A stretch of DNA of 64,000 nucleotides from Sphingomonas bacterium (GTDB taxonomy: Bacteria; Pseudomonadota; Alphaproteobacteria; Sphingomonadales; Sphingomonadaceae). The position numbers were made by a program, and so were the translations under genes. Below are positions 1-64,000 of this stretch, piece after piece. The notes under the pieces are model-generated. The model saw only the letters and a list, made by a program, of their open reading frames with translations. It had not been told where the DNA came from and searched no databases. The stretch spans positions 1-64,000 of the forward strand of contig JASBRX010000011.1 in assembly GCA_030149245.1 (NCBI GenBank), read 5' to 3'. Every line of letters starts with the position of its first letter. Position 1 is the first letter of the stretch.

Positions 1-97
1 TCCTAGCCGGATTTGCCGGGATCGGCAAGGACGACTTATCTCTAACTATCTGTAATCATTGACGTCCAGGAACGTCCGAACACGTTTTGTTCTATGG
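1..97. other. End of an integrated element, non-coding
   Basis: This stretch is richer in A+T than the rest of the window and has no convincing reading frame. It directly abuts a tRNA-Glu 3' half, so it is inferred to be the terminal part of a mobile element whose body and integrase lie left of the window. A repeated 7-mer (ACGTCC with one flanking base) occurs at 62-68 and 71-77, as is common near recombinase sites, but I cannot show that it is a binding site. Confidence 0.4.
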
Positions 98-141
98 CTT
101 TCACGGCTGAAACACGGGTTCGATTCCCGTAGGGGTCACCA
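98..141 (+). tRNA. tRNA-Glu(UUC) 3' half fragment, att-site scar
   Basis: The segment begins with the anticodon loop CTTTCAC (98-104, anticodon TTC at 100-102). It continues with the 3' anticodon strand, a perfect T arm (ACGGG 114-118, TTCGATT loop, CCCGT), the acceptor 3' strand AGGGGTC, the discriminator A and an encoded CCA ending at 141. The bases before 98 neither pair with the anticodon strand nor supply the expected GACCCCT acceptor strand, so the 5' half is missing. A 3' tRNA half of this kind is what tyrosine-recombinase elements leave at the far end when they integrate into a tRNA gene. By that rule the intact tRNA and the element should lie to the left. The fragment is not expected to be functional. 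Confidence 0.75.
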
Positions 142-162
142 AGCCTTTGTTTTCAAAGGCTT
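141..162 (+). terminator. Hairpin after the tRNA fragment
   Basis: AAGCCTTT (141-148) pairs with AAAGGCTT (155-162) around a 6-base loop. The hairpin sits directly behind the CCA, where a tRNA terminator would be. It is T-rich only within the loop and has no T tract after the stem, so it may be a weak terminator or a processing structure. It was probably the original downstream hairpin of the chromosomal tRNA-Glu gene. Confidence 0.45.
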
Positions 163-321
163 GCGACACGACTGGCGGCGCTTGTCTCTCGGAAAATCTC
201 ACTCTTTTTCGGCGCGTGGATGTCGGGATTCGGTGTTCAAGATGCTGAAACCGGGATGCTAATGCTCGCGACCATAATGAGCTCGTCCCAACTTGCCGCT
301 CCGCCTGACCCATACTCGTAA
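163..321. other. Non-coding gap, nothing recognisable
   Basis: This is chromosomal DNA between the att scar and the receptor remnant. The only open frames are short, lack coding character and cross the tRNA fragment. I see no promoter or RNA signature. Confidence 0.4.
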
Positions 322-459
322 GGCAACAGGCCTAGCACTGGGGCGAACAAAGCACATGCAGACGTCTGGGTCGAGCAGACCGGCCTGGCGACCGACACGC
401 TGTCGGCCGCCTATCGTCCTGGCCGCAGCTATTTTGCGGGTGTGAGGATCAAGCAGTGA
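322..459 (+). pseudogene. TonB-dependent receptor C-terminal remnant
   Basis: A frame open from the stop at 319-321 to a TGA at 457-459 ends in a stretch that resembles the last beta-strands of a TonB-dependent outer-membrane receptor (tail PGRSYFAGVRIKQ, preceded by DVWVEQTGLATDT). There is no start codon, plug domain or barrel body, so only about 35 to 45 residues survive. The stop overlaps the GTG of the next gene (GTGA), which is the coupling expected of an intact receptor-phosphodiesterase pair. Loss of the receptor body probably accompanied rearrangement next to the tRNA integration site. The family call rests on a short tail only. Confidence 0.4.
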
Positions 460-1409
460 GCGTGCGCGGTACCATGCTCACCGCAGCGTTGCTGTTCGCC
501 CCGGTTGCCGCCCCTGCACAGCAAGGCGCGCAACCGCCAGCGAGCGGCATCCCCGCTCGCTGGCGCGAGGCGACCCCACAGCGGGCGCTGATCGTGGCGC
601 ACCGTGGGTGCTGGAGCGTGGCGCCGGAAAACTCGCTCTCGGCGATCGCCGCCTGCCATGCACTCGGTGTCGAGGCAGTAGAGAATGACGTGCGCCTGAG
701 CCGCGATGGCGTCGCATTCGTCATCCACGACCGGACGCTGGATCGCACGACCGATGGCACCGGCCAAGTCCACGAACTGACCGCCGCGCGGATCGGGGCC
801 GTGCGGCTGCGCGAGCGCAAGGGCGGGCCGGATGCGTTCGTGACGCGCGAGACGCTGCCCACGCTCGACGCCTATCTGCGCGAGGCCAAGCGGCTCGGCA
901 TCATGGTCAATCTCGAGATCAAGACCGATCCGGTCCATGATGCGCGGACGGTGTTCGAGGCAGCGGTGAAGGTCGTCCGCGCGGTCGACGCGCTCGACCT
1001 GGTCTTCTTCAAGATACCCGACGCGCCGGTCGCCAAGGGCGCGAGCGCCCGCATCATCGATACGCTGGACCTGCGCGGCCTGCCGCTGGTTATGCCGATC
1101 ATCTGGCAGGATGCGCGCCCCTTGTCCGAACGGCTGCGCGGCTATGCCCAGTATCGCGCGGCCGGCTATGAAATCGTCTTCACCGACCCGGCGTTCCTCG
1201 AGCGCGACGCCGCCGACCCCGCGCTCAAGGGGAAACAGATAATGGTGGTCGCGGCCGGGCCGCAATGGAGCGGTGGACTCGATGACCGGCTCGCCCTGCG
1301 CGATCCCGACGCGGCGTGGGGACGCGCGCTCCGCGCCGGTGCCACGATCATCATGACCGACCGCCCGGAGGCGCTGGTCATGTGGTTGCGGCAAACCGGG
1401 CGGCGGTGA
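456..1409 (+). CDS. Exported glycerophosphodiester phosphodiesterase
   Basis: The 317-residue protein has an N-terminal signal peptide (about 1-21, hydrophobic, ending PAQQG), so it should act in the periplasm. The GDPD signature is complete: HRG at 49-51, PENS at 57-60, the metal ligands E76 and D78 in VENDV, HD at 91-92, and the NLEIK strand further on. The family hydrolyses glycerophosphodiesters to sn-glycerol-3-phosphate and an alcohol on a TIM barrel. The GTG start has a GAGGA ribosome site 8 bases upstream and overlaps the stop of the receptor remnant, so the gene was probably co-transcribed with a receptor that is now lost. An internal ATG at 474 is an alternative start. It is the only complete plus-strand gene in the window and converges on the OmpH gene. 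Confidence 0.85.
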   Translation: MSVRGTMLTAALLFAPVAAPAQQGAQPPASGIPARWREATPQRALIVAHRGCWSVAPENSLSAIAACHALGVEAVENDVRLSRDGVAFVIHDRTLDRTTDGTGQVHELTAARIGAVRLRERKGGPDAFVTRETLPTLDAYLREAKRLGIMVNLEIKTDPVHDARTVFEAAVKVVRAVDALDLVFFKIPDAPVAKGASARIIDTLDLRGLPLVMPIIWQDARPLSERLRGYAQYRAAGYEIVFTDPAFLERDAADPALKGKQIMVVAAGPQWSGGLDDRLALRDPDAAWGRALRAGATIIMTDRPEALVMWLRQTGRR

Positions 1410-1438
1410 ACCGGAACAAGGTCGTCGGGCAATAGCGT

Positions 1439-2047
1439 TCAGCGTGCGGGAGTCCCTTGTTTCGCACCCGCCGAGAGCGTTTCGCGATCAAAGCTGATCG
1501 TGGAGACCTTTGCATCCAGCGTCCGCACCACCTCGGCCGTCAGGTCGTTGGCGAAGTTGCCGCCCAGTGCCGCATTGCGGTCGAACAGCAGGCCGCATTT
1601 TTTTTGCTGATAGACCGCCGCGATCACCGGCTGCGCGGCATCGGCGATGCGCTGCATGGCCTTGGCGCGCGTGGCCTCGATTTCCTGGCTGCGCAGCTGT
1701 GCCTTGGCCTGGATCGGCTGGAGCCGGGCCGCGAGCGCCTGATCGCGCGCGGTGCGCTGCTCGGGGGACAATTTGGCGGCCTCAGCCCGGAACGTCTTCA
1801 GCTCGGCGTCCACCGGCTTGCGCTCGGCTTCGATTTCCGCCTGCGCTTCGGTGGCCAGTTGCTGAAGCCGCGCGGCGGCGGCCTTGCCGATGGCGGCGTT
1901 GGCATAGATTGCTTCGCGCGAGAGCAGGCAAATGCCCGGGATTAGCGGTCCACCCAGCCCCTGATTGCCGGCTGGCGGCGCGGTCTGCGCCGCAACGGGC
2001 AACGCGATGACCGACAAAAGTGCGATGATGGATGCAGAGCGACGCAT
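1439..2047 (-). CDS. OmpH/Skp-like periplasmic coiled-coil protein
   Basis: The 202-residue protein has a signal peptide (1-20, ending VAAQ), a short beta-type start containing CLLSREAIYANAAIGKAAAARL, and a long charged Ala/Glu/Lys helix (about 60-140). It ends with a strand containing CGLLFDRNAALGG. This is the Skp/OmpH layout of a small beta core carrying tentacle-like helices. Skp proteins hold unfolded outer-membrane proteins in the periplasm. It lies last in the block that starts with the two-partner-secretion transporter, 47 bases after SapC. A role in chaperoning the locus's barrel proteins or its giant exoprotein is inferred from position. The usual skp location beside bamA is not seen, so it is probably a locus-dedicated paralogue. 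Confidence 0.75.
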   Translation of the reverse strand: MRRSASIIALLSVIALPVAAQTAPPAGNQGLGGPLIPGICLLSREAIYANAAIGKAAAARLQQLATEAQAEIEAERKPVDAELKTFRAEAAKLSPEQRTARDQALAARLQPIQAKAQLRSQEIEATRAKAMQRIADAAQPVIAAVYQQKKCGLLFDRNAALGGNFANDLTAEVVRTLDAKVSTISFDRETLSAGAKQGTPAR

Positions 2048-2094
2048 AACAATACCTTTCCGAAGTGCAGTGCAGAGTGGGACGATGCGCCCGA

Positions 2095-2898
2095 TCAGGC
2101 GGCGGCACCGACGGACTGGGACGTCGGGCCGGTATAGGCCTCCGCGCCGGAATACCGGTCGAGCAGCGCGGCGAACTGGTCGAGCGATGCGAGGTGGAAC
2201 TGAACCGCAGCCAGCCAGCCGCGGCGATGCCAGTCGACGATCCGCTGATTGTCCAGCGCAAGAAACGCCTGCATGTCGACGACCTTGAATCCCTTGATCG
2301 CCCGTCTGGCCCCATCGGGCAGGGTGACATCGGCCTGACGATCGATCAGCAATCCCGCATCGGCCAGCGCGATGCAGAAGTCCCGGGTCGCGGCAGCATC
2401 GGCGCGAAACGCTTCGCAGAACGCAAATGCCCGCTTCGTGACCAGGCTCGGCGCACTGCCTTCGAACAGCGGCGCGCCGTCCGTCCCGTCCCGGATGATC
2501 CGGTCCGAATCCGCATCGATCATCAGGGCAAAGCGCCCCTGCTCGTCAATCTCGGCCGATCCGAAGGGATAGCGCCGCAGATAGGCAGGAATATGGACGC
2601 CATCGGGCCAGCGCCCGTCCGCGACGAACAGGTTGCTCGCGTCCAGCCCGAGCAGCGCGGTCGGGGTCACCACCTCACCCTCGGCAAACAGGATCGGATA
2701 GTGGCGCGATCCGGGGCCGAATTCCGCGATCAGCAGCGGCACATAGGGCGTGTCGGCGGCAAACGCATAGTCACCGTTCGCCACGCGCCAGGCGCTATGG
2801 CGCTCCGAAGACAGGGCAACCGGGTTTCGATACAGCAGCGGAGGGCCGGACGTCGCTTGGTCCGCTGCCGCAGGGGCGATATGGGTCACGCTAAACAC
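2095..2898 (-). CDS. SapC family protein
   Basis: The 267-residue protein has no signal peptide. It shows the SapC family pattern: LLYRNPVALSSERH near 22-35, an AFAADTPYVPLL segment, HYPILFAEG, a GLDASNLFVADGRWPDGVHIPAYLRRYPF core, and a C-terminal GFKVVDMQAFLALDN segment. The name comes from Campylobacter S-layer genes, and no biochemical role is established for the proteobacterial members. In sphingomonads and relatives they recur beside outer-membrane receptors and transporters. Here it follows the giant exoprotein gene after a 65-base gap on the same strand, so it is probably co-transcribed. Confidence 0.8.
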   Translation of the reverse strand: MFSVTHIAPAAADQATSGPPLLYRNPVALSSERHSAWRVANGDYAFAADTPYVPLLIAEFGPGSRHYPILFAEGEVVTPTALLGLDASNLFVADGRWPDGVHIPAYLRRYPFGSAEIDEQGRFALMIDADSDRIIRDGTDGAPLFEGSAPSLVTKRAFAFCEAFRADAAATRDFCIALADAGLLIDRQADVTLPDGARRAIKGFKVVDMQAFLALDNQRIVDWHRRGWLAAVQFHLASLDQFAALLDRYSGAEAYTGPTSQSVGAAA

Positions 2899-2963
2899 TC
2901 CAGTTTCGGTGGCGATCAGCCCAGTTGCCTGGGGGGTGGGGCGGCACGGCCGCCGCCCCTGCG

Positions 2964-5900
2964 TCAGATCGTCTTGCGACGCAGCATGATGGTGCGCGGG
3001 CCGACCCGCACCGCAACCAGCCCCTGCCCCTCCAGCAATTGCGCCAGCGCGCGCTCGGGCGTCATTTCTCCGCGCAAGGGCCGGGTCATCTTCGCGTCGA
3101 GGATCGAAGCGTCATAGAGGATATTGTACCCTGAGGCGCTCCCGACCGCGCGGATCGCATCGTCGAGCGGCTGTGCCTGAAGCTGGAACATGAATTGCTC
3201 CGGCCGGCTGGGCGCAGCGGCCTGCATCGCGACCGGGATTGCAGCCGACGCCGCCGTCCAGGGCGTGGCACCGGCACCACCGGTGCGCTGGCCGGTACGC
3301 GTGTCGCAACCATCCTCCTCGTCACAAGCGGCCCCGAAGCCGGTGACCCGCACCTCGATCAGCGAGGGCGCGACGATCGCCGCATTCTCGCGCACCGCGG
3401 CGACCGCCGATTCCAGCGCGGTCGAAACCGCGTCCGACTTGGCACCCGCCTCATCCACGTCGAGCGAGGTGGGCGGCGCGGCCGGGGGGACGGGCAGGCC
3501 ATTAGACACCCCGGCCACGTCGATATTGTCGGTGCCCAGTATCTCGATCGCATAGACGTTGAAGTTGCCCGACACGCGGATACCCGCATCGCCCGCATCG
3601 ACGATGCCCGCCGGCGCGATCAGGTCGACATCGGCCGGTGGCGTGCCGGGTTGCGTGGCCAGCGTGCCGATGCCCGCACCGGTCGGCAGCCCGGCCGGCT
3701 CGCGCACCATCCGCCCCCAATTGTCGAGCTGATAATTATAGAATTGCGGGCTGATCGAGGTCTTGGCGCCGAGCCCGGCGGCAATGTCACCCCAGGACGA
3801 CCAGATCATGACGTTGCCGCCCTTGCTGGTCAGGATGCGCGACTGGTTCACCGCCACGCTGCCATGGGTCAGCATGTTGATCTCGCCACCGTCGGTGGTC
3901 AGCACACCGGCGCGCAGCGCATTGCCGCGATCGTCGGCATTGGCCGGCTGGCCTGTCTCTTCGGGTCGTGCCGCGACATTGGCGAGGGTTATCCCACCGC
4001 CGGGGACGACGAACTCGATCTTGCCTCCGCCCGACGAGACGACACGGCTGGCATAGGTTTCAAAATTGCCCTGCCAGCGCGATTCACCCGCGCTCAGCGC
4101 TTCGTCGGCGTCCCGCTGCGCGCCCGGGAAGAGCGTCGCGATCGCATCATAGCCGCGGAACGTCGTGTCATAGCGCTCACTCTGCGGGTCATTGGCCTCG
4201 CGCCCCGTGGTCCGCAATTCCAGGAACAGGATGCTGCGATAATAAGGCGTCTTATAGTCGCTGCTGAGCCCCTGCCAGACGGACCATGCGGTATCGAGAT
4301 AGGCGATCTGTGCCGCCTTGGTCGTCAGCGCGGGCAGGCCCTGCAGGCGACGGACATAGTTGACCAGCCCTTCGCGCGGCTCGGGCGTGGCGAATTCACC
4401 GGTGGCACCCTGAGCGCGCGCATAGTCGCGATCGAACAGGTAGAGCGACAGGCCGCTCTCGTCATCGATCAGATAATCCGCCATCTCGCCCGCCTTGGTC
4501 GGGTCGAGATAGGCCGCTTCGAACGCCGCATAAGCCGGCGCCTGGTTGTAACCCGCCGCAATCGCGATATCCGCTGCCTTTTCGTCGGGCTTCCAGTCCT
4601 GAAGCCCGGACGGAAGCTGATAGGGCGATCCGGGGAAGGTATAGATCGCGATCCGCTTGCTGGTGATGCCCGCGCTGTTGCTGGGGATCCAGATATCGGT
4701 CCCGGCCTCCACCTCAAGTCGGCCCGGCCCGCTGACCGTGATATGCCCGACCGTCGCAAAGCCGGTGCTCGAATCACCGATCTGGAAATTGCGGTCGAAA
4801 TAGATGCCCGCCCCAGCCCGGACGATGCTCAGGTCATTGGCGTTGTTGTGCTGGATTTCATAGCTGGGGAAATAGATATTGCCTTCAGCCTGTACCCACA
4901 ATTGCTTGGGGATGTTAAGCACCGCGGCCGGTGCGGTGACCACATCGCCGCCAGCAGCATAGATCCGCACGGGATCGGTGTTGCCGATATACAGGTCCGG
5001 CAGGTTGTCGACATTGAAATAGGTGACGCCGGGATAGGCCGTACCCGCGCCGGCAAACTGGAACGAGGTGCGGTTGACCGTCCCCCCAGCCAGGATCGGC
5101 TGGTTGGTCGGGGTGCGGATGAGCGCCATGTCGGACTGGCTCAGCTGCAACCCTTCATAGGTGCCGCGATAGTTCAGAGTCCATTGCCGTAGCCCGAAGA
5201 GCGGAAGTAGCGGATCGACGGCCTGCGTGCTGTACCCAATCCGCACGCTGCCCCCGGCAAGCAGATCGAGCTGCGCGCCCGCGTCGGGCAGCATGGTCAG
5301 CCCCCCCAACAGGTTGACGTCGCCGGTCGCCGCCACCACCGACAATCTGGACGGATAGAGATCCCAGCCAATCGAATCGCGGCCTTGCATCGGGCGCTCA
5401 TTCGACCCGTAGAAATTGACCGTGGTACCCGAGCGGTTGATCGCCGTCGGCGCTCCTGATGATTCATAAGCCAGGCTGATGTTCAGCCCATTGTTCCACA
5501 GCGTCACATCGCCGCCCGCCGAGAAGAAATCGGCGCTCGCCTGGCCCGTGTAGCTGATGAAGCGCCAGTCCTGATAATTGGCTTCACCAATCAGCGGATC
5601 CATGACGCTTTCGACATTGAGGTCGCCGCCCGCGCGCACGTTCAGCTGGCCCGACGACGTAAAGAACATCGTGTAGAGATCGAAGCGATCGGCCGTCTCG
5701 CGGTAATCCTCATGGATATAGCAGGAGTCGGAGCAGATGACCTGCGGCGTCGACCATACGGTCGAGCCGGACAGGATCGATCCGCCGACCCCGATATCGC
5801 CGACGCCGGATGCCACATAATAGGCGCCACCATAAAGATTGCCGCCAGCGCGCAGCGTCAGACTGCCCCCGCCGGTCAGCGTGAGATCCATCGCTTCGTT

Positions 5901-8900
5901 GCTGCCATCGGCAAGCTTCACGGTGTTGCCGATGACGCGTCCGCTGTTCGGGATGGCGACCGACAGATTGTCGATGTTGCCGCCCGCCGTGATCGCGATG
6001 TTGCCGCCGCCCAGCGCGCCGATGCCGCCCTGGAACCGATCATAATCAACCCACCAGCTGGTCTGGTCGAACCCGCCATCGGCGCGCTCCGCGAACAGGC
6101 CGCTGATCGTGTCGAGACTGCCGGCGCGGCCGAGATAGCCATGCGGCAACTGCGCCGACAACCGGTTCGCAAGCACATCGCCGGCAATCGACAGCGTAAG
6201 ATCGCCGCCGTCGACGCCATATTGTGCGCCAACCGGCGTGCTGAACCCGGCCAGCTCCGCCGTAGCACGCCCGGCCGTGTAGATCACCGATGCGCGCTCC
6301 TGCAGCACCAGATCGCGCCCCGACGCAATGTTGATCGCGCCGGTTCCCGTCCGGACCAGATAGCCGGCGGAATTGTTCCACTGGATATAGTCGCGCAGGT
6401 CGGTGCTGATCTCACCCAGGCCGTTTATGTCGATAAAGCCGAGCGATCCGTCGGCCTTGAGCGTCCCGTAGCCGCCCTGGAGCAACACCATCCACGGCAG
6501 CGGACGGCGCGCGTAATAGGACGCATCGGCATAGTCGCCCGTCGCCGGGTCCTGTTCGATCAGCGCACCGGTGCGCGGGTCGATATACCGGCCCGTTGCC
6601 GCATCACGGGTCAGCTCGACAAACCCGTCATGGACGCTGGCTTCGGGATTGCGGACGAACTGACCGTTCGCGTCGAGCAGATACAGCCGATGTTCGTTGC
6701 CAAACGCCGGGTCAAAGAAATACTCGATCGTATCGGGCGTACCCCCGACGATCACCGAGCCGACGTCCGCGCCGAGCAGACCGGTCGGCAGCACCGCCAG
6801 CGAATTCGGGCTGAGAATATTGGCGCCAGCCGCAAGGTTGAAGGTCCAGCTGTCCCCGTCCAGCAATCGCCCGTCGGCAAAGCCGTCGCTCAAATTGGCG
6901 TCGATCCGAATATCGCCGGTCGCGCGCAGTGTGAGCACGCCCGCGGCACCGTCGAACCGCAGACCGGACAGGTCCCAGTCGTCCTGCAACTGCATGTCGC
7001 CTTCGTTGCGCAGTTCGATGCCCGCAGCGAACGTCACGCCATTGCCAAGCCGATTGCGGATCGCCGCCGCATTGGCCGCCATGAACGCGGTCGCGTCATC
7101 CTCGACCCGGCCGATCAGCGCCTGATCGATCACTGTCACGCCGTCATAGCTGCGATAGCCCTCGGCGAGCACGCTGCGCGCGCCCGTGATGGTGCCGCCG
7201 AGCGACGCGATCGCAATGTCATTGCCGATCTGCGGCGCCCGGAACCGGACCAGCCGTCCGCCCTCGCCCGCGCCGGTCACGTCGATCAGCGAGCCCGCCT
7301 GAGCGCTGATCGCGCCGCCATCGGCACCGGCGGTCTCCAGCAGCACGGTGCCGCCCGAGCCATCGGTGGTTCCGGCGCGGGCGATCAGCTGACCGGTGTT
7401 CAACAGCGTGACATTCTGCGACGCCGCCAGCTGGATCGTGCCGCCATTCGCGCCCGAAGTCCGGATCGTGCCACCCACCGCAATCGAACCCTGGTTGGCA
7501 ACCAGCGCGAAATTACGCACGTCGATCGTCCCGGTGACGTTCACATCGCCCCGGTTGATCTCGAAGCGTCGGCTCTGCCGGAAACCGCCGACATCGAGCA
7601 GCGCGTTGAAGGCAGCGAAGTCCGTCAGCTGGTCGGTCAGCAGACGGAACGAACCGCTGGCAAAGCCATCGCTCGCGCTGCCTCTGATCGTGCCCAGCAG
7701 CTGCGCTTCGCCCCGCCCGACCGAAATCCCGAGCGCCCCGGCATCGCCACCCACGCTCGACCCGGAAACGTCGATGATCGAGCCATTCCGGGCAATCACA
7801 TCACCGGCGTCGGCGATCAGGTTCACGCTGCCCGCGCTGACCCCCACGGTCGCGTCGTAGAAGCGGCTGACGTTCGACGTCACATCGAGCACCGAGCCAT
7901 CGGCCAGCACCAGATCGCCGCTCCGCGCCTGAAGGTTGATGGTGCCGCCGGTCATCCGGGTCTGGCCGGCATAGACGATCGAGTCGCCGACCAGATTCAG
8001 CGTGCCGCCGAACGACTGGAATAGGGGCAGGTTGGTCGCGCCGTTGTGGCTGACCGTCACCGCCCCCGCGACATCGAGATTGAGCCGCGCACTGCTTTCG
8101 GCCGTCAGTCCGCCCGAGCGAATGTCCAGTGCGCCGGGCAGCACCAGCCGCGTGTCATCACGCCCGATGATCCGCTGCGCCACGTCCATGCGGACATCGG
8201 CAACGCCGCTGATCCATTTGGTGGCGCCTTCGATGTACAGCGTATCTGCCTGCAGGACGAGATGGGCGTCGCCAAGCATCGCCTCACCCAGCCCGCCGCT
8301 GCTATTGGCGAGCGTCAGTGTTCTGGCGGCGATGGTGACCGTGCCAGCATCCGCATCGATGACCCGCAACAGGTTGCTGTCCAGCCGCAGATCGCCGGTC
8401 GCCGAAATATCCAGCGCGCCAAAAATGTCGATGCTGCCATAGCTTTTGAGCGTCAGTTCCTCGGCATTGGCGAACAGGCCGAGCGTGTTGCCCGCAAAGA
8501 CCAGCCCACCGGTGTCCACCGGCACAGCGCCCAGGCTGACCTGCGACGCGGCAGCGCTGAGCTGTCGGGTCTGCAACGTCGCGCCCGCGCCAAGCAGCGT
8601 ATTGTCGGTGGCGTCCAGCACAACCGAGCGCGTGCTGATGATCGACGCGCCGTCGGCAATGGTCAGCAGCCCGCCGGCCGGATCGATCGCCGCCAACCCC
8701 CTGGATGCGCGCAGCGCATTGACCTGCGCCAGCGCCGCCGGGTCGGCGCGTAGCGCGTTCATCGCCCCGACGGCGGCGCTGTCGCGAAGAATATCGACCA
8801 TGCCGCCGCTCGACACCCGCAGCAGCGCGCCCTGATCGAGTGTGCCATGGACGAGATAATCGTCGCCATTGGTCCAGCTGGTATCATTGTCGTGGGTGAA

Positions 8901-11900
8901 TGCCGCGGTGCCGGGGGCGATCCGGATGTCGCTAGGGCTTCCGGACAACGTACCGCGCGTCTCGATCCGCGCCCCCGACGTGACATCGATCGTCCCGTTG
9001 GATGCGAATAGCAGCTCGGGGCCGAACAGGACCGATCCGGCATTGTCGACGATAATGTCGGTGCCGACCACGGCCAGTTCGAGGTTCGTCGCACCCTGAC
9101 GCCGCACGCCGCCGATCAGCAGGCTTTCGGCGCCGAATGCGCTGAGCTGATCGCTGTCGAGCTTGAGATAGCCGTCATAGGCGGCCAGATCGGTGTCGTC
9201 ACCGACGATCACCACCCGGGTCGATGCGATATCGGCAAAGCCACCGCGCCCACCCTCTGCAGCCTGCGACCGCAATGTCCCGTCGAGCGCGAGATCGTCC
9301 GCCACACGGAACACCACCGACCCGCCATCGGTCGGGATGCGCGGCACGTCCGAAATCGGTCGATTGATCCGCAGCGACTTGCGCAGGAATGCGTCGGACG
9401 TGAAGAAGAGGTTGGCGGTCGTTTCCAGATAGGCCGAACGCATCCGCAGCGTTTCGCCGCTCATCACATGGAAACCGATGTTGCGCGGATCGCGCGCGCC
9501 CGACGCGCCGTCGATGCGATAGCCGGCCTGGATGCTTGATCCGTCGGTCTGCGGTGCGACGCGGCCCAGCCGAATCCCGTCGAACTGATCGCCATAGCGA
9601 TGCGACGCCGTGACGCGATAGGCGCCCTTCAGCATGGCATATTCGGCCGGCAGCAGGACGTAATAGCCCGCCGGCAGGCCGCTGCCGCCCGACAGATAGA
9701 CACGGTCGCCGACGCCGATCTCCGAGTTGCCGAACCCCAGTGGCGCAACATTGCCCTCGAAATCGGGGATGACGGCATAGACCTTGCCAGGCGCGCTCAC
9801 CCAGTCGAGATTTTCGTCGCGATAGCCGGTCAGCCAGTCATGGCTGCCGCCAACCCCCGGAATGAACTCGCGCGCATAGAGGTCGCCGCCGCCGCTGACG
9901 TCCAGTATCGCATTTTGCTGGATATCGACGACATCGCCGGTGACGTTGATCGTCTTGACCGGCAGCGTCGTCAGCTCGGTGCCGGTGAACGGATCGATCC
10001 AGGTGTCGCCGTTGGACGTATAGCCATAGGGCACCACACGACCCTCGGCCGAGACCGAGGTCAGGCTGCCGGCCAGGAAGCGCAGCGTGCCCGACCCTTC
10101 GGTGCCATTGTCATAGACCTCCAGATTCAGCGTGCCGAGCGGCGAGCGCAGCGTCCCCCCCTGCAGGATCGTCGGGGCCTTGAACGTCAACTGGGCGGCG
10201 ACCTCATAGGGTGAACCGTTGATCGGGCCGCCGTCGTCCTGCGCCTGAATGACGATGCCGGTATCGGAGGTGACCGAGAAAATCCGCCCGGTTCCGGCAT
10301 AGACCTGATCCGCCCTCAGCGTCAGCAGGCCGTTGCTGTGCAGCACGCCGATCGGGGCCTGGAGCGCAAATGCTGCCGTTCCAGCGAACCGGATGTCGCC
10401 ACCCGAAATCAGCGTCGTGTCGGCGAATCCGTGGAAGCCGGCGGCACCGACCTGAAGCAGCGTGCCCGCCGTTGCGCTGAACCGCGTATCGGCCCCGATC
10501 GCAGCAATGCCATAGCTGGTGAGCGCCGACAGATAGCCGGCATCGGTCGCCTGGCCGTTCAACGGTCCGCCGTTCAACGTGATAATGCCCGCTTCCAGCG
10601 CAACATTGGATCCGGTCCGGCCAATAATGCGGCCGGCGGTGATGTCGATCCGGTCGAACAGAAAGCTGCCATCGGCGTTACGGCCGCCAAGCTGGACATC
10701 GCCCGAGAAGATCACGCCAGGAGTGGCGTCGATCCCGATGCTCGAAAAACCGGCCCCGCTCAGCGCAGTCGGCGACAGGACTGTTACGATCGGATCGCCT
10801 TCTGTCGGCGTCGGCGCGACATAACCGAACAGGCCGAAGACCTCGAGCAGGCCCGGCGCGATGAAAGGCAATGCCGGTGCTTCGAGCTCAATCCCGGACG
10901 CATCGCCGACAATCAACATCGGGGGCACGCCGTTTGCGGCAATGCCATATGCGGCGAAGGTGGCGAGCGCTTCCTCGCGACTGCCCAGCCTGTATCCGGG
11001 TGGAAAATCGATTGGATAGCCGACCAGATAGGACCATTCGATCTCGCCGAGATCGGCTTCATAGATGTCCGATACCGGATTGCCCGACCTATCGACGATC
11101 AGGCCCCATCCGGCATATTGCTCTAGGTAACCGAACACGTCGGCCGCCGTCAGCCCGCCACCGCCGCCACCACTCGCCAGCGGGCCCTCGAAGCTGAGCT
11201 CGAACCGTCCTCCGCGCGCACCGATGCCACCGGCATGCGCGCGATAGATTGCGCCGTCGATCTTCATGATCTGACCGCCAACCGAAATCAGGCCGCCATT
11301 CGATGCGACAAGCGTCGGTCGACGCACCAGGCCGCCCTGCCCGTCGTCGAACAGATAATCGAATGTGGCGCTGGTTCCCGAGACATCCAACACCGCACCG
11401 TCGGCGATGGTGATGCGCTTGGCGCCAAGGCTGATCGAGCCGCCGTCGAAAATCTCACCATCGACGATCGGTCGGCCCATCGCGTCGATGCCGCGCCAGG
11501 TCACCAATGCAGCGCCCGGTGCCAGCAAGCGCGCAGTCGCGGTAAGCGAGACAAAGGTCTCTGCACTGCCCCCGGAACCGCCACCGCCCACCGAGATGAC
11601 ACCCGCAGGCGCAAGGATCGTTCCGGCGATGACGCTGTTCCCGATCAGGCTGATCTTGCCGCCCAATTCGGTCGACAACAGGCTCCCCTCACCCATGTCG
11701 ATCGTGCCGCTGAACGCGACATCCATGCCGCGCCGCAGCGCTTCCGGTCGCTGTTCCAGGGTCAGATATTCGGCCTGGGCCACGTCATAGATATCGGTGC
11801 CCGAAGCCGCCCAGAAGGCCGGCGGACGACCATTGTAAAGCGTCTGATCCTTGAGCTGCAGAATCGACGCACTCGCCTCGATCTGCGCACCCTGCTGGAT

Positions 11901-14900
11901 GGTGATTGTCGGCGCGATCAGCGCGATTGACGAGAATCCACTGTGCCGGAAGAAGTCCGTCCGGATCAGCAACGGCGTCAACGCATCGTCATCGGCTTCC
12001 CCATCCGGCAGCGGGAGCGCGTCGCCGATCACCAGCGGCTTGGACACTTCGAGCGTGAACCCGCCATTGCCTGCCAGCCCATAGGCACGGGCGTTCGGAA
12101 GCGCCCCCAGGTCAAGCGCGTCGGCATTATTGTAGCTATACGCCCGCAGCGTCAGGTCGCCGCCCGTGCCGCCGATCAGCTTGCCCTCGCGCGTCACCCA
12201 CGCGCCACCGCTGGCATCCAGCACCGCGCTGGACGGCAGCACAAGCCCGACATCCGCTGCATCGGTGATCGTTCCCGATGCGGCAAGCGTGATGTTGCCG
12301 CCATGGATGCGCGGCACGCTGGTCAGGGCGATCGGTTCATCGACTTCAAAGTCGCTGTACCACGATCCGCGCGTGTCGATGCGCGTCGTTTCACCAAGCC
12401 GGACCCCCATCCCGACCAGCCGCACATCGCCGCCCTCGGTCCGCACGCTGCCGAGAAATTCCAGGCGCTGCGCGGCTTCAAGTGTCAGCGAGGCGCCATG
12501 CTGGAGGTTGAGCGTCGCCCCGGCTTCGACGAGGAGCGCCGGTCCGTCGAGTGGCAGGAAGGAATTGTTGACGACCTGACTGCCGACGCGCCCGTTCTGA
12601 ACGATCGTGTAGCTGCCCATGGTCGAGCGGTTGAAGAAGTCGGCGGAGGCGAGCGTGGCATTGTCGGCGGTGCGGCGCTCGACATTGATCGGATCGGACG
12701 CGGGATCGAACTCGGTGCCGAACAGGTCGGCATAGGTGTCGCTGAGGCGATCGTTCATGCCGAATTGCGCGTCGAGCGCGTTTTCCAGCGCGGTGATCAA
12801 AACATTGCTGCTGATATACTCGTTTTCGCTTTCGCCCGCGTCGTTGAGGGTGAAGGAGCCGCCGACGGGGATATTCGCGCGTTGGTAGCGGCCCGCAACC
12901 GTTTCGCCGCGCAGCGTCCCTTGCAGCACCGAGTCCGGCGCCAGAATGCTGATCGACCCGCCCCGACCGCCATGCTGATAGCTCGTCTCGAACTGTCCGC
13001 GCACCGACGACATCAGCGGGATATAATAGGATGTCGACCGGCCCCATTTGGTGTCGTAATCGACCCACTCATTGGCGAGGCCCATGTACAGCTCGTCGGG
13101 ATCGGCTTCACGGATGTCGATGATGCTGCCGTCCAGCCGCCGCAGCAGCGTGGTGTAGACATAGCCTTCCCGATAGGTCGTCACGCCGCCCGACACGTCG
13201 ATGACCGACCCCGATTTCATGATGAAATCATTGCCGATGTCCATGGTGAGCGAGCCGCCATTGATCAGGAACTGCGCCAGCGTGCCCTGCGACAGATTGT
13301 CGAAGCCCTGCCAGTTGGCGAGGTTGGTGCCGAACCGGCGATCAACCGAAATTTCGCGACGATAGAGCGGCCCGTCCCGCTGCACCGGCGAATCCGACAG
13401 CTGCGCGGCAAACAGTCTGCCGGTCACCTGATGATAGCCCATTGCGAGCGTCGTTTCCCAACCGGACAGGTCGATCGTCGCGCCGGCATCCATCAGGAAG
13501 CGGGTGCCGTCCTCATTGCCCTGATTGGCACCCTGGCCGCGGTTGTTGTCGAAGATATGCATCCCCGCATCGAGCAGAACGTTCATCGTGCCCGACGGCA
13601 TGTGGATGATCGAATCCTGCTGCATGTGCACGGTGCGGGCATTGATCCGCAGCGTGCCGACGCTCTGCGCGCCGAGCGAGACCGGGATCGCATCGGTGGA
13701 GTCGAGGTCCGGCGTGATCTGCGTCAGGCTGTTCGTGCCGAACACGACCGAACCATGTCCCTTGACCGCATGTTCCCAGCCGGGCAAATCGCCGTTGAAA
13801 TATTCGCGATAGTCAAAAACGGTGGCGTGGAAGCTGATGTTGCCGCGAAACAGGGCGGTCGATGTGATGTCGACCGCGCCCATCTGCTCCAGATTGAGGC
13901 CACGAAAATCGACGCTGCCGCCGCGCGTGGCGGAGATGATCCCTTCGTTGCGCGCGGTATAGCCCACTTCATGGGCGCGCTCATATTGCCGCTGGTTGAG
14001 ATAGGCGACGATCCGCCCATAGGGAAGATAGCCATACGGGCCGGTATGACCATCCTGGGTCAGCGTCTGATAGTCCTCATAGCTGAGATACTCGCCCAGC
14101 GCGAACTCGCGGCCGAATAATTCGCTATAAAATGCGCGCCATTCCTCGGTTTCCACGATCTGCGGCGGCTGGCCGCCATAGGCCATGTTGGTCCGCATCA
14201 CATTCAATGGGTTGAAGGCGCCCACATAGGTTTCGAGCATCCCACCGTTGCCGGGACGCAAATAGATATTCTCGCCCGCCGCCAGGATGACCTGGCCTTC
14301 ATCCCGGACGTTAATCGTGCCCCGGTTGGTGACGTTCGGCCCGAACAGCATCACCTTGCCGAAGCTGCCCGTATTGATCGTGCCGCTGCGACCGATCGTG
14401 ACGTTGTATTTCAGCGGATCATTGGGATCGACGACCTCCGGGCCATCGTTCATCAGCTGAAAATAATTGGGTCGCGAAATCCAGTCCGTGAAGCCGAGCG
14501 GGTTATAGCCCTGCTCCCCGCTGGGATAGTACCAGCTGTTGGAGAAGGTCGGATCCATGCGCCCGTTATAGTCCCGCGCCCACGACGTCAGGCCACCACT
14601 GCTGCCATTGCCGAAAAACTGGTCATCGCGCATGAACAGCGAAGACAGCACCAGCTGTTGTGCATTGATCGTGCCATCGACCGAAATGCCGCGCGGTGCC
14701 ACCAGGTACAGGTGCCCGTTCGCCTCGACCTTGCCGTCGATCCGCGTGACGCCGCTATTGTAGGAGCGGTTGAGCGCGATCCAGCTCGACTTCTCCTGCT
14801 GGAACTTGAGCACCTCGCCTGCCGCGAGGCTCATGTCGCTCCAGTCGAGCAGTGCGCGCTCGGCCGACTGCACCAGCGTGGTCGTGTTGCCGTCGACATT

Positions 14901-15419
14901 GACGTCGGAAAAGCCCCGCCCCGTCACCAGCGCGCGTGTGTTGATCTTGGCATCCTTGCCAATCAGCACGCCATTGTCGTTGAAGATATAGACCCGCCCG
15001 ATCGCGCGGATCTCGCCATTCACCTCGGCCGCCTGATTGCCATGCACCCGGTTGACCGCGATCCAGTTTGCCGCCTGCTGCTGGAACTCAAGCACTTCGT
15101 TGGTCTGGAGCCGGAAATCTTCCCAGTCGAGCAACGCCTTTTGCTGGAGCTGTTCGATCGTCATCAGGGGCCGGCCATCGGCGTCGACCCCGATGGTGGG
15201 GCGATTGGCGCCCTGCCATACCGACACCTGCCCGTTCGGCCCGATCGTCCGCCCCGCCTGCATCCCGACCATCGTGCCGAACGGCTGCTGCTGCTGCTGC
15301 GCCCGGGCAGCGGTCGGCGCGAAACTGACTGCCAGAGCCATTGCCGCGAGGCTACCACCGGCCAACAGGCGACCGGATTGGGCATTGCGGGGAGCTAACC
15401 GTGTGAAGCGGGCGATCAT
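2964..15419 (-). CDS. Giant filamentous-haemagglutinin exoprotein (TpsA) with C-terminal STN domain
   Basis: The 4151-residue protein has a signal peptide (1-40, ending ARAQQ). The N-terminal two-partner-secretion domain contains two related modules (about 95-155 and 189-249), each with ALLDW-x-D, EVL-x-FQQ, W-I-A-x-NR and a final turn motif (FNDNGVLIG and APRGISVDG). Roughly 3000 residues of Gly/Asn/Asp-rich beta-helix repeats (sliding ADG, GGxIxL and DVSGG patterns) follow. Around 3690-3890 the sequence matches the DUF3739 style (GYDAIATLFPG, VVPGGGI). The last 75 residues form an STN domain (LDDAIRAVGSASGYNILYD ... TPERALAQLLEGQGL). It should pass the inner membrane by Sec and the outer membrane through the transporter at 20535-22154. 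The STN end is unusual for an exoprotein and suggests a periplasmic signalling tail. No frameshift is seen across 12.4 kb. Confidence 0.85.
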   Translation of the reverse strand: MIARFTRLAPRNAQSGRLLAGGSLAAMALAVSFAPTAARAQQQQQPFGTMVGMQAGRTIGPNGQVSVWQGANRPTIGVDADGRPLMTIEQLQQKALLDWEDFRLQTNEVLEFQQQAANWIAVNRVHGNQAAEVNGEIRAIGRVYIFNDNGVLIGKDAKINTRALVTGRGFSDVNVDGNTTTLVQSAERALLDWSDMSLAAGEVLKFQQEKSSWIALNRSYNSGVTRIDGKVEANGHLYLVAPRGISVDGTINAQQLVLSSLFMRDDQFFGNGSSGGLTSWARDYNGRMDPTFSNSWYYPSGEQGYNPLGFTDWISRPNYFQLMNDGPEVVDPNDPLKYNVTIGRSGTINTGSFGKVMLFGPNVTNRGTINVRDEGQVILAAGENIYLRPGNGGMLETYVGAFNPLNVMRTNMAYGGQPPQIVETEEWRAFYSELFGREFALGEYLSYEDYQTLTQDGHTGPYGYLPYGRIVAYLNQRQYERAHEVGYTARNEGIISATRGGSVDFRGLNLEQMGAVDITSTALFRGNISFHATVFDYREYFNGDLPGWEHAVKGHGSVVFGTNSLTQITPDLDSTDAIPVSLGAQSVGTLRINARTVHMQQDSIIHMPSGTMNVLLDAGMHIFDNNRGQGANQGNEDGTRFLMDAGATIDLSGWETTLAMGYHQVTGRLFAAQLSDSPVQRDGPLYRREISVDRRFGTNLANWQGFDNLSQGTLAQFLINGGSLTMDIGNDFIMKSGSVIDVSGGVTTYREGYVYTTLLRRLDGSIIDIREADPDELYMGLANEWVDYDTKWGRSTSYYIPLMSSVRGQFETSYQHGGRGGSISILAPDSVLQGTLRGETVAGRYQRANIPVGGSFTLNDAGESENEYISSNVLITALENALDAQFGMNDRLSDTYADLFGTEFDPASDPINVERRTADNATLASADFFNRSTMGSYTIVQNGRVGSQVVNNSFLPLDGPALLVEAGATLNLQHGASLTLEAAQRLEFLGSVRTEGGDVRLVGMGVRLGETTRIDTRGSWYSDFEVDEPIALTSVPRIHGGNITLAASGTITDAADVGLVLPSSAVLDASGGAWVTREGKLIGGTGGDLTLRAYSYNNADALDLGALPNARAYGLAGNGGFTLEVSKPLVIGDALPLPDGEADDDALTPLLIRTDFFRHSGFSSIALIAPTITIQQGAQIEASASILQLKDQTLYNGRPPAFWAASGTDIYDVAQAEYLTLEQRPEALRRGMDVAFSGTIDMGEGSLLSTELGGKISLIGNSVIAGTILAPAGVISVGGGGSGGSAETFVSLTATARLLAPGAALVTWRGIDAMGRPIVDGEIFDGGSISLGAKRITIADGAVLDVSGTSATFDYLFDDGQGGLVRRPTLVASNGGLISVGGQIMKIDGAIYRAHAGGIGARGGRFELSFEGPLASGGGGGGLTAADVFGYLEQYAGWGLIVDRSGNPVSDIYEADLGEIEWSYLVGYPIDFPPGYRLGSREEALATFAAYGIAANGVPPMLIVGDASGIELEAPALPFIAPGLLEVFGLFGYVAPTPTEGDPIVTVLSPTALSGAGFSSIGIDATPGVIFSGDVQLGGRNADGSFLFDRIDITAGRIIGRTGSNVALEAGIITLNGGPLNGQATDAGYLSALTSYGIAAIGADTRFSATAGTLLQVGAAGFHGFADTTLISGGDIRFAGTAAFALQAPIGVLHSNGLLTLRADQVYAGTGRIFSVTSDTGIVIQAQDDGGPINGSPYEVAAQLTFKAPTILQGGTLRSPLGTLNLEVYDNGTEGSGTLRFLAGSLTSVSAEGRVVPYGYTSNGDTWIDPFTGTELTTLPVKTINVTGDVVDIQQNAILDVSGGGDLYAREFIPGVGGSHDWLTGYRDENLDWVSAPGKVYAVIPDFEGNVAPLGFGNSEIGVGDRVYLSGGSGLPAGYYVLLPAEYAMLKGAYRVTASHRYGDQFDGIRLGRVAPQTDGSSIQAGYRIDGASGARDPRNIGFHVMSGETLRMRSAYLETTANLFFTSDAFLRKSLRINRPISDVPRIPTDGGSVVFRVADDLALDGTLRSQAAEGGRGGFADIASTRVVIVGDDTDLAAYDGYLKLDSDQLSAFGAESLLIGGVRRQGATNLELAVVGTDIIVDNAGSVLFGPELLFASNGTIDVTSGARIETRGTLSGSPSDIRIAPGTAAFTHDNDTSWTNGDDYLVHGTLDQGALLRVSSGGMVDILRDSAAVGAMNALRADPAALAQVNALRASRGLAAIDPAGGLLTIADGASIISTRSVVLDATDNTLLGAGATLQTRQLSAAASQVSLGAVPVDTGGLVFAGNTLGLFANAEELTLKSYGSIDIFGALDISATGDLRLDSNLLRVIDADAGTVTIAARTLTLANSSGGLGEAMLGDAHLVLQADTLYIEGATKWISGVADVRMDVAQRIIGRDDTRLVLPGALDIRSGGLTAESSARLNLDVAGAVTVSHNGATNLPLFQSFGGTLNLVGDSIVYAGQTRMTGGTINLQARSGDLVLADGSVLDVTSNVSRFYDATVGVSAGSVNLIADAGDVIARNGSIIDVSGSSVGGDAGALGISVGRGEAQLLGTIRGSASDGFASGSFRLLTDQLTDFAAFNALLDVGGFRQSRRFEINRGDVNVTGTIDVRNFALVANQGSIAVGGTIRTSGANGGTIQLAASQNVTLLNTGQLIARAGTTDGSGGTVLLETAGADGGAISAQAGSLIDVTGAGEGGRLVRFRAPQIGNDIAIASLGGTITGARSVLAEGYRSYDGVTVIDQALIGRVEDDATAFMAANAAAIRNRLGNGVTFAAGIELRNEGDMQLQDDWDLSGLRFDGAAGVLTLRATGDIRIDANLSDGFADGRLLDGDSWTFNLAAGANILSPNSLAVLPTGLLGADVGSVIVGGTPDTIEYFFDPAFGNEHRLYLLDANGQFVRNPEASVHDGFVELTRDAATGRYIDPRTGALIEQDPATGDYADASYYARRPLPWMVLLQGGYGTLKADGSLGFIDINGLGEISTDLRDYIQWNNSAGYLVRTGTGAINIASGRDLVLQERASVIYTAGRATAELAGFSTPVGAQYGVDGGDLTLSIAGDVLANRLSAQLPHGYLGRAGSLDTISGLFAERADGGFDQTSWWVDYDRFQGGIGALGGGNIAITAGGNIDNLSVAIPNSGRVIGNTVKLADGSNEAMDLTLTGGGSLTLRAGGNLYGGAYYVASGVGDIGVGGSILSGSTVWSTPQVICSDSCYIHEDYRETADRFDLYTMFFTSSGQLNVRAGGDLNVESVMDPLIGEANYQDWRFISYTGQASADFFSAGGDVTLWNNGLNISLAYESSGAPTAINRSGTTVNFYGSNERPMQGRDSIGWDLYPSRLSVVAATGDVNLLGGLTMLPDAGAQLDLLAGGSVRIGYSTQAVDPLLPLFGLRQWTLNYRGTYEGLQLSQSDMALIRTPTNQPILAGGTVNRTSFQFAGAGTAYPGVTYFNVDNLPDLYIGNTDPVRIYAAGGDVVTAPAAVLNIPKQLWVQAEGNIYFPSYEIQHNNANDLSIVRAGAGIYFDRNFQIGDSSTGFATVGHITVSGPGRLEVEAGTDIWIPSNSAGITSKRIAIYTFPGSPYQLPSGLQDWKPDEKAADIAIAAGYNQAPAYAAFEAAYLDPTKAGEMADYLIDDESGLSLYLFDRDYARAQGATGEFATPEPREGLVNYVRRLQGLPALTTKAAQIAYLDTAWSVWQGLSSDYKTPYYRSILFLELRTTGREANDPQSERYDTTFRGYDAIATLFPGAQRDADEALSAGESRWQGNFETYASRVVSSGGGKIEFVVPGGGITLANVAARPEETGQPANADDRGNALRAGVLTTDGGEINMLTHGSVAVNQSRILTSKGGNVMIWSSWGDIAAGLGAKTSISPQFYNYQLDNWGRMVREPAGLPTGAGIGTLATQPGTPPADVDLIAPAGIVDAGDAGIRVSGNFNVYAIEILGTDNIDVAGVSNGLPVPPAAPPTSLDVDEAGAKSDAVSTALESAVAAVRENAAIVAPSLIEVRVTGFGAACDEEDGCDTRTGQRTGGAGATPWTAASAAIPVAMQAAAPSRPEQFMFQLQAQPLDDAIRAVGSASGYNILYDASILDAKMTRPLRGEMTPERALAQLLEGQGLVAVRVGPRTIMLRRKTI

Positions 15420-15459
15420 GGCGGGCGTCCTTGGTACTGGCGGGAAGCGGTGGGAAAGG

Positions 15460-15960
15460 TCAGTTCGGCCGTTCGGCGGATGGCTTGGACGCGTCGGCCG
15501 GGCGCACGCCCAACTCGGCGTCCATTCGCTGCTGCACGCTGGGCGGTAGGGTGGAGTCGTAAATGCGCGCCGCGCGCAGCCGGTCTTCGTAGGACTGGCG
15601 AAGATTCTCCATCTTCACCCGCTCGCCCTGAAAGAACGGCTCCCAGTCATCGGAGCGGACATGCTTCTTCGCGATCTCCATCGCGATGGCGTAGAGTTCC
15701 GCGTTGCGCGTGCGGCCCAGCACAAGCAGCTCGTCCTTAAGCTTTACCTCGGCCCGCAGCGCGTCGAGCGACTCCCGGGCGTTGCTGGCAATCACGGTCT
15801 GGCGCGCAAGCTCGGCTTCGAGGGTCGCGAGACGCTGTTCCAGTTCGGACACTGATGCCGGGGGTGCGGGCGTCGCGCCCGTGACCGCCTGCGCCGCCGC
15901 AGGAACCGGGGAACAGGTGACGGCGACCAGCGCCAGACCAAGATAATGGATCGGGTTCAT
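15460..15960 (-). CDS. Small exported coiled-coil protein, unknown function
   Basis: The 166-residue product has a signal peptide (about 1-24, ending AAAQA), a short Pro/Ala linker and one heptad-like helix (about 38-80, SELEQRLATLEAEL). A charged helical tail with DDWEPFFQGERVKMENLR follows. I chose the ATG at 15960 because a GGAG lies 9 bases before it. An upstream ATG at 15975 overlaps the porin stop (TGATG) and would add five residues. The gene sits between porin and exoprotein with 40 bases to the next start. I do not recognise a family. A periplasmic adaptor or chaperone for the secretion locus is inferred from position only. Confidence 0.7.
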   Translation of the reverse strand: MNPIHYLGLALVAVTCSPVPAAAQAVTGATPAPPASVSELEQRLATLEAELARQTVIASNARESLDALRAEVKLKDELLVLGRTRNAELYAIAMEIAKKHVRSDDWEPFFQGERVKMENLRQSYEDRLRAARIYDSTLPPSVQQRMDAELGVRPADASKPSAERPN

Positions 15961-15974
15961 GGCCATGCGCTCCA

Positions 15975-17510
15975 TCAGAACCGGGTGGTCAGGTTGAGCT
16001 GAAGCACATCAACCGAGAAGGGCGGACGATTGATCGCGTCCGAGCTGAACCAGCTGAGGCCCACCCAGGTGTTGTCGTAGACGCCGAACGACCCCTCGAT
16101 CAGATAGCCTTTGACGTCGGTGCCGCCGAGACCGAAATCGCTGTCGGTGAAGATGTCGAGCACCGCGTCGGTTTCGATCCGCTTATAAGCGGCGCCCAGT
16201 TGCCACTGGCCGAACCGCTCGATCTTCGGGAAGCCGGCATCGAGCCGCACCTGCCAGCCCAGATCGCCCGGCGCGACGCCCGGCTCGCCGCGCAAGGCAG
16301 CGACTTCTGCCGGGTCGAGCGCGAGATTCTTCACCGCTTCACCGGTCAGGGCGATTTCCATCCGACCTGCCTGATAGGCAAGCCGGGCGCGACCGATCCC
16401 GAGGTTATAGTCGCTCGCGAGGCCGGCCAGCGTGGTCAGGCCGTCGGTGCGGATGTTGAACACCGAGTTGCCCTTTTCGAGGAAGCGGGGCGCGGTATAA
16501 TCGTTCAGCCGTGACCCGTCGGGCGCGTTCTTGCGGCTCTGAATGCCGTGGAAATCATAATAGGAACCGGCCAGCTCGACGCTCAGCGCGTCGTTCAGCT
16601 GGAGCCGTGCGCCAAGCTGTCCGCCGACCATGAAGCTGTCTTCATAGATGCCGCGCTCTTCCATCGGGAAATAGGCGGCCGACCCGAACACGGTCAGCCC
16701 GTCGATCAGCTGGCGGCGGGCCGACAGCGCGACGCCTTCGGGGTTGATGTCGCTGTCCCAGACCATGTCGGTCGCTTTGAACGGATTGGGCATGCGTCCG
16801 GCGGTGAACACGAGCCCGGCGACCGGCTCGACCTCCAGATAGGCGCGATCCAGCCAGAATTCGTCCTTGAGGAAGAAATCGCCCAGCGTGGCGTTGGTCG
16901 AAACCGCACCGCGTTCATTGCCCGATGCCAGCCGCAGACCCGCGCGCACCTGGTCGGAAATGCGGGCATTGATGTCGAGCCGTGCGCGATAGTTCACGCG
17001 GTGCCGGTCGATCAGCGAGTTGAGCAACGGGAACCCGTCGGCATCGGTGACGCCACCGGCCAGGTTGATCGCGCCGATATCCGGAAAGAACGGGAAGTTG
17101 TCGGCCGCATAATTCTGCATCTCGTACCGGACGCGCATGTCGCCCGAGATTGCGATGCGCTTGGTCCATTCGGGCAGCGTGTTGGGGGCGATCCAGCCCT
17201 CGCTCTTGGCCTGCGCGACGACCTCTTTCTTCACCTCGTCGCGAATCTGCTCGCGCACGACCTGTGGCACATAGGGCACGTTGATCGTGCTGGCGGTCGC
17301 CGGCTTTTCGCTCTGGGCGCGCAACGCGGCCGCCTGACGCGCCTTGGCCAGCAGCTGCTCGGCCTTGTCGCGCTTGAGCACGCCTTCATCGACGAGCAGC
17401 TGAAGGAGTTCGACGCCGATATCCTCGGTCGATTGCGCGCTGGCCGGGGCGGCCCATGTGGCAAGGGCCGTCAGCGCCGCGCCAGCAATCAAGGTGATGC
17501 GAAGGGACAT
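15975..17510 (-). CDS. Putative outer-membrane porin
   Basis: The 511-residue protein has a signal peptide (1-25, ending ASAQS). A helical segment (about 28-75) with repeated Leu/Glu/Lys is followed by INVPYVPQVVREQIRDEVKKEVVAQAK, and then a long series of alternating amphipathic strands from about 112 to the C-terminus. The last residue is phenylalanine (NLTTRF), the usual outer-membrane barrel signal. The N-terminal helix before the barrel fits the sphingomonad and Xanthomonas 'putative porin' family, in which it is thought to mediate oligomer or periplasmic contacts. Its stop overlaps an upstream ATG of the next gene, so the two are translationally close. It may provide a general diffusion path or serve the motor encoded just upstream. 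The substrate is unknown. Confidence 0.75.
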   Translation of the reverse strand: MSLRITLIAGAALTALATWAAPASAQSTEDIGVELLQLLVDEGVLKRDKAEQLLAKARQAAALRAQSEKPATASTINVPYVPQVVREQIRDEVKKEVVAQAKSEGWIAPNTLPEWTKRIAISGDMRVRYEMQNYAADNFPFFPDIGAINLAGGVTDADGFPLLNSLIDRHRVNYRARLDINARISDQVRAGLRLASGNERGAVSTNATLGDFFLKDEFWLDRAYLEVEPVAGLVFTAGRMPNPFKATDMVWDSDINPEGVALSARRQLIDGLTVFGSAAYFPMEERGIYEDSFMVGGQLGARLQLNDALSVELAGSYYDFHGIQSRKNAPDGSRLNDYTAPRFLEKGNSVFNIRTDGLTTLAGLASDYNLGIGRARLAYQAGRMEIALTGEAVKNLALDPAEVAALRGEPGVAPGDLGWQVRLDAGFPKIERFGQWQLGAAYKRIETDAVLDIFTDSDFGLGGTDVKGYLIEGSFGVYDNTWVGLSWFSSDAINRPPFSVDVLQLNLTTRF

Positions 17511-17544
17511 GGGATGTTTCCGTTCCTGATGAATGCCGGCGGCT

Positions 17545-18273
17545 TCAGCCGTCGGTGCGTTTCAAATTGATGGTGGCGTGGGTCGTGCCTTCCTGTCCGG
17601 TCGGCCGGCTGCGCCCGAGCGGGGGCAGCGAGGACAGGACGGCGCGGATCGCGGAGTCGAGCTGGGCGTCGCCGGTGCTGGAGCGCAGGGCCGCGCCCAC
17701 GAACCGACCGCCCGGGTCGATATTGACCGTCACGCGAACCGATCCCCGCGCTGCCCGGGTGCGGGCATCGCGCTGCAGGGCCCGCTGGATATGCCCTTCG
17801 ACATATTGCCCCCAGCCGATACTGCCGCCACCGCCGCCGCCCCGTCCGAACAGACCGCCGCCCTTGCCCGCAGCGAGGCGAAAGCTGTCGGAGCCGGCAT
17901 CGGCCGGGCGATCGAGCCCGGCAGCTTCGCTGCTGGGTTGCTCGGCTGGCGTTTCGCTCGGCGTATCCGATGGCTGTTCGACGGGCTCCTCGCTGATCCG
18001 GGGATCGTCGGTCGGCTCGATGATCTCGGGCTCTTCCTCCATGATCTTTTCTTCCGGCTCCGGCGGGACCGGCGGCGGCGGGGGTTGGAGCACGGTGATT
18101 TCCTGAACCACCCGCTCACGCTCGACCCGACCGTCACCGGCAGGCCAGAGCGACACCAGCGCCAGGATCAGCAGCGCTGCCAGAGCGAGCAGGATGATCG
18201 GCCCGGTCAGGCGGGTCCGCGTGATCGCGGTGCCGACCTTCGCCAGCGGGTGCGGACGGGCGGTGGCCATCAT
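17545..18273 (-). CDS. TonB-like energy transducer
   Basis: The 242-residue protein has a cytoplasmic basic start, one membrane segment (about 24-44), a Pro/Glu-rich periplasmic spacer (about 58-115), a glycine run (about 130-150) and a C-terminal TonB-type beta-alpha-beta domain (about 155-242, with GSVRVTVNIDPGGRFVGAALRSSTGDAQLDSAI). The start is the ATG that overlaps the exbD stop (TGATG at 18273-18275). Together with ExbD and the fused ExbB just upstream it makes a full TonB motor. TonB normally energises TonB-dependent receptors, but none is intact here. The neighbours are a TpsB transporter, a porin and an exoprotein with an STN domain, so the partner is an open question. Confidence 0.85.
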   Translation of the reverse strand: MMATARPHPLAKVGTAITRTRLTGPIILLALAALLILALVSLWPAGDGRVERERVVQEITVLQPPPPPVPPEPEEKIMEEEPEIIEPTDDPRISEEPVEQPSDTPSETPAEQPSSEAAGLDRPADAGSDSFRLAAGKGGGLFGRGGGGGGSIGWGQYVEGHIQRALQRDARTRAARGSVRVTVNIDPGGRFVGAALRSSTGDAQLDSAIRAVLSSLPPLGRSRPTGQEGTTHATINLKRTDG

Positions 18274-18683
18274 CAGCTCGTCTTGACGCGCTCGGTGACG
18301 ATACCGAGCTGAGTGATGCCGACACGGCCGCAAGCGTCCAAAACCTCAGTGATCCGCCCGAATTGCGACACGCGATCGCCCTTGATCACCACCGGAAAGT
18401 CCGGGGTGACCGCCTTGAATGACCGCAACTGGGCCTCCAGCTCGTCGATCGTGACGGGGTAGGTGTCGAGATACACCTGCCCGTCGCTGTCGACCGTGAT
18501 CGCCTTGGTGGTCGGCTTGGCCAGACTGACCGATGAGCTCGCCTTGGGGACGTTGACCTTGATCCCCTGAACCGATGCGGTGGTCATGATGATGAAGATC
18601 ACCAGCAGCACGTAAGCCAGATCAAGCATTGGCGTAATATTGATGTCGTCGTAGAGCTTCTTGCCCTTTTTCTTCATCTGCAT
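18273..18683 (-). CDS. exbD: ExbD biopolymer transport protein
   Basis: The 136-residue protein has a short basic N-terminus, one membrane helix (about 19-38) and a periplasmic domain. The proton-path aspartate is present: D21 in NITPMLDLAYVLL corresponds to Asp25 of E. coli ExbD. ExbD with ExbB converts the proton gradient into TonB movement. It starts 9 bases after the ExbB-fusion stop, and its own stop overlaps the TonB start, so the three are tightly coupled. Confidence 0.92.
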   Translation of the reverse strand: MQMKKKGKKLYDDINITPMLDLAYVLLVIFIIMTTASVQGIKVNVPKASSSVSLAKPTTKAITVDSDGQVYLDTYPVTIDELEAQLRSFKAVTPDFPVVIKGDRVSQFGRITEVLDACGRVGITQLGIVTERVKTS

Positions 18684-18692
18684 GATCGCCCC

Positions 18693-20516
18693 CTATTCGG
18701 CTGCGAGCGCGTAGCGCGCATCGGGGCGATAGGTTTCGGCAATTCGCTTCTCGAGCTCATCGACGAAAATCAGATTGTCGGTCGATACTTCTTCAATCCG
18801 GCTTTGCAGGTAATTGTAGCCAAACAGCGCCGGGATCGCGACGGCGAGGCCCGCCACGGTTGCCAACAACGCGGCGGCAATGCCGGGCGCGATCGCGTTG
18901 ATGTTGACGTCGCCAGCCGCTGCCACGCCGGCAAAGGTGATCATGACGCCCACCACCGTGCCCAGCAGGCCAAGGAACGGCCCGCCGGAAATCGCGATGG
19001 TCAGCAGCACCATGAAGCGATTGAGCCGCTGCTCTTCGCGTGCCTGGCCCGCATCCAGCGCCGATCGGATCGCTGCGATCGATTGCGGCGCGATCGCATG
19101 AAGATCACGGTTCGGCACGGTCGCATTTTCGGTCAGGCGGGCCTTGAGTTCCCCCTGGCCGATCGAGAACAGGCGACCGAGCGACGCGTCCGGCTGCGAG
19201 GCCGCCAGTTCGCCGGACACCAGCCCGCTATGTGCCCCCTGGCCGCGGCTCGCATGGCCATAGCTGATGAGGAATTTCGAATTGGCGCGGGCGGTGCGCG
19301 CAACCAGCAAGCCCTTCATCACCATCACGATCCACGAAATCAGCGCCATGATCGCCAGGATGATGATGACGGCCCAGGCGTCGGGGGTCAGCGCGCTGAC
19401 CAGCACGCCCAGATAATTTTGTCCGCCCGCACCTTCGGCTTCTGCCTCTGCGGCGACGCCGACGAAATTCGATCCCCGGTTCTGCGATTGCGCGAGCAGG
19501 GCGATGGCCGAGGCCGATCGCGCGGCATTGGCGCGGCCGATCTCATCGATATCGCCGACCATCGCGGGCAGGCCCGCTGCGGCGCCGATCACGTCTTCGC
19601 CGGCCAGTTCCGGCAGCGCGCTCGCCGCCTGCCCGACCGCGACGCCGTTGACAAAGAGCGTGAGGGTACCGCCCCCGACGACGGCGGCGAGATGCGCCCA
19701 GCTACCACCGGCAAGCGCCGCCCCGGCGACCGCTTCGCTGGCCGTGCCGTCCGCGCCCACGACGCGCAGATAGGGCACCCCACCACGCAGTCCGAGCACC
19801 ACGCGTGCCGGCGACGCTTCGCCACCGGCACCCAGCTTGGTGAAGATCGCCGCATCCGCCGGCATCCCCGCCGTCGCCGGCCTGACCCAACCTGTGAAGC
19901 TGAGGCTGCCGCCCGCCGGGACGGTCAGCGACTGGCTGGGGGCGATGCGGATCGCGCTGTCGGAGACCAACGTTGCGCCGCCGCCGATCAAGCCTTCAAC
20001 CGTCGGTCGCGCAGTCGATGCGGTCACCTGGTTACGATTGGCGGTCGCATCGGTCGGCGGACCATTGTCGCTCAGATGCTGCACCAGCACCTGCTCGCCG
20101 TCATATGTCGCACCGCTATTGGCGACCGGCTTGGCCGCCTGCGACCCGTAATAGAGCCAGATGTCCTGACGCGCCCCGGCCGCGACGGTCGGAACATCGA
20201 CCCAGATCAGGCCAATCTCCGCCGCCGGATCAAACCGCTCGATATGATAGGCCAGCGGTGTCTTGCCGTCGGCGCCCAGGAAGCGAAGGTCGCTGCCGTC
20301 CGGCTTCACCTTGCTGAAATCGAGCACGCCGCTGTGCAGGCGCACCAGGACCGGCGCACGCTTCACCTCCTCGGTGACACCGCGCAGCCCAGCGGCGTCC
20401 AGCGTGACCTTGCGGCGCTCAGTCCAGTCGGCATTCCACCAATCCTGTGCGGAGGCAGCGGTCGGCACGAACGATGAAAGCAGCAATGCAGCCGCCATGA
20501 ACCGGAATTTCAACAT
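18693..20516 (-). CDS. DUF2341-LamG-ExbB fusion, MotA/TolQ/ExbB proton channel
   Basis: The 607-residue protein has a signal peptide (1-23). A DUF2341 domain follows (about 25-125, DWWNADWTERRKVTLDAAG ... LIWVDVPTVAAGARQDIWLYYG), then a LamG-like jelly-roll (about 180-340, LSFTGWVRPAT, WAHLAAVVGGGTLTLFVNG). Next come a membrane helix (about 381-402) and an ExbB/TolQ domain with two more helices (about 501-532 and 545-565; GGPFLGLLGTVVGVMITF and a Pro-containing last helix). The ordinary ExbB N-terminus is thus replaced by a roughly 350-residue periplasmic sensor or carbohydrate-binding-like part. DUF2341-ExbB fusions are known in proteobacteria but their ligand is not established. It lies between TpsB and ExbD with gaps of 18 and 9 bases. 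Confidence 0.85.
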   Translation of the reverse strand: MLKFRFMAAALLLSSFVPTAASAQDWWNADWTERRKVTLDAAGLRGVTEEVKRAPVLVRLHSGVLDFSKVKPDGSDLRFLGADGKTPLAYHIERFDPAAEIGLIWVDVPTVAAGARQDIWLYYGSQAAKPVANSGATYDGEQVLVQHLSDNGPPTDATANRNQVTASTARPTVEGLIGGGATLVSDSAIRIAPSQSLTVPAGGSLSFTGWVRPATAGMPADAAIFTKLGAGGEASPARVVLGLRGGVPYLRVVGADGTASEAVAGAALAGGSWAHLAAVVGGGTLTLFVNGVAVGQAASALPELAGEDVIGAAAGLPAMVGDIDEIGRANAARSASAIALLAQSQNRGSNFVGVAAEAEAEGAGGQNYLGVLVSALTPDAWAVIIILAIMALISWIVMVMKGLLVARTARANSKFLISYGHASRGQGAHSGLVSGELAASQPDASLGRLFSIGQGELKARLTENATVPNRDLHAIAPQSIAAIRSALDAGQAREEQRLNRFMVLLTIAISGGPFLGLLGTVVGVMITFAGVAAAGDVNINAIAPGIAAALLATVAGLAVAIPALFGYNYLQSRIEEVSTDNLIFVDELEKRIAETYRPDARYALAAE

Positions 20517-20534
20517 GTTGCTCCCCTGAAAAGA

Positions 20535-22154
20535 TCAGAATTCGGCCCAAGCACGCACCTGAATGCGCACGGTGTCGGCAATGTCGGTCTTGACGCCGTC
20601 GGTCTGCTTCAGCGGGATCGCGAGCAGGCTGGACATATTGAGGTTGCCGAGCAGGCGCAGATTGGCCCCCGCTCCGACGCTGAGCAGACTGGTTTTCCCC
20701 TGCTGTGAGCTCAACGGATCGCGAAGGTGCAGCACCGCGCCATCGGTGAAGGCAAACAGGCGAAGTTCATCGATCGGACCCTGCTTGCTCAGCAGCAGCG
20801 GCGAGTCCATCTGCAGCTGAAACGATGCGCCGTCGTCGCCCAGTTCTTGGCTTTCGAAATAGCCCCGGACACTGTCGAGGCCGCCGGCTGAAAATTGCTC
20901 GTTGGAGATCAATGCGCCGCTGGCGATTTGGCCGGACAGGCGGACACCCAGCCGCCAGTCGCCGCGCAGCTTGTGCAGATAGCCAATGTCGGTGCGCAAC
21001 GCGAACCAGCTCGCACTTGCGTTGAAGCGCTTCAGTCCGAATTCGGCGTTGGTGGCGCCCAGGCTGCGCAGCCCGAAATTGGCGCTCAACGTCATGTCCA
21101 GGTCATAGCGTTCGGTGCGCTGGGCTGCGGAATATTGCACCGTCGCCGGGAAATAATCGATCGGCGTCCGCGCCGCATCAGCCCCGACAATCAGGCTTTC
21201 CTCGAAGATCTTATAGTCGATTCCAGCGGTGAGCTGATGAATGACAGTCCCCGCGCCGGTTCCGGTCGAGAAGCTGTAGAGGCCGCGCGCGCCATAAATC
21301 TCGCCGGTTCCCAGCACACCGATTCCGTTGACCGCAGAGACGTCGCTGTTCGATTTGACGGCATAGCCCAGGACCGAAAAGCCACTGCCGGCGATCGGCG
21401 CGACATAGGATCCCGATACGCTCCACGACTGGCCCGGGTCGGTCGGAGTGACCTGTCCCTGGACGCTCAGCGTATGTCCAAGCTGGAACATGTTGGCGTA
21501 GCGCAGGCTCGCGGAAACGCGCAGCCGTTCGGTGCGGCTGGAAAAGCGGTCGTTGATTTCCAGCGATCCGTGCAACGGGCGCTGGTCCTCGACCTGAAGA
21601 TCGACATCGACCGTGTCGGGCGTATCGCCGGCACGCAGGCTGGGCATGATCAGCCGCTCGCTCGACTTGTTTGCCGCCGCGATTTCCCGCGATACCTCGC
21701 GGTAATTCGGTACACGGCCCTCCGCCAGTGACGGGAGCGCTTCGCGAATGTCATCCGGCGAAAAATGGCGGGCATTGGTGACGCGCAGGCGCCCCACCTT
21801 CAACTCGGTCACGTTCAGGCGAACGGTGCCGCCGCGCACATCCTGTTCGGGAATTTCGACGCCAACCGTCTCGAACCCGCCATCGCGATAGGCCTTTTCG
21901 AGCGCCGCACGCGCCGCCTCGACATCGGCGACCGGGCGCTGCGGACCCAGAAACGGCATTACCGCGCGCTCGACCTCGGTCTGCGGCAAGACGCTGTTGC
22001 CCTCGATCCGGTAGTTGAAAATGTCGACGAGGCGCTGGCCACCCGCTGCCGCGGACGTTGGCGCAGCTTCGGCATCGCCCTCTTGTGCCGAAGCACTGCA
22101 CACGATGCAGCAACCCAGGAGCAAAGCCCCTGCGCCACGCGCGACTACCGCCAT
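20535..22154 (-). CDS. Two-partner-secretion outer-membrane transporter (TpsB, ShlB/FhaC family)
   Basis: The 539-residue protein has a signal peptide (1-24, ending ASAQE), two POTRA domains (about 42-117, starting FNYRIEGNSVLPQTEVERAV, and about 118-195) and a 16-strand-type barrel. The barrel carries the family loop-6 motif VRGY in GGLDSVRGYFESQEL, and the chain ends in an aromatic residue (RAWAEF). TpsB proteins bind the N-terminal TPS domain of their partner in the periplasm and thread it outward. The only TpsA candidate is the 4151-residue protein of the same transcription unit, but five genes lie between them, whereas classic tpsB and tpsA are adjacent. It is the first gene after a 360-base AT-rich gap, so the block's promoter is probably just upstream. 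Confidence 0.88.
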   Translation of the reverse strand: MAVVARGAGALLLGCCIVCSASAQEGDAEAAPTSAAAGGQRLVDIFNYRIEGNSVLPQTEVERAVMPFLGPQRPVADVEAARAALEKAYRDGGFETVGVEIPEQDVRGGTVRLNVTELKVGRLRVTNARHFSPDDIREALPSLAEGRVPNYREVSREIAAANKSSERLIMPSLRAGDTPDTVDVDLQVEDQRPLHGSLEINDRFSSRTERLRVSASLRYANMFQLGHTLSVQGQVTPTDPGQSWSVSGSYVAPIAGSGFSVLGYAVKSNSDVSAVNGIGVLGTGEIYGARGLYSFSTGTGAGTVIHQLTAGIDYKIFEESLIVGADAARTPIDYFPATVQYSAAQRTERYDLDMTLSANFGLRSLGATNAEFGLKRFNASASWFALRTDIGYLHKLRGDWRLGVRLSGQIASGALISNEQFSAGGLDSVRGYFESQELGDDGASFQLQMDSPLLLSKQGPIDELRLFAFTDGAVLHLRDPLSSQQGKTSLLSVGAGANLRLLGNLNMSSLLAIPLKQTDGVKTDIADTVRIQVRAWAEF

Positions 22155-22514
22155 TGTGATTCCCCGTCACTTCGCGAAGACAAACTCGATTGAGTCGAAA
22201 ACCTGTCTTCACTCACTTTAATTTAGAGCGTCGCTAAGATCATTGAATGACTCTTTAGTGACATTATACTGATACTCATCTCAAATATTATCATATTCTG
22301 TGATGAGTTCATTTCATTTTACTTATTTTTTCGGAGTAATACGTAAATCTTACTCGCGCCGAAGAGCAAAGCTCTACGACCCATCTATAATTCACGTCGA
22401 ACTTCATCGGTCCCGACCTATGCCGACGCCGACGCTCTCCAAATTCAAGGACGAGTCTCGCGGCGCAAACCGCACAGGCGCGCCCATCTTTTTTTTCGAT
22501 GTGCCGGACCGGGC
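22155..22514. promoter_or_regulatory. AT-rich regulatory gap before the secretion block
   Basis: This is 360 bases with no gene, and bases 22200-22330 are strikingly A+T-rich compared with flanks. On the minus strand a TATAAT lies at 22263-22268, about 110 bases before the TpsB start, but I find no good -35 at the right distance. An inverted pair ACTCATC (22274-22280) and GATGAGT (22302-22308) could be an operator. The sigma factor encoded upstream may act here, but its target motif is not known to me. A weak 83-codon plus-strand frame across it lacks coding character. Confidence 0.45.
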
Positions 22515-23492
22515 CTATCGACCCGCGGTCTTACCGATCCGGACCAGATGATATCCGTCGCGCCGCGCCTGGAGGCGCAGGTCGTAGATTTCGGCGATGG
22601 TGCGCGCAAAGGCGTCCGTGTCGCGGGTGTCGAACAGGCCGCTCAACCGCTGCTGTCCCAACCCCGGCTCGCCCAGAATGATCGGACGGCCACTATAGCG
22701 GTTCATCTCGGCGATCGCATCGCTGAGCGGGGTATCGTCCAGCAGCAATTTGCCGCTCCGCCATGCGGTGACGATATCGATCCGCGGCCGATCGACGCGC
22801 GCGGGCTGATTGGGCAGCTGTCGATATCGCTCCCCGGGCTGGAGCTGCACGGTGGTGGCTCCGCGGCGCTCGACCGCCACGCTGCCCGACAGCAGGGTTA
22901 CATCGACCCGCCCGGCCTCACGGCGCATGACGAAGCTGGTGCCGAGCACGCGCACCGTACGGTCGGACGCGCTGACCAGAAACGGGTGGCGTGGATCATG
23001 GGTGACGTCGAACTGGGCTTCACCCCGCTCCAGGGTCACGCGCCGCTCATCACCAAAGCGCGACACGCGGATCATCGAGTCGGTATTGAGCGTCGCCCGC
23101 GTGCCATCGGCGAGGGTAATGGTGCGCTGTTCGCCGATGCCGGTTGCATAGGGCGTCGGACTGACCAGCCATTGCACCGTCAGAAAACACGCCACCGCAA
23201 ATGACGCAAAGGCAGCGACCGCGATACGCATGCGCCGCGGCGCTGCGGCACGCTCGGGCGCCGGCGGCGCGACGGGGTCGCGCTTCCAGTCCGGCAGCAC
23301 CTGCCCAAGATCGTCCCAGATCCCAGCGGCATCCATATAGGCATCGGCATGTGTCGGGTCGGCCTGGAGCCAGCCGTCAAGCGTCGTCAGATCGGACTGA
23401 TCCGCATCGCGCGTCCGAACGACCCACAGCGCAGCATCCGTCTGGACCTCGACATGGCCCTCGTCACGATCAGGACGCCCCGCGTTCACCAT
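22515..23492 (-). CDS. FecR-family anti-sigma factor with C-terminal STN-like domain
   Basis: The 325-residue protein starts with a DUF4880-type domain (about 18-62, ALWVVRTRDADQSDLTTLDGWL ... HADAYMDAAGIW). One membrane helix follows (about 88-110), then a periplasmic FecR beta-domain (about 118-215, GEQRTITLADGTRATLNTDS, LLSGSVAVERRG) and an STN-like tail (about 240-320, DTPLSDAIAEMNRYSGRPIIL). FecR proteins hold their ECF sigma factor at the membrane and release it after a periplasmic contact with an STN domain of an outer-membrane partner. Its start overlaps the end of the sigma gene. The only separate STN domain encoded here belongs to the giant exoprotein, which makes it a candidate signalling partner. 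Confidence 0.88.
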   Translation of the reverse strand: MVNAGRPDRDEGHVEVQTDAALWVVRTRDADQSDLTTLDGWLQADPTHADAYMDAAGIWDDLGQVLPDWKRDPVAPPAPERAAAPRRMRIAVAAFASFAVACFLTVQWLVSPTPYATGIGEQRTITLADGTRATLNTDSMIRVSRFGDERRVTLERGEAQFDVTHDPRHPFLVSASDRTVRVLGTSFVMRREAGRVDVTLLSGSVAVERRGATTVQLQPGERYRQLPNQPARVDRPRIDIVTAWRSGKLLLDDTPLSDAIAEMNRYSGRPIILGEPGLGQQRLSGLFDTRDTDAFARTIAEIYDLRLQARRDGYHLVRIGKTAGR

Positions 23493-23968
23493 CCCTCCAT
23501 CCAGTTCACCAGAAACACCAATCCCTTGGCCAATCGCTTTTCGGCCGCGCTGACGCTGACGCCATGTTGCGCAGCAATTGCGGCGACGCTCAACCCGTCC
23601 ATGCGCTGCGCGCGGATCATCTGGCGCGTCGTCGGGTCGAGCGCGGCAAAGCCTTCGTTCAATCTATCTAGACGCTTTCGGGCGGCATAAACCTCATCTG
23701 GGCGGGGCGATTCATCAACAATGACGTGCGCCTCAACCGGTTCGTCCGTGAATGATACCCGCCGCGCCCGCCGGGACGCGTCGATCGAAAGATTGACTGC
23801 GGTGCGGATCAGAAAGCCGGCGACATGGTCAACCGCCTTCTCCCGGCTGTAGACCTCCAGTCGGTGAAACGCCTCCTGGATAATGTCGTCGCAATCCTGC
23901 GGCGCGACTCCGCGACGCTGCAGGACATGCCGCATCTGCTTGACGAGGTGAGCGACCGGCAGAGACAT
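23486..23968 (-). CDS. ECF sigma factor, FecI type
   Basis: The 160-residue protein shows a sigma-2 region (about 12-66, DCDDIIQEAFHRLEVYSRE ... FLIRTAVNLSIDASRR) and a sigma-4 helix-turn-helix (about 98-150, LDPTTRQMIRAQRMDGLSVAAIAAQHGVS). The length and the coupled fecR are typical of the FecI group. I chose the ATG at 23968; a TTG at 23989 would add seven residues. The end overlaps the FecR start, so the pair is co-translated. Its likely targets are the two-partner-secretion block just downstream and its own promoter, inferred from position. Confidence 0.88.
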   Translation of the reverse strand: MSLPVAHLVKQMRHVLQRRGVAPQDCDDIIQEAFHRLEVYSREKAVDHVAGFLIRTAVNLSIDASRRARRVSFTDEPVEAHVIVDESPRPDEVYAARKRLDRLNEGFAALDPTTRQMIRAQRMDGLSVAAIAAQHGVSVSAAEKRLAKGLVFLVNWMEGW

Positions 23969-24086
23969 CGACCGGGCATATCGCGGCAAAGTGCGACGGT
24001 TTCATGAAGGTGTAACAGACGGCACGGTGGCGATCCGTGCGCAGGGCAATATCTGCCCTATCCCGCTAGAGTCGGTTTCAGTCAGG

Positions 24087-24206
24087 CGGCACCGGCCCGC
24101 TCCCCACCCGGCCACCCCTATGATACTGCCGTTGGGTTACCGGGTAGGGGTCGCCCCGCAAAATACTATTTTGCGGGGATCCCGTGTGGGCAGCGGGCCG
24201 GTGCCG
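24087..24206. repeat. Nested palindromic element in the gap before the sigma gene
   Basis: The gap 23969-24241 holds no gene. Within it, outer arms at 24087-24107 and 24186-24206 are inverted copies with one mismatch in 21. At the centre lies a 25-base perfect palindrome (24154-24178: CCCCGCAAAATA, C, then the complement). A further pair ACCCCT (24114-24119) and AGGGGT (24146-24151) lies between. There is no T tract on either side, so it is not a plain intrinsic terminator. It could be a palindromic repeat element, a MITE-like remnant or a strong transcription barrier between the injection-system operon and the sigma gene. Confidence 0.7.
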
Positions 24207-24241
24207 ACTCAGCGTTGCGGAAAACGACCCTGGCGCGTGCT

Positions 24242-24634
24242 TCACGGCACCGTGACGGTCAGCTGCGCCGGCTGGGTCACGCTGATCTGACCGGCCCAGG
24301 CGCACATCAGCTTGCAACTGGTGTCGAGCGCCGGGAGGTTGGCGATCGTGACGGTCGGCGTGCCCGGCTCCCATGGCGCGACGATTACGGGCAGGCAGGG
24401 CGCCGGAGTCGGTGTGCCGAGCGCAGCTGCGGTGGCGGCGATGACCGCCGGATTGGCCTCGCTGCTGCACATGCCGAAGGGCGGGATGTTGAGCACGGGC
24501 ACATTGTCCATGATCGTCCCCGCCGGAAGGTTGCACGCGGTCACGCGATTGACCGGCAACACGACGAATGTGGACGGCGCCACCCCGAAACTACACTGCA
24601 ACATCGCGCCGGATGTAACCATCGGACTCGACAT
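24242..24634 (-). CDS. PAAR-like spike-tip protein (DUF4280 type)
   Basis: The 130-residue protein is Cys-rich with the DUF4280 pattern: an N-terminal VTSGAMLQCSFG segment, VTACNLPAGTIMDN, FGMCSSEANPAV, APCLPVI and a final CKLMCAWAG. DUF4280 proteins are PAAR-like caps that sharpen the spike of contractile injection systems (Afp10 role). It is the last gene of the eCIS operon, 14 bases after the ATPase, whereas afp10 lies between baseplate genes in the Serratia Afp locus. No effector domain is attached. Confidence 0.8.
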   Translation of the reverse strand: MSSPMVTSGAMLQCSFGVAPSTFVVLPVNRVTACNLPAGTIMDNVPVLNIPPFGMCSSEANPAVIAATAAALGTPTPAPCLPVIVAPWEPGTPTVTIANLPALDTSCKLMCAWAGQISVTQPAQLTVTVP

Positions 24635-24648
24635 GTTCGCCTCCCTCG

Positions 24649-26034
24649 CTATCCGCCCCCGCGGCTGACATATTGCCCGTCCTTCTGCTTTTCCCGCCTG
24701 ATCCCCGCGATCAGGTCATGTGCCTGCACCATTCTCTCCCCCCGCCCGACCGCGCTGAGGCAGGCGTATCGCAGCACATTGATGATCGCCCCACCCGCCA
24801 GCTCATGGCGCTGCGCAAGGTCATCAAAGTCGATATCGGCAATCGCAAAGCGTTGATTTGAAAAGCAATCGCGCCACAACCGCGCCCGCGCGGCGGCGTC
24901 CGGCATGGGAAAGCGGATGGCCGACTGAAACCGCCGCGCAAACGCCTCGTCCAGATAATCATGCTGGTTGGTCGCCAGGATCGCGAGACCGGAATAATTC
25001 TCCAGCCGCTGCAGCAGATAGGCGATCTGCTGGTTTGCGGCGCGGTCATTGGCCGAACTGGCATCGGTCCGCTTGCCGAACAGCGCGTCCGCCTCATCGA
25101 AGAACAAAATCCAGTTGCGGTCCTCAGCCTGGTCGAACAGTCCGGCCAAATTCTTCTCCGTCTCGCCGATCCATTTCGACACCACGCGCGACAGATCGAC
25201 GCGATAGACCGGCAGGCCATGACGCTTGCCCAACAGGCTGGCCGTCAGCGTCTTGCCCGTGCCGGGACCGCCATGAAACAGACAGCGGAAGCCAGGCTTC
25301 AGCCGCTTTCCAAGGCCCCAATCCTGCATCAGCGTCTGGCCATGCGCGATCCAGGTGCTGACCATCTCGACCTGCTCCAAGGTGCGGTCGTCGAGCACCA
25401 GATCCTGCCAGTCGAGCGGCGTGGTCAGCCGCGTTGCGGGGAAATTGGCGCCGGGCACCGGCGCATAATCCGCACCGCGCAACAGCTGGTGCAGCGCCGG
25501 TTCGGACAGCCGTAGCAAAGCCGAGAGCGGCGGTTCGTCGGGGTGGCGGTGATCGGTCTGCAGCAGCCCGCCACGCACCAGCGGGCGATCGCGCCCGAAC
25601 AGCGGCTCCAGTGCGATGCGCAGCCGCCGGTCGTCGCCCGCCAGCAGGAACATCGCGGTCTCGGCGGTAGGCAGAAATCCCGCATGGGTCTGGCCCGTCA
25701 CGCCGCCAAATTCGGTAAAGCGCCGCCCGGTCGCCTGATTGTGCAGCAAAAAGGAATCAAGCACGGCCGGCGCGACATAGGGGGCGAGCGCGAGGACGAG
25801 GATCAGTCGCTCCTCACGCGACAGGCCAAGCGTGCGCAGCTGACCGGCATAGGCACCGCCTGCGTCCTCCAGCGGCGGCGGATCGGGCGGTGTCTCACCC
25901 TCGCCGTCGCCGCCATAGGCGGCAAAGCGCGCCGCCATCACGGCTTCGAGCCAGGCCAGCTCGGCGTCGATGACCGCGACATTGGCGGCAGCGCCTTGCG
26001 AGGAGTCCGGCGCGGAGGCGGTCTTGTTCACCAT
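24649..26034 (-). CDS. eCIS AAA+ ATPase (Afp15-like)
   Basis: The 461-residue protein has an N-terminal helical domain (about 20-200) and one AAA+ module: Walker A GGPGTGKT at 255-262, Walker B ILFFDEAD at 309-316, sensor ATNQ at 354-357 and an arginine finger in RRF at 367-369. The downstream lid contains DLAQRHELAGGAIINVLRYACL. One such ATPase is a hallmark of eCIS loci and is needed for particle assembly in Afp and PVC. It is not a ClpV-type sheath recycler, since there is a single AAA+ module and no ClpV N-domain. It overlaps the end of the tape-measure gene by 7 bases. Confidence 0.9.
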   Translation of the reverse strand: MVNKTASAPDSSQGAAANVAVIDAELAWLEAVMAARFAAYGGDGEGETPPDPPPLEDAGGAYAGQLRTLGLSREERLILVLALAPYVAPAVLDSFLLHNQATGRRFTEFGGVTGQTHAGFLPTAETAMFLLAGDDRRLRIALEPLFGRDRPLVRGGLLQTDHRHPDEPPLSALLRLSEPALHQLLRGADYAPVPGANFPATRLTTPLDWQDLVLDDRTLEQVEMVSTWIAHGQTLMQDWGLGKRLKPGFRCLFHGGPGTGKTLTASLLGKRHGLPVYRVDLSRVVSKWIGETEKNLAGLFDQAEDRNWILFFDEADALFGKRTDASSANDRAANQQIAYLLQRLENYSGLAILATNQHDYLDEAFARRFQSAIRFPMPDAAARARLWRDCFSNQRFAIADIDFDDLAQRHELAGGAIINVLRYACLSAVGRGERMVQAHDLIAGIRREKQKDGQYVSRGGG

Positions 26035-29000
26035 GTCACGTGCACCGCTTCACCCATCCAACGATGATAGACCATGGCGAAGCTCCACGGCACCTGATCC
26101 ACCAGCACATCGACGGTCTTGCGTTGGACCTGCAGGTTCCAGCGGTCCGCCCCGTGGGTCAGCCGCCCCTCCCGCTGCAGGAAGGTTTCGCGCAGCGCGG
26201 CGGGCGACGCGTTGCCGAGGATCGACCAATTGGCGATCACGGCGCCGATCAGCCCATCGCATACCGCCAGCTCAGCTTTGCTCGGCACGAACGATGCCGC
26301 AACCGGCTGGGCGCTGGGCAGGCCGCACAGCAATTTGTTGAGCACCAGCTCCGGCTCGGGCGCGTCGCAGCGCGCGTCGACCAGATATTGCAACAGGTGA
26401 ACGCCGCGCGACATCGCCTCGGCATCCACGATGCGCGGCCCCGTGTCGGTGTCGGTCAGCAGGTCGAGCCGCTCGAACAACGTCGGCAGATAGGGAGAGA
26501 ACAGGACCAACCCGGCATTACCGATGAAGATGGCGTCGTCAGTTTCGGGGGGCATGAGCGCGGCGTCCTCGTCCTCATCTCGGGCAGTGGGCGACGATCG
26601 GCGCGCGCGCGGCTGCGCGGCAACCGGCGCGTCGGGCGGCGGGTCGGGCGGCGCGGCGCGGCGCAGCGCCGCCGCTACCGCACGATGCCCGCCGTCCTGC
26701 GCCAGCCGCACGGCATCGCGCCGCAACCGCTCGGCCCGCTCGGCATCGCCCTGCGCCAACCGCTCGACCAACAGCGCCGCGCCAGCCACGGGCGTTGGCA
26801 CAGCATCGCCCGCAACCAGATCGAGCAGAATCGCCCAGAGCGCGGCCGGATCGGGGGCCGGCGCCCCGAACGTCGCCGTCCGGCGCGCCGCAATGCCCAG
26901 CATTGCCGCCGTATCGAGCCAAGGCTGCGCCCCGGCCGGAACCAACAGCCGCACCAGCCGCGCCAGCGCCTCCACCGGCAGCAGCGCGGCCCAGCGCGCC
27001 CGCGCCCGCCGATCGCCACGCCGGGCATCGATCCACGCGCGCAGCTCCGGATCATCGCGGTCCGCCAGCAGCGCGAAGTGGCGGATCAACGCCGCGCGCT
27101 CGCTCGCACTGGCTACGCCACCATCCAGCCAGGCGAACAGGCGGGCGGTGTCCACCATGCCGGGACCGGCGGCAGCGGGCGGGGCTGCCGGATCGTCCCC
27201 CTGCGGTTCGTCCGGCGGATCGGCCAGCTGCGCCAGATCGGGGTCACGTCCCCCCAGAACATCCGCTGCGGCGCGCGTCAGGGCGAGCAGTCGTTCGCGC
27301 GGGCCGAGCCGATCAAGCGTCAGCGCCAGCGCGCCCCGCGGTCGGATTGCCCAGGGGATCAGGCGTTCGAACAACGCGGCGTGCAGAGTCGGGTCCGACG
27401 CCTTCACCACCCGCCACAATCCGGCAAAGCCGCGATCCCCGAACAGCTGAACCAGCTCGGCATGGGTTGCTTGCGGGAGTTCGGCCAGCGCGGCGGCGAG
27501 GCCCTCGGCATCGGCCGCCCACCACGGCGTCGCGCCGTGATCGAGCCAATGGGCGAGCAGCGCGACCCGGTCGAGCCGCCGCCCCGCCGCCGCCGGAACC
27601 GCGGCGAAGGCAGGCGTCTGGCCGTCGAGCAGCGCAGCCACAATGGCCTGCCACTGCGCCCCGTCGACACCACCGGCGGCATCGGCCCAGCGCAGCGCCC
27701 GCGCGCCAAGTCCGGGAGCAAGGCATTCGATCAGCTCGTCCGGCATAAGCCAGTGTAGCAGCCGCTCTACCATAGCGGGCAGATGCGCCGGGGCACTGCG
27801 CGCAGTGCGCCGGATTGCCATCGCCAGCCAATGCGGGTCGGCGGCGAGCATCGCCGGAAGTCCGCGCCCAGCGCCGCGCGGGGCGCCGCCGCGCAGATAT
27901 TGATCGATGACACGCTGCGGCTCGCTGGCCGCTGGCGGCGCCGCATCCCCAACCGCCAGCGCTGCGGTGATGTCCGCCGCGCGCTTCCCGCCGAACCGGG
28001 CAATTTCCTGCACGATGGCATTGGTGAATGCGGCCGCATCGAATGCCCCGCCACCCCGCCGCACCTGCCAGGCCACGGCCAATGTCCACAATAGTTCCGC
28101 GAACGCTGCCGCGTCGAGATCGAGCAGGCGGGTCTCACGGTGCAGGGTCGCAATGCGCTGAAGCACCGCCTGCATCGCTGCCGCGCCACGCGGATCAAGC
28201 AGCGCCAGCAAGCGCGCCCGGCCTTGCGGGTCAAGCTGACCGGCGAGCCGGTGCAGGCGCACGGGATCGCGCGCCGCTGTGCGCAGCAGCGCAATCCGCG
28301 CTGTTGCGGAGTCGCCCTCGTCGCGCAAACCGGTCAGCGCCGCTGCGTCGTCATACCCCGCGCCCGATTCTGCCACCAACCGGTGCAGTGCCGCCGCATC
28401 CATGCCGCCGCGCGCCGCCACTTCGGCAAGCACCGCGCTGAGCCAGGCTCTCCGATCGAACCGCCGATCCCCGGCGCGCAACAGCCAGCCCAGGCCCGCC
28501 GTGCGCACCCATGCGGTCAGCTCCGGCTGGGATGCCAATGCCAGCGGCAGCGCCGTCAGTTCGGCGATGAGCGCCAGCAACTTGGTCGCACTGGCCGGGC
28601 GCAGATGGCGCAGCAGCCGGGCGAAAACCGGTGCGGGCAGGCCGCGCACCAGCGCGAGCAGCGTGTCTGGATCCTGCGCATGCCGCGCCAAAGCCTGCAT
28701 CAGAGCGGCCATGTCGCCGGCCCGCACCGCAACCTGCACCGCATCGTCGGCCGACTGATCGACCGCCTCGCGACCGGCCTGATCGACCAGCTCCGCCAGC
28801 ACCGTCGGGAGCGACCCGCGCAGCCCCTGGTGCGACCGCAGCCGCGCCACCGCGTCGGCGAACAGCGACAGCATTTGCCGATAGCCGATTTTCGCCCGGG
28901 CGGCCTCCTGCGCGATCAGAAAGGCGAGGAACTGTCGACGATTGAACTGCGTCCCCGGATCGCGGATCAGATAGTCCAGCGTCAGCACGCGCAGCGACGT

Positions 29001-30173
29001 TTCCAAACCGTCAAGCGGCCGGTTCGGGTCGCTGCGATGGACCAAAGCCAGATCGTCGAGCAGTGCAAGGATCAGCGCGGCATTGGCCGGATCGAGCCGT
29101 TCGATCAGCCCTGCGAACAGCGCATCCGACAGGCGATTGACCAGCATCGCCAGCGCGGTGCGGTCGCCCGCACTCCGGCGCACATAGGCCAGCAGCGCGT
29201 CGAACATCCCGGCGCGCGCCGCCGTAATTGCTGCGTCGAGGCTGGGGTTCGCAGACGCCTGCGCCGCGTCCGCGTCGGCTCCGGTTTCGGCCAGCAGTTC
29301 ACTCAGGCTTTGCGGCAACGACGCGCCCAGCCCCTGATGCGCGCGCAGCACCGCGACCGCATCGCCGAGCAACCGCAGCAGCACGCCGTAATCCACCCCC
29401 ATCGCCCGCGCTTCCCGCCGCAACAGATGCGCCAGGAAGCGCCGGCGATTGAACTGCGTGCCCGGATCGCGCAGCAGGAATTCAAGCGTCGCGACACGCA
29501 GCACCCGCTCCAGCGCCGGAGCGCCTAACGCGGCGGGAAACGGCGTTGGCGGGTCGCGATGGACGCGCAGGACATCGTCGAGCAGCGCCAGGATCACATC
29601 CGCATCGCGCGGTGCAAGCAACGCAAGCAGCGCGCGAAACCCGCTGTCACCGACCTGCAGCACCAGCCGCTCCAGCGCATGCCGATCACGCGCCCGCCGG
29701 ACGAGCAAGCGGGTCAGCGCTTCAGGCTGTTCGGCGATCAGCCAGCGCAGCCGCGCTGCGGCATCGAACCGCGCGTCGCGCCGCGCGACGGGGAGCCGTC
29801 CGGAGGACAGAAACCGGTCGAAATCCTCGACCCACATCGCCGCAGCATCGACGAGCCGCGCGGCATCGGACGGGCTGTACAGCGCCGCATGCAGCGCCTG
29901 CGCCAGCGCGTCGCTCAGCGCGCGCTCCAGTGCGGCAAGCGCATCTTCCTCCAGATGATCCGGCCGCACAGTGCCCAGATCAAGGTCGAGCCGCGCGATC
30001 CGCAAATGCTGGTCGGGCGGGGCGACCGCATCGCACACCCGCTCGATCACCGTCGGTACCTGTTCCCATGCCAGCCGCTCGATGCGGGAGCGCAACCCGA
30101 ACGCCAGATCGAGATCGGTGACCGACGCGGCGAAGTGCAGCCGCGCGACCCGGTGCGGCGCACCTGCCATCAC
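26028..30173 (-). CDS. eCIS tape-measure protein (Afp14-like) with internal repeats
   Basis: This is a 1381-residue, highly helical, Ala/Leu/Arg-rich protein. It matches the 'contractile injection system tape measure' family at both ends: an N-terminal strand HRVARLHFAASVTDLDLA and a conserved C-terminus (IFIGNAGLVLFSPYLPTLFERL, HLLQYLV, LVLNKLLCGLP, ETFLQREGRL, KTVDVLVDQVPWSFAMVYH). Between them are repeated modules of about 169 residues: DPGTQFNRR occurs at 236-244 and 405-413, each followed by a similar helix series (SHQGLRGSLP and AHQGLGASLP), with more degenerate copies later. Tape-measure length sets tube length in phages and CIS. Start and stop overlap both neighbours (4 and 7 bases). 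Confidence 0.88.
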   Translation of the reverse strand: MMAGAPHRVARLHFAASVTDLDLAFGLRSRIERLAWEQVPTVIERVCDAVAPPDQHLRIARLDLDLGTVRPDHLEEDALAALERALSDALAQALHAALYSPSDAARLVDAAAMWVEDFDRFLSSGRLPVARRDARFDAAARLRWLIAEQPEALTRLLVRRARDRHALERLVLQVGDSGFRALLALLAPRDADVILALLDDVLRVHRDPPTPFPAALGAPALERVLRVATLEFLLRDPGTQFNRRRFLAHLLRREARAMGVDYGVLLRLLGDAVAVLRAHQGLGASLPQSLSELLAETGADADAAQASANPSLDAAITAARAGMFDALLAYVRRSAGDRTALAMLVNRLSDALFAGLIERLDPANAALILALLDDLALVHRSDPNRPLDGLETSLRVLTLDYLIRDPGTQFNRRQFLAFLIAQEAARAKIGYRQMLSLFADAVARLRSHQGLRGSLPTVLAELVDQAGREAVDQSADDAVQVAVRAGDMAALMQALARHAQDPDTLLALVRGLPAPVFARLLRHLRPASATKLLALIAELTALPLALASQPELTAWVRTAGLGWLLRAGDRRFDRRAWLSAVLAEVAARGGMDAAALHRLVAESGAGYDDAAALTGLRDEGDSATARIALLRTAARDPVRLHRLAGQLDPQGRARLLALLDPRGAAAMQAVLQRIATLHRETRLLDLDAAAFAELLWTLAVAWQVRRGGGAFDAAAFTNAIVQEIARFGGKRAADITAALAVGDAAPPAASEPQRVIDQYLRGGAPRGAGRGLPAMLAADPHWLAMAIRRTARSAPAHLPAMVERLLHWLMPDELIECLAPGLGARALRWADAAGGVDGAQWQAIVAALLDGQTPAFAAVPAAAGRRLDRVALLAHWLDHGATPWWAADAEGLAAALAELPQATHAELVQLFGDRGFAGLWRVVKASDPTLHAALFERLIPWAIRPRGALALTLDRLGPRERLLALTRAAADVLGGRDPDLAQLADPPDEPQGDDPAAPPAAAGPGMVDTARLFAWLDGGVASASERAALIRHFALLADRDDPELRAWIDARRGDRRARARWAALLPVEALARLVRLLVPAGAQPWLDTAAMLGIAARRTATFGAPAPDPAALWAILLDLVAGDAVPTPVAGAALLVERLAQGDAERAERLRRDAVRLAQDGGHRAVAAALRRAAPPDPPPDAPVAAQPRARRSSPTARDEDEDAALMPPETDDAIFIGNAGLVLFSPYLPTLFERLDLLTDTDTGPRIVDAEAMSRGVHLLQYLVDARCDAPEPELVLNKLLCGLPSAQPVAASFVPSKAELAVCDGLIGAVIANWSILGNASPAALRETFLQREGRLTHGADRWNLQVQRKTVDVLVDQVPWSFAMVYHRWMGEAVHVTW

Positions 30174-30733
30174 GTCAGGCTCTGGCGCGCGTCACTCGCA
30201 GATTTTGACCCCAACTGCACGGCGCGGGCACCCATCACATCCGCCTCGCGCTCCAGATGCCGGTCGTCATTGACCGCCACCCCTTGGGCCATCTGCACGG
30301 TCGGCTGAACCTGGCCGCGGGCTTGCTGGACGACGTGCCATGCCTCGTGCGGCACATGGTGGGCCTGGCCCGGCGCGACATGGATGTCACTGCCCTGCGC
30401 ATAGGCGTGGGCGTTGAGCTGCGCCGGCTTGGGCGAATTATAGTGCACCCGCACATGGTCCATCGACATGCCCGACAGCGTCTCGACTCCGGTCTTGACG
30501 GGATCGGGCAGACCGGTTCGGTTCGCCGCCCGCTGCACTGGCTTGCGCTTCTCGGCCATCTGAAGCTGCTTCTTCTTGGAGGCGAGTTGGGTCGGCTTCT
30601 TCTTCGAGGCCGGTTGCGCCAGCTTTTTCTTGGGCGCGAGCTGGGCCAGTTTCTTTTTTGGGGCCAGTTGCGCCGGCCGGGCGGTGCCGCCGGCGCGGGT
30701 GGTGGAACGGTGCTGCATCGTCTGCTGGGCCAT
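30170..30733 (-). CDS. Short eCIS core-domain (DUF4157) protein
   Basis: The 187-residue protein opens with a Lys-rich repeat region (about 22-66) of a QLAPKKKLA-type unit in four to five copies. A DUF4157 domain follows (about 67-175). It keeps HEAWH (129-133) and a downstream LEREAD acidic motif, the pattern of a zinc metallopeptidase-like core. DUF4157 marks putative eCIS cargo. Residues 68-138 are almost identical to the same part of the larger protein at 31275-33107, but nothing follows the domain here, so there is no separate toxin. It could be a loading or processing factor, a tube-lumen protein or a truncated effector. It overlaps the tape-measure start by 4 bases. Confidence 0.82.
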   Translation of the reverse strand: MAQQTMQHRSTTRAGGTARPAQLAPKKKLAQLAPKKKLAQPASKKKPTQLASKKKQLQMAEKRKPVQRAANRTGLPDPVKTGVETLSGMSMDHVRVHYNSPKPAQLNAHAYAQGSDIHVAPGQAHHVPHEAWHVVQQARGQVQPTVQMAQGVAVNDDRHLEREADVMGARAVQLGSKSASDARQSLT

Positions 30734-30772
30734 GTCGTCCTCCGGTCGATGATTTGGTTCAAACGTCTCCGT

Positions 30773-31255
30773 TCACGTCAACGCGGCTTCGGCTTTGCGC
30801 CGAAACGCTTCGATATAATCGAGATTGGCGAGGTAGGTCGGGTCGTCGGATTTGCGCGCGCGCGCCCAATCGAGAATGCGCCCGCCGCACGCGACCAGCG
30901 CCGGAGCAAGCGTGTCGCGCGGAAAGGTCGCGGTCGCCCCGCCATCGGTCGTCAGGCGCACGCGGTCACCCTCAGGCGCGACCGCAACGCCGCCGGGTCC
31001 GCTGAAGTTAGCGAAGTGGCTGCCCTCACCGGCAAGTGCCCGGGTCATCGCGTCGAAGCACAGATTCTGCGCCCATGCCTCCAGCGCGCCAGGGATGACA
31101 AAGGGCGGCGCATCGGGTTCGGCGATGACGATCTCGCCCTCGAAATAGCCTAGGCGGAAAAGCGCTTCCACCTGCGCCGCCGCAGGTTCGGCCAGATCGA
31201 CTTCGCTTAAAAACGACGCGGTCGCAGGAAGGAATACCCGAAAATGCACGTTCAT
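30773..31255 (-). CDS. Unknown protein downstream of the putative effector, possible immunity or chaperone
   Basis: This is a 160-residue soluble protein with no signal peptide. The ATG at 31255 has an AGGAG ribosome site; longer frames run into the effector gene. The sequence mixes strands and helices (MNVHFRVFLPATASFLSEVDL, LFRLGYFEGEIVIAEPDAPPF, LDYIEAFRRKAEAAL). I recognise no family. It starts 20 bases after the end of the DUF4157 protein at 31275-33107, which is where immunity or chaperone genes usually sit. That role is a positional guess. Confidence 0.65.
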   Translation of the reverse strand: MNVHFRVFLPATASFLSEVDLAEPAAAQVEALFRLGYFEGEIVIAEPDAPPFVIPGALEAWAQNLCFDAMTRALAGEGSHFANFSGPGGVAVAPEGDRVRLTTDGGATATFPRDTLAPALVACGGRILDWARARKSDDPTYLANLDYIEAFRRKAEAALT

Positions 31256-31274
31256 CGTCTCTCCTCTCAAGCGC

Positions 31275-33107
31275 TCACAGAAGAGGCTGGATCGCATGCA
31301 TATCGGCCGCAACCAGCCGATGAATGCCCGCGCCGTTCACCGGGAAGAATTGCCCAAGGATCGTGCTGTTCGGACCGCTAACCGGCGGGCCGCCCGCTTT
31401 GGTGCCCATCCTGGCCGTAAACCCACCCGTCACAACGTCTCGGGCGTGACTTGGCATAATCCACCAGCCGCCAGCCGCTGCTCCCGCGCGCAACGTGCCG
31501 AGGCCACCGATCACCAGATTCTCGACCGCATTCGCGGCTCCGGCGCCGGTGAATGGCCATTGATCATCGACCGGACTGATCGCACCGAAATCGAAATAGT
31601 GCATCGTATGGCGGGTCAGGAAATGCGCCCACTCGACAGCACCGATCTGTCGGGGAGAGGGAATTGGTATTTCCCCCAAGTTTGGCGGAGCGTTGTATGC
31701 GGCCAGCGCGCCTGCAATCGTGCCCGGCTCGGGCGGTGGGGGCTGCTGTGCGAAATACTGGATCAATCCCGCCAGCCGGGCGAATTCCACCGCGTTGCCG
31801 GCGGTGTGCGTCGTCAGCGGAATGGCAAACTGGCCGTTCCCATTGTGATTCCGGGCAATCTCGGTGGTCAGCAACGGAATCGACCCTGGCCCGCCCGCGC
31901 CCGCGATCATTGTCTGAAGCACCGGCATTTGCGCCACGCCTGCTGCGGCGATCAGCTGATCGAGCGCCGGGAGTCCGGCACCGATCGCGTGGGGAATGAG
32001 CGCATAGAGCGACACCGCGTGCGCCGGGGTCGCACGATGCACCACCGCATCCAGCTGCACCAAATTCGCCGCACCGCCCGCTGCCGGGATCATGCCGACC
32101 AGCAGATGCGCATTGGCGGGCAGGATGTGCTGGATCAACAGGTCGAGTGTCGCCAGGTGCGGCGTCGCGATTGCGATCAGCTGGGGCAGGATTCCAGCAT
32201 GCGCCGGGGTTAGCGTATTGGCCAGGGTGATGGCTTGCCCGATATTGGCAACGCCGCCCACCTGACGGATCAGTTCGTCGGTGAGGCCAGCGTGTGGGCC
32301 AAGCGCCGTCACCAACGGGATTTCGGTCTGCACCTCGTTCCGCAACTGGGTGGCGACGGCGACGCGCGCGCCCAATCGGCCCGGCGCGTTGATGTAATTG
32401 GTCAGCCTGTTGACCAGCAGATTGCCCGCCCCGAGCTTCCCCGCCCCGGCGCTGATATAGGTCGCCAGCAATCCGTCGATCGCCGCGATCTGATTGCGTG
32501 GGCGCAGCGTCCGCGCCGGGGTCTGTGCCTGGAACTCGGCAACGCTGCGCACCGCCTGGATCACCTGACGCTGTGAAACCGGCGTTGCCGGGACACGCAG
32601 CGCCGCCGGAGCGGACGCGCGACCGCCCGGCAACGCCGCGCGCTGCACCGCCAAGGCGCCCATCCGATCGGCTTCGCGCTCAAGCCCCGCGTCATCGTTC
32701 AGCGCCACGCCGCCCTTAAGCTGGGTGGTGGCGCGCACCCGGCCCTGCGCCTGCTGGACGACATGCCACGCCTCGTGCGGCACATGATGCGCCTGGCCCG
32801 GAGCGACATGGATGTCGCTGCCCTGAGCATAGGCGTGCGCATTCAACTGCGCCGGTTTGGGCGAGTTATAATGGACCCGGACGTGATCCATCGACATGCC
32901 CGACAGCGCCTCGACCCCGTGTTTGACATGATCGGGCAGACCGGTGCGGTTGGCCGCGCGCTGCGCCAGACGCTGCACCGGCGGCGCGGCGTTGAGTGCC
33001 GACGCAAGCTGAGTCAGCGCGCCGCCCTTTGGCCCGGCGGTCGGCTTGCCCGGCACTTCGGCGCGTGCGAACGGCGCCGCGCGCTGGCTGGCGACCTGAT
33101 CACCCAT
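31275..33107 (-). CDS. Putative eCIS effector: DUF4157 domain with C-terminal extension
   Basis: The 610-residue protein has a disordered start (1-45) and then a DUF4157 eCIS core domain (about 47-150) with HEAWH at 111-115 and LEREAD at 142-147. A helical middle follows (about 190-450) with loosely repeated units of the form xLxLLIxxILPAxAHLLxxxIPAAG. The final 119 residues differ, with a His-rich start (WAHFLTRHT at 493-501) and a Trp/Gly-rich end. DUF4157 with a variable C-terminus is the common form of eCIS cargo. The end resembles RNase-like polymorphic toxins only by its His/Arg cluster, so the activity is unknown. An ATG with GGGGAG upstream follows the second glycosyltransferase after 18 bases. 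Confidence 0.78.
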   Translation of the reverse strand: MGDQVASQRAAPFARAEVPGKPTAGPKGGALTQLASALNAAPPVQRLAQRAANRTGLPDHVKHGVEALSGMSMDHVRVHYNSPKPAQLNAHAYAQGSDIHVAPGQAHHVPHEAWHVVQQAQGRVRATTQLKGGVALNDDAGLEREADRMGALAVQRAALPGGRASAPAALRVPATPVSQRQVIQAVRSVAEFQAQTPARTLRPRNQIAAIDGLLATYISAGAGKLGAGNLLVNRLTNYINAPGRLGARVAVATQLRNEVQTEIPLVTALGPHAGLTDELIRQVGGVANIGQAITLANTLTPAHAGILPQLIAIATPHLATLDLLIQHILPANAHLLVGMIPAAGGAANLVQLDAVVHRATPAHAVSLYALIPHAIGAGLPALDQLIAAAGVAQMPVLQTMIAGAGGPGSIPLLTTEIARNHNGNGQFAIPLTTHTAGNAVEFARLAGLIQYFAQQPPPPEPGTIAGALAAYNAPPNLGEIPIPSPRQIGAVEWAHFLTRHTMHYFDFGAISPVDDQWPFTGAGAANAVENLVIGGLGTLRAGAAAGGWWIMPSHARDVVTGGFTARMGTKAGGPPVSGPNSTILGQFFPVNGAGIHRLVAADMHAIQPLL

Positions 33108-33125
33108 GATGCTCGCTCCCCCTGA

Positions 33126-34358
33126 TCATGACACGCACCGTGCATCCGCCGGCCCCGAGACCTTGCCCAGCCACCGCCCCTGACGGTCGGTCGGCCAAAC
33201 CGTCCAGCTGCGCGGCGGGTGCGGCGCGTGGACCAGCCGGTCGAGCACGATCTCGCCCGCACCGGTCGCCAGCGCCGCGCTGATCTCGGCCGGACGCGCA
33301 TCGACCCGTGCCAGCTCGACATCAGCCTCGTCATGAAAGCCGACATACCAGAAGCTTGGCCGGTCGAGCGCTGGATCGGCCAGCGCCGCGCGGTCGAGTC
33401 GGATACGCACTGCCCAGGTCTTGACCGCCGCCGATCCCGCCGCCGGCGGCACCCCGGCCGGGTCACCGCGCCGCGCGGCGGGGCTGGCATAGCGCCGCCG
33501 GAAACTCACCCCGGCCCAGGCTTCGTACTGCGCAAAGCTGCGCGCCGTGCCGCAGCCAAAGGGGCCGGTATCGGGATCGAGCAGGAAGCGGCGGACTTTG
33601 GCGATGCTCGCCGCGTCGCGCGCCGCCGCCGTCACCGCCACCTGCTGCGCCACGACATGATCGTCCCAGTGGAGCGGGGTCCTGCGCCGTGGCTCCTGAT
33701 GCCACAGCACATGTACGCCGGGATGAAACAGGTCGTATCCATGGGTAAAGGCGCGGATCGCCAGGCTGATCTCCTCGCCGTAGAAATAGAGCTCGGGATC
33801 ATAGGGCACATCCGCGACGAACCGCCCCGGCGCGAACAACAGATGCGCCGACAGCAACCGCGCGCGCACCGGCCCGCCATCCTCCGCCCAATCCGGCTGC
33901 TCGACGCATTGCGCCACCGGCAGTCCGTCACGCCGGAAACTGTGCAGCGCGATGCTGGTCGGCATCGGGGCGGGCAGCGGCGTCGCCGGATCGAACGGGC
34001 GACCATAGGTGGTCAGCAGCGGCAGCGCCGCCCCGCTCCGCTCCGCCTGACCGATTAGGATCGCGTCCCAATCCTGCGCGAAGCGGTGATGCGAATCGAG
34101 CTGCAGGAACCAGTCCTCGCCATCGTACAGCGTCATGCACTGCGCGCGCGCCCAGCAGGCGCCTTCGCTCACCTGCCACGGCACATCGATCAGCTCGACC
34201 CGCCCGCGCAGCCTGGGCGGTCGCGGCTCGTCCGGCCCATGTTGCCAGCACAGGCTGAAGCGCAGCTCCTCCGGCCAACGCGCCTTGGCGACACAGTCGC
34301 GGATCGTCGGGATCAGATCGGGGTCGCGATACGCTGCGATCGAAATGAAGATGCTCAT
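33126..34358 (-). CDS. GlcNAc-transferase-like glycosyltransferase, copy 2
   Basis: The 410-residue soluble protein has a GT-A fold start (MSIFISIAAYRDPDLIPTIRDC), a metal-site triplet DSH at 88-90 in FLQLDSHHRF, and a conserved GEEISLAIRAFTHGYDLFHPG segment. This is the pattern of the GlcNAc family named after the eukaryotic Skp1 hydroxyproline GlcNAc-transferase. I chose the ATG at 34358, which overlaps the stop of copy 1 (ATGA). The C-terminal 100 residues look like a beta-sandwich (FWYVGFHDEADVELARVD). The donor and the acceptor are unknown. Its place inside the eCIS operon suggests that a particle component is glycosylated. Confidence 0.78.
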   Translation of the reverse strand: MSIFISIAAYRDPDLIPTIRDCVAKARWPEELRFSLCWQHGPDEPRPPRLRGRVELIDVPWQVSEGACWARAQCMTLYDGEDWFLQLDSHHRFAQDWDAILIGQAERSGAALPLLTTYGRPFDPATPLPAPMPTSIALHSFRRDGLPVAQCVEQPDWAEDGGPVRARLLSAHLLFAPGRFVADVPYDPELYFYGEEISLAIRAFTHGYDLFHPGVHVLWHQEPRRRTPLHWDDHVVAQQVAVTAAARDAASIAKVRRFLLDPDTGPFGCGTARSFAQYEAWAGVSFRRRYASPAARRGDPAGVPPAAGSAAVKTWAVRIRLDRAALADPALDRPSFWYVGFHDEADVELARVDARPAEISAALATGAGEIVLDRLVHAPHPPRSWTVWPTDRQGRWLGKVSGPADARCVS

Positions 34359-35605
34359 GCCGTCACCTCGATCACTGGATGGTCGCTCGCCGCGTCGATC
34401 GCGCCATCGATCCGGTCGAGCCACTGGCCGCGCCGGTCGACGGGCCACACCGTCCAGCGTGCCGGGGGACGGGTCGATGCAAAGCGCCGCTCGATCCGGA
34501 TCGGCCCGTCGCCACCGTTGAGCAGCGCGTGCATCTCCGCGCGTCCGGCATCGTCGCGCGCAATCTCATTGCCTTGGCCGTCGTGGAAGCCGACATACCA
34601 AAAGAGCGGGTGGCGCAACGCCGCATCGGGCAATGCCGCGCGATCGAGCGAGACCCGCACGGTCCAGTCCCGCGCCGCCGCACGCACGGGCAGCGGTTCG
34701 GGCTCATCTCCGCGCCGCGCTGCGCGGCTGGCGTGGCGGCGGCGAAAGCTGATGCCCGAATAGGCCTCGTAATCGGCGAAGCTGCGCGCGGTGCCACAGC
34801 CAAATCGTCCGACCTCGGGCGTCGCCAGAAAGCGCCGGACCTTGTCGAGGCTCGCCGCATCGCGTGCGTGCCAAGGCGTCGCGACGCCGCGCTCGGCGCG
34901 GTGATCGTCCCAATGCTTGCTGCGATGCTTGCGTGTATATTCGTGCCACGCGACATGCTGCCCCGGGTGGTACAGGTCATAGCCATGGGTGAAGGCGCGG
35001 ATCGCCAGGCTGATCTCCTCCCCGATGAAATACAGGTCCGGGTCATAGGGCACGTCCGACACGAACTGCCCCGGAGCGAACAGCAGATGCGCGGACAGGA
35101 AGCGCGCGCGGATCGGCGCACCATCGGGTTTTTCGGCGACCGGGCCGAACTGGCACAGCGCAATCCCCTCCGGCGTGAAGCGGTCGAACCGCATCACCGT
35201 CGGGCGCTCGCTCGCCGGTACCGGCACCGCCGGATCATAGGCGGGAGCATAAGCGGTGAGCAGCGGCAGCGCCGATCCGCTACGCGCCGCCTGATCGATC
35301 AGGGTCGCGTCCCAATCCTGCGCGAAACGATGATGCGAATCGAGCTGCAGGAACCAGTCCTCGCCATCATAGAGCGACATGCACTGCGCCCGCGCCCAGC
35401 ACGCCCCCCGGCTCGCCGCCCACGGCACATCGATCACCCGCATCCGCCCGCTGTCGAGCGTTGGCGGCGGCGCTTCGTCCAGCCCATGCTGCCAGCAAAT
35501 CCCGAACCGCAGCCGATCGGGCCAGCGCGCGCGGGCCAAACAGTCCTTGATCGTCGGGACCAGCTCGGGGTCGCGATAGGCGGCGATCGAGATGAAGATC
35601 GTCAT
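34355..35605 (-). CDS. GlcNAc-transferase-like glycosyltransferase, copy 1
   Basis: The 416-residue protein is a paralogue of the next gene, colinear from MTIFISIAAYRDPELVPTIKDC, with DSH at 89-91, GEEISLAIRAFTHGYDLYHPG and the same C-terminal sandwich (FWYVGFHDGQGNEIARDD). It overlaps the baseplate-fusion stop by 4 bases and the copy 2 start by 4 bases, so the three are translationally coupled. The tandem arrangement points to duplication followed by divergence, perhaps for two acceptor sites. No signal peptide or membrane segment is seen, so it should act in the cytoplasm, where eCIS particles assemble. Confidence 0.78.
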   Translation of the reverse strand: MTIFISIAAYRDPELVPTIKDCLARARWPDRLRFGICWQHGLDEAPPPTLDSGRMRVIDVPWAASRGACWARAQCMSLYDGEDWFLQLDSHHRFAQDWDATLIDQAARSGSALPLLTAYAPAYDPAVPVPASERPTVMRFDRFTPEGIALCQFGPVAEKPDGAPIRARFLSAHLLFAPGQFVSDVPYDPDLYFIGEEISLAIRAFTHGYDLYHPGQHVAWHEYTRKHRSKHWDDHRAERGVATPWHARDAASLDKVRRFLATPEVGRFGCGTARSFADYEAYSGISFRRRHASRAARRGDEPEPLPVRAAARDWTVRVSLDRAALPDAALRHPLFWYVGFHDGQGNEIARDDAGRAEMHALLNGGDGPIRIERRFASTRPPARWTVWPVDRRGQWLDRIDGAIDAASDHPVIEVTA

Positions 35606-38600
35606 TGCGGCGCCAGCCAGACCGGCGTCTTGCCGTCAAGGTCGCGCTGGACGACGTCTAGGTCATAGGCGACGCCGTCGATCACATAGCTGCTGCTGAT
35701 CGACTGGACCATGCAATAGCCGGTCTGGCTGAGCGCCGGAACGGTGCTGCCCGATTGCCAATAGTAATCGAACGGCAGCGCCTCGATCTCGCTCGCGTTC
35801 AGGCCGGTGTTGGCGCCGATATAGACGCCGGGTACATAGCCCGCCGCGCTGACATGATCGGCCCAGGCCTGACAATAGGCGGTGGTGGTGGACGTCGGCG
35901 TGCCCGACGCCACCCCCTCCAGATCGACCCACAGGATCATGCCGGGCGGCAGGCCGATCTCCTGCGCATTGGCGACGGCATAGCTGCCATAGCTGTCCCC
36001 CAGCGACTGGCTCGGCGTCCAGCCGGCCGACGCGACATGCTGCACCACCATCAACGCTAGGCCGGCGCCCAGGATCGCCTCGGCCTCGCTCGTGGTCAGA
36101 TTGCCCTGCGCATTGCCGGGCGTGGCGACGAAGGTGCGCGGCACGTAGCGCACCGCGAAGTCGAACCCGGCATCGACAAAGCTTGCCGCGCTGCTCGCGG
36201 TCAGCACGGTGTTGCAGTCGAAGCCCGGCGCCCCCGGCGGCGCTGCCACGACCGTGCCCGGCAACAGCTTGGACGGCGCGGGCGTGGGAGCGGGGGCTGG
36301 AGTAGGCGGTGGTGTCGGCGTTGGCATAGGCGTCGGCTCCGGCAGCGGAGTTGGCGTCGGCGGCGGGGGTGGCGGCGGGATCGGCGCAGCGGTGGATGGT
36401 GGCGGCGCGGGTGTCGGTTCGGGCTCGGGCAACGGCTCAGGCTCGGCATGGCGCTTGCCGAACCAGCGCCAGATCAGCAGCGCCGACAAGATCGGCCACA
36501 GCCAGGTCTGCCAGAACCACTTCAGCCAGCTCCACACCGGATGCGGGTCCGGCTCCGGCGTTGGATCGGGCGGCGGTGGCTCGGGTGTCGGCGTGGGCGT
36601 CGGCGACGGTGGATAGGGCGTCGGTTCCGGCGGAGGCGGCGGCACCGGGGTCGGCTCTGGCGTAGGCTCGGGCGTCGGGACAGGGGTTGGCGCGGGCGTT
36701 GGTTCAGGCGTCGGCTGCGACGTCGGTTGCGGGCCATCGATCGCGCGGGTCAGGAATTCGGCCAGCTCGCGGCTCGCGCGCACCAGCCGGCCCTGATGGC
36801 AATGCCGCACTGCCTCGCGCCAGCCGTCATAGAGCGCCTCGAACCGCTCCATCATCCGGTCATCGAAGAACAGGCAATCGAGTGCGACATGCGCCGGCGT
36901 ATTCTGGCGCAGGATCGTCTCCGCCTCGCGCCGCCAGCCATGATCGTCGCGCTCGGCCCGGGTCGCCGACACAACCGCCGTCACGCGGAAATTATACGGC
37001 TCACCGCCCCGCGCATCGCCGAGCATGGCGGAGCGCAGCAGGATCCAGTCGACCACATAGAGCCGGGTGCGATGGCGACCGTGCTGGCGATGATGATGGT
37101 GGCGGTCATGCTGCCCCCCGCCATGGCGACGATCCTCCAGCAACCGGCGGATCACCGCCCGCGCGCACGCCTCATCGTCATGCTCGCCGAGCCACCACCA
37201 CGCACCGTCGGCATCGACCACCACCACGACGATGGTCAGGTCGCCATCCGCCCTGCCGATGCGATAGCTGGCAGGATCGCTCAGCGCCTGCGCCAGCGAC
37301 GGCGCGACGTGCCGCCCGGCGATGGGCGACGGGCCGTCCGCCGCGCCATCCACCTCGCCGTTCACAACGGGAGCCACCGGCTTGAACAGCCGCTCCAGCG
37401 ATGGCCAGGTCTCGGCGGGCAGGCGCACCCCGAACTCGGGCTGGCGTTGGTCGGACGTGGACCGGTCGCCGTCCGTGTCCCCCCGCCCCGACCCGCTGCC
37501 CTCCTCCGCCGTAACCGTGTCCAGCAGGCCGAGCTGGATCCGGCTCAACCGCTCCATCCCCGATACGCCATGGAGCGAATGCGGCCGCCGATAATCCGCG
37601 CCGCGCCCGCGATTGGCGCTGAGGCTGGCGACATGGCGCAGCATCGCGCGCTTGGCGGCGAGCAATTCGCGCTGCTCGCGCGGGCTCGCCCCGGCCATAT
37701 CGGTGCCATAAGGGCCGGTCACGCGCTGCGCATAAAGCGACAGCATCAGGTCGAGGATCGCCCCCTGTCGCACCGCCACCGGATCGGCATCGGCGACCAG
37801 CTGCGCCATCCCCGCCTCATAGCCTGGCTGCAACAGCGGTTCGACATCGGGAACGATCGGCCGCAGCGACTGCCACGCATAGGTCGCGTCGCCTCCGGTC
37901 TGGATCGAAAACAGCTCGCGCAGAAACGCGATCTGGCTGAACCCGTCGGCCATCAGCTGGTCGAACGGCATCAGATAGCCCTTCAACTGCCGCGCCTGCG
38001 CCGCCCGCGTCACCGTCGCGTCCGCGCCCAGCCCGGCATCGTTGATGCCATAGACATTGGGAAACTGGCTCTGGACCGAGCTATAGTCGGCAAGATCGCG
38101 ATAGTCCGCCACCGGCGGGCCAAAGCGTTCGGCAACTTCGCGGCGCACGGGATAGGTGCGGCGATGCTCGGCCCAGAGCTGGTCGAGCTTGCGCCGTACC
38201 CGTCGCGGATCGGGGTGGCACCGCGCGTAGTCGCGATAGAGGTGGATGGTGAAGTCGCCGCTCCGCCCCTCCGGCTGGAGCGCGAATACGCCGCCCGGGG
38301 GCGCGCGCATCACCTCGCCCTGTGACACATGGCGCTGCTCGCTGCTGACCTCGACCGACAGCGCATCGACCGCCACGATGCCGGGCGTTTCGGCCAGCAC
38401 CTGCAGCAACTGCTCGACCGGCAGCCGGCGCGGCAGTGGGCCCAGCCACGCATCGTCGATGAATCCGCGCAGCATGCGTGGCCCGGCGAACAGCCGCGCC
38501 GTCGCCGCATCCGCCGCCAGCTGTTCGTCCAGCGATTGCCGTTTGGGTTCGGGCGCAAGGGTCAACCCGAGCGCGAACAGCGCCGCTGCCAGCGTTTCCG

Positions 38601-39219
38601 ACGGATCGGCCCCGTCGGCAATTTGGGCGCGGGCGTGGACATAGGTGTCGATCGGAGTCAGCACGATTGTGTTGCGCACGTCCTCACACAGCGCGCGGTG
38701 GCGGCGATAGCAGCGCTCGACCTGCTCGATCAGCCGCGCATCGGCCGCGCACGGATCGCCGCGCGCATCCTCCTTCCGGTCCGCTCGTGCAAGAATCGCG
38801 ATGTCGTACAGCCCCGACAGCCTGCGCAACCCGCCGCCCCGCGCCGGAGTGAACCAGACATTGGCGACCCCAGGCACCCGGTCGATTACGACGCGGCGCA
38901 AATCGTTCGCGGTCACCGGATTGCACGGCAGGATCGCGGCAGCGGGTATCAACCCGTGGCGGCGCAGCGGGACATGCGTCGCATCCGGTGGGCTCAACAG
39001 TTCGGTGACCGGAAACGCCGCGCGATAGGGCAGCTCGGTGAGCGCGTAGCAGAGCTGCTCCAGGATCGTGACGCCCGGATCGGAATAGTTGAAGTCGGTC
39101 CAGATCTGCCGCGCCATCGCATGGCTCAGCCGGACCGCCTCGGCCCGTAGCGTCGCATAATCGCTGCCCGCTCCGGTCCCGGCATGATCGCGCGGAATCG
39201 ATGTCGGCGCGGCCGTCAT
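35602..39219 (-). CDS. Baseplate protein (Afp12-like) fused to membrane-spanning linker and DUF1906 domain
   Basis: This is a 1205-residue three-part protein. Residues 1 to about 827 are Afp12/gp47-like (FNYSDPGVTILEQLCYALTELPYRAAFP; later NTPAHVALDCLFFDD), with a His-rich insert near 725-745. Residues 828-997 are a Pro/Thr/Glu linker interrupted at about 895-922 by a Trp-rich hydrophobic stretch (VWSWLKWFWQTWLWPILSAL) long enough to span a membrane. Residues 998-1205 form a DUF1906 (Rv2525c-like, GH25-like barrel) domain with FDCNTV, VDLEG as a D-x-E pair, YIGAN and DYYW. DUF1906 proteins are thought to act on the cell wall, though catalysis is not firmly shown. An anchored baseplate carrying a wall-directed domain would be unusual for an extracellular particle. 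Confidence 0.82.
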   Translation of the reverse strand: MTAAPTSIPRDHAGTGAGSDYATLRAEAVRLSHAMARQIWTDFNYSDPGVTILEQLCYALTELPYRAAFPVTELLSPPDATHVPLRRHGLIPAAAILPCNPVTANDLRRVVIDRVPGVANVWFTPARGGGLRRLSGLYDIAILARADRKEDARGDPCAADARLIEQVERCYRRHRALCEDVRNTIVLTPIDTYVHARAQIADGADPSETLAAALFALGLTLAPEPKRQSLDEQLAADAATARLFAGPRMLRGFIDDAWLGPLPRRLPVEQLLQVLAETPGIVAVDALSVEVSSEQRHVSQGEVMRAPPGGVFALQPEGRSGDFTIHLYRDYARCHPDPRRVRRKLDQLWAEHRRTYPVRREVAERFGPPVADYRDLADYSSVQSQFPNVYGINDAGLGADATVTRAAQARQLKGYLMPFDQLMADGFSQIAFLRELFSIQTGGDATYAWQSLRPIVPDVEPLLQPGYEAGMAQLVADADPVAVRQGAILDLMLSLYAQRVTGPYGTDMAGASPREQRELLAAKRAMLRHVASLSANRGRGADYRRPHSLHGVSGMERLSRIQLGLLDTVTAEEGSGSGRGDTDGDRSTSDQRQPEFGVRLPAETWPSLERLFKPVAPVVNGEVDGAADGPSPIAGRHVAPSLAQALSDPASYRIGRADGDLTIVVVVVDADGAWWWLGEHDDEACARAVIRRLLEDRRHGGGQHDRHHHHRQHGRHRTRLYVVDWILLRSAMLGDARGGEPYNFRVTAVVSATRAERDDHGWRREAETILRQNTPAHVALDCLFFDDRMMERFEALYDGWREAVRHCHQGRLVRASRELAEFLTRAIDGPQPTSQPTPEPTPAPTPVPTPEPTPEPTPVPPPPPEPTPYPPSPTPTPTPEPPPPDPTPEPDPHPVWSWLKWFWQTWLWPILSALLIWRWFGKRHAEPEPLPEPEPTPAPPPSTAAPIPPPPPPPTPTPLPEPTPMPTPTPPPTPAPAPTPAPSKLLPGTVVAAPPGAPGFDCNTVLTASSAASFVDAGFDFAVRYVPRTFVATPGNAQGNLTTSEAEAILGAGLALMVVQHVASAGWTPSQSLGDSYGSYAVANAQEIGLPPGMILWVDLEGVASGTPTSTTTAYCQAWADHVSAAGYVPGVYIGANTGLNASEIEALPFDYYWQSGSTVPALSQTGYCMVQSISSSYVIDGVAYDLDVVQRDLDGKTPVWLAPQ
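36229..36738 (-). repeat. Low-complexity Pro/Thr/Glu linker coding DNA
   Basis: This is the linker part of the baseplate fusion. Two tracts of short CCx-ACx-CCx-GAx codon repeats flank the Trp-rich segment at about 36457-36537. Such tracts change length easily by slippage, so linker length may vary between strains. Confidence 0.75.
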
Positions 39220-42200
39220 GCGCCCGCTCCCACCGCCGGTTGCAGCGCGCGCAGCGGGGCCGGGGTCGCCGGCGCTGCGGTCAGATCATGGGTGAGCGCC
39301 GAGGTCAGATAGACACAGCCGCTGCGCGGCGGCGCGTCCTCGGGCGCGATGTCGAACCGATCGATGCCGCAGATATAGGGCCGCCCGCGGATGAATTCAG
39401 TGACAGCGCGGCGCGTATAGTAACGCTGCGGACGCGGCCCCAGCGTCGGGTCGGGCCAAGGGGAGAGCCATTTGACCAGCTCGCCCTGCAGCCGCTCGAT
39501 CCAATAGGCACCGGTATTCTCGTCGCTGAAGCTGATCTGTGCGCTGACCTTCAGCCGCAGATAGGGCGGGTTGGTGACGGTGAGCTGGATGAACGGACTG
39601 ATCGCCGCCTGCAGCGTCTGGCCGATCTCCGACAGCGTGGCGAGGTCGATCGAGGGCGTGGTCGGGTCGGTGATATTGGGCGTTTCGGGCCCCGCGACCG
39701 CGATCAGCCAGACGCTGCCCGGCGATCGCGCACCGGTCTTCTCGTCGGTCGCCGGCACCACCGCGACCTGCCACAGCGACGGCACAGCGGCGAGCGCGAT
39801 CCGGGCATAGTCCCAGGCATCGATCCCGAACCCCTTGTGGCGCAGCCGCTCCGCCATCCATTTCTGAAAGTCGCGCCCGGTCGCTGGCGGGCGGCCGCCA
39901 AAGGACTGCATCGGCTGATCGATCGACGCCACGCCGGGCAGTGCATCAACAGATTTCTTGATCGTCCCGACCGGCAGCGGGCTGCCCAGCCCTTCGGCCC
40001 CGCCGGGTCCCACCCATAGCGCAGACACGGCGTTGGCAATCACCGCTTGGACGATCGGCGCATTGCGCGTCACCCCGCGCGTCCGCACGCGCAGCCGCGG
40101 ATGCCCGCCCGGATCGGTGCGCAGCTCCAGCGTCACGATGCCGCTGTTGCGCAATCCATCGGTCGTGTCGCCCAGCAGGGTCAGCGGCACCCAGTTGCCG
40201 TCGATCACCTGTTCCCACACCATCGACGGCGGATCGTCCCACCAGCCATCGGGTCCGGCCTGAAGGATGAACAGCAGCGCCACCTGCTCCACCTGCACCG
40301 ACAGGTCGATATAGAGCGCGGCATGCGCCTCGATCCGGGGCAGCAGTCCGGCCGTGCCGCTGTCCGGCGCGACCGGCGGGGTCAGCGATCCGAACGGGTC
40401 GATGTGCCAGAATTCGAGTTCGAGCGGCGCCTCGCCCGATGCCGACGGGGGCGGCGAACCAACCGACTTGGGCATCAGCGTGGTGGTCAGGTCGAGCCGC
40501 GCCGACGCCGAATAGTCGACCGAAATCGCCGACGCCATCGGCAGCCACGGCGGATTGGGCAAAGGCGGCGGTGGTGGTGGCGGTGGCGGCGCAGGAACCC
40601 CGCGCCCGCCCCGCGCCGCCGCGCTGGCCGCCGCAGTCTGCGCCGCCGACGCTGCCATCAGATTGCTCGAATAGAGGATATTACCGAACGCATAGCTGGG
40701 CGCGACCAGCGCCAGCGTGAGGCGGGTGGTGGCCGCGCTGTAATAGGCTGGCGCGCTCATTGGGATCACCCCCGGCACCGCCAGCACCGATGTGCGCAAC
40801 AGTGGCGCATCAGCAACCGGCGTGGCTGCATCGCCCGATGCAGCCGGCGGCGATGTGCGGAACAGCGGCTGCGCGGTCGATGCGACATCCCATCGCCCGG
40901 GATTGCTCACTGCAAACGCGACCTGAAAGCTGGTGTTGTCGAACAGAGGGGCGGACGACACCGCTCCATCGGCATCGATCACATAGCCCTGATAATAGCC
41001 CTTGAACCCCGTCTTGGTGACCGGCAGCCCCGCCCAGTCGATCGTCAGCGACAGTCGATCAATCGGCTTGGCAAACAATTCGGGCGCAGCGATCTCCAGC
41101 GCCGAATATTGCGCCGGGGGCATGCCGAGCAGTGCGAAATTCTGCGCCGGGTCGACCGGCCCGTTCGGCGACGACAGCGTCACCGCGTCGAACCCGCTCA
41201 CGCCGACATCGACGAACACCGTATCGATCTCGACCTGCGACAGGATGGCAAAGGCCGCCGACTCCTCGGCTCCGGTCAAATTCAGCCCGCCCAGCACGGC
41301 CGGCTGATCGGGGGCTTCGGGAAAGGCGCTGGCGGGGTGGGTTGGCGGCGGCGCACCCTTCGCCGGTGGCGTGGACAGCGCCACCAGGGGCGGCGCATCC
41401 GGGGGGAGTTCGAACAGGATCGAGAACAACGTCGCGCAATCACCGCCGGCCAGCGGGATCGGCGTCACGGTGAAGCTGTCCACCGCCATCCATCCCCCGG
41501 CGGTCGAATAATGGAGGTGAAAACTCGCCTCGATCGCCCGCGCCAGCAACTCGGCGAGCGCGAAGCTGTTTGCTGCGTCGGACTGCCCGTGCGCAAGCGG
41601 GCCGCTGCGCCGCGACACCGCCAGCCCGATCTCCACCACGCGCGTCCCTGCGGTCAGCATCAGCGTCGGACTGGCGATGCAGAACCCCAATGTGGCGCGC
41701 GTGAGCGTCAGCGCGCCATAGGTGCCCGCCGCATTCGCCCCGAACAGCGGAAAGCTCGCTCGCCCGCCTGCCATGATCGCGACCTCGCCGCTCAGCACGC
41801 CGGTCGGCACCAGCGGGTCGGAGCCCGGGCTCCACGGCAGATGGGTCACGCGATGCACGCTGAGCCGAGTCACGGTGGCGGGCGTCACCTCCAGCGCCGA
41901 TTGCGCGGCATAGTTGATCGCCGCCCCGCTCGCATCGGCCCCCGCGCCGAACAGCGCGCCATGCGGCACCGACGCCTGCGTCGCGTCCTTGGCGCGGGTG
42001 AAGGTCAGGAACAGGCTGTCGGGCTGCGGCGCCAGCCCGTGCTGGTCGAGCACCTGCCCATAATAGAAATCGACAAAGCGGCGCGGGAAGCGGTTGAGCG
42101 TCGCGCGCTGCTCGGCAAACAGGATCGCAAAGGCATTGTAGAGCGCCGCCTGCGGCGCATGGTCGCCGGACTCGCTCGACTGGACCAGTGCCTCCCCGGC

Positions 42201-42806
42201 CTGTGCCCGCGCGCGCTCGATCGCGGAGAGCAGCTCGCCCAGCAACGCCTCGATCAGGTCGATCAGCTTGCGCCCCCAGCCGTCGAAATGATGGCGCAAC
42301 CCGTCATCGAGCGTGTGGCGCGTCAGATGCTGCTGCACCCGCGCAAGCTGGGGATGCAGCGCTCGGTGATGGCCGCGCAGCCGGTGCCCGCGCAGCCGCG
42401 CCTCGCCATCGCCTCCGCCCGGCCAGTCGCGATCGAGAATGGCCAGCAGATGCACGATCGCGGCGAACAGCTTTCGCAGCCGGTGCCCGCGCGCCTCCGG
42501 GTCATGCTGATCACGCAGGTCGCGGATCAGGTCGCGCAGCGCGGTCTCCACTTCGGGCAGATCCACCGCCAGTTGCATCGCATAGCCGATCGTCGGGTCC
42601 GCCGCGAAGAATGCCGCCCAGTCGCCCGCAGGCCGGTCATCCAGGTCGTAGAAGCGGATCAGTTCGCCATAGCCCGCCGCGAACGCGAGCAGCTGCGCCA
42701 GGCTGCGTCCATCGACCGCGACGGTATCGGGAGCAGGGGCACCGCGCGCGCGGTCGAGCTGGCTCGTCGCGTCGTTCAGGATGCGTCCCGCGCGCGGCCC
42801 CGCCAC
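39216..42806 (-). CDS. Baseplate J/gp47-like protein (Afp11-like)
   Basis: The 1196-residue protein has an N-terminal helical part beginning RAGRILNDATSQLDRARG and LAFAAGYGELIRFYD (typical of Afp11). A long beta-rich middle follows, with a Pro run near 735 (VPAPPPPPPPPPLPNPPW). The gp47-like end contains IDLATLSEIGQTLQAAISPF, NPPYLRLKVSAQISF and EFIRGRPYICGIDRFDI. This is the wedge protein that links the spike hub to the sheath. It starts 11 bases after gp25 and overlaps the next baseplate gene by 4 bases (ATGA). It is larger than the common Afp11 mainly because of the middle beta-sandwich region. Confidence 0.85.
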   Translation of the reverse strand: MAGPRAGRILNDATSQLDRARGAPAPDTVAVDGRSLAQLLAFAAGYGELIRFYDLDDRPAGDWAAFFAADPTIGYAMQLAVDLPEVETALRDLIRDLRDQHDPEARGHRLRKLFAAIVHLLAILDRDWPGGGDGEARLRGHRLRGHHRALHPQLARVQQHLTRHTLDDGLRHHFDGWGRKLIDLIEALLGELLSAIERARAQAGEALVQSSESGDHAPQAALYNAFAILFAEQRATLNRFPRRFVDFYYGQVLDQHGLAPQPDSLFLTFTRAKDATQASVPHGALFGAGADASGAAINYAAQSALEVTPATVTRLSVHRVTHLPWSPGSDPLVPTGVLSGEVAIMAGGRASFPLFGANAAGTYGALTLTRATLGFCIASPTLMLTAGTRVVEIGLAVSRRSGPLAHGQSDAANSFALAELLARAIEASFHLHYSTAGGWMAVDSFTVTPIPLAGGDCATLFSILFELPPDAPPLVALSTPPAKGAPPPTHPASAFPEAPDQPAVLGGLNLTGAEESAAFAILSQVEIDTVFVDVGVSGFDAVTLSSPNGPVDPAQNFALLGMPPAQYSALEIAAPELFAKPIDRLSLTIDWAGLPVTKTGFKGYYQGYVIDADGAVSSAPLFDNTSFQVAFAVSNPGRWDVASTAQPLFRTSPPAASGDAATPVADAPLLRTSVLAVPGVIPMSAPAYYSAATTRLTLALVAPSYAFGNILYSSNLMAASAAQTAAASAAARGGRGVPAPPPPPPPPPLPNPPWLPMASAISVDYSASARLDLTTTLMPKSVGSPPPSASGEAPLELEFWHIDPFGSLTPPVAPDSGTAGLLPRIEAHAALYIDLSVQVEQVALLFILQAGPDGWWDDPPSMVWEQVIDGNWVPLTLLGDTTDGLRNSGIVTLELRTDPGGHPRLRVRTRGVTRNAPIVQAVIANAVSALWVGPGGAEGLGSPLPVGTIKKSVDALPGVASIDQPMQSFGGRPPATGRDFQKWMAERLRHKGFGIDAWDYARIALAAVPSLWQVAVVPATDEKTGARSPGSVWLIAVAGPETPNITDPTTPSIDLATLSEIGQTLQAAISPFIQLTVTNPPYLRLKVSAQISFSDENTGAYWIERLQGELVKWLSPWPDPTLGPRPQRYYTRRAVTEFIRGRPYICGIDRFDIAPEDAPPRSGCVYLTSALTHDLTAAPATPAPLRALQPAVGAGA

Positions 42807-42817
42807 CGCCTAGCGCC

Positions 42818-43288
42818 TCATGATGGCGGCGGAGGCAGCGTCGCCTCCATCCGGTAAAAGGGGAAGACCAGGTTGCTGCGCGAATTGGTCTGACGGACGA
42901 TGTAATCGATCGAAATGTCGATCCATCCGGCCAGCTCGGCGTCGGTCACGGTGACCGCTTCGACCGTCACGCGCGGTTCCCAATCGATAATCGCACGGGT
43001 CACCATCGATGCGATCGCGTTCGCGGTAGTCGTGGTAAGCGCGGTAAACACCTTCGAGATCAGGTCGCAGCCGAATGTCGGCAGCATCACCCGCTCGCCC
43101 AGGCTGGTGGACAGGATGATCCACAGGCTCTGGCGGATATCGGCATCGCCGCTCGCCATCGCGACGGTGCAGGAAACGCGGTTGAAGGTGGGCGGAAAGC
43201 TCCAGCCGCGCCCTAGAAAGGCCGGCTCGACCGGGGGATAGATCGTCGCCACCGTCGCGGGCGGCAAGGCGCGCGACCGACCGCTCAT
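42818..43288 (-). CDS. gp25-like baseplate protein (Afp9-like)
   Basis: The 156-residue protein carries the gp25/GPW pattern: LWIILSTSLGERVMLPTFGCDLISKVF, a variant of the LxTxxGER-x-P-FG-C signature (about 55-82), followed by IIDWEPRVTVEAVTV. The protein forms the baseplate wedge that starts sheath assembly. It overlaps the spike gene by 4 bases. The N-terminus is longer than in phage gp25, with a GWSFPPTFN segment as is usual in eCIS. Confidence 0.9.
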   Translation of the reverse strand: MSGRSRALPPATVATIYPPVEPAFLGRGWSFPPTFNRVSCTVAMASGDADIRQSLWIILSTSLGERVMLPTFGCDLISKVFTALTTTTANAIASMVTRAIIDWEPRVTVEAVTVTDAELAGWIDISIDYIVRQTNSRSNLVFPFYRMEATLPPPPS

Positions 43289-45060
43289 GGGTTGAGCGCC
43301 ACCGTCGCGCCCTTGATCTGCATCGGCCCGTCCGCGCTGATCTGCGCCGATGCGCTGGCGCTAACGTTGAGCGAGGCCGACGCGCTGATCGTCACGTCGC
43401 TGCCTGCGCTCATCTTGATCGCGCCAGTCGCGGTCAGGGTGATGTCGGACCCACTCTTCAGCGTGATCCCGCTGTCGTTCATCGTGATGCTGTTGCCATT
43501 GGCGTCGGTGATCGTGATCACCTTGGTCTTGTCATTCAGGCTGATGCTCTGGTTCGCCGGGGTGGTGATCAGCAGCTCGGGCGAATCCTCGATAAAGTCG
43601 ATGTGCAGCTTCGACTTGGTCATGAAGCTCTTGATGTTGTTCGGCGCGCCATCGCCACCCGAGGTCGGCGGATAGGGTGGCGGATTGGCCTTGCTGTACA
43701 GGCTGCCCAGCACCACCGGATAGCGCGGGTCGCCGTTGAGGAAGCTCAGGATCACCTCGTCGCCGATCTCGGGATAGAAATTCGATCCGATCCCGTTCGA
43801 CGCATAGAAGGATCCGAACCGCGCCCACACCCCCGCCCCGCCCTGCGCCTGCAACAGCGGCAGCGTGACCAGCACGCGAAACTCGCCGTCCGGGTCCTGG
43901 TCGATCTGCTTGACGATGCCGGTCTGCAGATTGTTGATCGGAGTTTGCTGGCCCGACGCGCCCGGCGCGGCGATGTTGGCCGCCGTCTCGGCAAAGCTCG
44001 CCGCCGACAGGCCGATATCGACCGTCGTCTTCCACAGCCCTTCGGACAGCCGGTGATGGACGCCGGAAACATAGCCATTGCCGTTGAACCGCGCGCCGAG
44101 CCCGCCCAGCGTCACCATGCAGCCGGGCACCGCCAGCGCGCTGCCCTGAAAGCGCACCTGCCCGCGGATCTTGGACAATTCGCGCAGCATCAGCTCCGCC
44201 GACGACCAGGCGGTCAACTCGGCTTGCTGCAGTTCCCCGCCGCTCTGCTGCCAATAGGGGCTGACTCCGAACACTTGGGCCAGCGTCGAAGAGGAGATGT
44301 TGCCAGGCGTCGTCACGCTCGCCGACGCGCTGCTCGACGTCGCCAGCGCCTGCGTCGCCGGGTCCCAGCCAAAGCTGGAGATGGCGCTCGCCGCAATCTG
44401 CGTCTGCGCGTCCATGTCGGCGCGGAAATCGAGGATCGACTGGCCATAGGTCAGGCTCAGCACCGGGCTGGTGCTGGTATCGGGCGGGGCCACGGTAACG
44501 GTGCCGTTGGCCACGGTCACGACCATCGAATTGGCCTGCGCGCGCAGGATCATCAGGTCCCAGGCCGTCGCATAATATTGCACGATCACCGGATATTGCG
44601 TGCTGGTGCTGGTCACCTTGGGCGTCACCCCGGCGGCGCTGATCAGCTTTTCGATCATCGCGCTGTCGGTGCTGTTCTCAAAGATCGCGTTCTGACGCGC
44701 GATCGTCATCGCCATCGCCTTGTCGCTCGCCTCGACCACCAGCCGCGACGGGCCGTCGACGCTCGCCTCCAGCCCCTGCCGGACGATAACTCCGCTGAAA
44801 ACCTGAGTCAGGCTCGATCCGTAACCGATGCTGATGGTCAGCGTGACCCCGGGGATCAGCGATGCGCTCTCGCTGATCGGGAAATTCTCGTCCGCCGCAC
44901 TGCCGTCGGAGATGACGAGCCGCGCGCGCGGCAGCCGGTTGACCGCGCTCCACGTCTCGATCGTCACGACCTGATAGCTGGAGTCGAGCGCCGCGCCATT
45001 GACCTTGATCTCGAACGCGGGCGGCGTGGTCGCGAGCTGGTCGGGCGATGGCGCGGTCAT
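43285..45060 (-). CDS. VgrG/gpV-like spike hub (Afp8-like)
   Basis: The 591-residue protein has gp27-like hub domains (about 10-380, FEIKVNGAALDSSYQVVTIETW). A gp5 OB-fold follows (about 385-470, TGIVKQIDQDPDGEFRVLVTLP, VWARFGSFYASNGIGSNFYPEIGDEVILSF). The C-terminus is a beta-helix needle of short repeated units (ITLKSGSDITLTATGAIKMSAGSDV). This is the central spike trimer that carries the PAAR-like tip. It overlaps the LysM protein gene by 4 bases. Confidence 0.9.
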   Translation of the reverse strand: MTAPSPDQLATTPPAFEIKVNGAALDSSYQVVTIETWSAVNRLPRARLVISDGSAADENFPISESASLIPGVTLTISIGYGSSLTQVFSGVIVRQGLEASVDGPSRLVVEASDKAMAMTIARQNAIFENSTDSAMIEKLISAAGVTPKVTSTSTQYPVIVQYYATAWDLMILRAQANSMVVTVANGTVTVAPPDTSTSPVLSLTYGQSILDFRADMDAQTQIAASAISSFGWDPATQALATSSSASASVTTPGNISSSTLAQVFGVSPYWQQSGGELQQAELTAWSSAELMLRELSKIRGQVRFQGSALAVPGCMVTLGGLGARFNGNGYVSGVHHRLSEGLWKTTVDIGLSAASFAETAANIAAPGASGQQTPINNLQTGIVKQIDQDPDGEFRVLVTLPLLQAQGGAGVWARFGSFYASNGIGSNFYPEIGDEVILSFLNGDPRYPVVLGSLYSKANPPPYPPTSGGDGAPNNIKSFMTKSKLHIDFIEDSPELLITTPANQSISLNDKTKVITITDANGNSITMNDSGITLKSGSDITLTATGAIKMSAGSDVTISASASLNVSASASAQISADGPMQIKGATVALNP

Positions 45061-45749
45061 GCCGATGCCCCGCTCAGTGGCGGGAACAGCAATTGCGTGC
45101 CGGGCGGCACATTACGAAAGCTGAGCAGCCGGTTGAAGTCCGCGACCCCGCGATAATAGCTGCTGTCGCCATAGACCTGATAGCACAGCAGCGGCAGCGT
45201 ATCCCCCGCCTGCACCGTGATCAGGTGCGTCATGTCGGGCGAATTCTTGTTCTCCTCCTTCGCCAGCTGGGTCTCGCTGGTATAGGATTGAAACGACACC
45301 GCGACCTTGGCGCGCAGCGGCGTGCCGTCCGGCCGGAACAGCGTGTAGTTCACGTTCATGCTCGCCAGCACGCACTGGAACTGCAGCTGGGCCCAGGCGA
45401 GGATCAGGTAATTGGGGCTATGAATGTCGCCATTGAGCGTCGCGGCGAGCGTGGTGAACTGCGCGATCGCATCGGCGACGCCATTGGTATAGCTTTGCCC
45501 CTGCGCCGGCGGGATCACCCCGGTCGCGTCGAACACCAGTTCGAACGACACTTCTTCGCGCGCCACGCGGTTGAACTCGGGCGACGGGCCGCTGCTCCCC
45601 TGGGCCTGGCGGTCGTTATAGCTGATATTGGTGCTGTGTGTATAACTCGCCGGGTTGATCCACACGGTGAACGGCTCGCCGACCTGCGACGAGAAACCCG
45701 GGTCGGAATAGGCGGTGATCACCATCTTGGCGGGTGCGGTCACCGGCAC
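45057..45749 (-). CDS. LysM-containing baseplate/tube adaptor (Afp7-like)
   Basis: The 230-residue protein has an N-terminal tube-like beta domain (FTVWINPASYTHSTNISYND, VSFELVFDATGVIPP) and a C-terminal LysM domain (about 172-225, HLITVQAGDTLPLLCYQVYGDSSYYRGVADFN). In Afp and PVC this protein joins the tube to the spike hub, as gp53 and gp54 do in phages. The LysM module here is structural rather than necessarily peptidoglycan-binding. Confidence 0.88.
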   Translation of the reverse strand: MPVTAPAKMVITAYSDPGFSSQVGEPFTVWINPASYTHSTNISYNDRQAQGSSGPSPEFNRVAREEVSFELVFDATGVIPPAQGQSYTNGVADAIAQFTTLAATLNGDIHSPNYLILAWAQLQFQCVLASMNVNYTLFRPDGTPLRAKVAVSFQSYTSETQLAKEENKNSPDMTHLITVQAGDTLPLLCYQVYGDSSYYRGVADFNRLLSFRNVPPGTQLLFPPLSGASA

Positions 45750-45750
45750 G

Positions 45751-45945
45751 TCACCGCTCCTCGCGCAGGCGCAGGTTGCGCAGGACTTGCTGGACGCACG
45801 CGTTGGTGATCGCCTCCACCTGCGCCGGGGTCATCGGCGCAGCGCTTGGCGCCCCCGGCGACGGCCCGGGCGATGGCGCAGGGGTCGGCGGTGGCGCGTG
45901 ACCGATCGCGATATGAACCCCGATTTCGCTGATTTCCAATGGCAT
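45751..45945 (-). CDS. Small DUF5908-like protein (Afp6-like)
   Basis: The 64-residue protein starts MPLEISEIGVHIAIG, a strand typical of DUF5908. A Pro/Ala/Ser spacer and a short helix with VEAITNACVQQVLRNLRL follow. Small proteins of this kind occupy the afp6 position between tube and LysM genes in many eCIS loci. Its function is unknown; it may shield a surface during baseplate assembly. Confidence 0.8.
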   Translation of the reverse strand: MPLEISEIGVHIAIGHAPPPTPAPSPGPSPGAPSAAPMTPAQVEAITNACVQQVLRNLRLREER

Positions 45946-45969
45946 GCGTCACCCCTCCCCCGATGGTGT

Positions 45970-46464
45970 TCAGCTCGCGCTTCCCGAACTCTGCGTCAGC
46001 TGGCGTGTTACGGTGGTGTACGCGACTTCCAGCGTTTCGGTGAGCACGTCGTTGCTCTTCGAATCGAGCTGTCCGACTTCCCACTTCACCGGCCACGCAT
46101 TGTCGAAGGTCCAGGTGACCAGCGGCTGCCCGGTCGGTCCCAACAGGCTGACGATCAGCACCTGGGTCTGGATCGCACTGCCCAGGGTCGATCCCACCGT
46201 CTGCTCGGCCCATTGCGCCAGCGTCGAGCTTTGCGTGACGTAACCGCGCTTGAGCACCAGGTTGGAATGCTTGGTCACGCCCGGCAGCTGGTGGACATAG
46301 GAATTGACGCCGCCTTCCTGCACCTCCTCGATCTCGACCTTGGGGTCGATGCCGGACACGGTCTGGAAGGCAGCGTCGATCGCCGTCTGCCCCTGCGATG
46401 ACGATCCTGCGATCGCCACCGCAAAGGCAAAGGCGGGCGGTGGGTAGTAATTGGTGTCGGTCAT
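45970..46464 (-). CDS. Tube initiator protein (Afp5-like)
   Basis: The 164-residue protein has the T4 gp19-like tube fold: AFAFAVAIAG, AAFQTVSGIDPKVEIEEVQEGG, LPGVTKHSNLVLKRGYV, and a C-terminal VTWTFDNAWPVKWEVGQLDSK then LEVAYTTVTRQ. The second, slightly longer tube paralogue in Afp/PVC is the ring that joins tube and hub. Its place next to DUF5908 supports the Afp5 role. Confidence 0.88.
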   Translation of the reverse strand: MTDTNYYPPPAFAFAVAIAGSSSQGQTAIDAAFQTVSGIDPKVEIEEVQEGGVNSYVHQLPGVTKHSNLVLKRGYVTQSSTLAQWAEQTVGSTLGSAIQTQVLIVSLLGPTGQPLVTWTFDNAWPVKWEVGQLDSKSNDVLTETLEVAYTTVTRQLTQSSGSAS

Positions 46465-46469
46465 CCCGG

Positions 46470-46913
46470 TCAGGCGATCGCCACCTTGAGCGTCTCGTAC
46501 GCGATTTCGATGCTCTCGACCGCGACCTCATTGCCATCGGACTTGAGGTCGGTGCCGGTCAGCTTGGTCGGCCAGGCATTGTTGAGCGTCCAGATCATGC
46601 GCGGCGCGCCGGTCTCGTCGAGCAGGTTGACCACCACGGTCGATCGCGTGATCGTGTTCATCGCGATCGAGCTGAACCAGGTCCACAAGGTCTGGTCGGT
46701 GACGAAAATGCCCTTCTTCATCGTGACGTTACCGACCTTTTGCAGGCCGGGCATCTTGATCGGCGCAAAGATCGCGCTGTTGCCGGCGCGATACTCGATG
46801 ATCTGCGCCTCGGAATCGAGGCCGGTGACTTCCTGAAACACCGGATTGCCGGGGATGCCGGTGACCGAAAAATAGAATTTGGGCAGCGGCCAGGTCGTGT
46901 TTTCTGCAGACAT
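46470..46913 (-). CDS. Inner tube protein (Afp1-like)
   Basis: The 147-residue tube protein has the segments PKFYFSVTGIPGNPVFQEVTGLD, MPGLQKVGNVTMKKGIFV, IWTLNNAWPTKLTGTDLKSD and IEIAYETLKVAIA. It is the main Hcp/gp19-like ring of the CIS tube. It is shorter than the neighbouring paralogue and follows the sheath gene after 36 bases, so it is probably the abundant subunit. Confidence 0.9.
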   Translation of the reverse strand: MSAENTTWPLPKFYFSVTGIPGNPVFQEVTGLDSEAQIIEYRAGNSAIFAPIKMPGLQKVGNVTMKKGIFVTDQTLWTWFSSIAMNTITRSTVVVNLLDETGAPRMIWTLNNAWPTKLTGTDLKSDGNEVAVESIEIAYETLKVAIA

Positions 46914-46949
46914 GACAATCTCCTGTCAGAAGTGGTTGGCGGGCGCCGA

Positions 46950-48761
46950 TCAGCTGCCCATCGTCTGGGTGAAGGTGAGTTCGATGAACTCGGCCGGGTG
47001 GATCATCTGGAGCGTGACCGCGACGATCATGTAGCCGTCGAGCACATTCTGCGACGTCATCGTGGTGCCCAGGCCGCATGACACGGTGAACGCGTCGCTC
47101 GACTTCGCCCCCATCAGTCCGCCCTGTTGCCACAGCCCGGTGAGGAAGCTGGAGATCGACGCCGTTACCGTCGCCCAGGTCGTCGCGTCATTGGGCGCGA
47201 AGACATAGGATTGCAGCGCCGTCTTGATCGACTGTTCGACATAAATCAGCGTGCGGCGCACCTGCACATAGCGATAGTCGTTGCTGTTGCCGTCCAGCGT
47301 GCGGGCGCCCCATACCACCGTGCCGCGCCCCGGCTGTGCGCGCAGCACATCGATCGCCTGGCCATTGGTCGGCACGTTGAACCCGGACTGTTCCCCGTCG
47401 CTCATATTGTAAAGCGGCCCGTTGACCCCCGCGAGCGCGATATTGGCCGGCGCGTTCCACACCCCGCTCTGCGCATCGCTCTTGGTCCACACGCCCGCCA
47501 GCAGACCGCTTGGCGGCGCAATGTTCATGTTCTTGGCGATCAGCTGCTCGATCTGGGAGAAGACCGGCAGCGCGTTGAGCAACAGATTGTCGAGGCTGGT
47601 CTGCCACTGCGCCAGCGCCGCCGGGGTATTGGCGGTCGGATCTGGATAACCCGCGGCATCGATCGAATATTGTGCGGTATTCTCGGTGCCGAAACTGCTG
47701 CCCAGCGGGAAGGCGGCGGCGATCGCGCCCTGGATCGCGGCGAGCTGCGACCCGCCATACAGCTGGTTGGCCTGGGTCGTCAGGATGTTGTTGACGATCG
47801 AATTGTCGCCGTCACCGGTGGCCTGGATGTTGGTGAACAGGATATCCGACGTAGTCACCACCGACGTGTTGAGCGCCGGCGCATAGGCGACACCATAGCT
47901 CACGCTCGCCACCTGCGGCGCGATCGCATTGGACAAATTGGTCTGGCACTGAAGCAGCGCGTCATAGCTGTTTGCGGTCATGCAGCCAGGCAGGTCGAGG
48001 ATCGCGACGCGGTCTTGCAACGCACTAGCCTGCGCCAGCATCGCGATCGCGACGCTCGCATAATCGCTCTGCGACAGCTGGCACGCCTCCGGCACCACCA
48101 GCATCGTCGGCCCGACGGCGTAGCTTGCGGCGTTGATGCCGACCAGCAAACCGGCGTCCCCGGGCGTCGACGGATCGCCGGTTGCGATCGATCCGGGGAA
48201 CCAGTCGGCCGGGACGGGATCGGGCAGCGCCGTCGGGAACTGGTTCGCCCAGTAGCTGCCGACCGACACGACATAGCAATTGCCGCCGCCGTTCGCGAAG
48301 AACAGCCGCATCTGCCAATAGAGGTTGAACTGGTTCGGCTCGTTGGGCAGCGCCGTCGATGCCAGCGTGAATCCGGTCGACGCCACCGTCATTCCCGCGC
48401 CGCTCGGCGCCGGGCTGCCGCTCGGTGCTGCAGTGGTGAAGTTGGCGTAGAAGCTCGGCACCGGCGCTGGGGTGGGCGTCCCGCCGCTTGCCGGTGTCGG
48501 CGGCGGCGGGGTCTGGGTGATCGTGTAGTTCTGGACCGCGGCGCCGCCGAAATAGGTGGTGAACTCGGTCATCGACGAGATCGCGACCGGCGTATTGTAA
48601 AGCGACTGGCCAGAGGTGGGATCGCCCGCGAACTCGGTATAGCCGATGAAGATCGGGACGGCGGTCGCCACCCCGACGATCGAGGAACCGAAGGCGTCGA
48701 TTTCGGTAATATATACGCCGGGTGTGCTGCGATTAAGGTAGGAACTGGTCGCTGTGGCCAT
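46950..48761 (-). CDS. Contractile sheath protein (Afp2/3-like)
   Basis: The 603-residue protein has the canonical N-terminus STPGVYITEIDAFGSSIVGV and C-terminal sheath core (LDGNSNDYRYVQVRRTLIYVEQSIKTALQSYVFAPND, GYMIVAVTLQMIHPAEFIELTFTQ). A large surface domain between about 90 and 230 includes a Pro/Thr/Ala loop (PPPPTPASGGTPTPAPVPS). Only one sheath gene is seen, where Afp has three, so the sheath is probably made of a single subunit. A GAAGGGA ribosome site precedes the ATG. Confidence 0.92.
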   Translation of the reverse strand: MATATSSYLNRSTPGVYITEIDAFGSSIVGVATAVPIFIGYTEFAGDPTSGQSLYNTPVAISSMTEFTTYFGGAAVQNYTITQTPPPPTPASGGTPTPAPVPSFYANFTTAAPSGSPAPSGAGMTVASTGFTLASTALPNEPNQFNLYWQMRLFFANGGGNCYVVSVGSYWANQFPTALPDPVPADWFPGSIATGDPSTPGDAGLLVGINAASYAVGPTMLVVPEACQLSQSDYASVAIAMLAQASALQDRVAILDLPGCMTANSYDALLQCQTNLSNAIAPQVASVSYGVAYAPALNTSVVTTSDILFTNIQATGDGDNSIVNNILTTQANQLYGGSQLAAIQGAIAAAFPLGSSFGTENTAQYSIDAAGYPDPTANTPAALAQWQTSLDNLLLNALPVFSQIEQLIAKNMNIAPPSGLLAGVWTKSDAQSGVWNAPANIALAGVNGPLYNMSDGEQSGFNVPTNGQAIDVLRAQPGRGTVVWGARTLDGNSNDYRYVQVRRTLIYVEQSIKTALQSYVFAPNDATTWATVTASISSFLTGLWQQGGLMGAKSSDAFTVSCGLGTTMTSQNVLDGYMIVAVTLQMIHPAEFIELTFTQTMGS

Positions 48762-48822
48762 GACGTGATCCCTTCTTCGGCTGGACGTGGGTTACGCACT
48801 CGGGCGGTCAGACGCCTTCTTT

Positions 48823-50028
48823 TCACACATAGACATAGATTTCGGAGCTCCCGCCGAGCGCCTCCTTGGGCGATGACAGCGGCCAGACGGGGGTGGCGGG
48901 CGCGGTCGGCAGGCGCGCAACGCTGATCGCGTCGCGGCTGCCATCGGCACCCTGACGATGGCCGCTCAGCGCAAAGCGCTGCGGCGCGCGCTGGTGCAGC
49001 GGCAAGGGCGTTCCGGCACTGAACAACACGGCCTGATCGCCATTGGGCAGCGCCTTGGCCGATTTGGTGAAGGCGACGGTGCCGCCCGTGATGGCCAGGT
49101 CGTCGGCAAAGCGCCCGCGCCCCTGTGCGACGACATAGTAGCGCCAATAGGTCGCGCGCGGCTGGAACGCGACCGTCAGCGACACCGGCTGTATCTCGGC
49201 CGGAGGCGGAGCGGCGCCATTCGCCGGCGGGGCCGCCATCGGCGGGATCGGAAATGCGGCGGCGTCGCCCACGCCTGCAACCGGCTGAGTCAGCAACAGG
49301 TCGAGCAGCACCAGCGACAGCGGATTTTGCGGGACATAGAGCCGGGTGTCGGGCACCCCTTTTACGGCGACGGGCTTGCCCGTTTTGCTGGTCACCGCGA
49401 CATTGTACCAGCCATAGGGAAGGGTGCTGAGGTCGAACCGGGTCACGCCATCGCTGACGCTCGCCCGCGCCGCGACCGGCGCACCGGACAGATCGCGCAG
49501 CGCCGCTATCCGCCCGGCTGGCGTCGGCACCGACCAGCTTGCGCCAGTCACCGGATAGAGCGCGTCTTCGCCGCCCCCGTTCAGCAGCATCCGGCCGCCA
49601 ACCGCAGCCGCCGCGCGATTGTCGAGGTGTAGGTTCTGCACCATCGGATTGGTGGTGATCGGCAGGTTGGTGATGCTGATAAAGCCGGGATTGGTCGGCA
49701 CCATCAGGAAGCTGAGCCAGGTCCAATAGCCCTGCCCCTGCGGTCCGGCGGCATAGTGGCTGCGGACCCAGGCGATCGTCGCCGCCGCTCGCGCCTGCGT
49801 GACCAGCACGCTGAAGCCCGTGCCGTGATCCCTGAACACCATGCCGAGCTGGCTCATCAGCGCTGCACAGGCCGGGGTCGGCACGACGCGAAAGTCGGGA
49901 CACGTCCCGCCGCTGGCATTGTAATAGCCATGTTCGAAGCGGACATCGAACAGCGTGATATAGCCGGTACGCGCTCCGGCCATCGGTGCAGCGACGCGTC
50001 CGGGCGGAGCGGTGCGCGCGCCGCTCAT
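48823..50028 (-). CDS. Unknown protein between eCIS cap and sheath genes
   Basis: This is a 401-residue beta-rich protein without a signal peptide. It has an N-terminal TGYITLFDVRFEHGYYN strand pair, a central FDLSTLPYGWYNVAVTSKTGKPVAV unit that looks like an immunoglobulin-like or carboxypeptidase-regulatory fold, and a C-terminal part with ATYWRYYVVAQGRGRFADDLAI. It overlaps the DUF4255 stop by 4 bases (ATGA) and precedes the sheath gene by 61 bases, so it belongs to the operon. I recognise no Afp1-16 counterpart. It may be a lineage-specific cap, collar or surface component. Confidence 0.7.
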   Translation of the reverse strand: MSGARTAPPGRVAAPMAGARTGYITLFDVRFEHGYYNASGGTCPDFRVVPTPACAALMSQLGMVFRDHGTGFSVLVTQARAAATIAWVRSHYAAGPQGQGYWTWLSFLMVPTNPGFISITNLPITTNPMVQNLHLDNRAAAAVGGRMLLNGGGEDALYPVTGASWSVPTPAGRIAALRDLSGAPVAARASVSDGVTRFDLSTLPYGWYNVAVTSKTGKPVAVKGVPDTRLYVPQNPLSLVLLDLLLTQPVAGVGDAAAFPIPPMAAPPANGAAPPPAEIQPVSLTVAFQPRATYWRYYVVAQGRGRFADDLAITGGTVAFTKSAKALPNGDQAVLFSAGTPLPLHQRAPQRFALSGHRQGADGSRDAISVARLPTAPATPVWPLSSPKEALGGSSEIYVYV

Positions 50029-50630
50029 CCCGCGCCGTCCACCATGCCGGTGCCCCCGACCGCATAGGCCCGGCCCTGCATCGCGGTCGATGCAAAGGGG
50101 ATCATCCGCAGCTTGTAGAAAGCGCTGGGCAGATAGCGCGTGCCGAGCATGCTCATGACGTAGTTGACGTCAACGGGGCTCAGATTCTCGAACTCCAGCG
50201 TCAGCTTGTCGAACGCCGGATCGAGCATCGGCGCGTTCGATGAATCATAATAAGGCGTTTGCTGGAAATAGGAGATCAGCCGCGAAATCGCAGCCAGTCC
50301 GTCGCTGTAATTCTTTTCGGTGAAGTTCGCCATGAACATCAAATGGATGTCGATGTACAAAGGCGGACTGACGACCGCGAGGCCCGCGGCGAGATCGGAC
50401 TTGCGCCCGCTCGACAGCGTCGGCGAATAGGTGCTGATCGTGACTTCGCGGGTAATATTGTAGACGCACATCACGATCTTGTCGCGTGCGCTCTGGTTCA
50501 GCGTGCCGTTGTGATCGACGAGGCTGGTCAGGCTGATCCAGGCATCGCCACGGCGATCGAGATTTTCGAGATAGCTATTGGCAATTCCGGCGATCGTCTC
50601 GAGCGCGTTGCGGATCAGGTCGTCAGTCAT
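50025..50630 (-). CDS. Tube-terminating cap protein (Pvc16/Afp16-like, DUF4255)
   Basis: The 201-residue protein shows the DUF4255 pattern: IRNALETIAGIANSYLENL, KIVMCVYNITREVTIS, LYIDIHLMFMANFTEKNYSDGLAAISRLISYFQ and a LDPAFDKLTLEFENLSPVDVNYV segment. Pvc16/Afp16 caps the distal end of the tube and sheath. The ATG at 50630 is preferred over a GTG 24 bases upstream because family members start with a DDLIRNALET-type helix. It is the first gene of the eCIS operon, so the promoter should lie in the AT-rich gap above it. Confidence 0.88.
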   Translation of the reverse strand: MTDDLIRNALETIAGIANSYLENLDRRGDAWISLTSLVDHNGTLNQSARDKIVMCVYNITREVTISTYSPTLSSGRKSDLAAGLAVVSPPLYIDIHLMFMANFTEKNYSDGLAAISRLISYFQQTPYYDSSNAPMLDPAFDKLTLEFENLSPVDVNYVMSMLGTRYLPSAFYKLRMIPFASTAMQGRAYAVGGTGMVDGAG

Positions 50631-51334
50631 TGCGCACCGCCCTCCCGCCCCCATGCGATCAAGTCGAACTACCCAAATCGCGAATTATGCCGGTCAATAG
50701 ATCAAATGAACGACCACGTCTCAAATCTGGACACATATGCAAATTACAAAATGTCGCTAGATCCGAAACGACTTAGATGATCTAGACTTAACTCTGACCA
50801 TTTCTGCCGCGCAGTCGCCATAAAACTAAATATAGATTACGATGACTAGCGCCAATGACCGTTTCACTGCCGCACACAATACCAAAAACGCAAAAATATA
50901 AAACATACTTCAATGAACTGGGAACACCATGAGGCGCAAACCAGTCACAAATCCGCAAAACACATCTGCCTAGCGACTCGCTAGCCCGACTCGAAATTTA
51001 CGATGAGCCGCGTGTTATTGTTCTTCAACGATAATGTGGTGCGGTAGCGAGTCAAGCGGCAACGGCGGGAAGAAGCTTTCTGCCGATTTTACCGTATCCT
51101 ATGGCCCGCTACATGCAGATTCACTTTGATAATGACTTCGTTCTGGCGCCATTCTCGTAAACTTGCGTCATATCGGACGATAATCATTGCTGTGAAATCA
51201 ACGGTGATTGCGGCCACGATCTTCAAACACGACACCGCAAGCCGCGAGTCGCGGGGGATATGCTGGCTGAAGAGTCGCATCGACCAACCGGCATCATGCC
51301 GGATGTGCCTGCCGCCTCTCCCCGTTCGGCGGTG
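50631..51334. promoter_or_regulatory. Long AT-rich leader of the eCIS operon
   Basis: This 704-base stretch has no credible gene and is much richer in A+T than both flanks, mainly between 50650 and 51250. A 63-codon minus-strand frame at 51089-51280 has no ribosome site and no family look. Near the methyltransferase stop a small hairpin (CCGGCAT/ATGCCGG, 51288-51302) lacks a T tract. I cannot assign -35 and -10 boxes with confidence. The length suggests a regulated promoter, possibly with silencing by an AT-binding protein. Confidence 0.5.
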
Positions 51335-52429
51335 TTACCGAGCGACCGGTTCGGCCCAGATGCGCAGCGCGATCTGGCTGTGGGTGCCATTGACCCGCAT
51401 CACCGTGCCAGCAGGCACCGCTCCGGCGGCAAAGGGGTAAAACAGGCACGCCCAGGACGAATTGGGCCCGGGTGCCGGTGCATTTTCGTAGGTCACGCCA
51501 TCGACCAGGTCGATATGGATCCACTGGACGACGCCATTCGCGGCGCCGTCGCGCACGGTCAATTCGGTGCTGGCCCGGCCCGGACCATATGGCCCGCCCG
51601 AGGCAAAGTCCCATCCGAACAGATCGACCGGATTGCTACGCAGGACCAGCGAGGGGTCGTTCGACGCAGCCTCCAGCGGATAGCGTGCGAGGGTAGAGAA
51701 GGGTGAGAGGTCGAACCCTTCGACATTGTCGAGTTCGCGCGCCTTGGCGTGCGGCCAGTGGGCGAGCGCCACCCGCACCTGCGCACGCTCGGGCACCACG
51801 CGTCCGCCGGGCTTCAGGAAGCGCGGCACCGCATCGGCGATGGCCGGCAACACGCCTTCGCACAGCATGTCATGGGCGATGATTTCCTGAACGATCACGT
51901 CGACGCGCGCGCCCAGGTCGCGCTCCAGTTCGACATCGGTCGAATAGAGCGGGACGATCGTGATGCGGTCGGCAAAGCCGTTCTGCGCGACGGTGCGGAC
52001 CGCAGCGTCGGCGACGGCGGGGTTCAACTCGCACGCGGTCACCCGTGCCGCGCCGGCGCGTGCCGCGATCATCGACAGCAGCCCGCTGCCAGCACCGATG
52101 TCGAGCACATGATCGCCCGGCCGCACGACCTGCTCCAGTGCCGCGCGATAGGCCGAATTGCGGGCGAGATCGCGCAGGATATTGTGATGCCAGCGCGGCA
52201 CCCCGGCGGCCATCGCCCGTCCCGTCACCGCGCGGACCTGGGCATCGTCAGGCGCCAGGTTGCGCGCCATCGTCGCAATCTCCAGCGCGCGCATTTTCAA
52301 GCCATGTTCCTGCGCCGCGGCCGAGAGGCCCGCCAGCGTGCGCGCATCATCCTTCGCCGCCACGACCAGTGCGTCCAGCGCAGCAGCAAAGCGCGCCTTG
52401 TTCGGCGAATCACGTTCCGGCAAATTCAT
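51335..52429 (-). CDS. PRMT-like SAM-dependent methyltransferase
   Basis: The 364-residue protein has an N-terminal helical part (1-75) and a class I methyltransferase domain: motif I VLDIGAGSG at 108-116, the acidic ribose contact E134 in ACELNP, and EIIAHDMLCE at 182-191, which places two glutamates as in the double-E loop of protein arginine methyltransferases. A C-terminal beta-barrel-like part follows. Bacterial PRMT-like proteins are annotated but their substrates are rarely known. PrmA (ribosomal L11) is less likely because of the double-E loop and the C-terminal barrel. It is separated from the eCIS by the long AT-rich gap, so co-regulation is unproven. Confidence 0.72.
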   Translation of the reverse strand: MNLPERDSPNKARFAAALDALVVAAKDDARTLAGLSAAAQEHGLKMRALEIATMARNLAPDDAQVRAVTGRAMAAGVPRWHHNILRDLARNSAYRAALEQVVRPGDHVLDIGAGSGLLSMIAARAGAARVTACELNPAVADAAVRTVAQNGFADRITIVPLYSTDVELERDLGARVDVIVQEIIAHDMLCEGVLPAIADAVPRFLKPGGRVVPERAQVRVALAHWPHAKARELDNVEGFDLSPFSTLARYPLEAASNDPSLVLRSNPVDLFGWDFASGGPYGPGRASTELTVRDGAANGVVQWIHIDLVDGVTYENAPAPGPNSSWACLFYPFAAGAVPAGTVMRVNGTHSQIALRIWAEPVAR

Positions 52430-52432
52430 GCG

Positions 52433-52933
52433 TCAGCGGCGCTCCAGGGTCCGGAGCATCCCGGCGAGGCGACCTCCAAGTCGCACCATAGCGCTGTCCG
52501 CGCGCCCGTCGATGCATAATTCCAGCCGCGCATCCAATCCCATTGCGCGCGATCGGCTATAATCCGCCGTTCCTTCCAGTGACATCCGCTCGATCGGGGC
52601 CGCGTCGAGCCGCGACTTGCGCGGCGTTTCGAGCAGGATGTTCCAGACCGCTGGCGGGGCCGGGATGCTGGGAAGTGCATAGGCCTGACCGAGCGGCGCG
52701 CTATCCATGGGCAAGAGCACCGACATGGTGCGCGTCGTCGGGCCCGGCAGCGCGAGCAATCCGCGCTCGGGCAACTCCGCATCGCCACCATGCACCGTCG
52801 CTTCCGCCATCAGCATCGCGCGCGCATCCACCGCAATCGTCGCGGCGGCGGCCGGTGCCGACGATCCGGCTGGCGCCCCGTCCCGCGCAGCCGCAGGCAC
52901 CGCCACAAGAGCGGGCGCCAGCGCCACGAGCAT
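52433..52933 (-). CDS. Small exported protein, unknown
   Basis: The 166-residue product from the ATG at 52933 has a GGGGGA ribosome site 6 bases upstream (a GTG at 52951 is an alternative). A short signal peptide (about 1-20, ending PAAARDG) leads into a mature part of mixed strands (RTMSVLLPMDSAPLGQAYALP, VWNILLETPRKSRL, ARLELCIDGRADSAMVRLGG). I recognise no family. It lies 3 bases before the methyltransferase start and 75 bases after the caspase-like gene. Confidence 0.62.
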   Translation of the reverse strand: MLVALAPALVAVPAAARDGAPAGSSAPAAAATIAVDARAMLMAEATVHGGDAELPERGLLALPGPTTRTMSVLLPMDSAPLGQAYALPSIPAPPAVWNILLETPRKSRLDAAPIERMSLEGTADYSRSRAMGLDARLELCIDGRADSAMVRLGGRLAGMLRTLERR

Positions 52934-53008
52934 CCAATTTCCCCCCACCACTGCATACCCCCGTTTCAGTGATGGGCTGAACCTGCCCTATTCAGTGCGC
53001 ATGCGCAA

Positions 53009-55423
53009 TCATTGCCTGTCGGTGCGCTCGGTCTGCCAGCTGAAGCGCAGCGCCGACACGGCCGTCGGTTTCTTCGCCGGGCCGCTACGCGTGGTCGACC
53101 CGACCAGCGCCGAATCGATCAGCTCCTCGATTCCCGTGCCCGCGCCGCCATTGTTGCGCAGGCGCGTGCCCGCCAGCGTCGGCCCGGCGGCGGTGGCACA
53201 GGCGGCGCCATCCTCCGGCCCTGGCACCACCGGGCATTGCGCCAGCCGCGCATAGCTTGCCGGCACGCCATCGGTAACATCGCTGACCAGCAGCACCAGA
53301 TCGTCGCGCAGATCGCCGCCCGGGCTGGCGTCGGTCAGGCTGTATTGCAGCACGCCGCTCTCGCCCGCGCGCAGCCGCGTGGGATTGTCGGCCTTGATCT
53401 GGAACCGCCCGTCCTGCCCATCGAACAACAGGATGCCGCCATCGGGGGAGAAGATCAGCGGATTGACGTACAGGTCGGTCTTGCCGGTGTTGGTCACCTT
53501 GATGAACAGCCAGTCGCAGCGCTGGAAGCGGAAGCCGCCCGCTTCGCTGCCATCGCCGCCGACGCGCCGCGCATCCTTGTCGACCGCATAATAATCGGCG
53601 GTCGTATCGGGACAGGCCGCGCCCGCCGCCAGCGCCTTGGGCCGCGCGACGTAGAATTCGACCGCGACGTTCTTCGCCGGATCCTCGCTCGGCTGCCCGC
53701 TTGCCAGCGCCGGGCTGGCCAGCACGCGCTGCAGGCGGCTGAATCGGGTGGCCTTGACCAGCGCGCCGCCGATCGCGAAGCGCACGCGGATCGTCGGGTT
53801 GCTGCCGTCCTGCGCCAGCGCGGCGGCGAGGTCGATCGACCCGAAATCGGCGGTCACCTGCCCCGGCGGCTGGGTCAATGCGAGCCTGTCGCCGTTGAAG
53901 CTGAGGACCAGATCCGCCGCCTCGCCCGACTGGACGAAGCTCGCGCCGATATCGGCGGGCTTGATCTCCTTGAGCGCCGCCAGCGCCGCCGCCTGCGCCT
54001 TGCTGGGGCTCGCCGGTGCAGCCGGGAGCGCGATACGATAGTCGAGCTGAATCGGCTGCTGCTCAATCGTGGCGACCAGCCGCACCTCGCGCGACAGCGG
54101 CTTGCCGTCGATGTCGCGCACATCGTTCCACGCCTCAGCCGGGATGTCGCCGAACGCCGTCGGCACCAGGATCGCCTTATACGCATCGGCCTTCTCGACC
54201 CGGCCATACAGGATCGTCTTGTCCCCGGCAGGAGACGTCAGCGCCAGGCCGATAATCGTCCCCTCGATCACGCCCTGCAACTGCCCCGCGCTCATTTCGA
54301 GCTGTTCGAGCTTCACCGGATCGGTCGATTTGGTCTCGGCGGTGAACACGCGCGCGGGCTTGTACACCGCCCAGCTTCCGCCGCCCTGCGCGGCAAGAGC
54401 GGTCTTCATCAGGCCACCCATCACCGGCCGGTCGAGATCGCCGTCGAATTCGGGCCGGGGCGATTTGTGCCCGTCGATGCCGGCCGTGATGCGGTTGGCC
54501 AGATCGCGATAGGAATAGACGCGCGGGTTGTTCCAGTTCGCCATCGCATAGACCGTCAGCAGTCCGTGCGCCGCCTGTTCCAGCGGATCGGCATAGCGCG
54601 GCGCCTGATATTGCTTGGCCTGTTGCGCCGACGGCACCGCGAGCAGCCCGACATAGGCGCCCCACCCCGCCTTGCCCTTCGCCGTCTCGACCGCCAGGTC
54701 GCGCACGAAATTGCCGTCGCTGACCGTGGCGAACTTGCGGCTGACCTTCAGCCCCAATTTGGTCGAGGTCGGCGCGCCATTGTCCTTGCCCGCCGCATCG
54801 CGGTTCGAATCGCCCGAATGGCAGAAATCGGCGATGTAGGTGACGTTCCCGCCCTTGGCCCGGATCGCGTCGATCACGGCCCCGATTTCGTCATCGGTCA
54901 CCGCATTCTGGATCTTTTCCGATCCATTGGCGGGGCCGGTGTCGTAGGGCAGGAACACCTCGTCCAGCCCGTCCGGTTCGGACCCGGCCACCGCCTCATT
55001 CTGCTGCATCCCATGCCCGGAAAAGGCGAGCAGCACCTCGTCCCCGAGCTTGGTCGTATCGACGATCCGCTTCATCGCGGCGAGGATGTTGGCGCGCGTG
55101 CCGACAGCATCGGGCTTGACCTTGGTCTGGCGCATCCGAGGATTGCCGCGCGCCGCCAGCAGCTCGGGCGTCGGCGGATCGAGCAGCAGCGTGACGTCCT
55201 CCGCCTTCGCCCCTTCGCGGATCAGCGTCTCGGCGATCAGCACCGAATCGTTGAACGCGCCGATCATCGGGGAGGCGATACCGTCCTTGTAATTGACCAC
55301 GCCGATCACGAGCGCGCGGATGCGGCCCTTTGCCTCGGGTGCAGCAGCGGCACTGGGGGTGGCGGGCATGGATGCGGCGACCAACCCCAGAGCGCCCAGC
55401 GCGAGCATGATCTGCCTCAACAT
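53009..55423 (-). CDS. Exported caspase-like (peptidase C14) protein
   Basis: The 804-residue protein has a signal peptide (1-28) and a caspase p20 domain (about 33-330). The catalytic dyad is present: H137 in AFSGHGMQ and C201 in ADFCHSGDSN. A long beta-rich C-terminal part follows (about 400-804), ending in a domain with FRFQRCDWLFIKVTNTGKTDLYVNP and LRAGESGVLQYSL that resembles DUF4384. I chose the ATG at 55423; frames starting further upstream run into the neighbour. Metacaspase-type peptidases usually cleave after Arg or Lys, but the substrate here is unknown. Export to the periplasm is predicted. The gene follows a paralogous exported protein after 11 bases. Confidence 0.82.
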   Translation of the reverse strand: MLRQIMLALGALGLVAASMPATPSAAAAPEAKGRIRALVIGVVNYKDGIASPMIGAFNDSVLIAETLIREGAKAEDVTLLLDPPTPELLAARGNPRMRQTKVKPDAVGTRANILAAMKRIVDTTKLGDEVLLAFSGHGMQQNEAVAGSEPDGLDEVFLPYDTGPANGSEKIQNAVTDDEIGAVIDAIRAKGGNVTYIADFCHSGDSNRDAAGKDNGAPTSTKLGLKVSRKFATVSDGNFVRDLAVETAKGKAGWGAYVGLLAVPSAQQAKQYQAPRYADPLEQAAHGLLTVYAMANWNNPRVYSYRDLANRITAGIDGHKSPRPEFDGDLDRPVMGGLMKTALAAQGGGSWAVYKPARVFTAETKSTDPVKLEQLEMSAGQLQGVIEGTIIGLALTSPAGDKTILYGRVEKADAYKAILVPTAFGDIPAEAWNDVRDIDGKPLSREVRLVATIEQQPIQLDYRIALPAAPASPSKAQAAALAALKEIKPADIGASFVQSGEAADLVLSFNGDRLALTQPPGQVTADFGSIDLAAALAQDGSNPTIRVRFAIGGALVKATRFSRLQRVLASPALASGQPSEDPAKNVAVEFYVARPKALAAGAACPDTTADYYAVDKDARRVGGDGSEAGGFRFQRCDWLFIKVTNTGKTDLYVNPLIFSPDGGILLFDGQDGRFQIKADNPTRLRAGESGVLQYSLTDASPGGDLRDDLVLLVSDVTDGVPASYARLAQCPVVPGPEDGAACATAAGPTLAGTRLRNNGGAGTGIEELIDSALVGSTTRSGPAKKPTAVSALRFSWQTERTDRQ

Positions 55424-55434
55424 CGTCGGTCCCC

Positions 55435-56121
55435 TCAGTTCGATACCAGGATCGCGCGCGTCCAGACGCGGCCCTTGTTCGTCAGCGTGATGCGATAGTC
55501 CTCGGTCCGTCCGGGGGTCCAGCGACACAGCAGGTCCCGGCGCGCGATCCCCGACGTCACCGCCGGCCGATCCCTGCACGCGACCCGCCCGCTGGAATCG
55601 GTCACCGACAGCTCCAGCGCGGCATCGCCATCGCCGCGCACCCGCACCAGTGCCAGCCTTCCGCCCTCCGCCCGCGCGCGCATGGTCAGCGCGCGGTCGG
55701 CGGGCAGGTCATGGGTGTAGACGATCGCGGCGGGCAGGATGCCCTTGCTCGCTTCGGCCAGCGCGGCCTCGACCGCCGCCAGCTTGTCGGCATCGCCACC
55801 AGCCCAGCCGCGCGCCTCGATCAGCAACGCCGACGGCGCGGTCACGGGCAGCTCTTCACCGGTGCGCGCGCGCCCCAGCACCATCGGCGCATTCTCGGCC
55901 CGCACCAGCACGAAATCCCCCGTCGCCAGCATCCGCGCCGCGACGATCATCATGTCGACATCGCGATCGGCCCGCGCGCGTGCGAGCAGGTCGCGCACCA
56001 GTTCGGCGCGCTCGATTACCGCATCGGGCGCCGACACCGCATCATGGCCGTCATGCGGCAGCGGCGCGGCGGCGACGGGCAGCGCGGCGAGGGCAAGAGC
56101 AAGGGCAGGAAACAGGGTCAT
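55435..56121 (-). CDS. Exported protein with pre-peptidase-like C-terminus, paralogue A
   Basis: The 228-residue product has a signal peptide (1-19, ending AAAPL) and an N-terminal helical half (VIERAELVRDLLARARADRDVDMMIVAARML). A shared motif WAGGDADKLAAVEAALAEASKGI follows, and then a beta domain (about 140-228) with ALELSVTDSSGRVACRD and DLLCRWTPGRTEDYRITLTNKG, in the style of pre-peptidase C-terminal (PPC) domains. It is clearly related to the protein at 59258-59950 in order and motifs. It sits directly before the caspase-like gene. A role as an adaptor or regulator of the periplasmic proteases is inferred from position. Confidence 0.7.
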   Translation of the reverse strand: MTLFPALALALAALPVAAAPLPHDGHDAVSAPDAVIERAELVRDLLARARADRDVDMMIVAARMLATGDFVLVRAENAPMVLGRARTGEELPVTAPSALLIEARGWAGGDADKLAAVEAALAEASKGILPAAIVYTHDLPADRALTMRARAEGGRLALVRVRGDGDAALELSVTDSSGRVACRDRPAVTSGIARRDLLCRWTPGRTEDYRITLTNKGRVWTRAILVSN

Positions 56122-56213
56122 CGGAATCGCGTCAGTCCTGCAGGCCGCTGAAAACTGGTCCCGCTTTAGCGGTGGCCGATCGCATCCACGACCGACAGCT
56201 TCTGACGATCGGG

Positions 56214-57374
56214 TCATGTGCGTTCATGCGCCAGGCGCCAGGCGAGTTGCACCTGTCCCACAAAAACCTGCGCGAAACTTGCGCGTTCGGCCTGTGCCGC
56301 GGCGCCATGATCCCGATACTGCCCGACACGCAGCCGTGCACCCAGCCCGGCGCGCGCAAAGAACAGCCGCGCTTCGAGCGGATTGCGCGCAGCCACCAAT
56401 TCCCCCAGCGCGATCGCTGTCGTCACCGCTTCCATCGTGCTCCAGTCCCCCGCGAGCGCATGCGGGATGATCGCACGGCGCAGCATAACCTCTGCGTCGG
56501 CCGCGCGCCCAAGATGACGCAGCAGCGTCCCGTATGCGAGCAACGCCTTGGCCGTCTCGAAATGCAGTTTGCCATATTGGCGCTCGTACAGCGCCACTGC
56601 CCGCCGCAATGCCGGCTCCGCCTCGCCATAACGCTGCTGAGCGGCCAGCCCTAGGCCGGACGCCATCAGCGCAGCCGGCAGGGTCTTCCCGGTATCGCCG
56701 GCTCCGCTCAGCGTAAGCGCCCGCTGCAACACGACCTCTGCCTCGGCATGACGATCGAGCATGCCGAGAGCCAGGCCATGGTCGATCATGACGCTGATCA
56801 GCAATTCTGGTGGCGCGTCGCTCTTTGCAGACAGGATCGCCACCGCGCGGCGCAGCATCGCTTCAGCCTCTGCCACGCGCTGAAACGCGATCAGGACGAC
56901 ACCCAGCCGACCAGCAATCATCCCGACACCGACCCCGTCAGCTCCCTCGACCCGCAGCGCGGTGTTGAGCGCCGCCCGCAGCAATGGCTCCGCCTCGACA
57001 TGCCGCCCGCGCGACTGCAGCACCATGGCGAGCAGCAGTTGCGCCCCGGCTGCTTCCTCGCTGTCGGCCGGCACCACCGCGAGCAATCGCCGCGCAGCGG
57101 TCTCCGCCTCGGCGGGCCGATCTGCCGCCAGCGCCGCCTGGATGATGAACAGCCACAGATCCGTGCATGCGTCCGCCGCCGCCGATCGTGTGCCACAGGC
57201 ATCGCCCGCTGTGCGTGTCAACGCAAGCGCGCGGATGGGATCGCCCGCATCCATCGCTGCAATCGCGCCGGCCGGTGGCGATACGCGCTCTGCGGACTGG
57301 AGCGCCGCAGATGCCGGCTCCGCACACAGCGTCAGGGCCAGCGCGGCGGACCGGAATGTCAGCCGCGCCGCCAC
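56214..57374 (-). CDS. Exported TPR-repeat protein
   Basis: The 386-residue product from a GTG at 57374 has a GGGGA ribosome site 6 bases upstream, placed inside the CHAT gene's end, and the GTG lies one base after the CHAT stop. A signal peptide (about 1-24) leads into at least six TPR-type helix pairs with the A-x-A-E-x-x-L-R-R-A consensus (about 80-350; for example VAEAEAMLRRAVAIL, YGEAEPALRRAVALYE, AADAEVMLRRAI). TPR proteins are frequent partners of CHAT proteases, as in the TPR-CHAT Csx29, though there the two are fused. Here a separate TPR protein is coupled to an exported CHAT protein. Confidence 0.78.
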   Translation of the reverse strand: MAARLTFRSAALALTLCAEPASAALQSAERVSPPAGAIAAMDAGDPIRALALTRTAGDACGTRSAAADACTDLWLFIIQAALAADRPAEAETAARRLLAVVPADSEEAAGAQLLLAMVLQSRGRHVEAEPLLRAALNTALRVEGADGVGVGMIAGRLGVVLIAFQRVAEAEAMLRRAVAILSAKSDAPPELLISVMIDHGLALGMLDRHAEAEVVLQRALTLSGAGDTGKTLPAALMASGLGLAAQQRYGEAEPALRRAVALYERQYGKLHFETAKALLAYGTLLRHLGRAADAEVMLRRAIIPHALAGDWSTMEAVTTAIALGELVAARNPLEARLFFARAGLGARLRVGQYRDHGAAAQAERASFAQVFVGQVQLAWRLAHERT

Positions 57375-57375
57375 C

Positions 57376-59136
57376 TCACTTCCCCGGATCGCCGACCAGC
57401 GTGAACGCCGCCCAATATTTCGGGCTGACGAATTGGCCGGTGCCCTCGCTGCGCACCGTCTGCATCGCCGCTTGTAGCGCACGGGCGCGGCCCGCGACGT
57501 CGCCCTTCTGGATGTTGCCGAAGGTCTGCTGCATCAGCAGCGAGGTTGCGGCGTCGCTGACTGCCCAGTGGCTGACCAGCAGCGAGCGGGTACCGGCTTG
57601 GAAGAACGCGCGTGCAAGCCCCGACAGGCCGTCCGCATTCTGTCCGTCACCCGCAGCCGTGTTGCACGCAGACAAGACGACGATATCGGCCGGTATCTTG
57701 AGCTCGGTCACTTCGGACATGGTGAGCAGTCCGTCGTCCAATTCGGTCGCCTGTTTGGGCGGAGTAAACACCAGGCCCGGCTCGGCATTGTCGCCCACTT
57801 CGGTCGCGAGCAAACCATGGGTCGAAAACACGACAAAGCGCGCGCCGGCCACCGCCTTGCTCGATTTGACCGCTGCCTCGGTCGCGGCATCCCCGATCAC
57901 CACGGTCGATTGCGCGCCGAACGACTTCTGCAGGCTCTCCAACTCGGCCTTGGCCTGAGGCAGATATGCGAGCGCCCGGAGCTTTTCCGGGTCTGCGAGC
58001 TTGCCCTTGTACATCTGACCGGCAAGGCCCGGCGTCACGCTGCGCCCGGTCTCCGGCGTGTAGGCACCGGCAAGCGTTGGGGCACCATAAGCCGCCAGCG
58101 TAATCCCGCCGCTGCGCACCTGTGCATAGGCGGGTGAACCCGCCCGATCGACACAACCCGGATGCGCATCGGCCGGCTTTTCGATGAGCAGACACCGCAG
58201 CGAGCGCAGCGCCGAAACCGACGGCAATTCCGCCAGGGCATATTTGTCGATCAGCCAGGGGCTGGTCGCCACGGCGGCGGGGTCGCTATCCGAACCCTGC
58301 GGCGGCGCGGTGACGAGCAGTGCGAGCGGCAGCGAGGTGAGTGGACCGCTGACATTGGTCAACAGCACCTGCTTGCCCTTCAGCACGCCTTCGACCGGCG
58401 CAATCAGCTCCTTGTAAATCTCATGGGCCAGCTTGCGGTCGAACGCCTTACCTTGCGGTGCAACTGCGGCAGCGCCGCCTGCTGCGGGCGGCGGCTGACG
58501 GCCCGATCCGCGCGCGCCGTCCACTTCCATGCTGGCGCGCAACGTATTGACCTTGGCGGCGAGCGCATCCTGCTTCATCGCTTCCGACCGCGACCAGGTC
58601 GACCCCTCGCGCGTCACCGCCCAAGTATAGCTGGCGTCGTCGGACACCAGGATGACGACCATCGCTTCATCGGGGTTGAGCAGCTTTTGCACCGCGGCGA
58701 TGTCGAGCGCCTTGGGGCGCGTCAGGTCGAAATATTGCGGGAAGTCTTTGGCGATCTTCGCTTCGATCACATCGACCTCGGCGCGCAGCGCGGCGCGGCG
58801 CTCGGTCAGCGCGCGGCGTTCTTGCTCGGGCACCTGCGCGCCGCGTTCGATCAGCGCGCTGAACTGGCGATCGACCGCCTCGATCTCGGCGAGCTTCTTG
58901 TCGCGCTCCTGCTCCAGCACCGCAAGCGGGCCACCGCCAGCGGCAAAGCGCGCGGTGGTTTTGTCGAGCGCCGCGGCGGCGCCGGAAATCTGCGCATATT
59001 GCGCCGCCTCAAACGCCTCGGACCGCAGCACTTCGGGCGACGGCACCGGCTCGATCTTGATGTCGGGCGTGGTCTGGGCGGACAGCAACGCCGCGACGAG
59101 CGGCAAGGCCAGAGTTCGTGAAAGGGCGCGCTTCAT
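57376..59136 (-). CDS. Exported CHAT-domain protease
   Basis: The 586-residue product from the ATG at 59136 (an upstream start would add ten residues) has a signal peptide (1-20, ending LSAQTTP), a coiled-coil part (about 55-130) and a CHAT domain (about 235-586). The caspase-like dyad is present: H440 in VFSTHGLL and C491 in VLSACNTAAGDG, followed by LARAFFQAGTRSLLVSHWAV. CHAT proteins are caspase relatives often linked to TPRs. Most characterised ones are cytoplasmic, so the clear signal peptide is notable. It is coupled to the TPR gene and lies 121 bases after the paralogue B gene, behind a hairpin terminator. Confidence 0.85.
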   Translation of the reverse strand: MKRALSRTLALPLVAALLSAQTTPDIKIEPVPSPEVLRSEAFEAAQYAQISGAAAALDKTTARFAAGGGPLAVLEQERDKKLAEIEAVDRQFSALIERGAQVPEQERRALTERRAALRAEVDVIEAKIAKDFPQYFDLTRPKALDIAAVQKLLNPDEAMVVILVSDDASYTWAVTREGSTWSRSEAMKQDALAAKVNTLRASMEVDGARGSGRQPPPAAGGAAAVAPQGKAFDRKLAHEIYKELIAPVEGVLKGKQVLLTNVSGPLTSLPLALLVTAPPQGSDSDPAAVATSPWLIDKYALAELPSVSALRSLRCLLIEKPADAHPGCVDRAGSPAYAQVRSGGITLAAYGAPTLAGAYTPETGRSVTPGLAGQMYKGKLADPEKLRALAYLPQAKAELESLQKSFGAQSTVVIGDAATEAAVKSSKAVAGARFVVFSTHGLLATEVGDNAEPGLVFTPPKQATELDDGLLTMSEVTELKIPADIVVLSACNTAAGDGQNADGLSGLARAFFQAGTRSLLVSHWAVSDAATSLLMQQTFGNIQKGDVAGRARALQAAMQTVRSEGTGQFVSPKYWAAFTLVGDPGK

Positions 59137-59204
59137 GCCGGGTCTCTCCCCTGCGGCGCGGGCCACGACGTGGCGCGGCGGTCCGGCCGATTGGATCTGG
59201 CCGG

Positions 59205-59245
59205 AAAAACCGCCGCCCCGGAACGCCTGTTCAGTCCGGGGCGGC
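59205..59245 (-). terminator. Intrinsic terminator after paralogue B
   Basis: An 11-base perfect stem (59212-59222 with 59235-59245, 12-base loop) is followed on the minus strand by a run of five T (59205-59209). It should end or attenuate transcription from the gene at 59258-59950 before the CHAT gene. A second, weaker hairpin (CCGGCC/GGCCGG) lies at 59183-59204. Confidence 0.75.
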
Positions 59246-59257
59246 CAGTCTTTCGGC

Positions 59258-59950
59258 TTAGTTGGTCACCATCGCAACGCCGGTGCCATAGGCGCCATAG
59301 TTGATCGCCTGAACCGCGAACGGGCCGGTCCAGATCGGGTTGACGCGGCAATACAGCGTCACGTTGCCCGACATGTCCTGGCACACCAGGTTGCCGTTCT
59401 CGTCGAAGATCTTCAGGCCCAGCGGGGTCGACGAGTCGCGACGCACGCCGACGACCAGCGGCTCACCGCCGCGCGCCGTGAAGCGGACGGTCCAGGTGGT
59501 GCTGCCCGGGACATACTGGACGGTGCGGATCGCGCCGCCCACGACACCCTTCGACGTTTCGGCCTGCGCCGCTTCGACCGCTGCAACGATGTCGGCGTCA
59601 CCGCCGGCCAGCGTCTTGGCTTCGGCGAACAGATCGGCGGCGGTGGTCACCTTGGCGGTGCCGGTGCCCTTGCCGGTACCTTCGATCTTGCCCTTGTCGG
59701 TGCCTTCCTTGGTGGTGACCGAATCGACCATCTTGGCCGCAACGATCATCGCGCGCGCATCCTTGGCGGTGCGGGCATAGTCGGCGAGCTTGTAGCCCAG
59801 CGCCAGCGTGTCCACGGCCTTCGAGCTGTCGGTCGCCGCAGCTTCCTTCTCGCTCAGGTTCGTGCCCTTCTTGTCCTGCGCGATCGACGGCGAAGCCAGC
59901 AAGCTTGCTGCTACCAGTGCCATCGCCATCTTCTTGTTGAGCGTAACCAT
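59258..59950 (-). CDS. Exported protein with pre-peptidase-like C-terminus, paralogue B
   Basis: The 230-residue product has a signal peptide (about 1-24, ending SIAQD), a helical half (LGYKLADYARTAKDARAMIVAAKMV) and a Gly/Thr/Lys spacer. The shared motif LAGGDADIVAAVEAAQAETSKGV follows, and then a beta domain with GEPLVVGVRRDSSTPLGLKIFD and two cysteines (LVCQDMSGNVTLYCRVNPIW). It matches paralogue A in layout. The ATG at 59950 follows a 283-base leader (to 60233), so it probably has its own promoter, and a terminator follows it. It may be the most strongly expressed gene of the group. Confidence 0.72.
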   Translation of the reverse strand: MVTLNKKMAMALVAASLLASPSIAQDKKGTNLSEKEAAATDSSKAVDTLALGYKLADYARTAKDARAMIVAAKMVDSVTTKEGTDKGKIEGTGKGTGTAKVTTAADLFAEAKTLAGGDADIVAAVEAAQAETSKGVVGGAIRTVQYVPGSTTWTVRFTARGGEPLVVGVRRDSSTPLGLKIFDENGNLVCQDMSGNVTLYCRVNPIWTGPFAVQAINYGAYGTGVAMVTN

Positions 59951-60202
59951 TACCTTCGTCTCCTCACTCTCCGGGCCTGCTCCCAAGCCGGCCTCGCGAA
60001 CTGATCCCTCGATCAGGCAGGTTCGTCTTTAATGTGGCCCCCGCCCCCGCGACACTAACAGTTTCAGTCTTCGTTTCCATATCAAACTTGGCGCGAAGTC
60101 CCTGATTCTTGACGAATCCTGCACGCGACTCCGCCAACTACTTACGTATTATCCGCGTAACGAAGCTGGACTCGCTAACGCGCGTTACCCAAGATGAGTA
60201 AA

Positions 60203-60225
60203 GGCGCCGGGACTATCCCGGCGCC
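60203..60225 (-). terminator. Hairpin after the DegP-type gene
   Basis: A perfect 10-base stem (60203-60212 with 60216-60225) has a 3-base loop and lies 9 bases past the protease stop. Only three T follow on the minus strand, so it may be a modest terminator. The rest of 59951-60202 is the moderately AT-rich leader of paralogue B, with no gene and no clear promoter boxes. Confidence 0.7.
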
Positions 60226-60233
60226 CTGCCTTT

Positions 60234-61658
60234 TCACCGTTCGAGCTTGAGCTGGATCAGACTGTTGCCGCGCGCGACGAACAATATTGCTCCGCTCGCA
60301 ACATTCTGGAAGGCGCGGGCAAGTTCCGCCGCGCTTTGCACTTGCTCGCCATTCACGCCGACCACGATGTCGCCGACCGCCAGCCCCGACCGCGCCGCCG
60401 CCGAACCCGGCTGAACGGTCGCGACGACCGCACCACGCAGCTGCTCGGGCACCTTGTCGCCCGCATTGACGTCGCGGAACGTCGCACCCAGCGCTGCCAG
60501 CCCGGCACCGCCCGTCGTCGGTCGCGTCACCTGCACCGGCCGCGGCGCTTCGACCGTCACCTGTGCCGTCCCCGTCTGGCCACCCCGGCGATAGCCCAGC
60601 GCCACCGTCTTGCCCGGTTCAAGCACGCCAAGGATCGCAGTCAGATTGCCCGGCCCCTCGATCGCGCGCCCGTCGGCGGAGGTGATGATGTCGCCCGACT
60701 TGAGCCCCGCGCGCGCCGCCGGGCTGTCAGGCGAGACTTCGGCCACCAGCGCGCCACGCGTCGATCCGCTCCCCGCCGCCTCGACCGTGACCGGGCCGAC
60801 CGTCACCCCGATCCGCCCGCGCTTGACGCTGCCATTGCGGCGCAGTTGGTCCGCGACCGCCATCGCCATGTTGATCGGCACGGCAAAGGCGATGCCACTA
60901 TTGTCGCCCGACTTGGACCAGATCGCGGTGTTGATCCCGATCAACCGCCCGCGGCTGTCGATCAGCGCGCCGCCCGAATTGCCGCTGTTCACCGCCGCGT
61001 CGGTCTGGATGAAGTCCTGCAATCCGTCGCCGATGCCCGTCCGCCCCAGGCCGGAGATCACGCCCATCGTCAGCGTCTGGTCGAACCCGAACGGATAGCC
61101 GATGGCAAAGGCGAGGTCGCCGACCTCGATCCTGCCGCTGTCGCCGACCTCGATCGCGCGCAGCCCGGTCGCCTTGATGCGCAGCAACGCGATGTCGGTC
61201 TGCGGATCGCGCCCGACCACCTCGGCATCGACGACGCGGCCGTCATAGAGCTGGACCTTAAACGCCGTACCCTTCTCGACAACGTGATTGTTCGACAGGA
61301 TCTCGCCACGCGCGGCATCGATGATCACGCCCGACCCGCTGCCGATCGGCTGCGGCGCGCCCTGCGGAGCCTGGCCCTGCGAACCCGCCTGGGCCGAGGT
61401 CGCCTGGCCGCGGAACGGGTCTTCGCCCTGCTGTTCGCGAGACGCGGTGCGCTCGCCCTCCGCCTGTTTCTGGCCCAGCACGATCACCTTGACCACCGTG
61501 GGCGCAACCGCCTTGAGATCGCGCGCATAGCTATAGACGCCACGCTCGCTGTCATAGGGCGCGGTCTGCGCCGCCGCACTCGCCGCCAGCACCGGCGTCG
61601 TCAGCATCGCGATCGCCGCCACTCCGGCGAGCAGCCGTCCGTGAAAACTAGACCTCAT
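60234..61658 (-). CDS. DegP/HtrA-family periplasmic serine protease
   Basis: The 474-residue product from the ATG at 61658 (AGGGGA ribosome site; the start overlaps the kinase end by 11 bases) has a signal peptide (about 1-32). Its trypsin-like domain carries H125 (SNNHVV), D155 (DPQTDIALLRI) and S228 (NSGNSGGAL). Two PDZ domains follow (about 305-385 and 390-474). A disordered Gln/Gly-rich loop lies at 70-105, where DegP has its LA loop. HtrA proteases degrade or refold damaged periplasmic proteins. Placement behind a two-component pair suggests envelope-stress control. Confidence 0.9.
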   Translation of the reverse strand: MRSSFHGRLLAGVAAIAMLTTPVLAASAAAQTAPYDSERGVYSYARDLKAVAPTVVKVIVLGQKQAEGERTASREQQGEDPFRGQATSAQAGSQGQAPQGAPQPIGSGSGVIIDAARGEILSNNHVVEKGTAFKVQLYDGRVVDAEVVGRDPQTDIALLRIKATGLRAIEVGDSGRIEVGDLAFAIGYPFGFDQTLTMGVISGLGRTGIGDGLQDFIQTDAAVNSGNSGGALIDSRGRLIGINTAIWSKSGDNSGIAFAVPINMAMAVADQLRRNGSVKRGRIGVTVGPVTVEAAGSGSTRGALVAEVSPDSPAARAGLKSGDIITSADGRAIEGPGNLTAILGVLEPGKTVALGYRRGGQTGTAQVTVEAPRPVQVTRPTTGGAGLAALGATFRDVNAGDKVPEQLRGAVVATVQPGSAAARSGLAVGDIVVGVNGEQVQSAAELARAFQNVASGAILFVARGNSLIQLKLER

Positions 61659-63066
61659 CTTGTCCCCTTTCCCTGTCATTCGCGCTGTGATCGTCGTGCG
61701 CGGGCAGCGTGATTTCGATGCGAAATCCGCCCGCGCGGTTGAACGCCTGAACATTGCCGCCCGCGCGCAGCGCGACGGTGCGGACAAAGGCGAGCCCCAG
61801 CCCATGGCTGTCGGCGCCGCCGCTCGAGTAGCCGGGCTCAAAGATGCGCTCGACCTTGGCGGGGTCGATGCCCGGCCCGTCATTGTCGACCGCGACGCTC
61901 ACCGTGTCGCCGGATCGCGTGACGGCGCAGCGGATCGTCGATTCGGGCGTGGCGAACTTGACCGCATTGCCCAGAATGTTCTCGACCATCCGGTCGAACA
62001 AGTCGCCCGCGATCCGCACCCGCGCGTCGACCGCCTCCAGCGCGAACTCCAGATCCTTGTCGTCGCCCAGATAGACGAACATGTCGTCGATCAGCTGGCG
62101 GATACGCGCGCCGGGGTCGACACTGTCCGCCTCGTGCCGCCGCGACACTTCGGCGTCGATGATGCCGAGCAGCATCCGGCAGCGCTTGTCCATTGTCACC
62201 AGCTTGGCATCCGCATCGGCGATCAGCGGCTCATCCGGCACCTTCACCGCCAGCGCCTCGAGATGCTTGCGCGCCACCATCACCGGTCCGCGCAGGTCGT
62301 GCGCGACGTGGCGATGGAGCCGCCTGAGGCCGCCGATCATGTCTTCGGACCGGGCGAGCAGCGCATTGAGATGCTGCGCAAGCAGGCGAAACTCCGGCTG
62401 CCCGTCATCGACCGGCGCGCGCTCGGCAAAGCCGGAGCGGTCGGCGCGGTCGAGCAATGCGTTGAACGCGTCGAGCCGCGACCGCCATCCGCGCATCAGC
62501 GCCCAGGCGAGCAATGCCGCCAGCATCAGAAAGGCCAGACCAACGCCCGCCGCCAGCAGATAGGCCCGCGTCACCAGCCGCGGATCGGGGCTGAAGATGC
62601 GCGCACTCAGGAACGCCCGGCCAGCACCTAGATCGACCACCGTCCCGACCGCAGTCGCATCGGCACGCTGGCATGCGGTCCCCGCTGGCACACGCAGCTG
62701 CACCTCGCCCTTGCCGCCCGGCCAATCGAGCTTCGGCGTTCCCGTCAGTGCCCCGTCCGCACCGCGATACAGGAACAGCGCGCGCGCCCGCTCGCCGCTG
62801 TCGCACCGCCCGCCATCGGTCGCCTCGCTCGCGCGCGCGGCGACCATCGTCAGCACTTCGGCATCGCGCTCTTCGGCGGACAGGTTGGGTGCGAAGCTGT
62901 CGATCTTGCTCAACAGCACCGCCGCATCGGCCTGCGCGCGCACCATCGCCACCTCGCGCGCGTTCATCGACACCATCTGGAGCAGGCCGAGCGTCAACCC
63001 GACCAGCGCCACGGCGGCGAGTGCGCCGATGACAAGGGTGGTGCGGAGGGGGAGCCAGCGGAGCAT
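61648..63066 (-). CDS. Membrane sensor histidine kinase
   Basis: The 472-residue kinase has two membrane helices (about 10-32 and 167-192) around a roughly 130-residue periplasmic sensor domain containing a cysteine pair (C88 and C132). A HAMP-like linker precedes a HisKA helix with the phospho-accepting H256 in HVAHDLRGP. The HATPase domain follows (N-box NILGNAVKF, G-boxes DNDGPGIDP and GADSHGLGLAFV). It lies downstream of its likely partner regulator and upstream of the DegP-type gene, overlapping the latter by 11 bases. Confidence 0.9.
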   Translation of the reverse strand: MLRWLPLRTTLVIGALAAVALVGLTLGLLQMVSMNAREVAMVRAQADAAVLLSKIDSFAPNLSAEERDAEVLTMVAARASEATDGGRCDSGERARALFLYRGADGALTGTPKLDWPGGKGEVQLRVPAGTACQRADATAVGTVVDLGAGRAFLSARIFSPDPRLVTRAYLLAAGVGLAFLMLAALLAWALMRGWRSRLDAFNALLDRADRSGFAERAPVDDGQPEFRLLAQHLNALLARSEDMIGGLRRLHRHVAHDLRGPVMVARKHLEALAVKVPDEPLIADADAKLVTMDKRCRMLLGIIDAEVSRRHEADSVDPGARIRQLIDDMFVYLGDDKDLEFALEAVDARVRIAGDLFDRMVENILGNAVKFATPESTIRCAVTRSGDTVSVAVDNDGPGIDPAKVERIFEPGYSSGGADSHGLGLAFVRTVALRAGGNVQAFNRAGGFRIEITLPAHDDHSANDRERGQDEV

Positions 63067-63072
63067 TATTCT

Positions 63073-63176
63073 CCCCTCCCGCTTGCGGGAGGGGCTGGGG
63101 GAGGGCCTGTCAACACGCCACTAAGCGAACTGGGGAGGACAGGCCCTCCCCTAACCCCTCCCGCAAGCGGGAGGGG
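63073..63176. repeat. REP-like extragenic palindrome
   Basis: Two 39-base arms (63073-63111 and 63138-63176) are inverted copies with two mismatches. Each arm holds its own 10-base stem (CCCCTCCCGC with the complement). The sequence is very GC-rich and of a type common between genes in Sphingomonas genomes. It lies between the regulator and kinase genes and could shape their relative mRNA levels. Confidence 0.85.
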
Positions 63177-63214
63177 GACTGGCGCCGCACACTCAACAAA
63201 GGCAGCCACGCAGC

Positions 63215-64000
63215 TCAGCGGCCACCCTCCATGCCGGCCAGGTTGCGCAGCGCGAACCCCTGTGCCCAGATGTTGGTCACCAGCGGATGGAAATCGTCCG
63301 GAATGTCCGGGCATTGCCGCTTCAGCGATTTCCGCAGCCGCTTGATCGCCTGATCGACCGTGTTGGCGAACTCCTCGGGGAAGTGGCTCCACCCCTTGCC
63401 GATCCAGCAGCGGTCCCACAACATCGACTGGCTCAGCGGATTGCCGCGCTCCTTGTACAGCTCGACCAAGATGTCCGCCTCGCGGCTGGTCAGCTGGAGC
63501 AGCCGCCCGTTGCAGCGCACATCCTTGGTATCGGCGTCCACCTCCAGCGGCGCGCAGGTCCAGCCCTTGCTGCGCATCGTCGGCTTGCGCCGGCGCAGCT
63601 GCGCGGCGACGCGCGCGACCAGTTCCTCGCTCGTCGCGGGCTTGGGCACATAATCGTCCGCCCCGCGCGCGATCAGCCCGTGGATCCGCTGGTCCTCCCC
63701 GCCCAGCAGCGAATAGACCAAAGCTGGCACGTCGGGATCGGTCTTGAGCCCGTTCGGGCGGCGTCGCACGCGATCGAGCACCTCCAGGCCCTCGATCCCC
63801 GGATTGATCCGGTCGAGCACCAGCACGTCATAGGCCTCGGCCTCCAGCGCCGCGAGTGCAGCATCACCGGTCTCGAACAGGTCGACGCGCTCGCACCCCG
63901 CCGCTTCCAGCGCCGCCTTCATCTCGGCGCCAATCTCATCCTCCAGGATCAGTGCACGGCACCCGGCAAAGGTATCGGCGATATTCTGCGCCGCCTCGGC
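63215..64000 (-). CDS. OmpR-family response regulator, cut by the window edge
   Basis: At least 261 residues are visible, open to the right end of the window. The reading frame continues past the internal ATG at 63922 into a first receiver strand, CRALILEDEIGAEM, so the true start lies beyond 64000. The receiver shows the phospho-accepting aspartate in VLVLDRINPG and the lysine in DDYVPKPA. A winged-helix effector domain follows (LLQLTSREADILVELYKERG, DQAIKRLRKSL). It should control its own operon and perhaps the protease set downstream. A partial REP-type element separates it from the kinase. Confidence 0.85.
   Translation of the reverse strand, partial: AEAAQNIADTFAGCRALILEDEIGAEMKAALEAAGCERVDLFETGDAALAALEAEAYDVLVLDRINPGIEGLEVLDRVRRRPNGLKTDPDVPALVYSLLGGEDQRIHGLIARGADDYVPKPATSEELVARVAAQLRRRKPTMRSKGWTCAPLEVDADTKDVRCNGRLLQLTSREADILVELYKERGNPLSQSMLWDRCWIGKGWSHFPEEFANTVDQAIKRLRKSLKRQCPDIPDDFHPLVTNIWAQGFALRNLAGMEGGR

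Follow-up and report, generated by a model that had tools for sequence, protein, structure and literature searches.

Within a window of 64,000 nucleotides from a Sphingomonas bacterium (contig JASBRX010000011.1, positions 1 to 64,000), the baseplate wedge gene of a contractile injection system (CIS) continues beyond the wedge into a Pro/Thr-rich stalk, a Trp-rich hydrophobic segment and a DUF1906 domain. We asked what such an arm could do for the machine that carries it, and on which side of which membrane it would do so.

The fusion gene and its operon

The fusion gene is a member of a same-strand CIS operon, as judged by Pfam and structure matches (Table 1), and has 4-base overlaps with both of its neighbours, at 39216–42806 and 34355–35605. 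Its wedge part matched SalCis12 (9rce, 1e-47), Anabaena All3315 (7b5h, 6e-47) and Algo12 (7aeb, 2e-46), and also Afp12 (6rao) and Pvc12 (6j0n) at about 1e-14 each, with the matches to solved structures becoming stronger in a family profile search. These matches, together with the adjoining Afp11 and gp25 genes, identify the protein as an Afp12/Cis12-type wedge and bear out the Afp12-like part that the earlier note on this DNA had read from the sequence. The family profile (alignment A1) aligned with SalCis12 to residue 795 of 804, and the extension thus begins about where the solved SalCis12 stops.

The whole linker (residues 827–995) comprises 169 residues, including 72 Pro and 23 Thr, close to the length of about 170 residues given in the earlier note, and the Trp-rich stretch inside it contains 8 Trp in one 28-residue window. 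The structure prediction that the note had also proposed was performed with AlphaFold2 and gave a single helix at 894–922, having pLDDT values of 90, 92 and 81 in ten-residue blocks and 64 in the block containing its start, with 59–75 for the linker after the helix and mostly 91–99 for the DUF1906 domain. The latter domain, with the D-x-E pair that had been noticed (D1099/E1101), matched PF08924 with an E-value of 5e-23 and 82.6 bits, as compared to a curated cut-off of 27.2. Its modelled fold was nearest to Rv2525c and then to GH25 muramidases, and is of the GH25 type.

Table 1. Features of the fusion gene and of the CIS operon around it.
Feature	Position	Strand	Basis
Cap protein (Pvc16_N)	50025..50654	minus	PF14065
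Possible second cap protein	48823..50028	minus	Weak SalCis16b match, E 0.002; no Pfam above cut-off
Sheath	46950..48761	minus	PF17482 above cut-off, PF04984 below cut-off
Tail tube protein (gp19-like)	46470..46913	minus	PF06841
CIS tube protein	45057..45749	minus	PF19266
Spike (Phage_base_V; weak Phage_GPD)	43285..45060	minus	PF04717 above cut-off, PF05954 below
gp25-like baseplate protein	42818..43288	minus	PF04965
Afp11/Cis11-type baseplate protein (J-like)	39216..42806	minus	9rce_A, All3317 7b5h, 7aeb_G, Pvc11, Afp11
Wedge-DUF1906 fusion gene	35602..39219	minus	ORF, ATG start, 1205 aa
Afp12/Cis12-type baseplate wedge part, residues 1–826	36742..39219	minus	Matches to solved wedges
Pro/Thr-rich first linker, residues 827–892	36544..36741	minus	Composition
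Trp-rich hydrophobic segment, residues 893–922	36454..36543	minus	Predicted helix 894–922
Pro-rich second linker, residues 923–995	36235..36453	minus	Low AlphaFold2 confidence
DUF1906/Rv2525c-like GH25-fold domain (modelled), residues 996–1205	35605..36234	minus	Stop codon 35602–35604
D-x-E pair D1099/E1101	35917..35925	minus	Sequence
PF11397 (GlcNAc) glycosyltransferase	34355..35605	minus	Start overlaps fusion gene stop
Second PF11397 glycosyltransferase	33126..34448	minus	Pfam match begins 34355, true start maybe there
eCIS_core-domain protein, possible cargo	31275..33107	minus	PF13699
eCIS_core-domain protein, possible cargo	30170..30733	minus	PF13699
CIS tape measure protein	26028..30173	minus	PF19268
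AAA ATPase of CIS operon	24649..26034	minus	PF00004

For the ORF at 45740–46537 the searches returned no match, and a small TTG-start ORF of 179 aa between the eCIS_core genes (30773–31312, minus strand), without Pfam match, may not be a gene. PF11397, the family of the glycosyltransferases that follow the wedge gene, was found in 6 of 385 class genomes and, among the 18 genomes having a wedge relative, in six (own genome counted); in five of these six a copy lies directly after the wedge gene (L002, L003, L006, L014 and L031), and the L004 copy is on the wedge contig, about 13 kb upstream of that gene. Glycosylation of the Pro/Thr linker by this enzyme is conceivable but was set aside, the enzyme gene being found directly after the L031 wedge, which has neither linker nor DUF1906, and PF11397 not being found in the L029 genome record despite a very Pro/Thr-rich linker. 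Just upstream of the operon (53009–59166, minus strand) lie genes for a caspase-like protein (PF00656), a protein of no assigned kind, a TPR protein and a CHAT protein. PF00656 was present in 9 of the 18 genomes with a wedge relative, eight of these nine lacking it on the wedge contig and the remaining one (G163) having a match on that contig about 95 kb off; a link of the caspase, CHAT and TPR genes to the CIS operon was rejected, no conserved link being seen across the 18 genomes. At 2964–15419 (minus strand) there is a 4151-aa ORF, near genes at 15975–23989 for a ShlB/FhaC-type transporter, ExbB/ExbD-like proteins, FecR and a sigma factor.

Spread of the fusion and variation of its parts

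Homologues of the protein numbered 402 in a protein search. DUF1906 was present in 60 of the 120 among the matches listed, with precomputed Pfam and our own profile in agreement, and the same domain order, which the earlier note had suggested looking for elsewhere, was found in 11 of 67 named-genome loci, some of the 67 ending at contig edges. The hosts of the 11 fused loci are mostly alphaproteobacteria (Sphingomonas, Novosphingobium, Azospirillum and MAGs), plus Janthinobacterium and Duganella. The fusion is a family trait; the possibility, raised in the note, that it might be absent in all close relatives does not apply, six close relatives sharing the domain regions. It is also rare overall, with a wedge relative in 1 of 149 family genomes and 5 of 396 order genomes, and DUF1906 in 3 of 385 class genomes, the own genome counted in each case.

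The ends of the homologues differ. Six of the 60 fused members have tandem DUF1906 domains (P0007, P0009, P0010, P0011, P0022 and P0024). By eye, an Ig-like tail takes the place of DUF1906 in P0064 and P0070, and in P0051 such a tail is placed after DUF1906, which suggests, as far as these sequences tell, that end domains of the wedge homologues have been swapped. In two fragments, P0135 and P0234, DUF1906 is joined to a TM-like stretch and to SPOR (by precomputed Pfam, P0135 being rescanned). A partnership of SPOR with the fused protein was dismissed: 22 long proteins with a close DUF1906 domain were returned, all already among the wedge fusions, which left the P0135 fragment without a placement.

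The Trp-rich segment is not due to chance: when the entire protein was shuffled 2000 times, neither its Trp density nor its Wimley-White octanol score was reached once. Region 892–924 is 76–100% identical to six close relatives, comparable to the wedge core (67–86%) and the DUF1906 domain (80–95%), with 61–86% for the part of the first linker at 833–891 and 36–80% for that of the second at 925–985. The segment is thus under constraint and, with its predicted helix, the hydrophobic stretch that the earlier note had pointed out can be regarded as real. Using an octanol cut-off and a motif that were both picked after inspection, and members that are related, so that the counts are descriptions and not tests on independent events, the linkers of 29 of the 60 fused members were strongly hydrophobic (−7 or lower on the octanol scale; shuffled mean 3.6, maximum 9) and 24 of the remaining 31 had a short basic-aromatic motif (shuffled mean 4.0, maximum 11). 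The linkers of the last seven have no hydrophobic segment, motif or Trp, two of them showing basic helix-like stretches by eye, and the segment can hence not be the defining part of the fusion as the note had it. Nine of the 60 unfused homologues among the matches listed have tails of at least 40 residues, with the motif in three (P0043, P0057 and P0089) and basic helix-like stretches by eye in three more (P0078, P0079 and P0087). As the motif occurs in tails without DUF1906, and as wedge and head in L012 (Sphingomonas sp. QA11) are joined by a Pro-rich linker without such a segment, helix and head are separable modules.

The head varies as well. GH25 enzymes use a D-x-E pair, and this pair is retained in 51 of the 66 DUF1906 domains, with at least one pair in 48 of the 60 fused proteins and none in 12; in P0011, P0022 and P0024, one of the two domains is without it. 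Twelve polar or aromatic residues are invariant across all 51 D-x-E domains. In the 15 domains without the pair, D1001, H1061, Y1133, Q1172 and D1186 are often altered, and R1024, E1045, Q1060 and W1119 are retained in all. Such a pattern would fit if the pocket works in the majority of members and the domain serves for binding, or structurally, in the rest; binding alone may be sufficient in the 12 members without a pair, and these 12 count against opening of the wall, which the earlier note had offered as one role of the domain, as a general function. The head, with its predicted lysozyme-like fold, likely engages cell-wall sugars. A phage origin of the head was rejected, no close relative of the domain being found among 50,697 phage records (tblastn, E 1e-5).

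Predicted membrane contact and possible roles of the arm

The segment has a WW-octanol score of −17.6, a mean hydrophobicity above 1 and a low moment through much of its second half, and the predicted helix, at 29 residues, is long enough to span a membrane. On the Hessa scale, the linker scored +6.0 in its best window of 19 residues, and 3.0 in the close relatives P0003–P0006, as compared to −4.5, −2.2 and +0.9 for the best windows of an ExbB-like protein, a kinase and ExbD encoded in the same window of DNA. Such a value points to interfacial insertion more than to spanning, although in-plane helices lie outside what this scale predicts. In P0022, P0024, P0026 and P0035 the scores were 0.4 to 1.9, near that of ExbD, and a TM helix is possible in these four. 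The charges around the segment in the 29 strongly hydrophobic members were also unevenly distributed, with 20 K/R before it vs 66 after and 68 D/E before vs 25 after; the basic flank was on the DUF1906 side in 21 of the 29, equal in five and reversed in three. Favourable insertion combined with an N-in/C-out positive-inside pattern, as classically expected of a single-span helix, was thus seen neither in the protein of the window nor in most members. Some relatives carry basic amphipathic helices instead, and the property common to the segments is best called membrane-seeking.

We tentatively put first a reading in which the particle is docked by the arm to a membrane, which would most probably be the cytoplasmic membrane of the producer at its inner face, and in which the arm then engages the sacculus. 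From a predicted helix and a predicted fold we infer membrane binding, the membrane concerned, the ligand, catalysis and the trigger as follows. The Trp-rich helix, on its Pro/Thr-rich stalk, would dock the particle at the membrane, its basic C-terminal flank binding anionic lipid head groups, and the DUF1906 head would remain cytoplasmic as long as the membrane is intact. Upon membrane failure the head would bind the sacculus, and in members having D-x-E perhaps cut it, the machine thereby being held at the envelope or let through it. The producer's own membrane is favoured because a hydrophobic helix, synthesized in the cytoplasm and free there, should meet that membrane first, and its cytoplasmic face because of the basic side of the helix. 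With seven fused members lacking segment and motif, contact with a membrane cannot be a requirement of all fused proteins. Against docking in the producer stands that CIS like Afp and PVC work extracellularly, and the two eCIS_core proteins encoded nearby also suit an extracellular weapon. The more specific picture, that six wedge arms hold a loaded particle under the producer's inner membrane through their Trp-rich helices and that muramidase-like heads clamp or cut the sacculus when the membrane fails, we consider rather unlikely as a whole; if true, the envelope of the dying cell would be the launch platform for a CIS with a dock and a wall tool fused to its baseplate.

The docking model has its main rival in a released particle with a fibre-like arm, and the sequence does not decide between the two; we hold this rival to be possible, if somewhat on the unlikely side. 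Here the arm of a free extracellular particle would replace the tail fibre, with the head recognizing, and perhaps cutting, a glycan of the target's wall or capsule, and the helix dipping into the target membrane to help trigger contraction. In AlgoCIS, according to its paper, fibres attach to the gp7-like part of the wedge, which lies laterally and is described as a hotspot for re-engineering, and PVC fibres are reported to anchor to Pvc12. The swapped end domains, the eCIS_core proteins and the heads without a catalytic pair, which would suit binding, also agree with such an arm. Moreover, the interval from the wedge gene to the tape measure gene showed no fibre-like ORF, either in the window, where it has one small unassigned ORF (30773–31312), or in seven co-directional fused loci (L002, L003, L004, L008, L015, L022 and L029). 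However, several unfused relatives (e.g. L016, L017 and L055) also pass directly from the wedge gene to the tape measure gene, and the lack of an Afp13-like gene is therefore not peculiar to fused loci; six hydrophobic helices, if exposed, should furthermore stick first to the membrane of the producer.

Compared with docking at the inner face, a bitopic arm, with the segment spanning the inner membrane, the wedge inside and DUF1906 in the periplasm on peptidoglycan, much like a covalent CisA, seems quite improbable to us. Such a topology has its model in CisA, where reporter fusions are reported to place a disordered part in the cytoplasm and a domain in the periplasm on either side of a TM segment, and it would agree with the helix length, the octanol score and the four relatives scoring near the best window of ExbD; P0135 and P0234 likewise join DUF1906 to a plain TM-like stretch and SPOR, although DUF1906 there precedes the stretch. 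The Hessa value of the window's segment speaks against it, as does the K/R excess after the helix, which by the positive-inside rule would retain DUF1906 on the inner side. In 120 short DUF1906 relatives among the matches listed, some of them fragments of fused proteins, a crude hydropathy screen gave no convincing signal peptide, the two that were flagged being so through stretches within the domain, and, as a weak point, the Cys number in the DUF1906 part is odd in 34 of 54 single-domain fused members. Of the envelope-tethered baseplate proposed in the earlier note, the association with a membrane accordingly keeps its published precedents, tCIS and CisA, while the TM anchor with DUF1906 facing peptidoglycan has been weakened. 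That the segment packs inside the particle, e.g. by forming a bundle of six helices or by lying on the sheath or cage, with no membrane role, is very doubtful. Its constraint is similar to that of folded parts, but the members differ widely in its length, charge and hydrophobicity and seven are without it, which ill suits a fixed packing site, and it is flanked by long linkers, of which the second was predicted with low confidence.

Comparison with known systems

For CIS other than type VI, tCIS and CisA are two published solutions to the still open question of how such machines make contact with membranes and cell walls. In the published papers searched, by main text, DUF1906 was not found together with 'contractile injection', nor PF08924 with eCIS, and DUF1906 goes unmentioned in the main text of a catalogue of eCIS receptor-binding domains; an envelope tether built into a CIS wedge was not found described in the papers searched. 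The Alg12, Pvc12 and Afp12 proteins of extracellular CIS belong to the same wedge family as the fusion protein, show no match to its residues 827–1205, and are described as binding separate fibres. The head shares PF08924 and the modelled fold with Rv2525c of Mycobacterium tuberculosis, which is Tat-secreted according to its PDB title, whereas the domain studied here is borne by a baseplate; to GH25 phage endolysins and muramidases its identity is about 10–16%.

Among the closest known systems is Cis12 (All3315) of the thylakoid-anchored CIS of Anabaena, of the same wedge family, where a wedge extension (residues 610–1100) with a putative amphipathic helix is reported to form the connector to the thylakoid membrane. 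Residues 827–1205 of the fusion protein gave no match to that extension, the text of the Anabaena paper does not name DUF1906, and the TM segment there lies in a separate protein, Cis13, unlike the one-chain fusion found here. Its authors report that they were unable to tell whether Cis12 binds the membrane directly, GFP-Cis12 being cytoplasmic in E. coli. Another is CisA of Streptomyces coelicolor, described as having, like the arm studied here, a disordered region, a hydrophobic segment and a folded C-terminal domain. It is reported to be encoded where fibre genes usually lie and to be needed for contraction in cells. As the domain layouts compare, CisA is a separate gene with a substrate-binding-like periplasmic domain, whereas the fusion is the wedge itself with a GH25-type head. 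With helix and head in one chain, and with relatives that are without either module, deletions could separate anchoring, recognition and wall cutting. The arrangement is best read as a likely built-in envelope tether, covalent in the wedge, that would work like the tCIS anchors or CisA.
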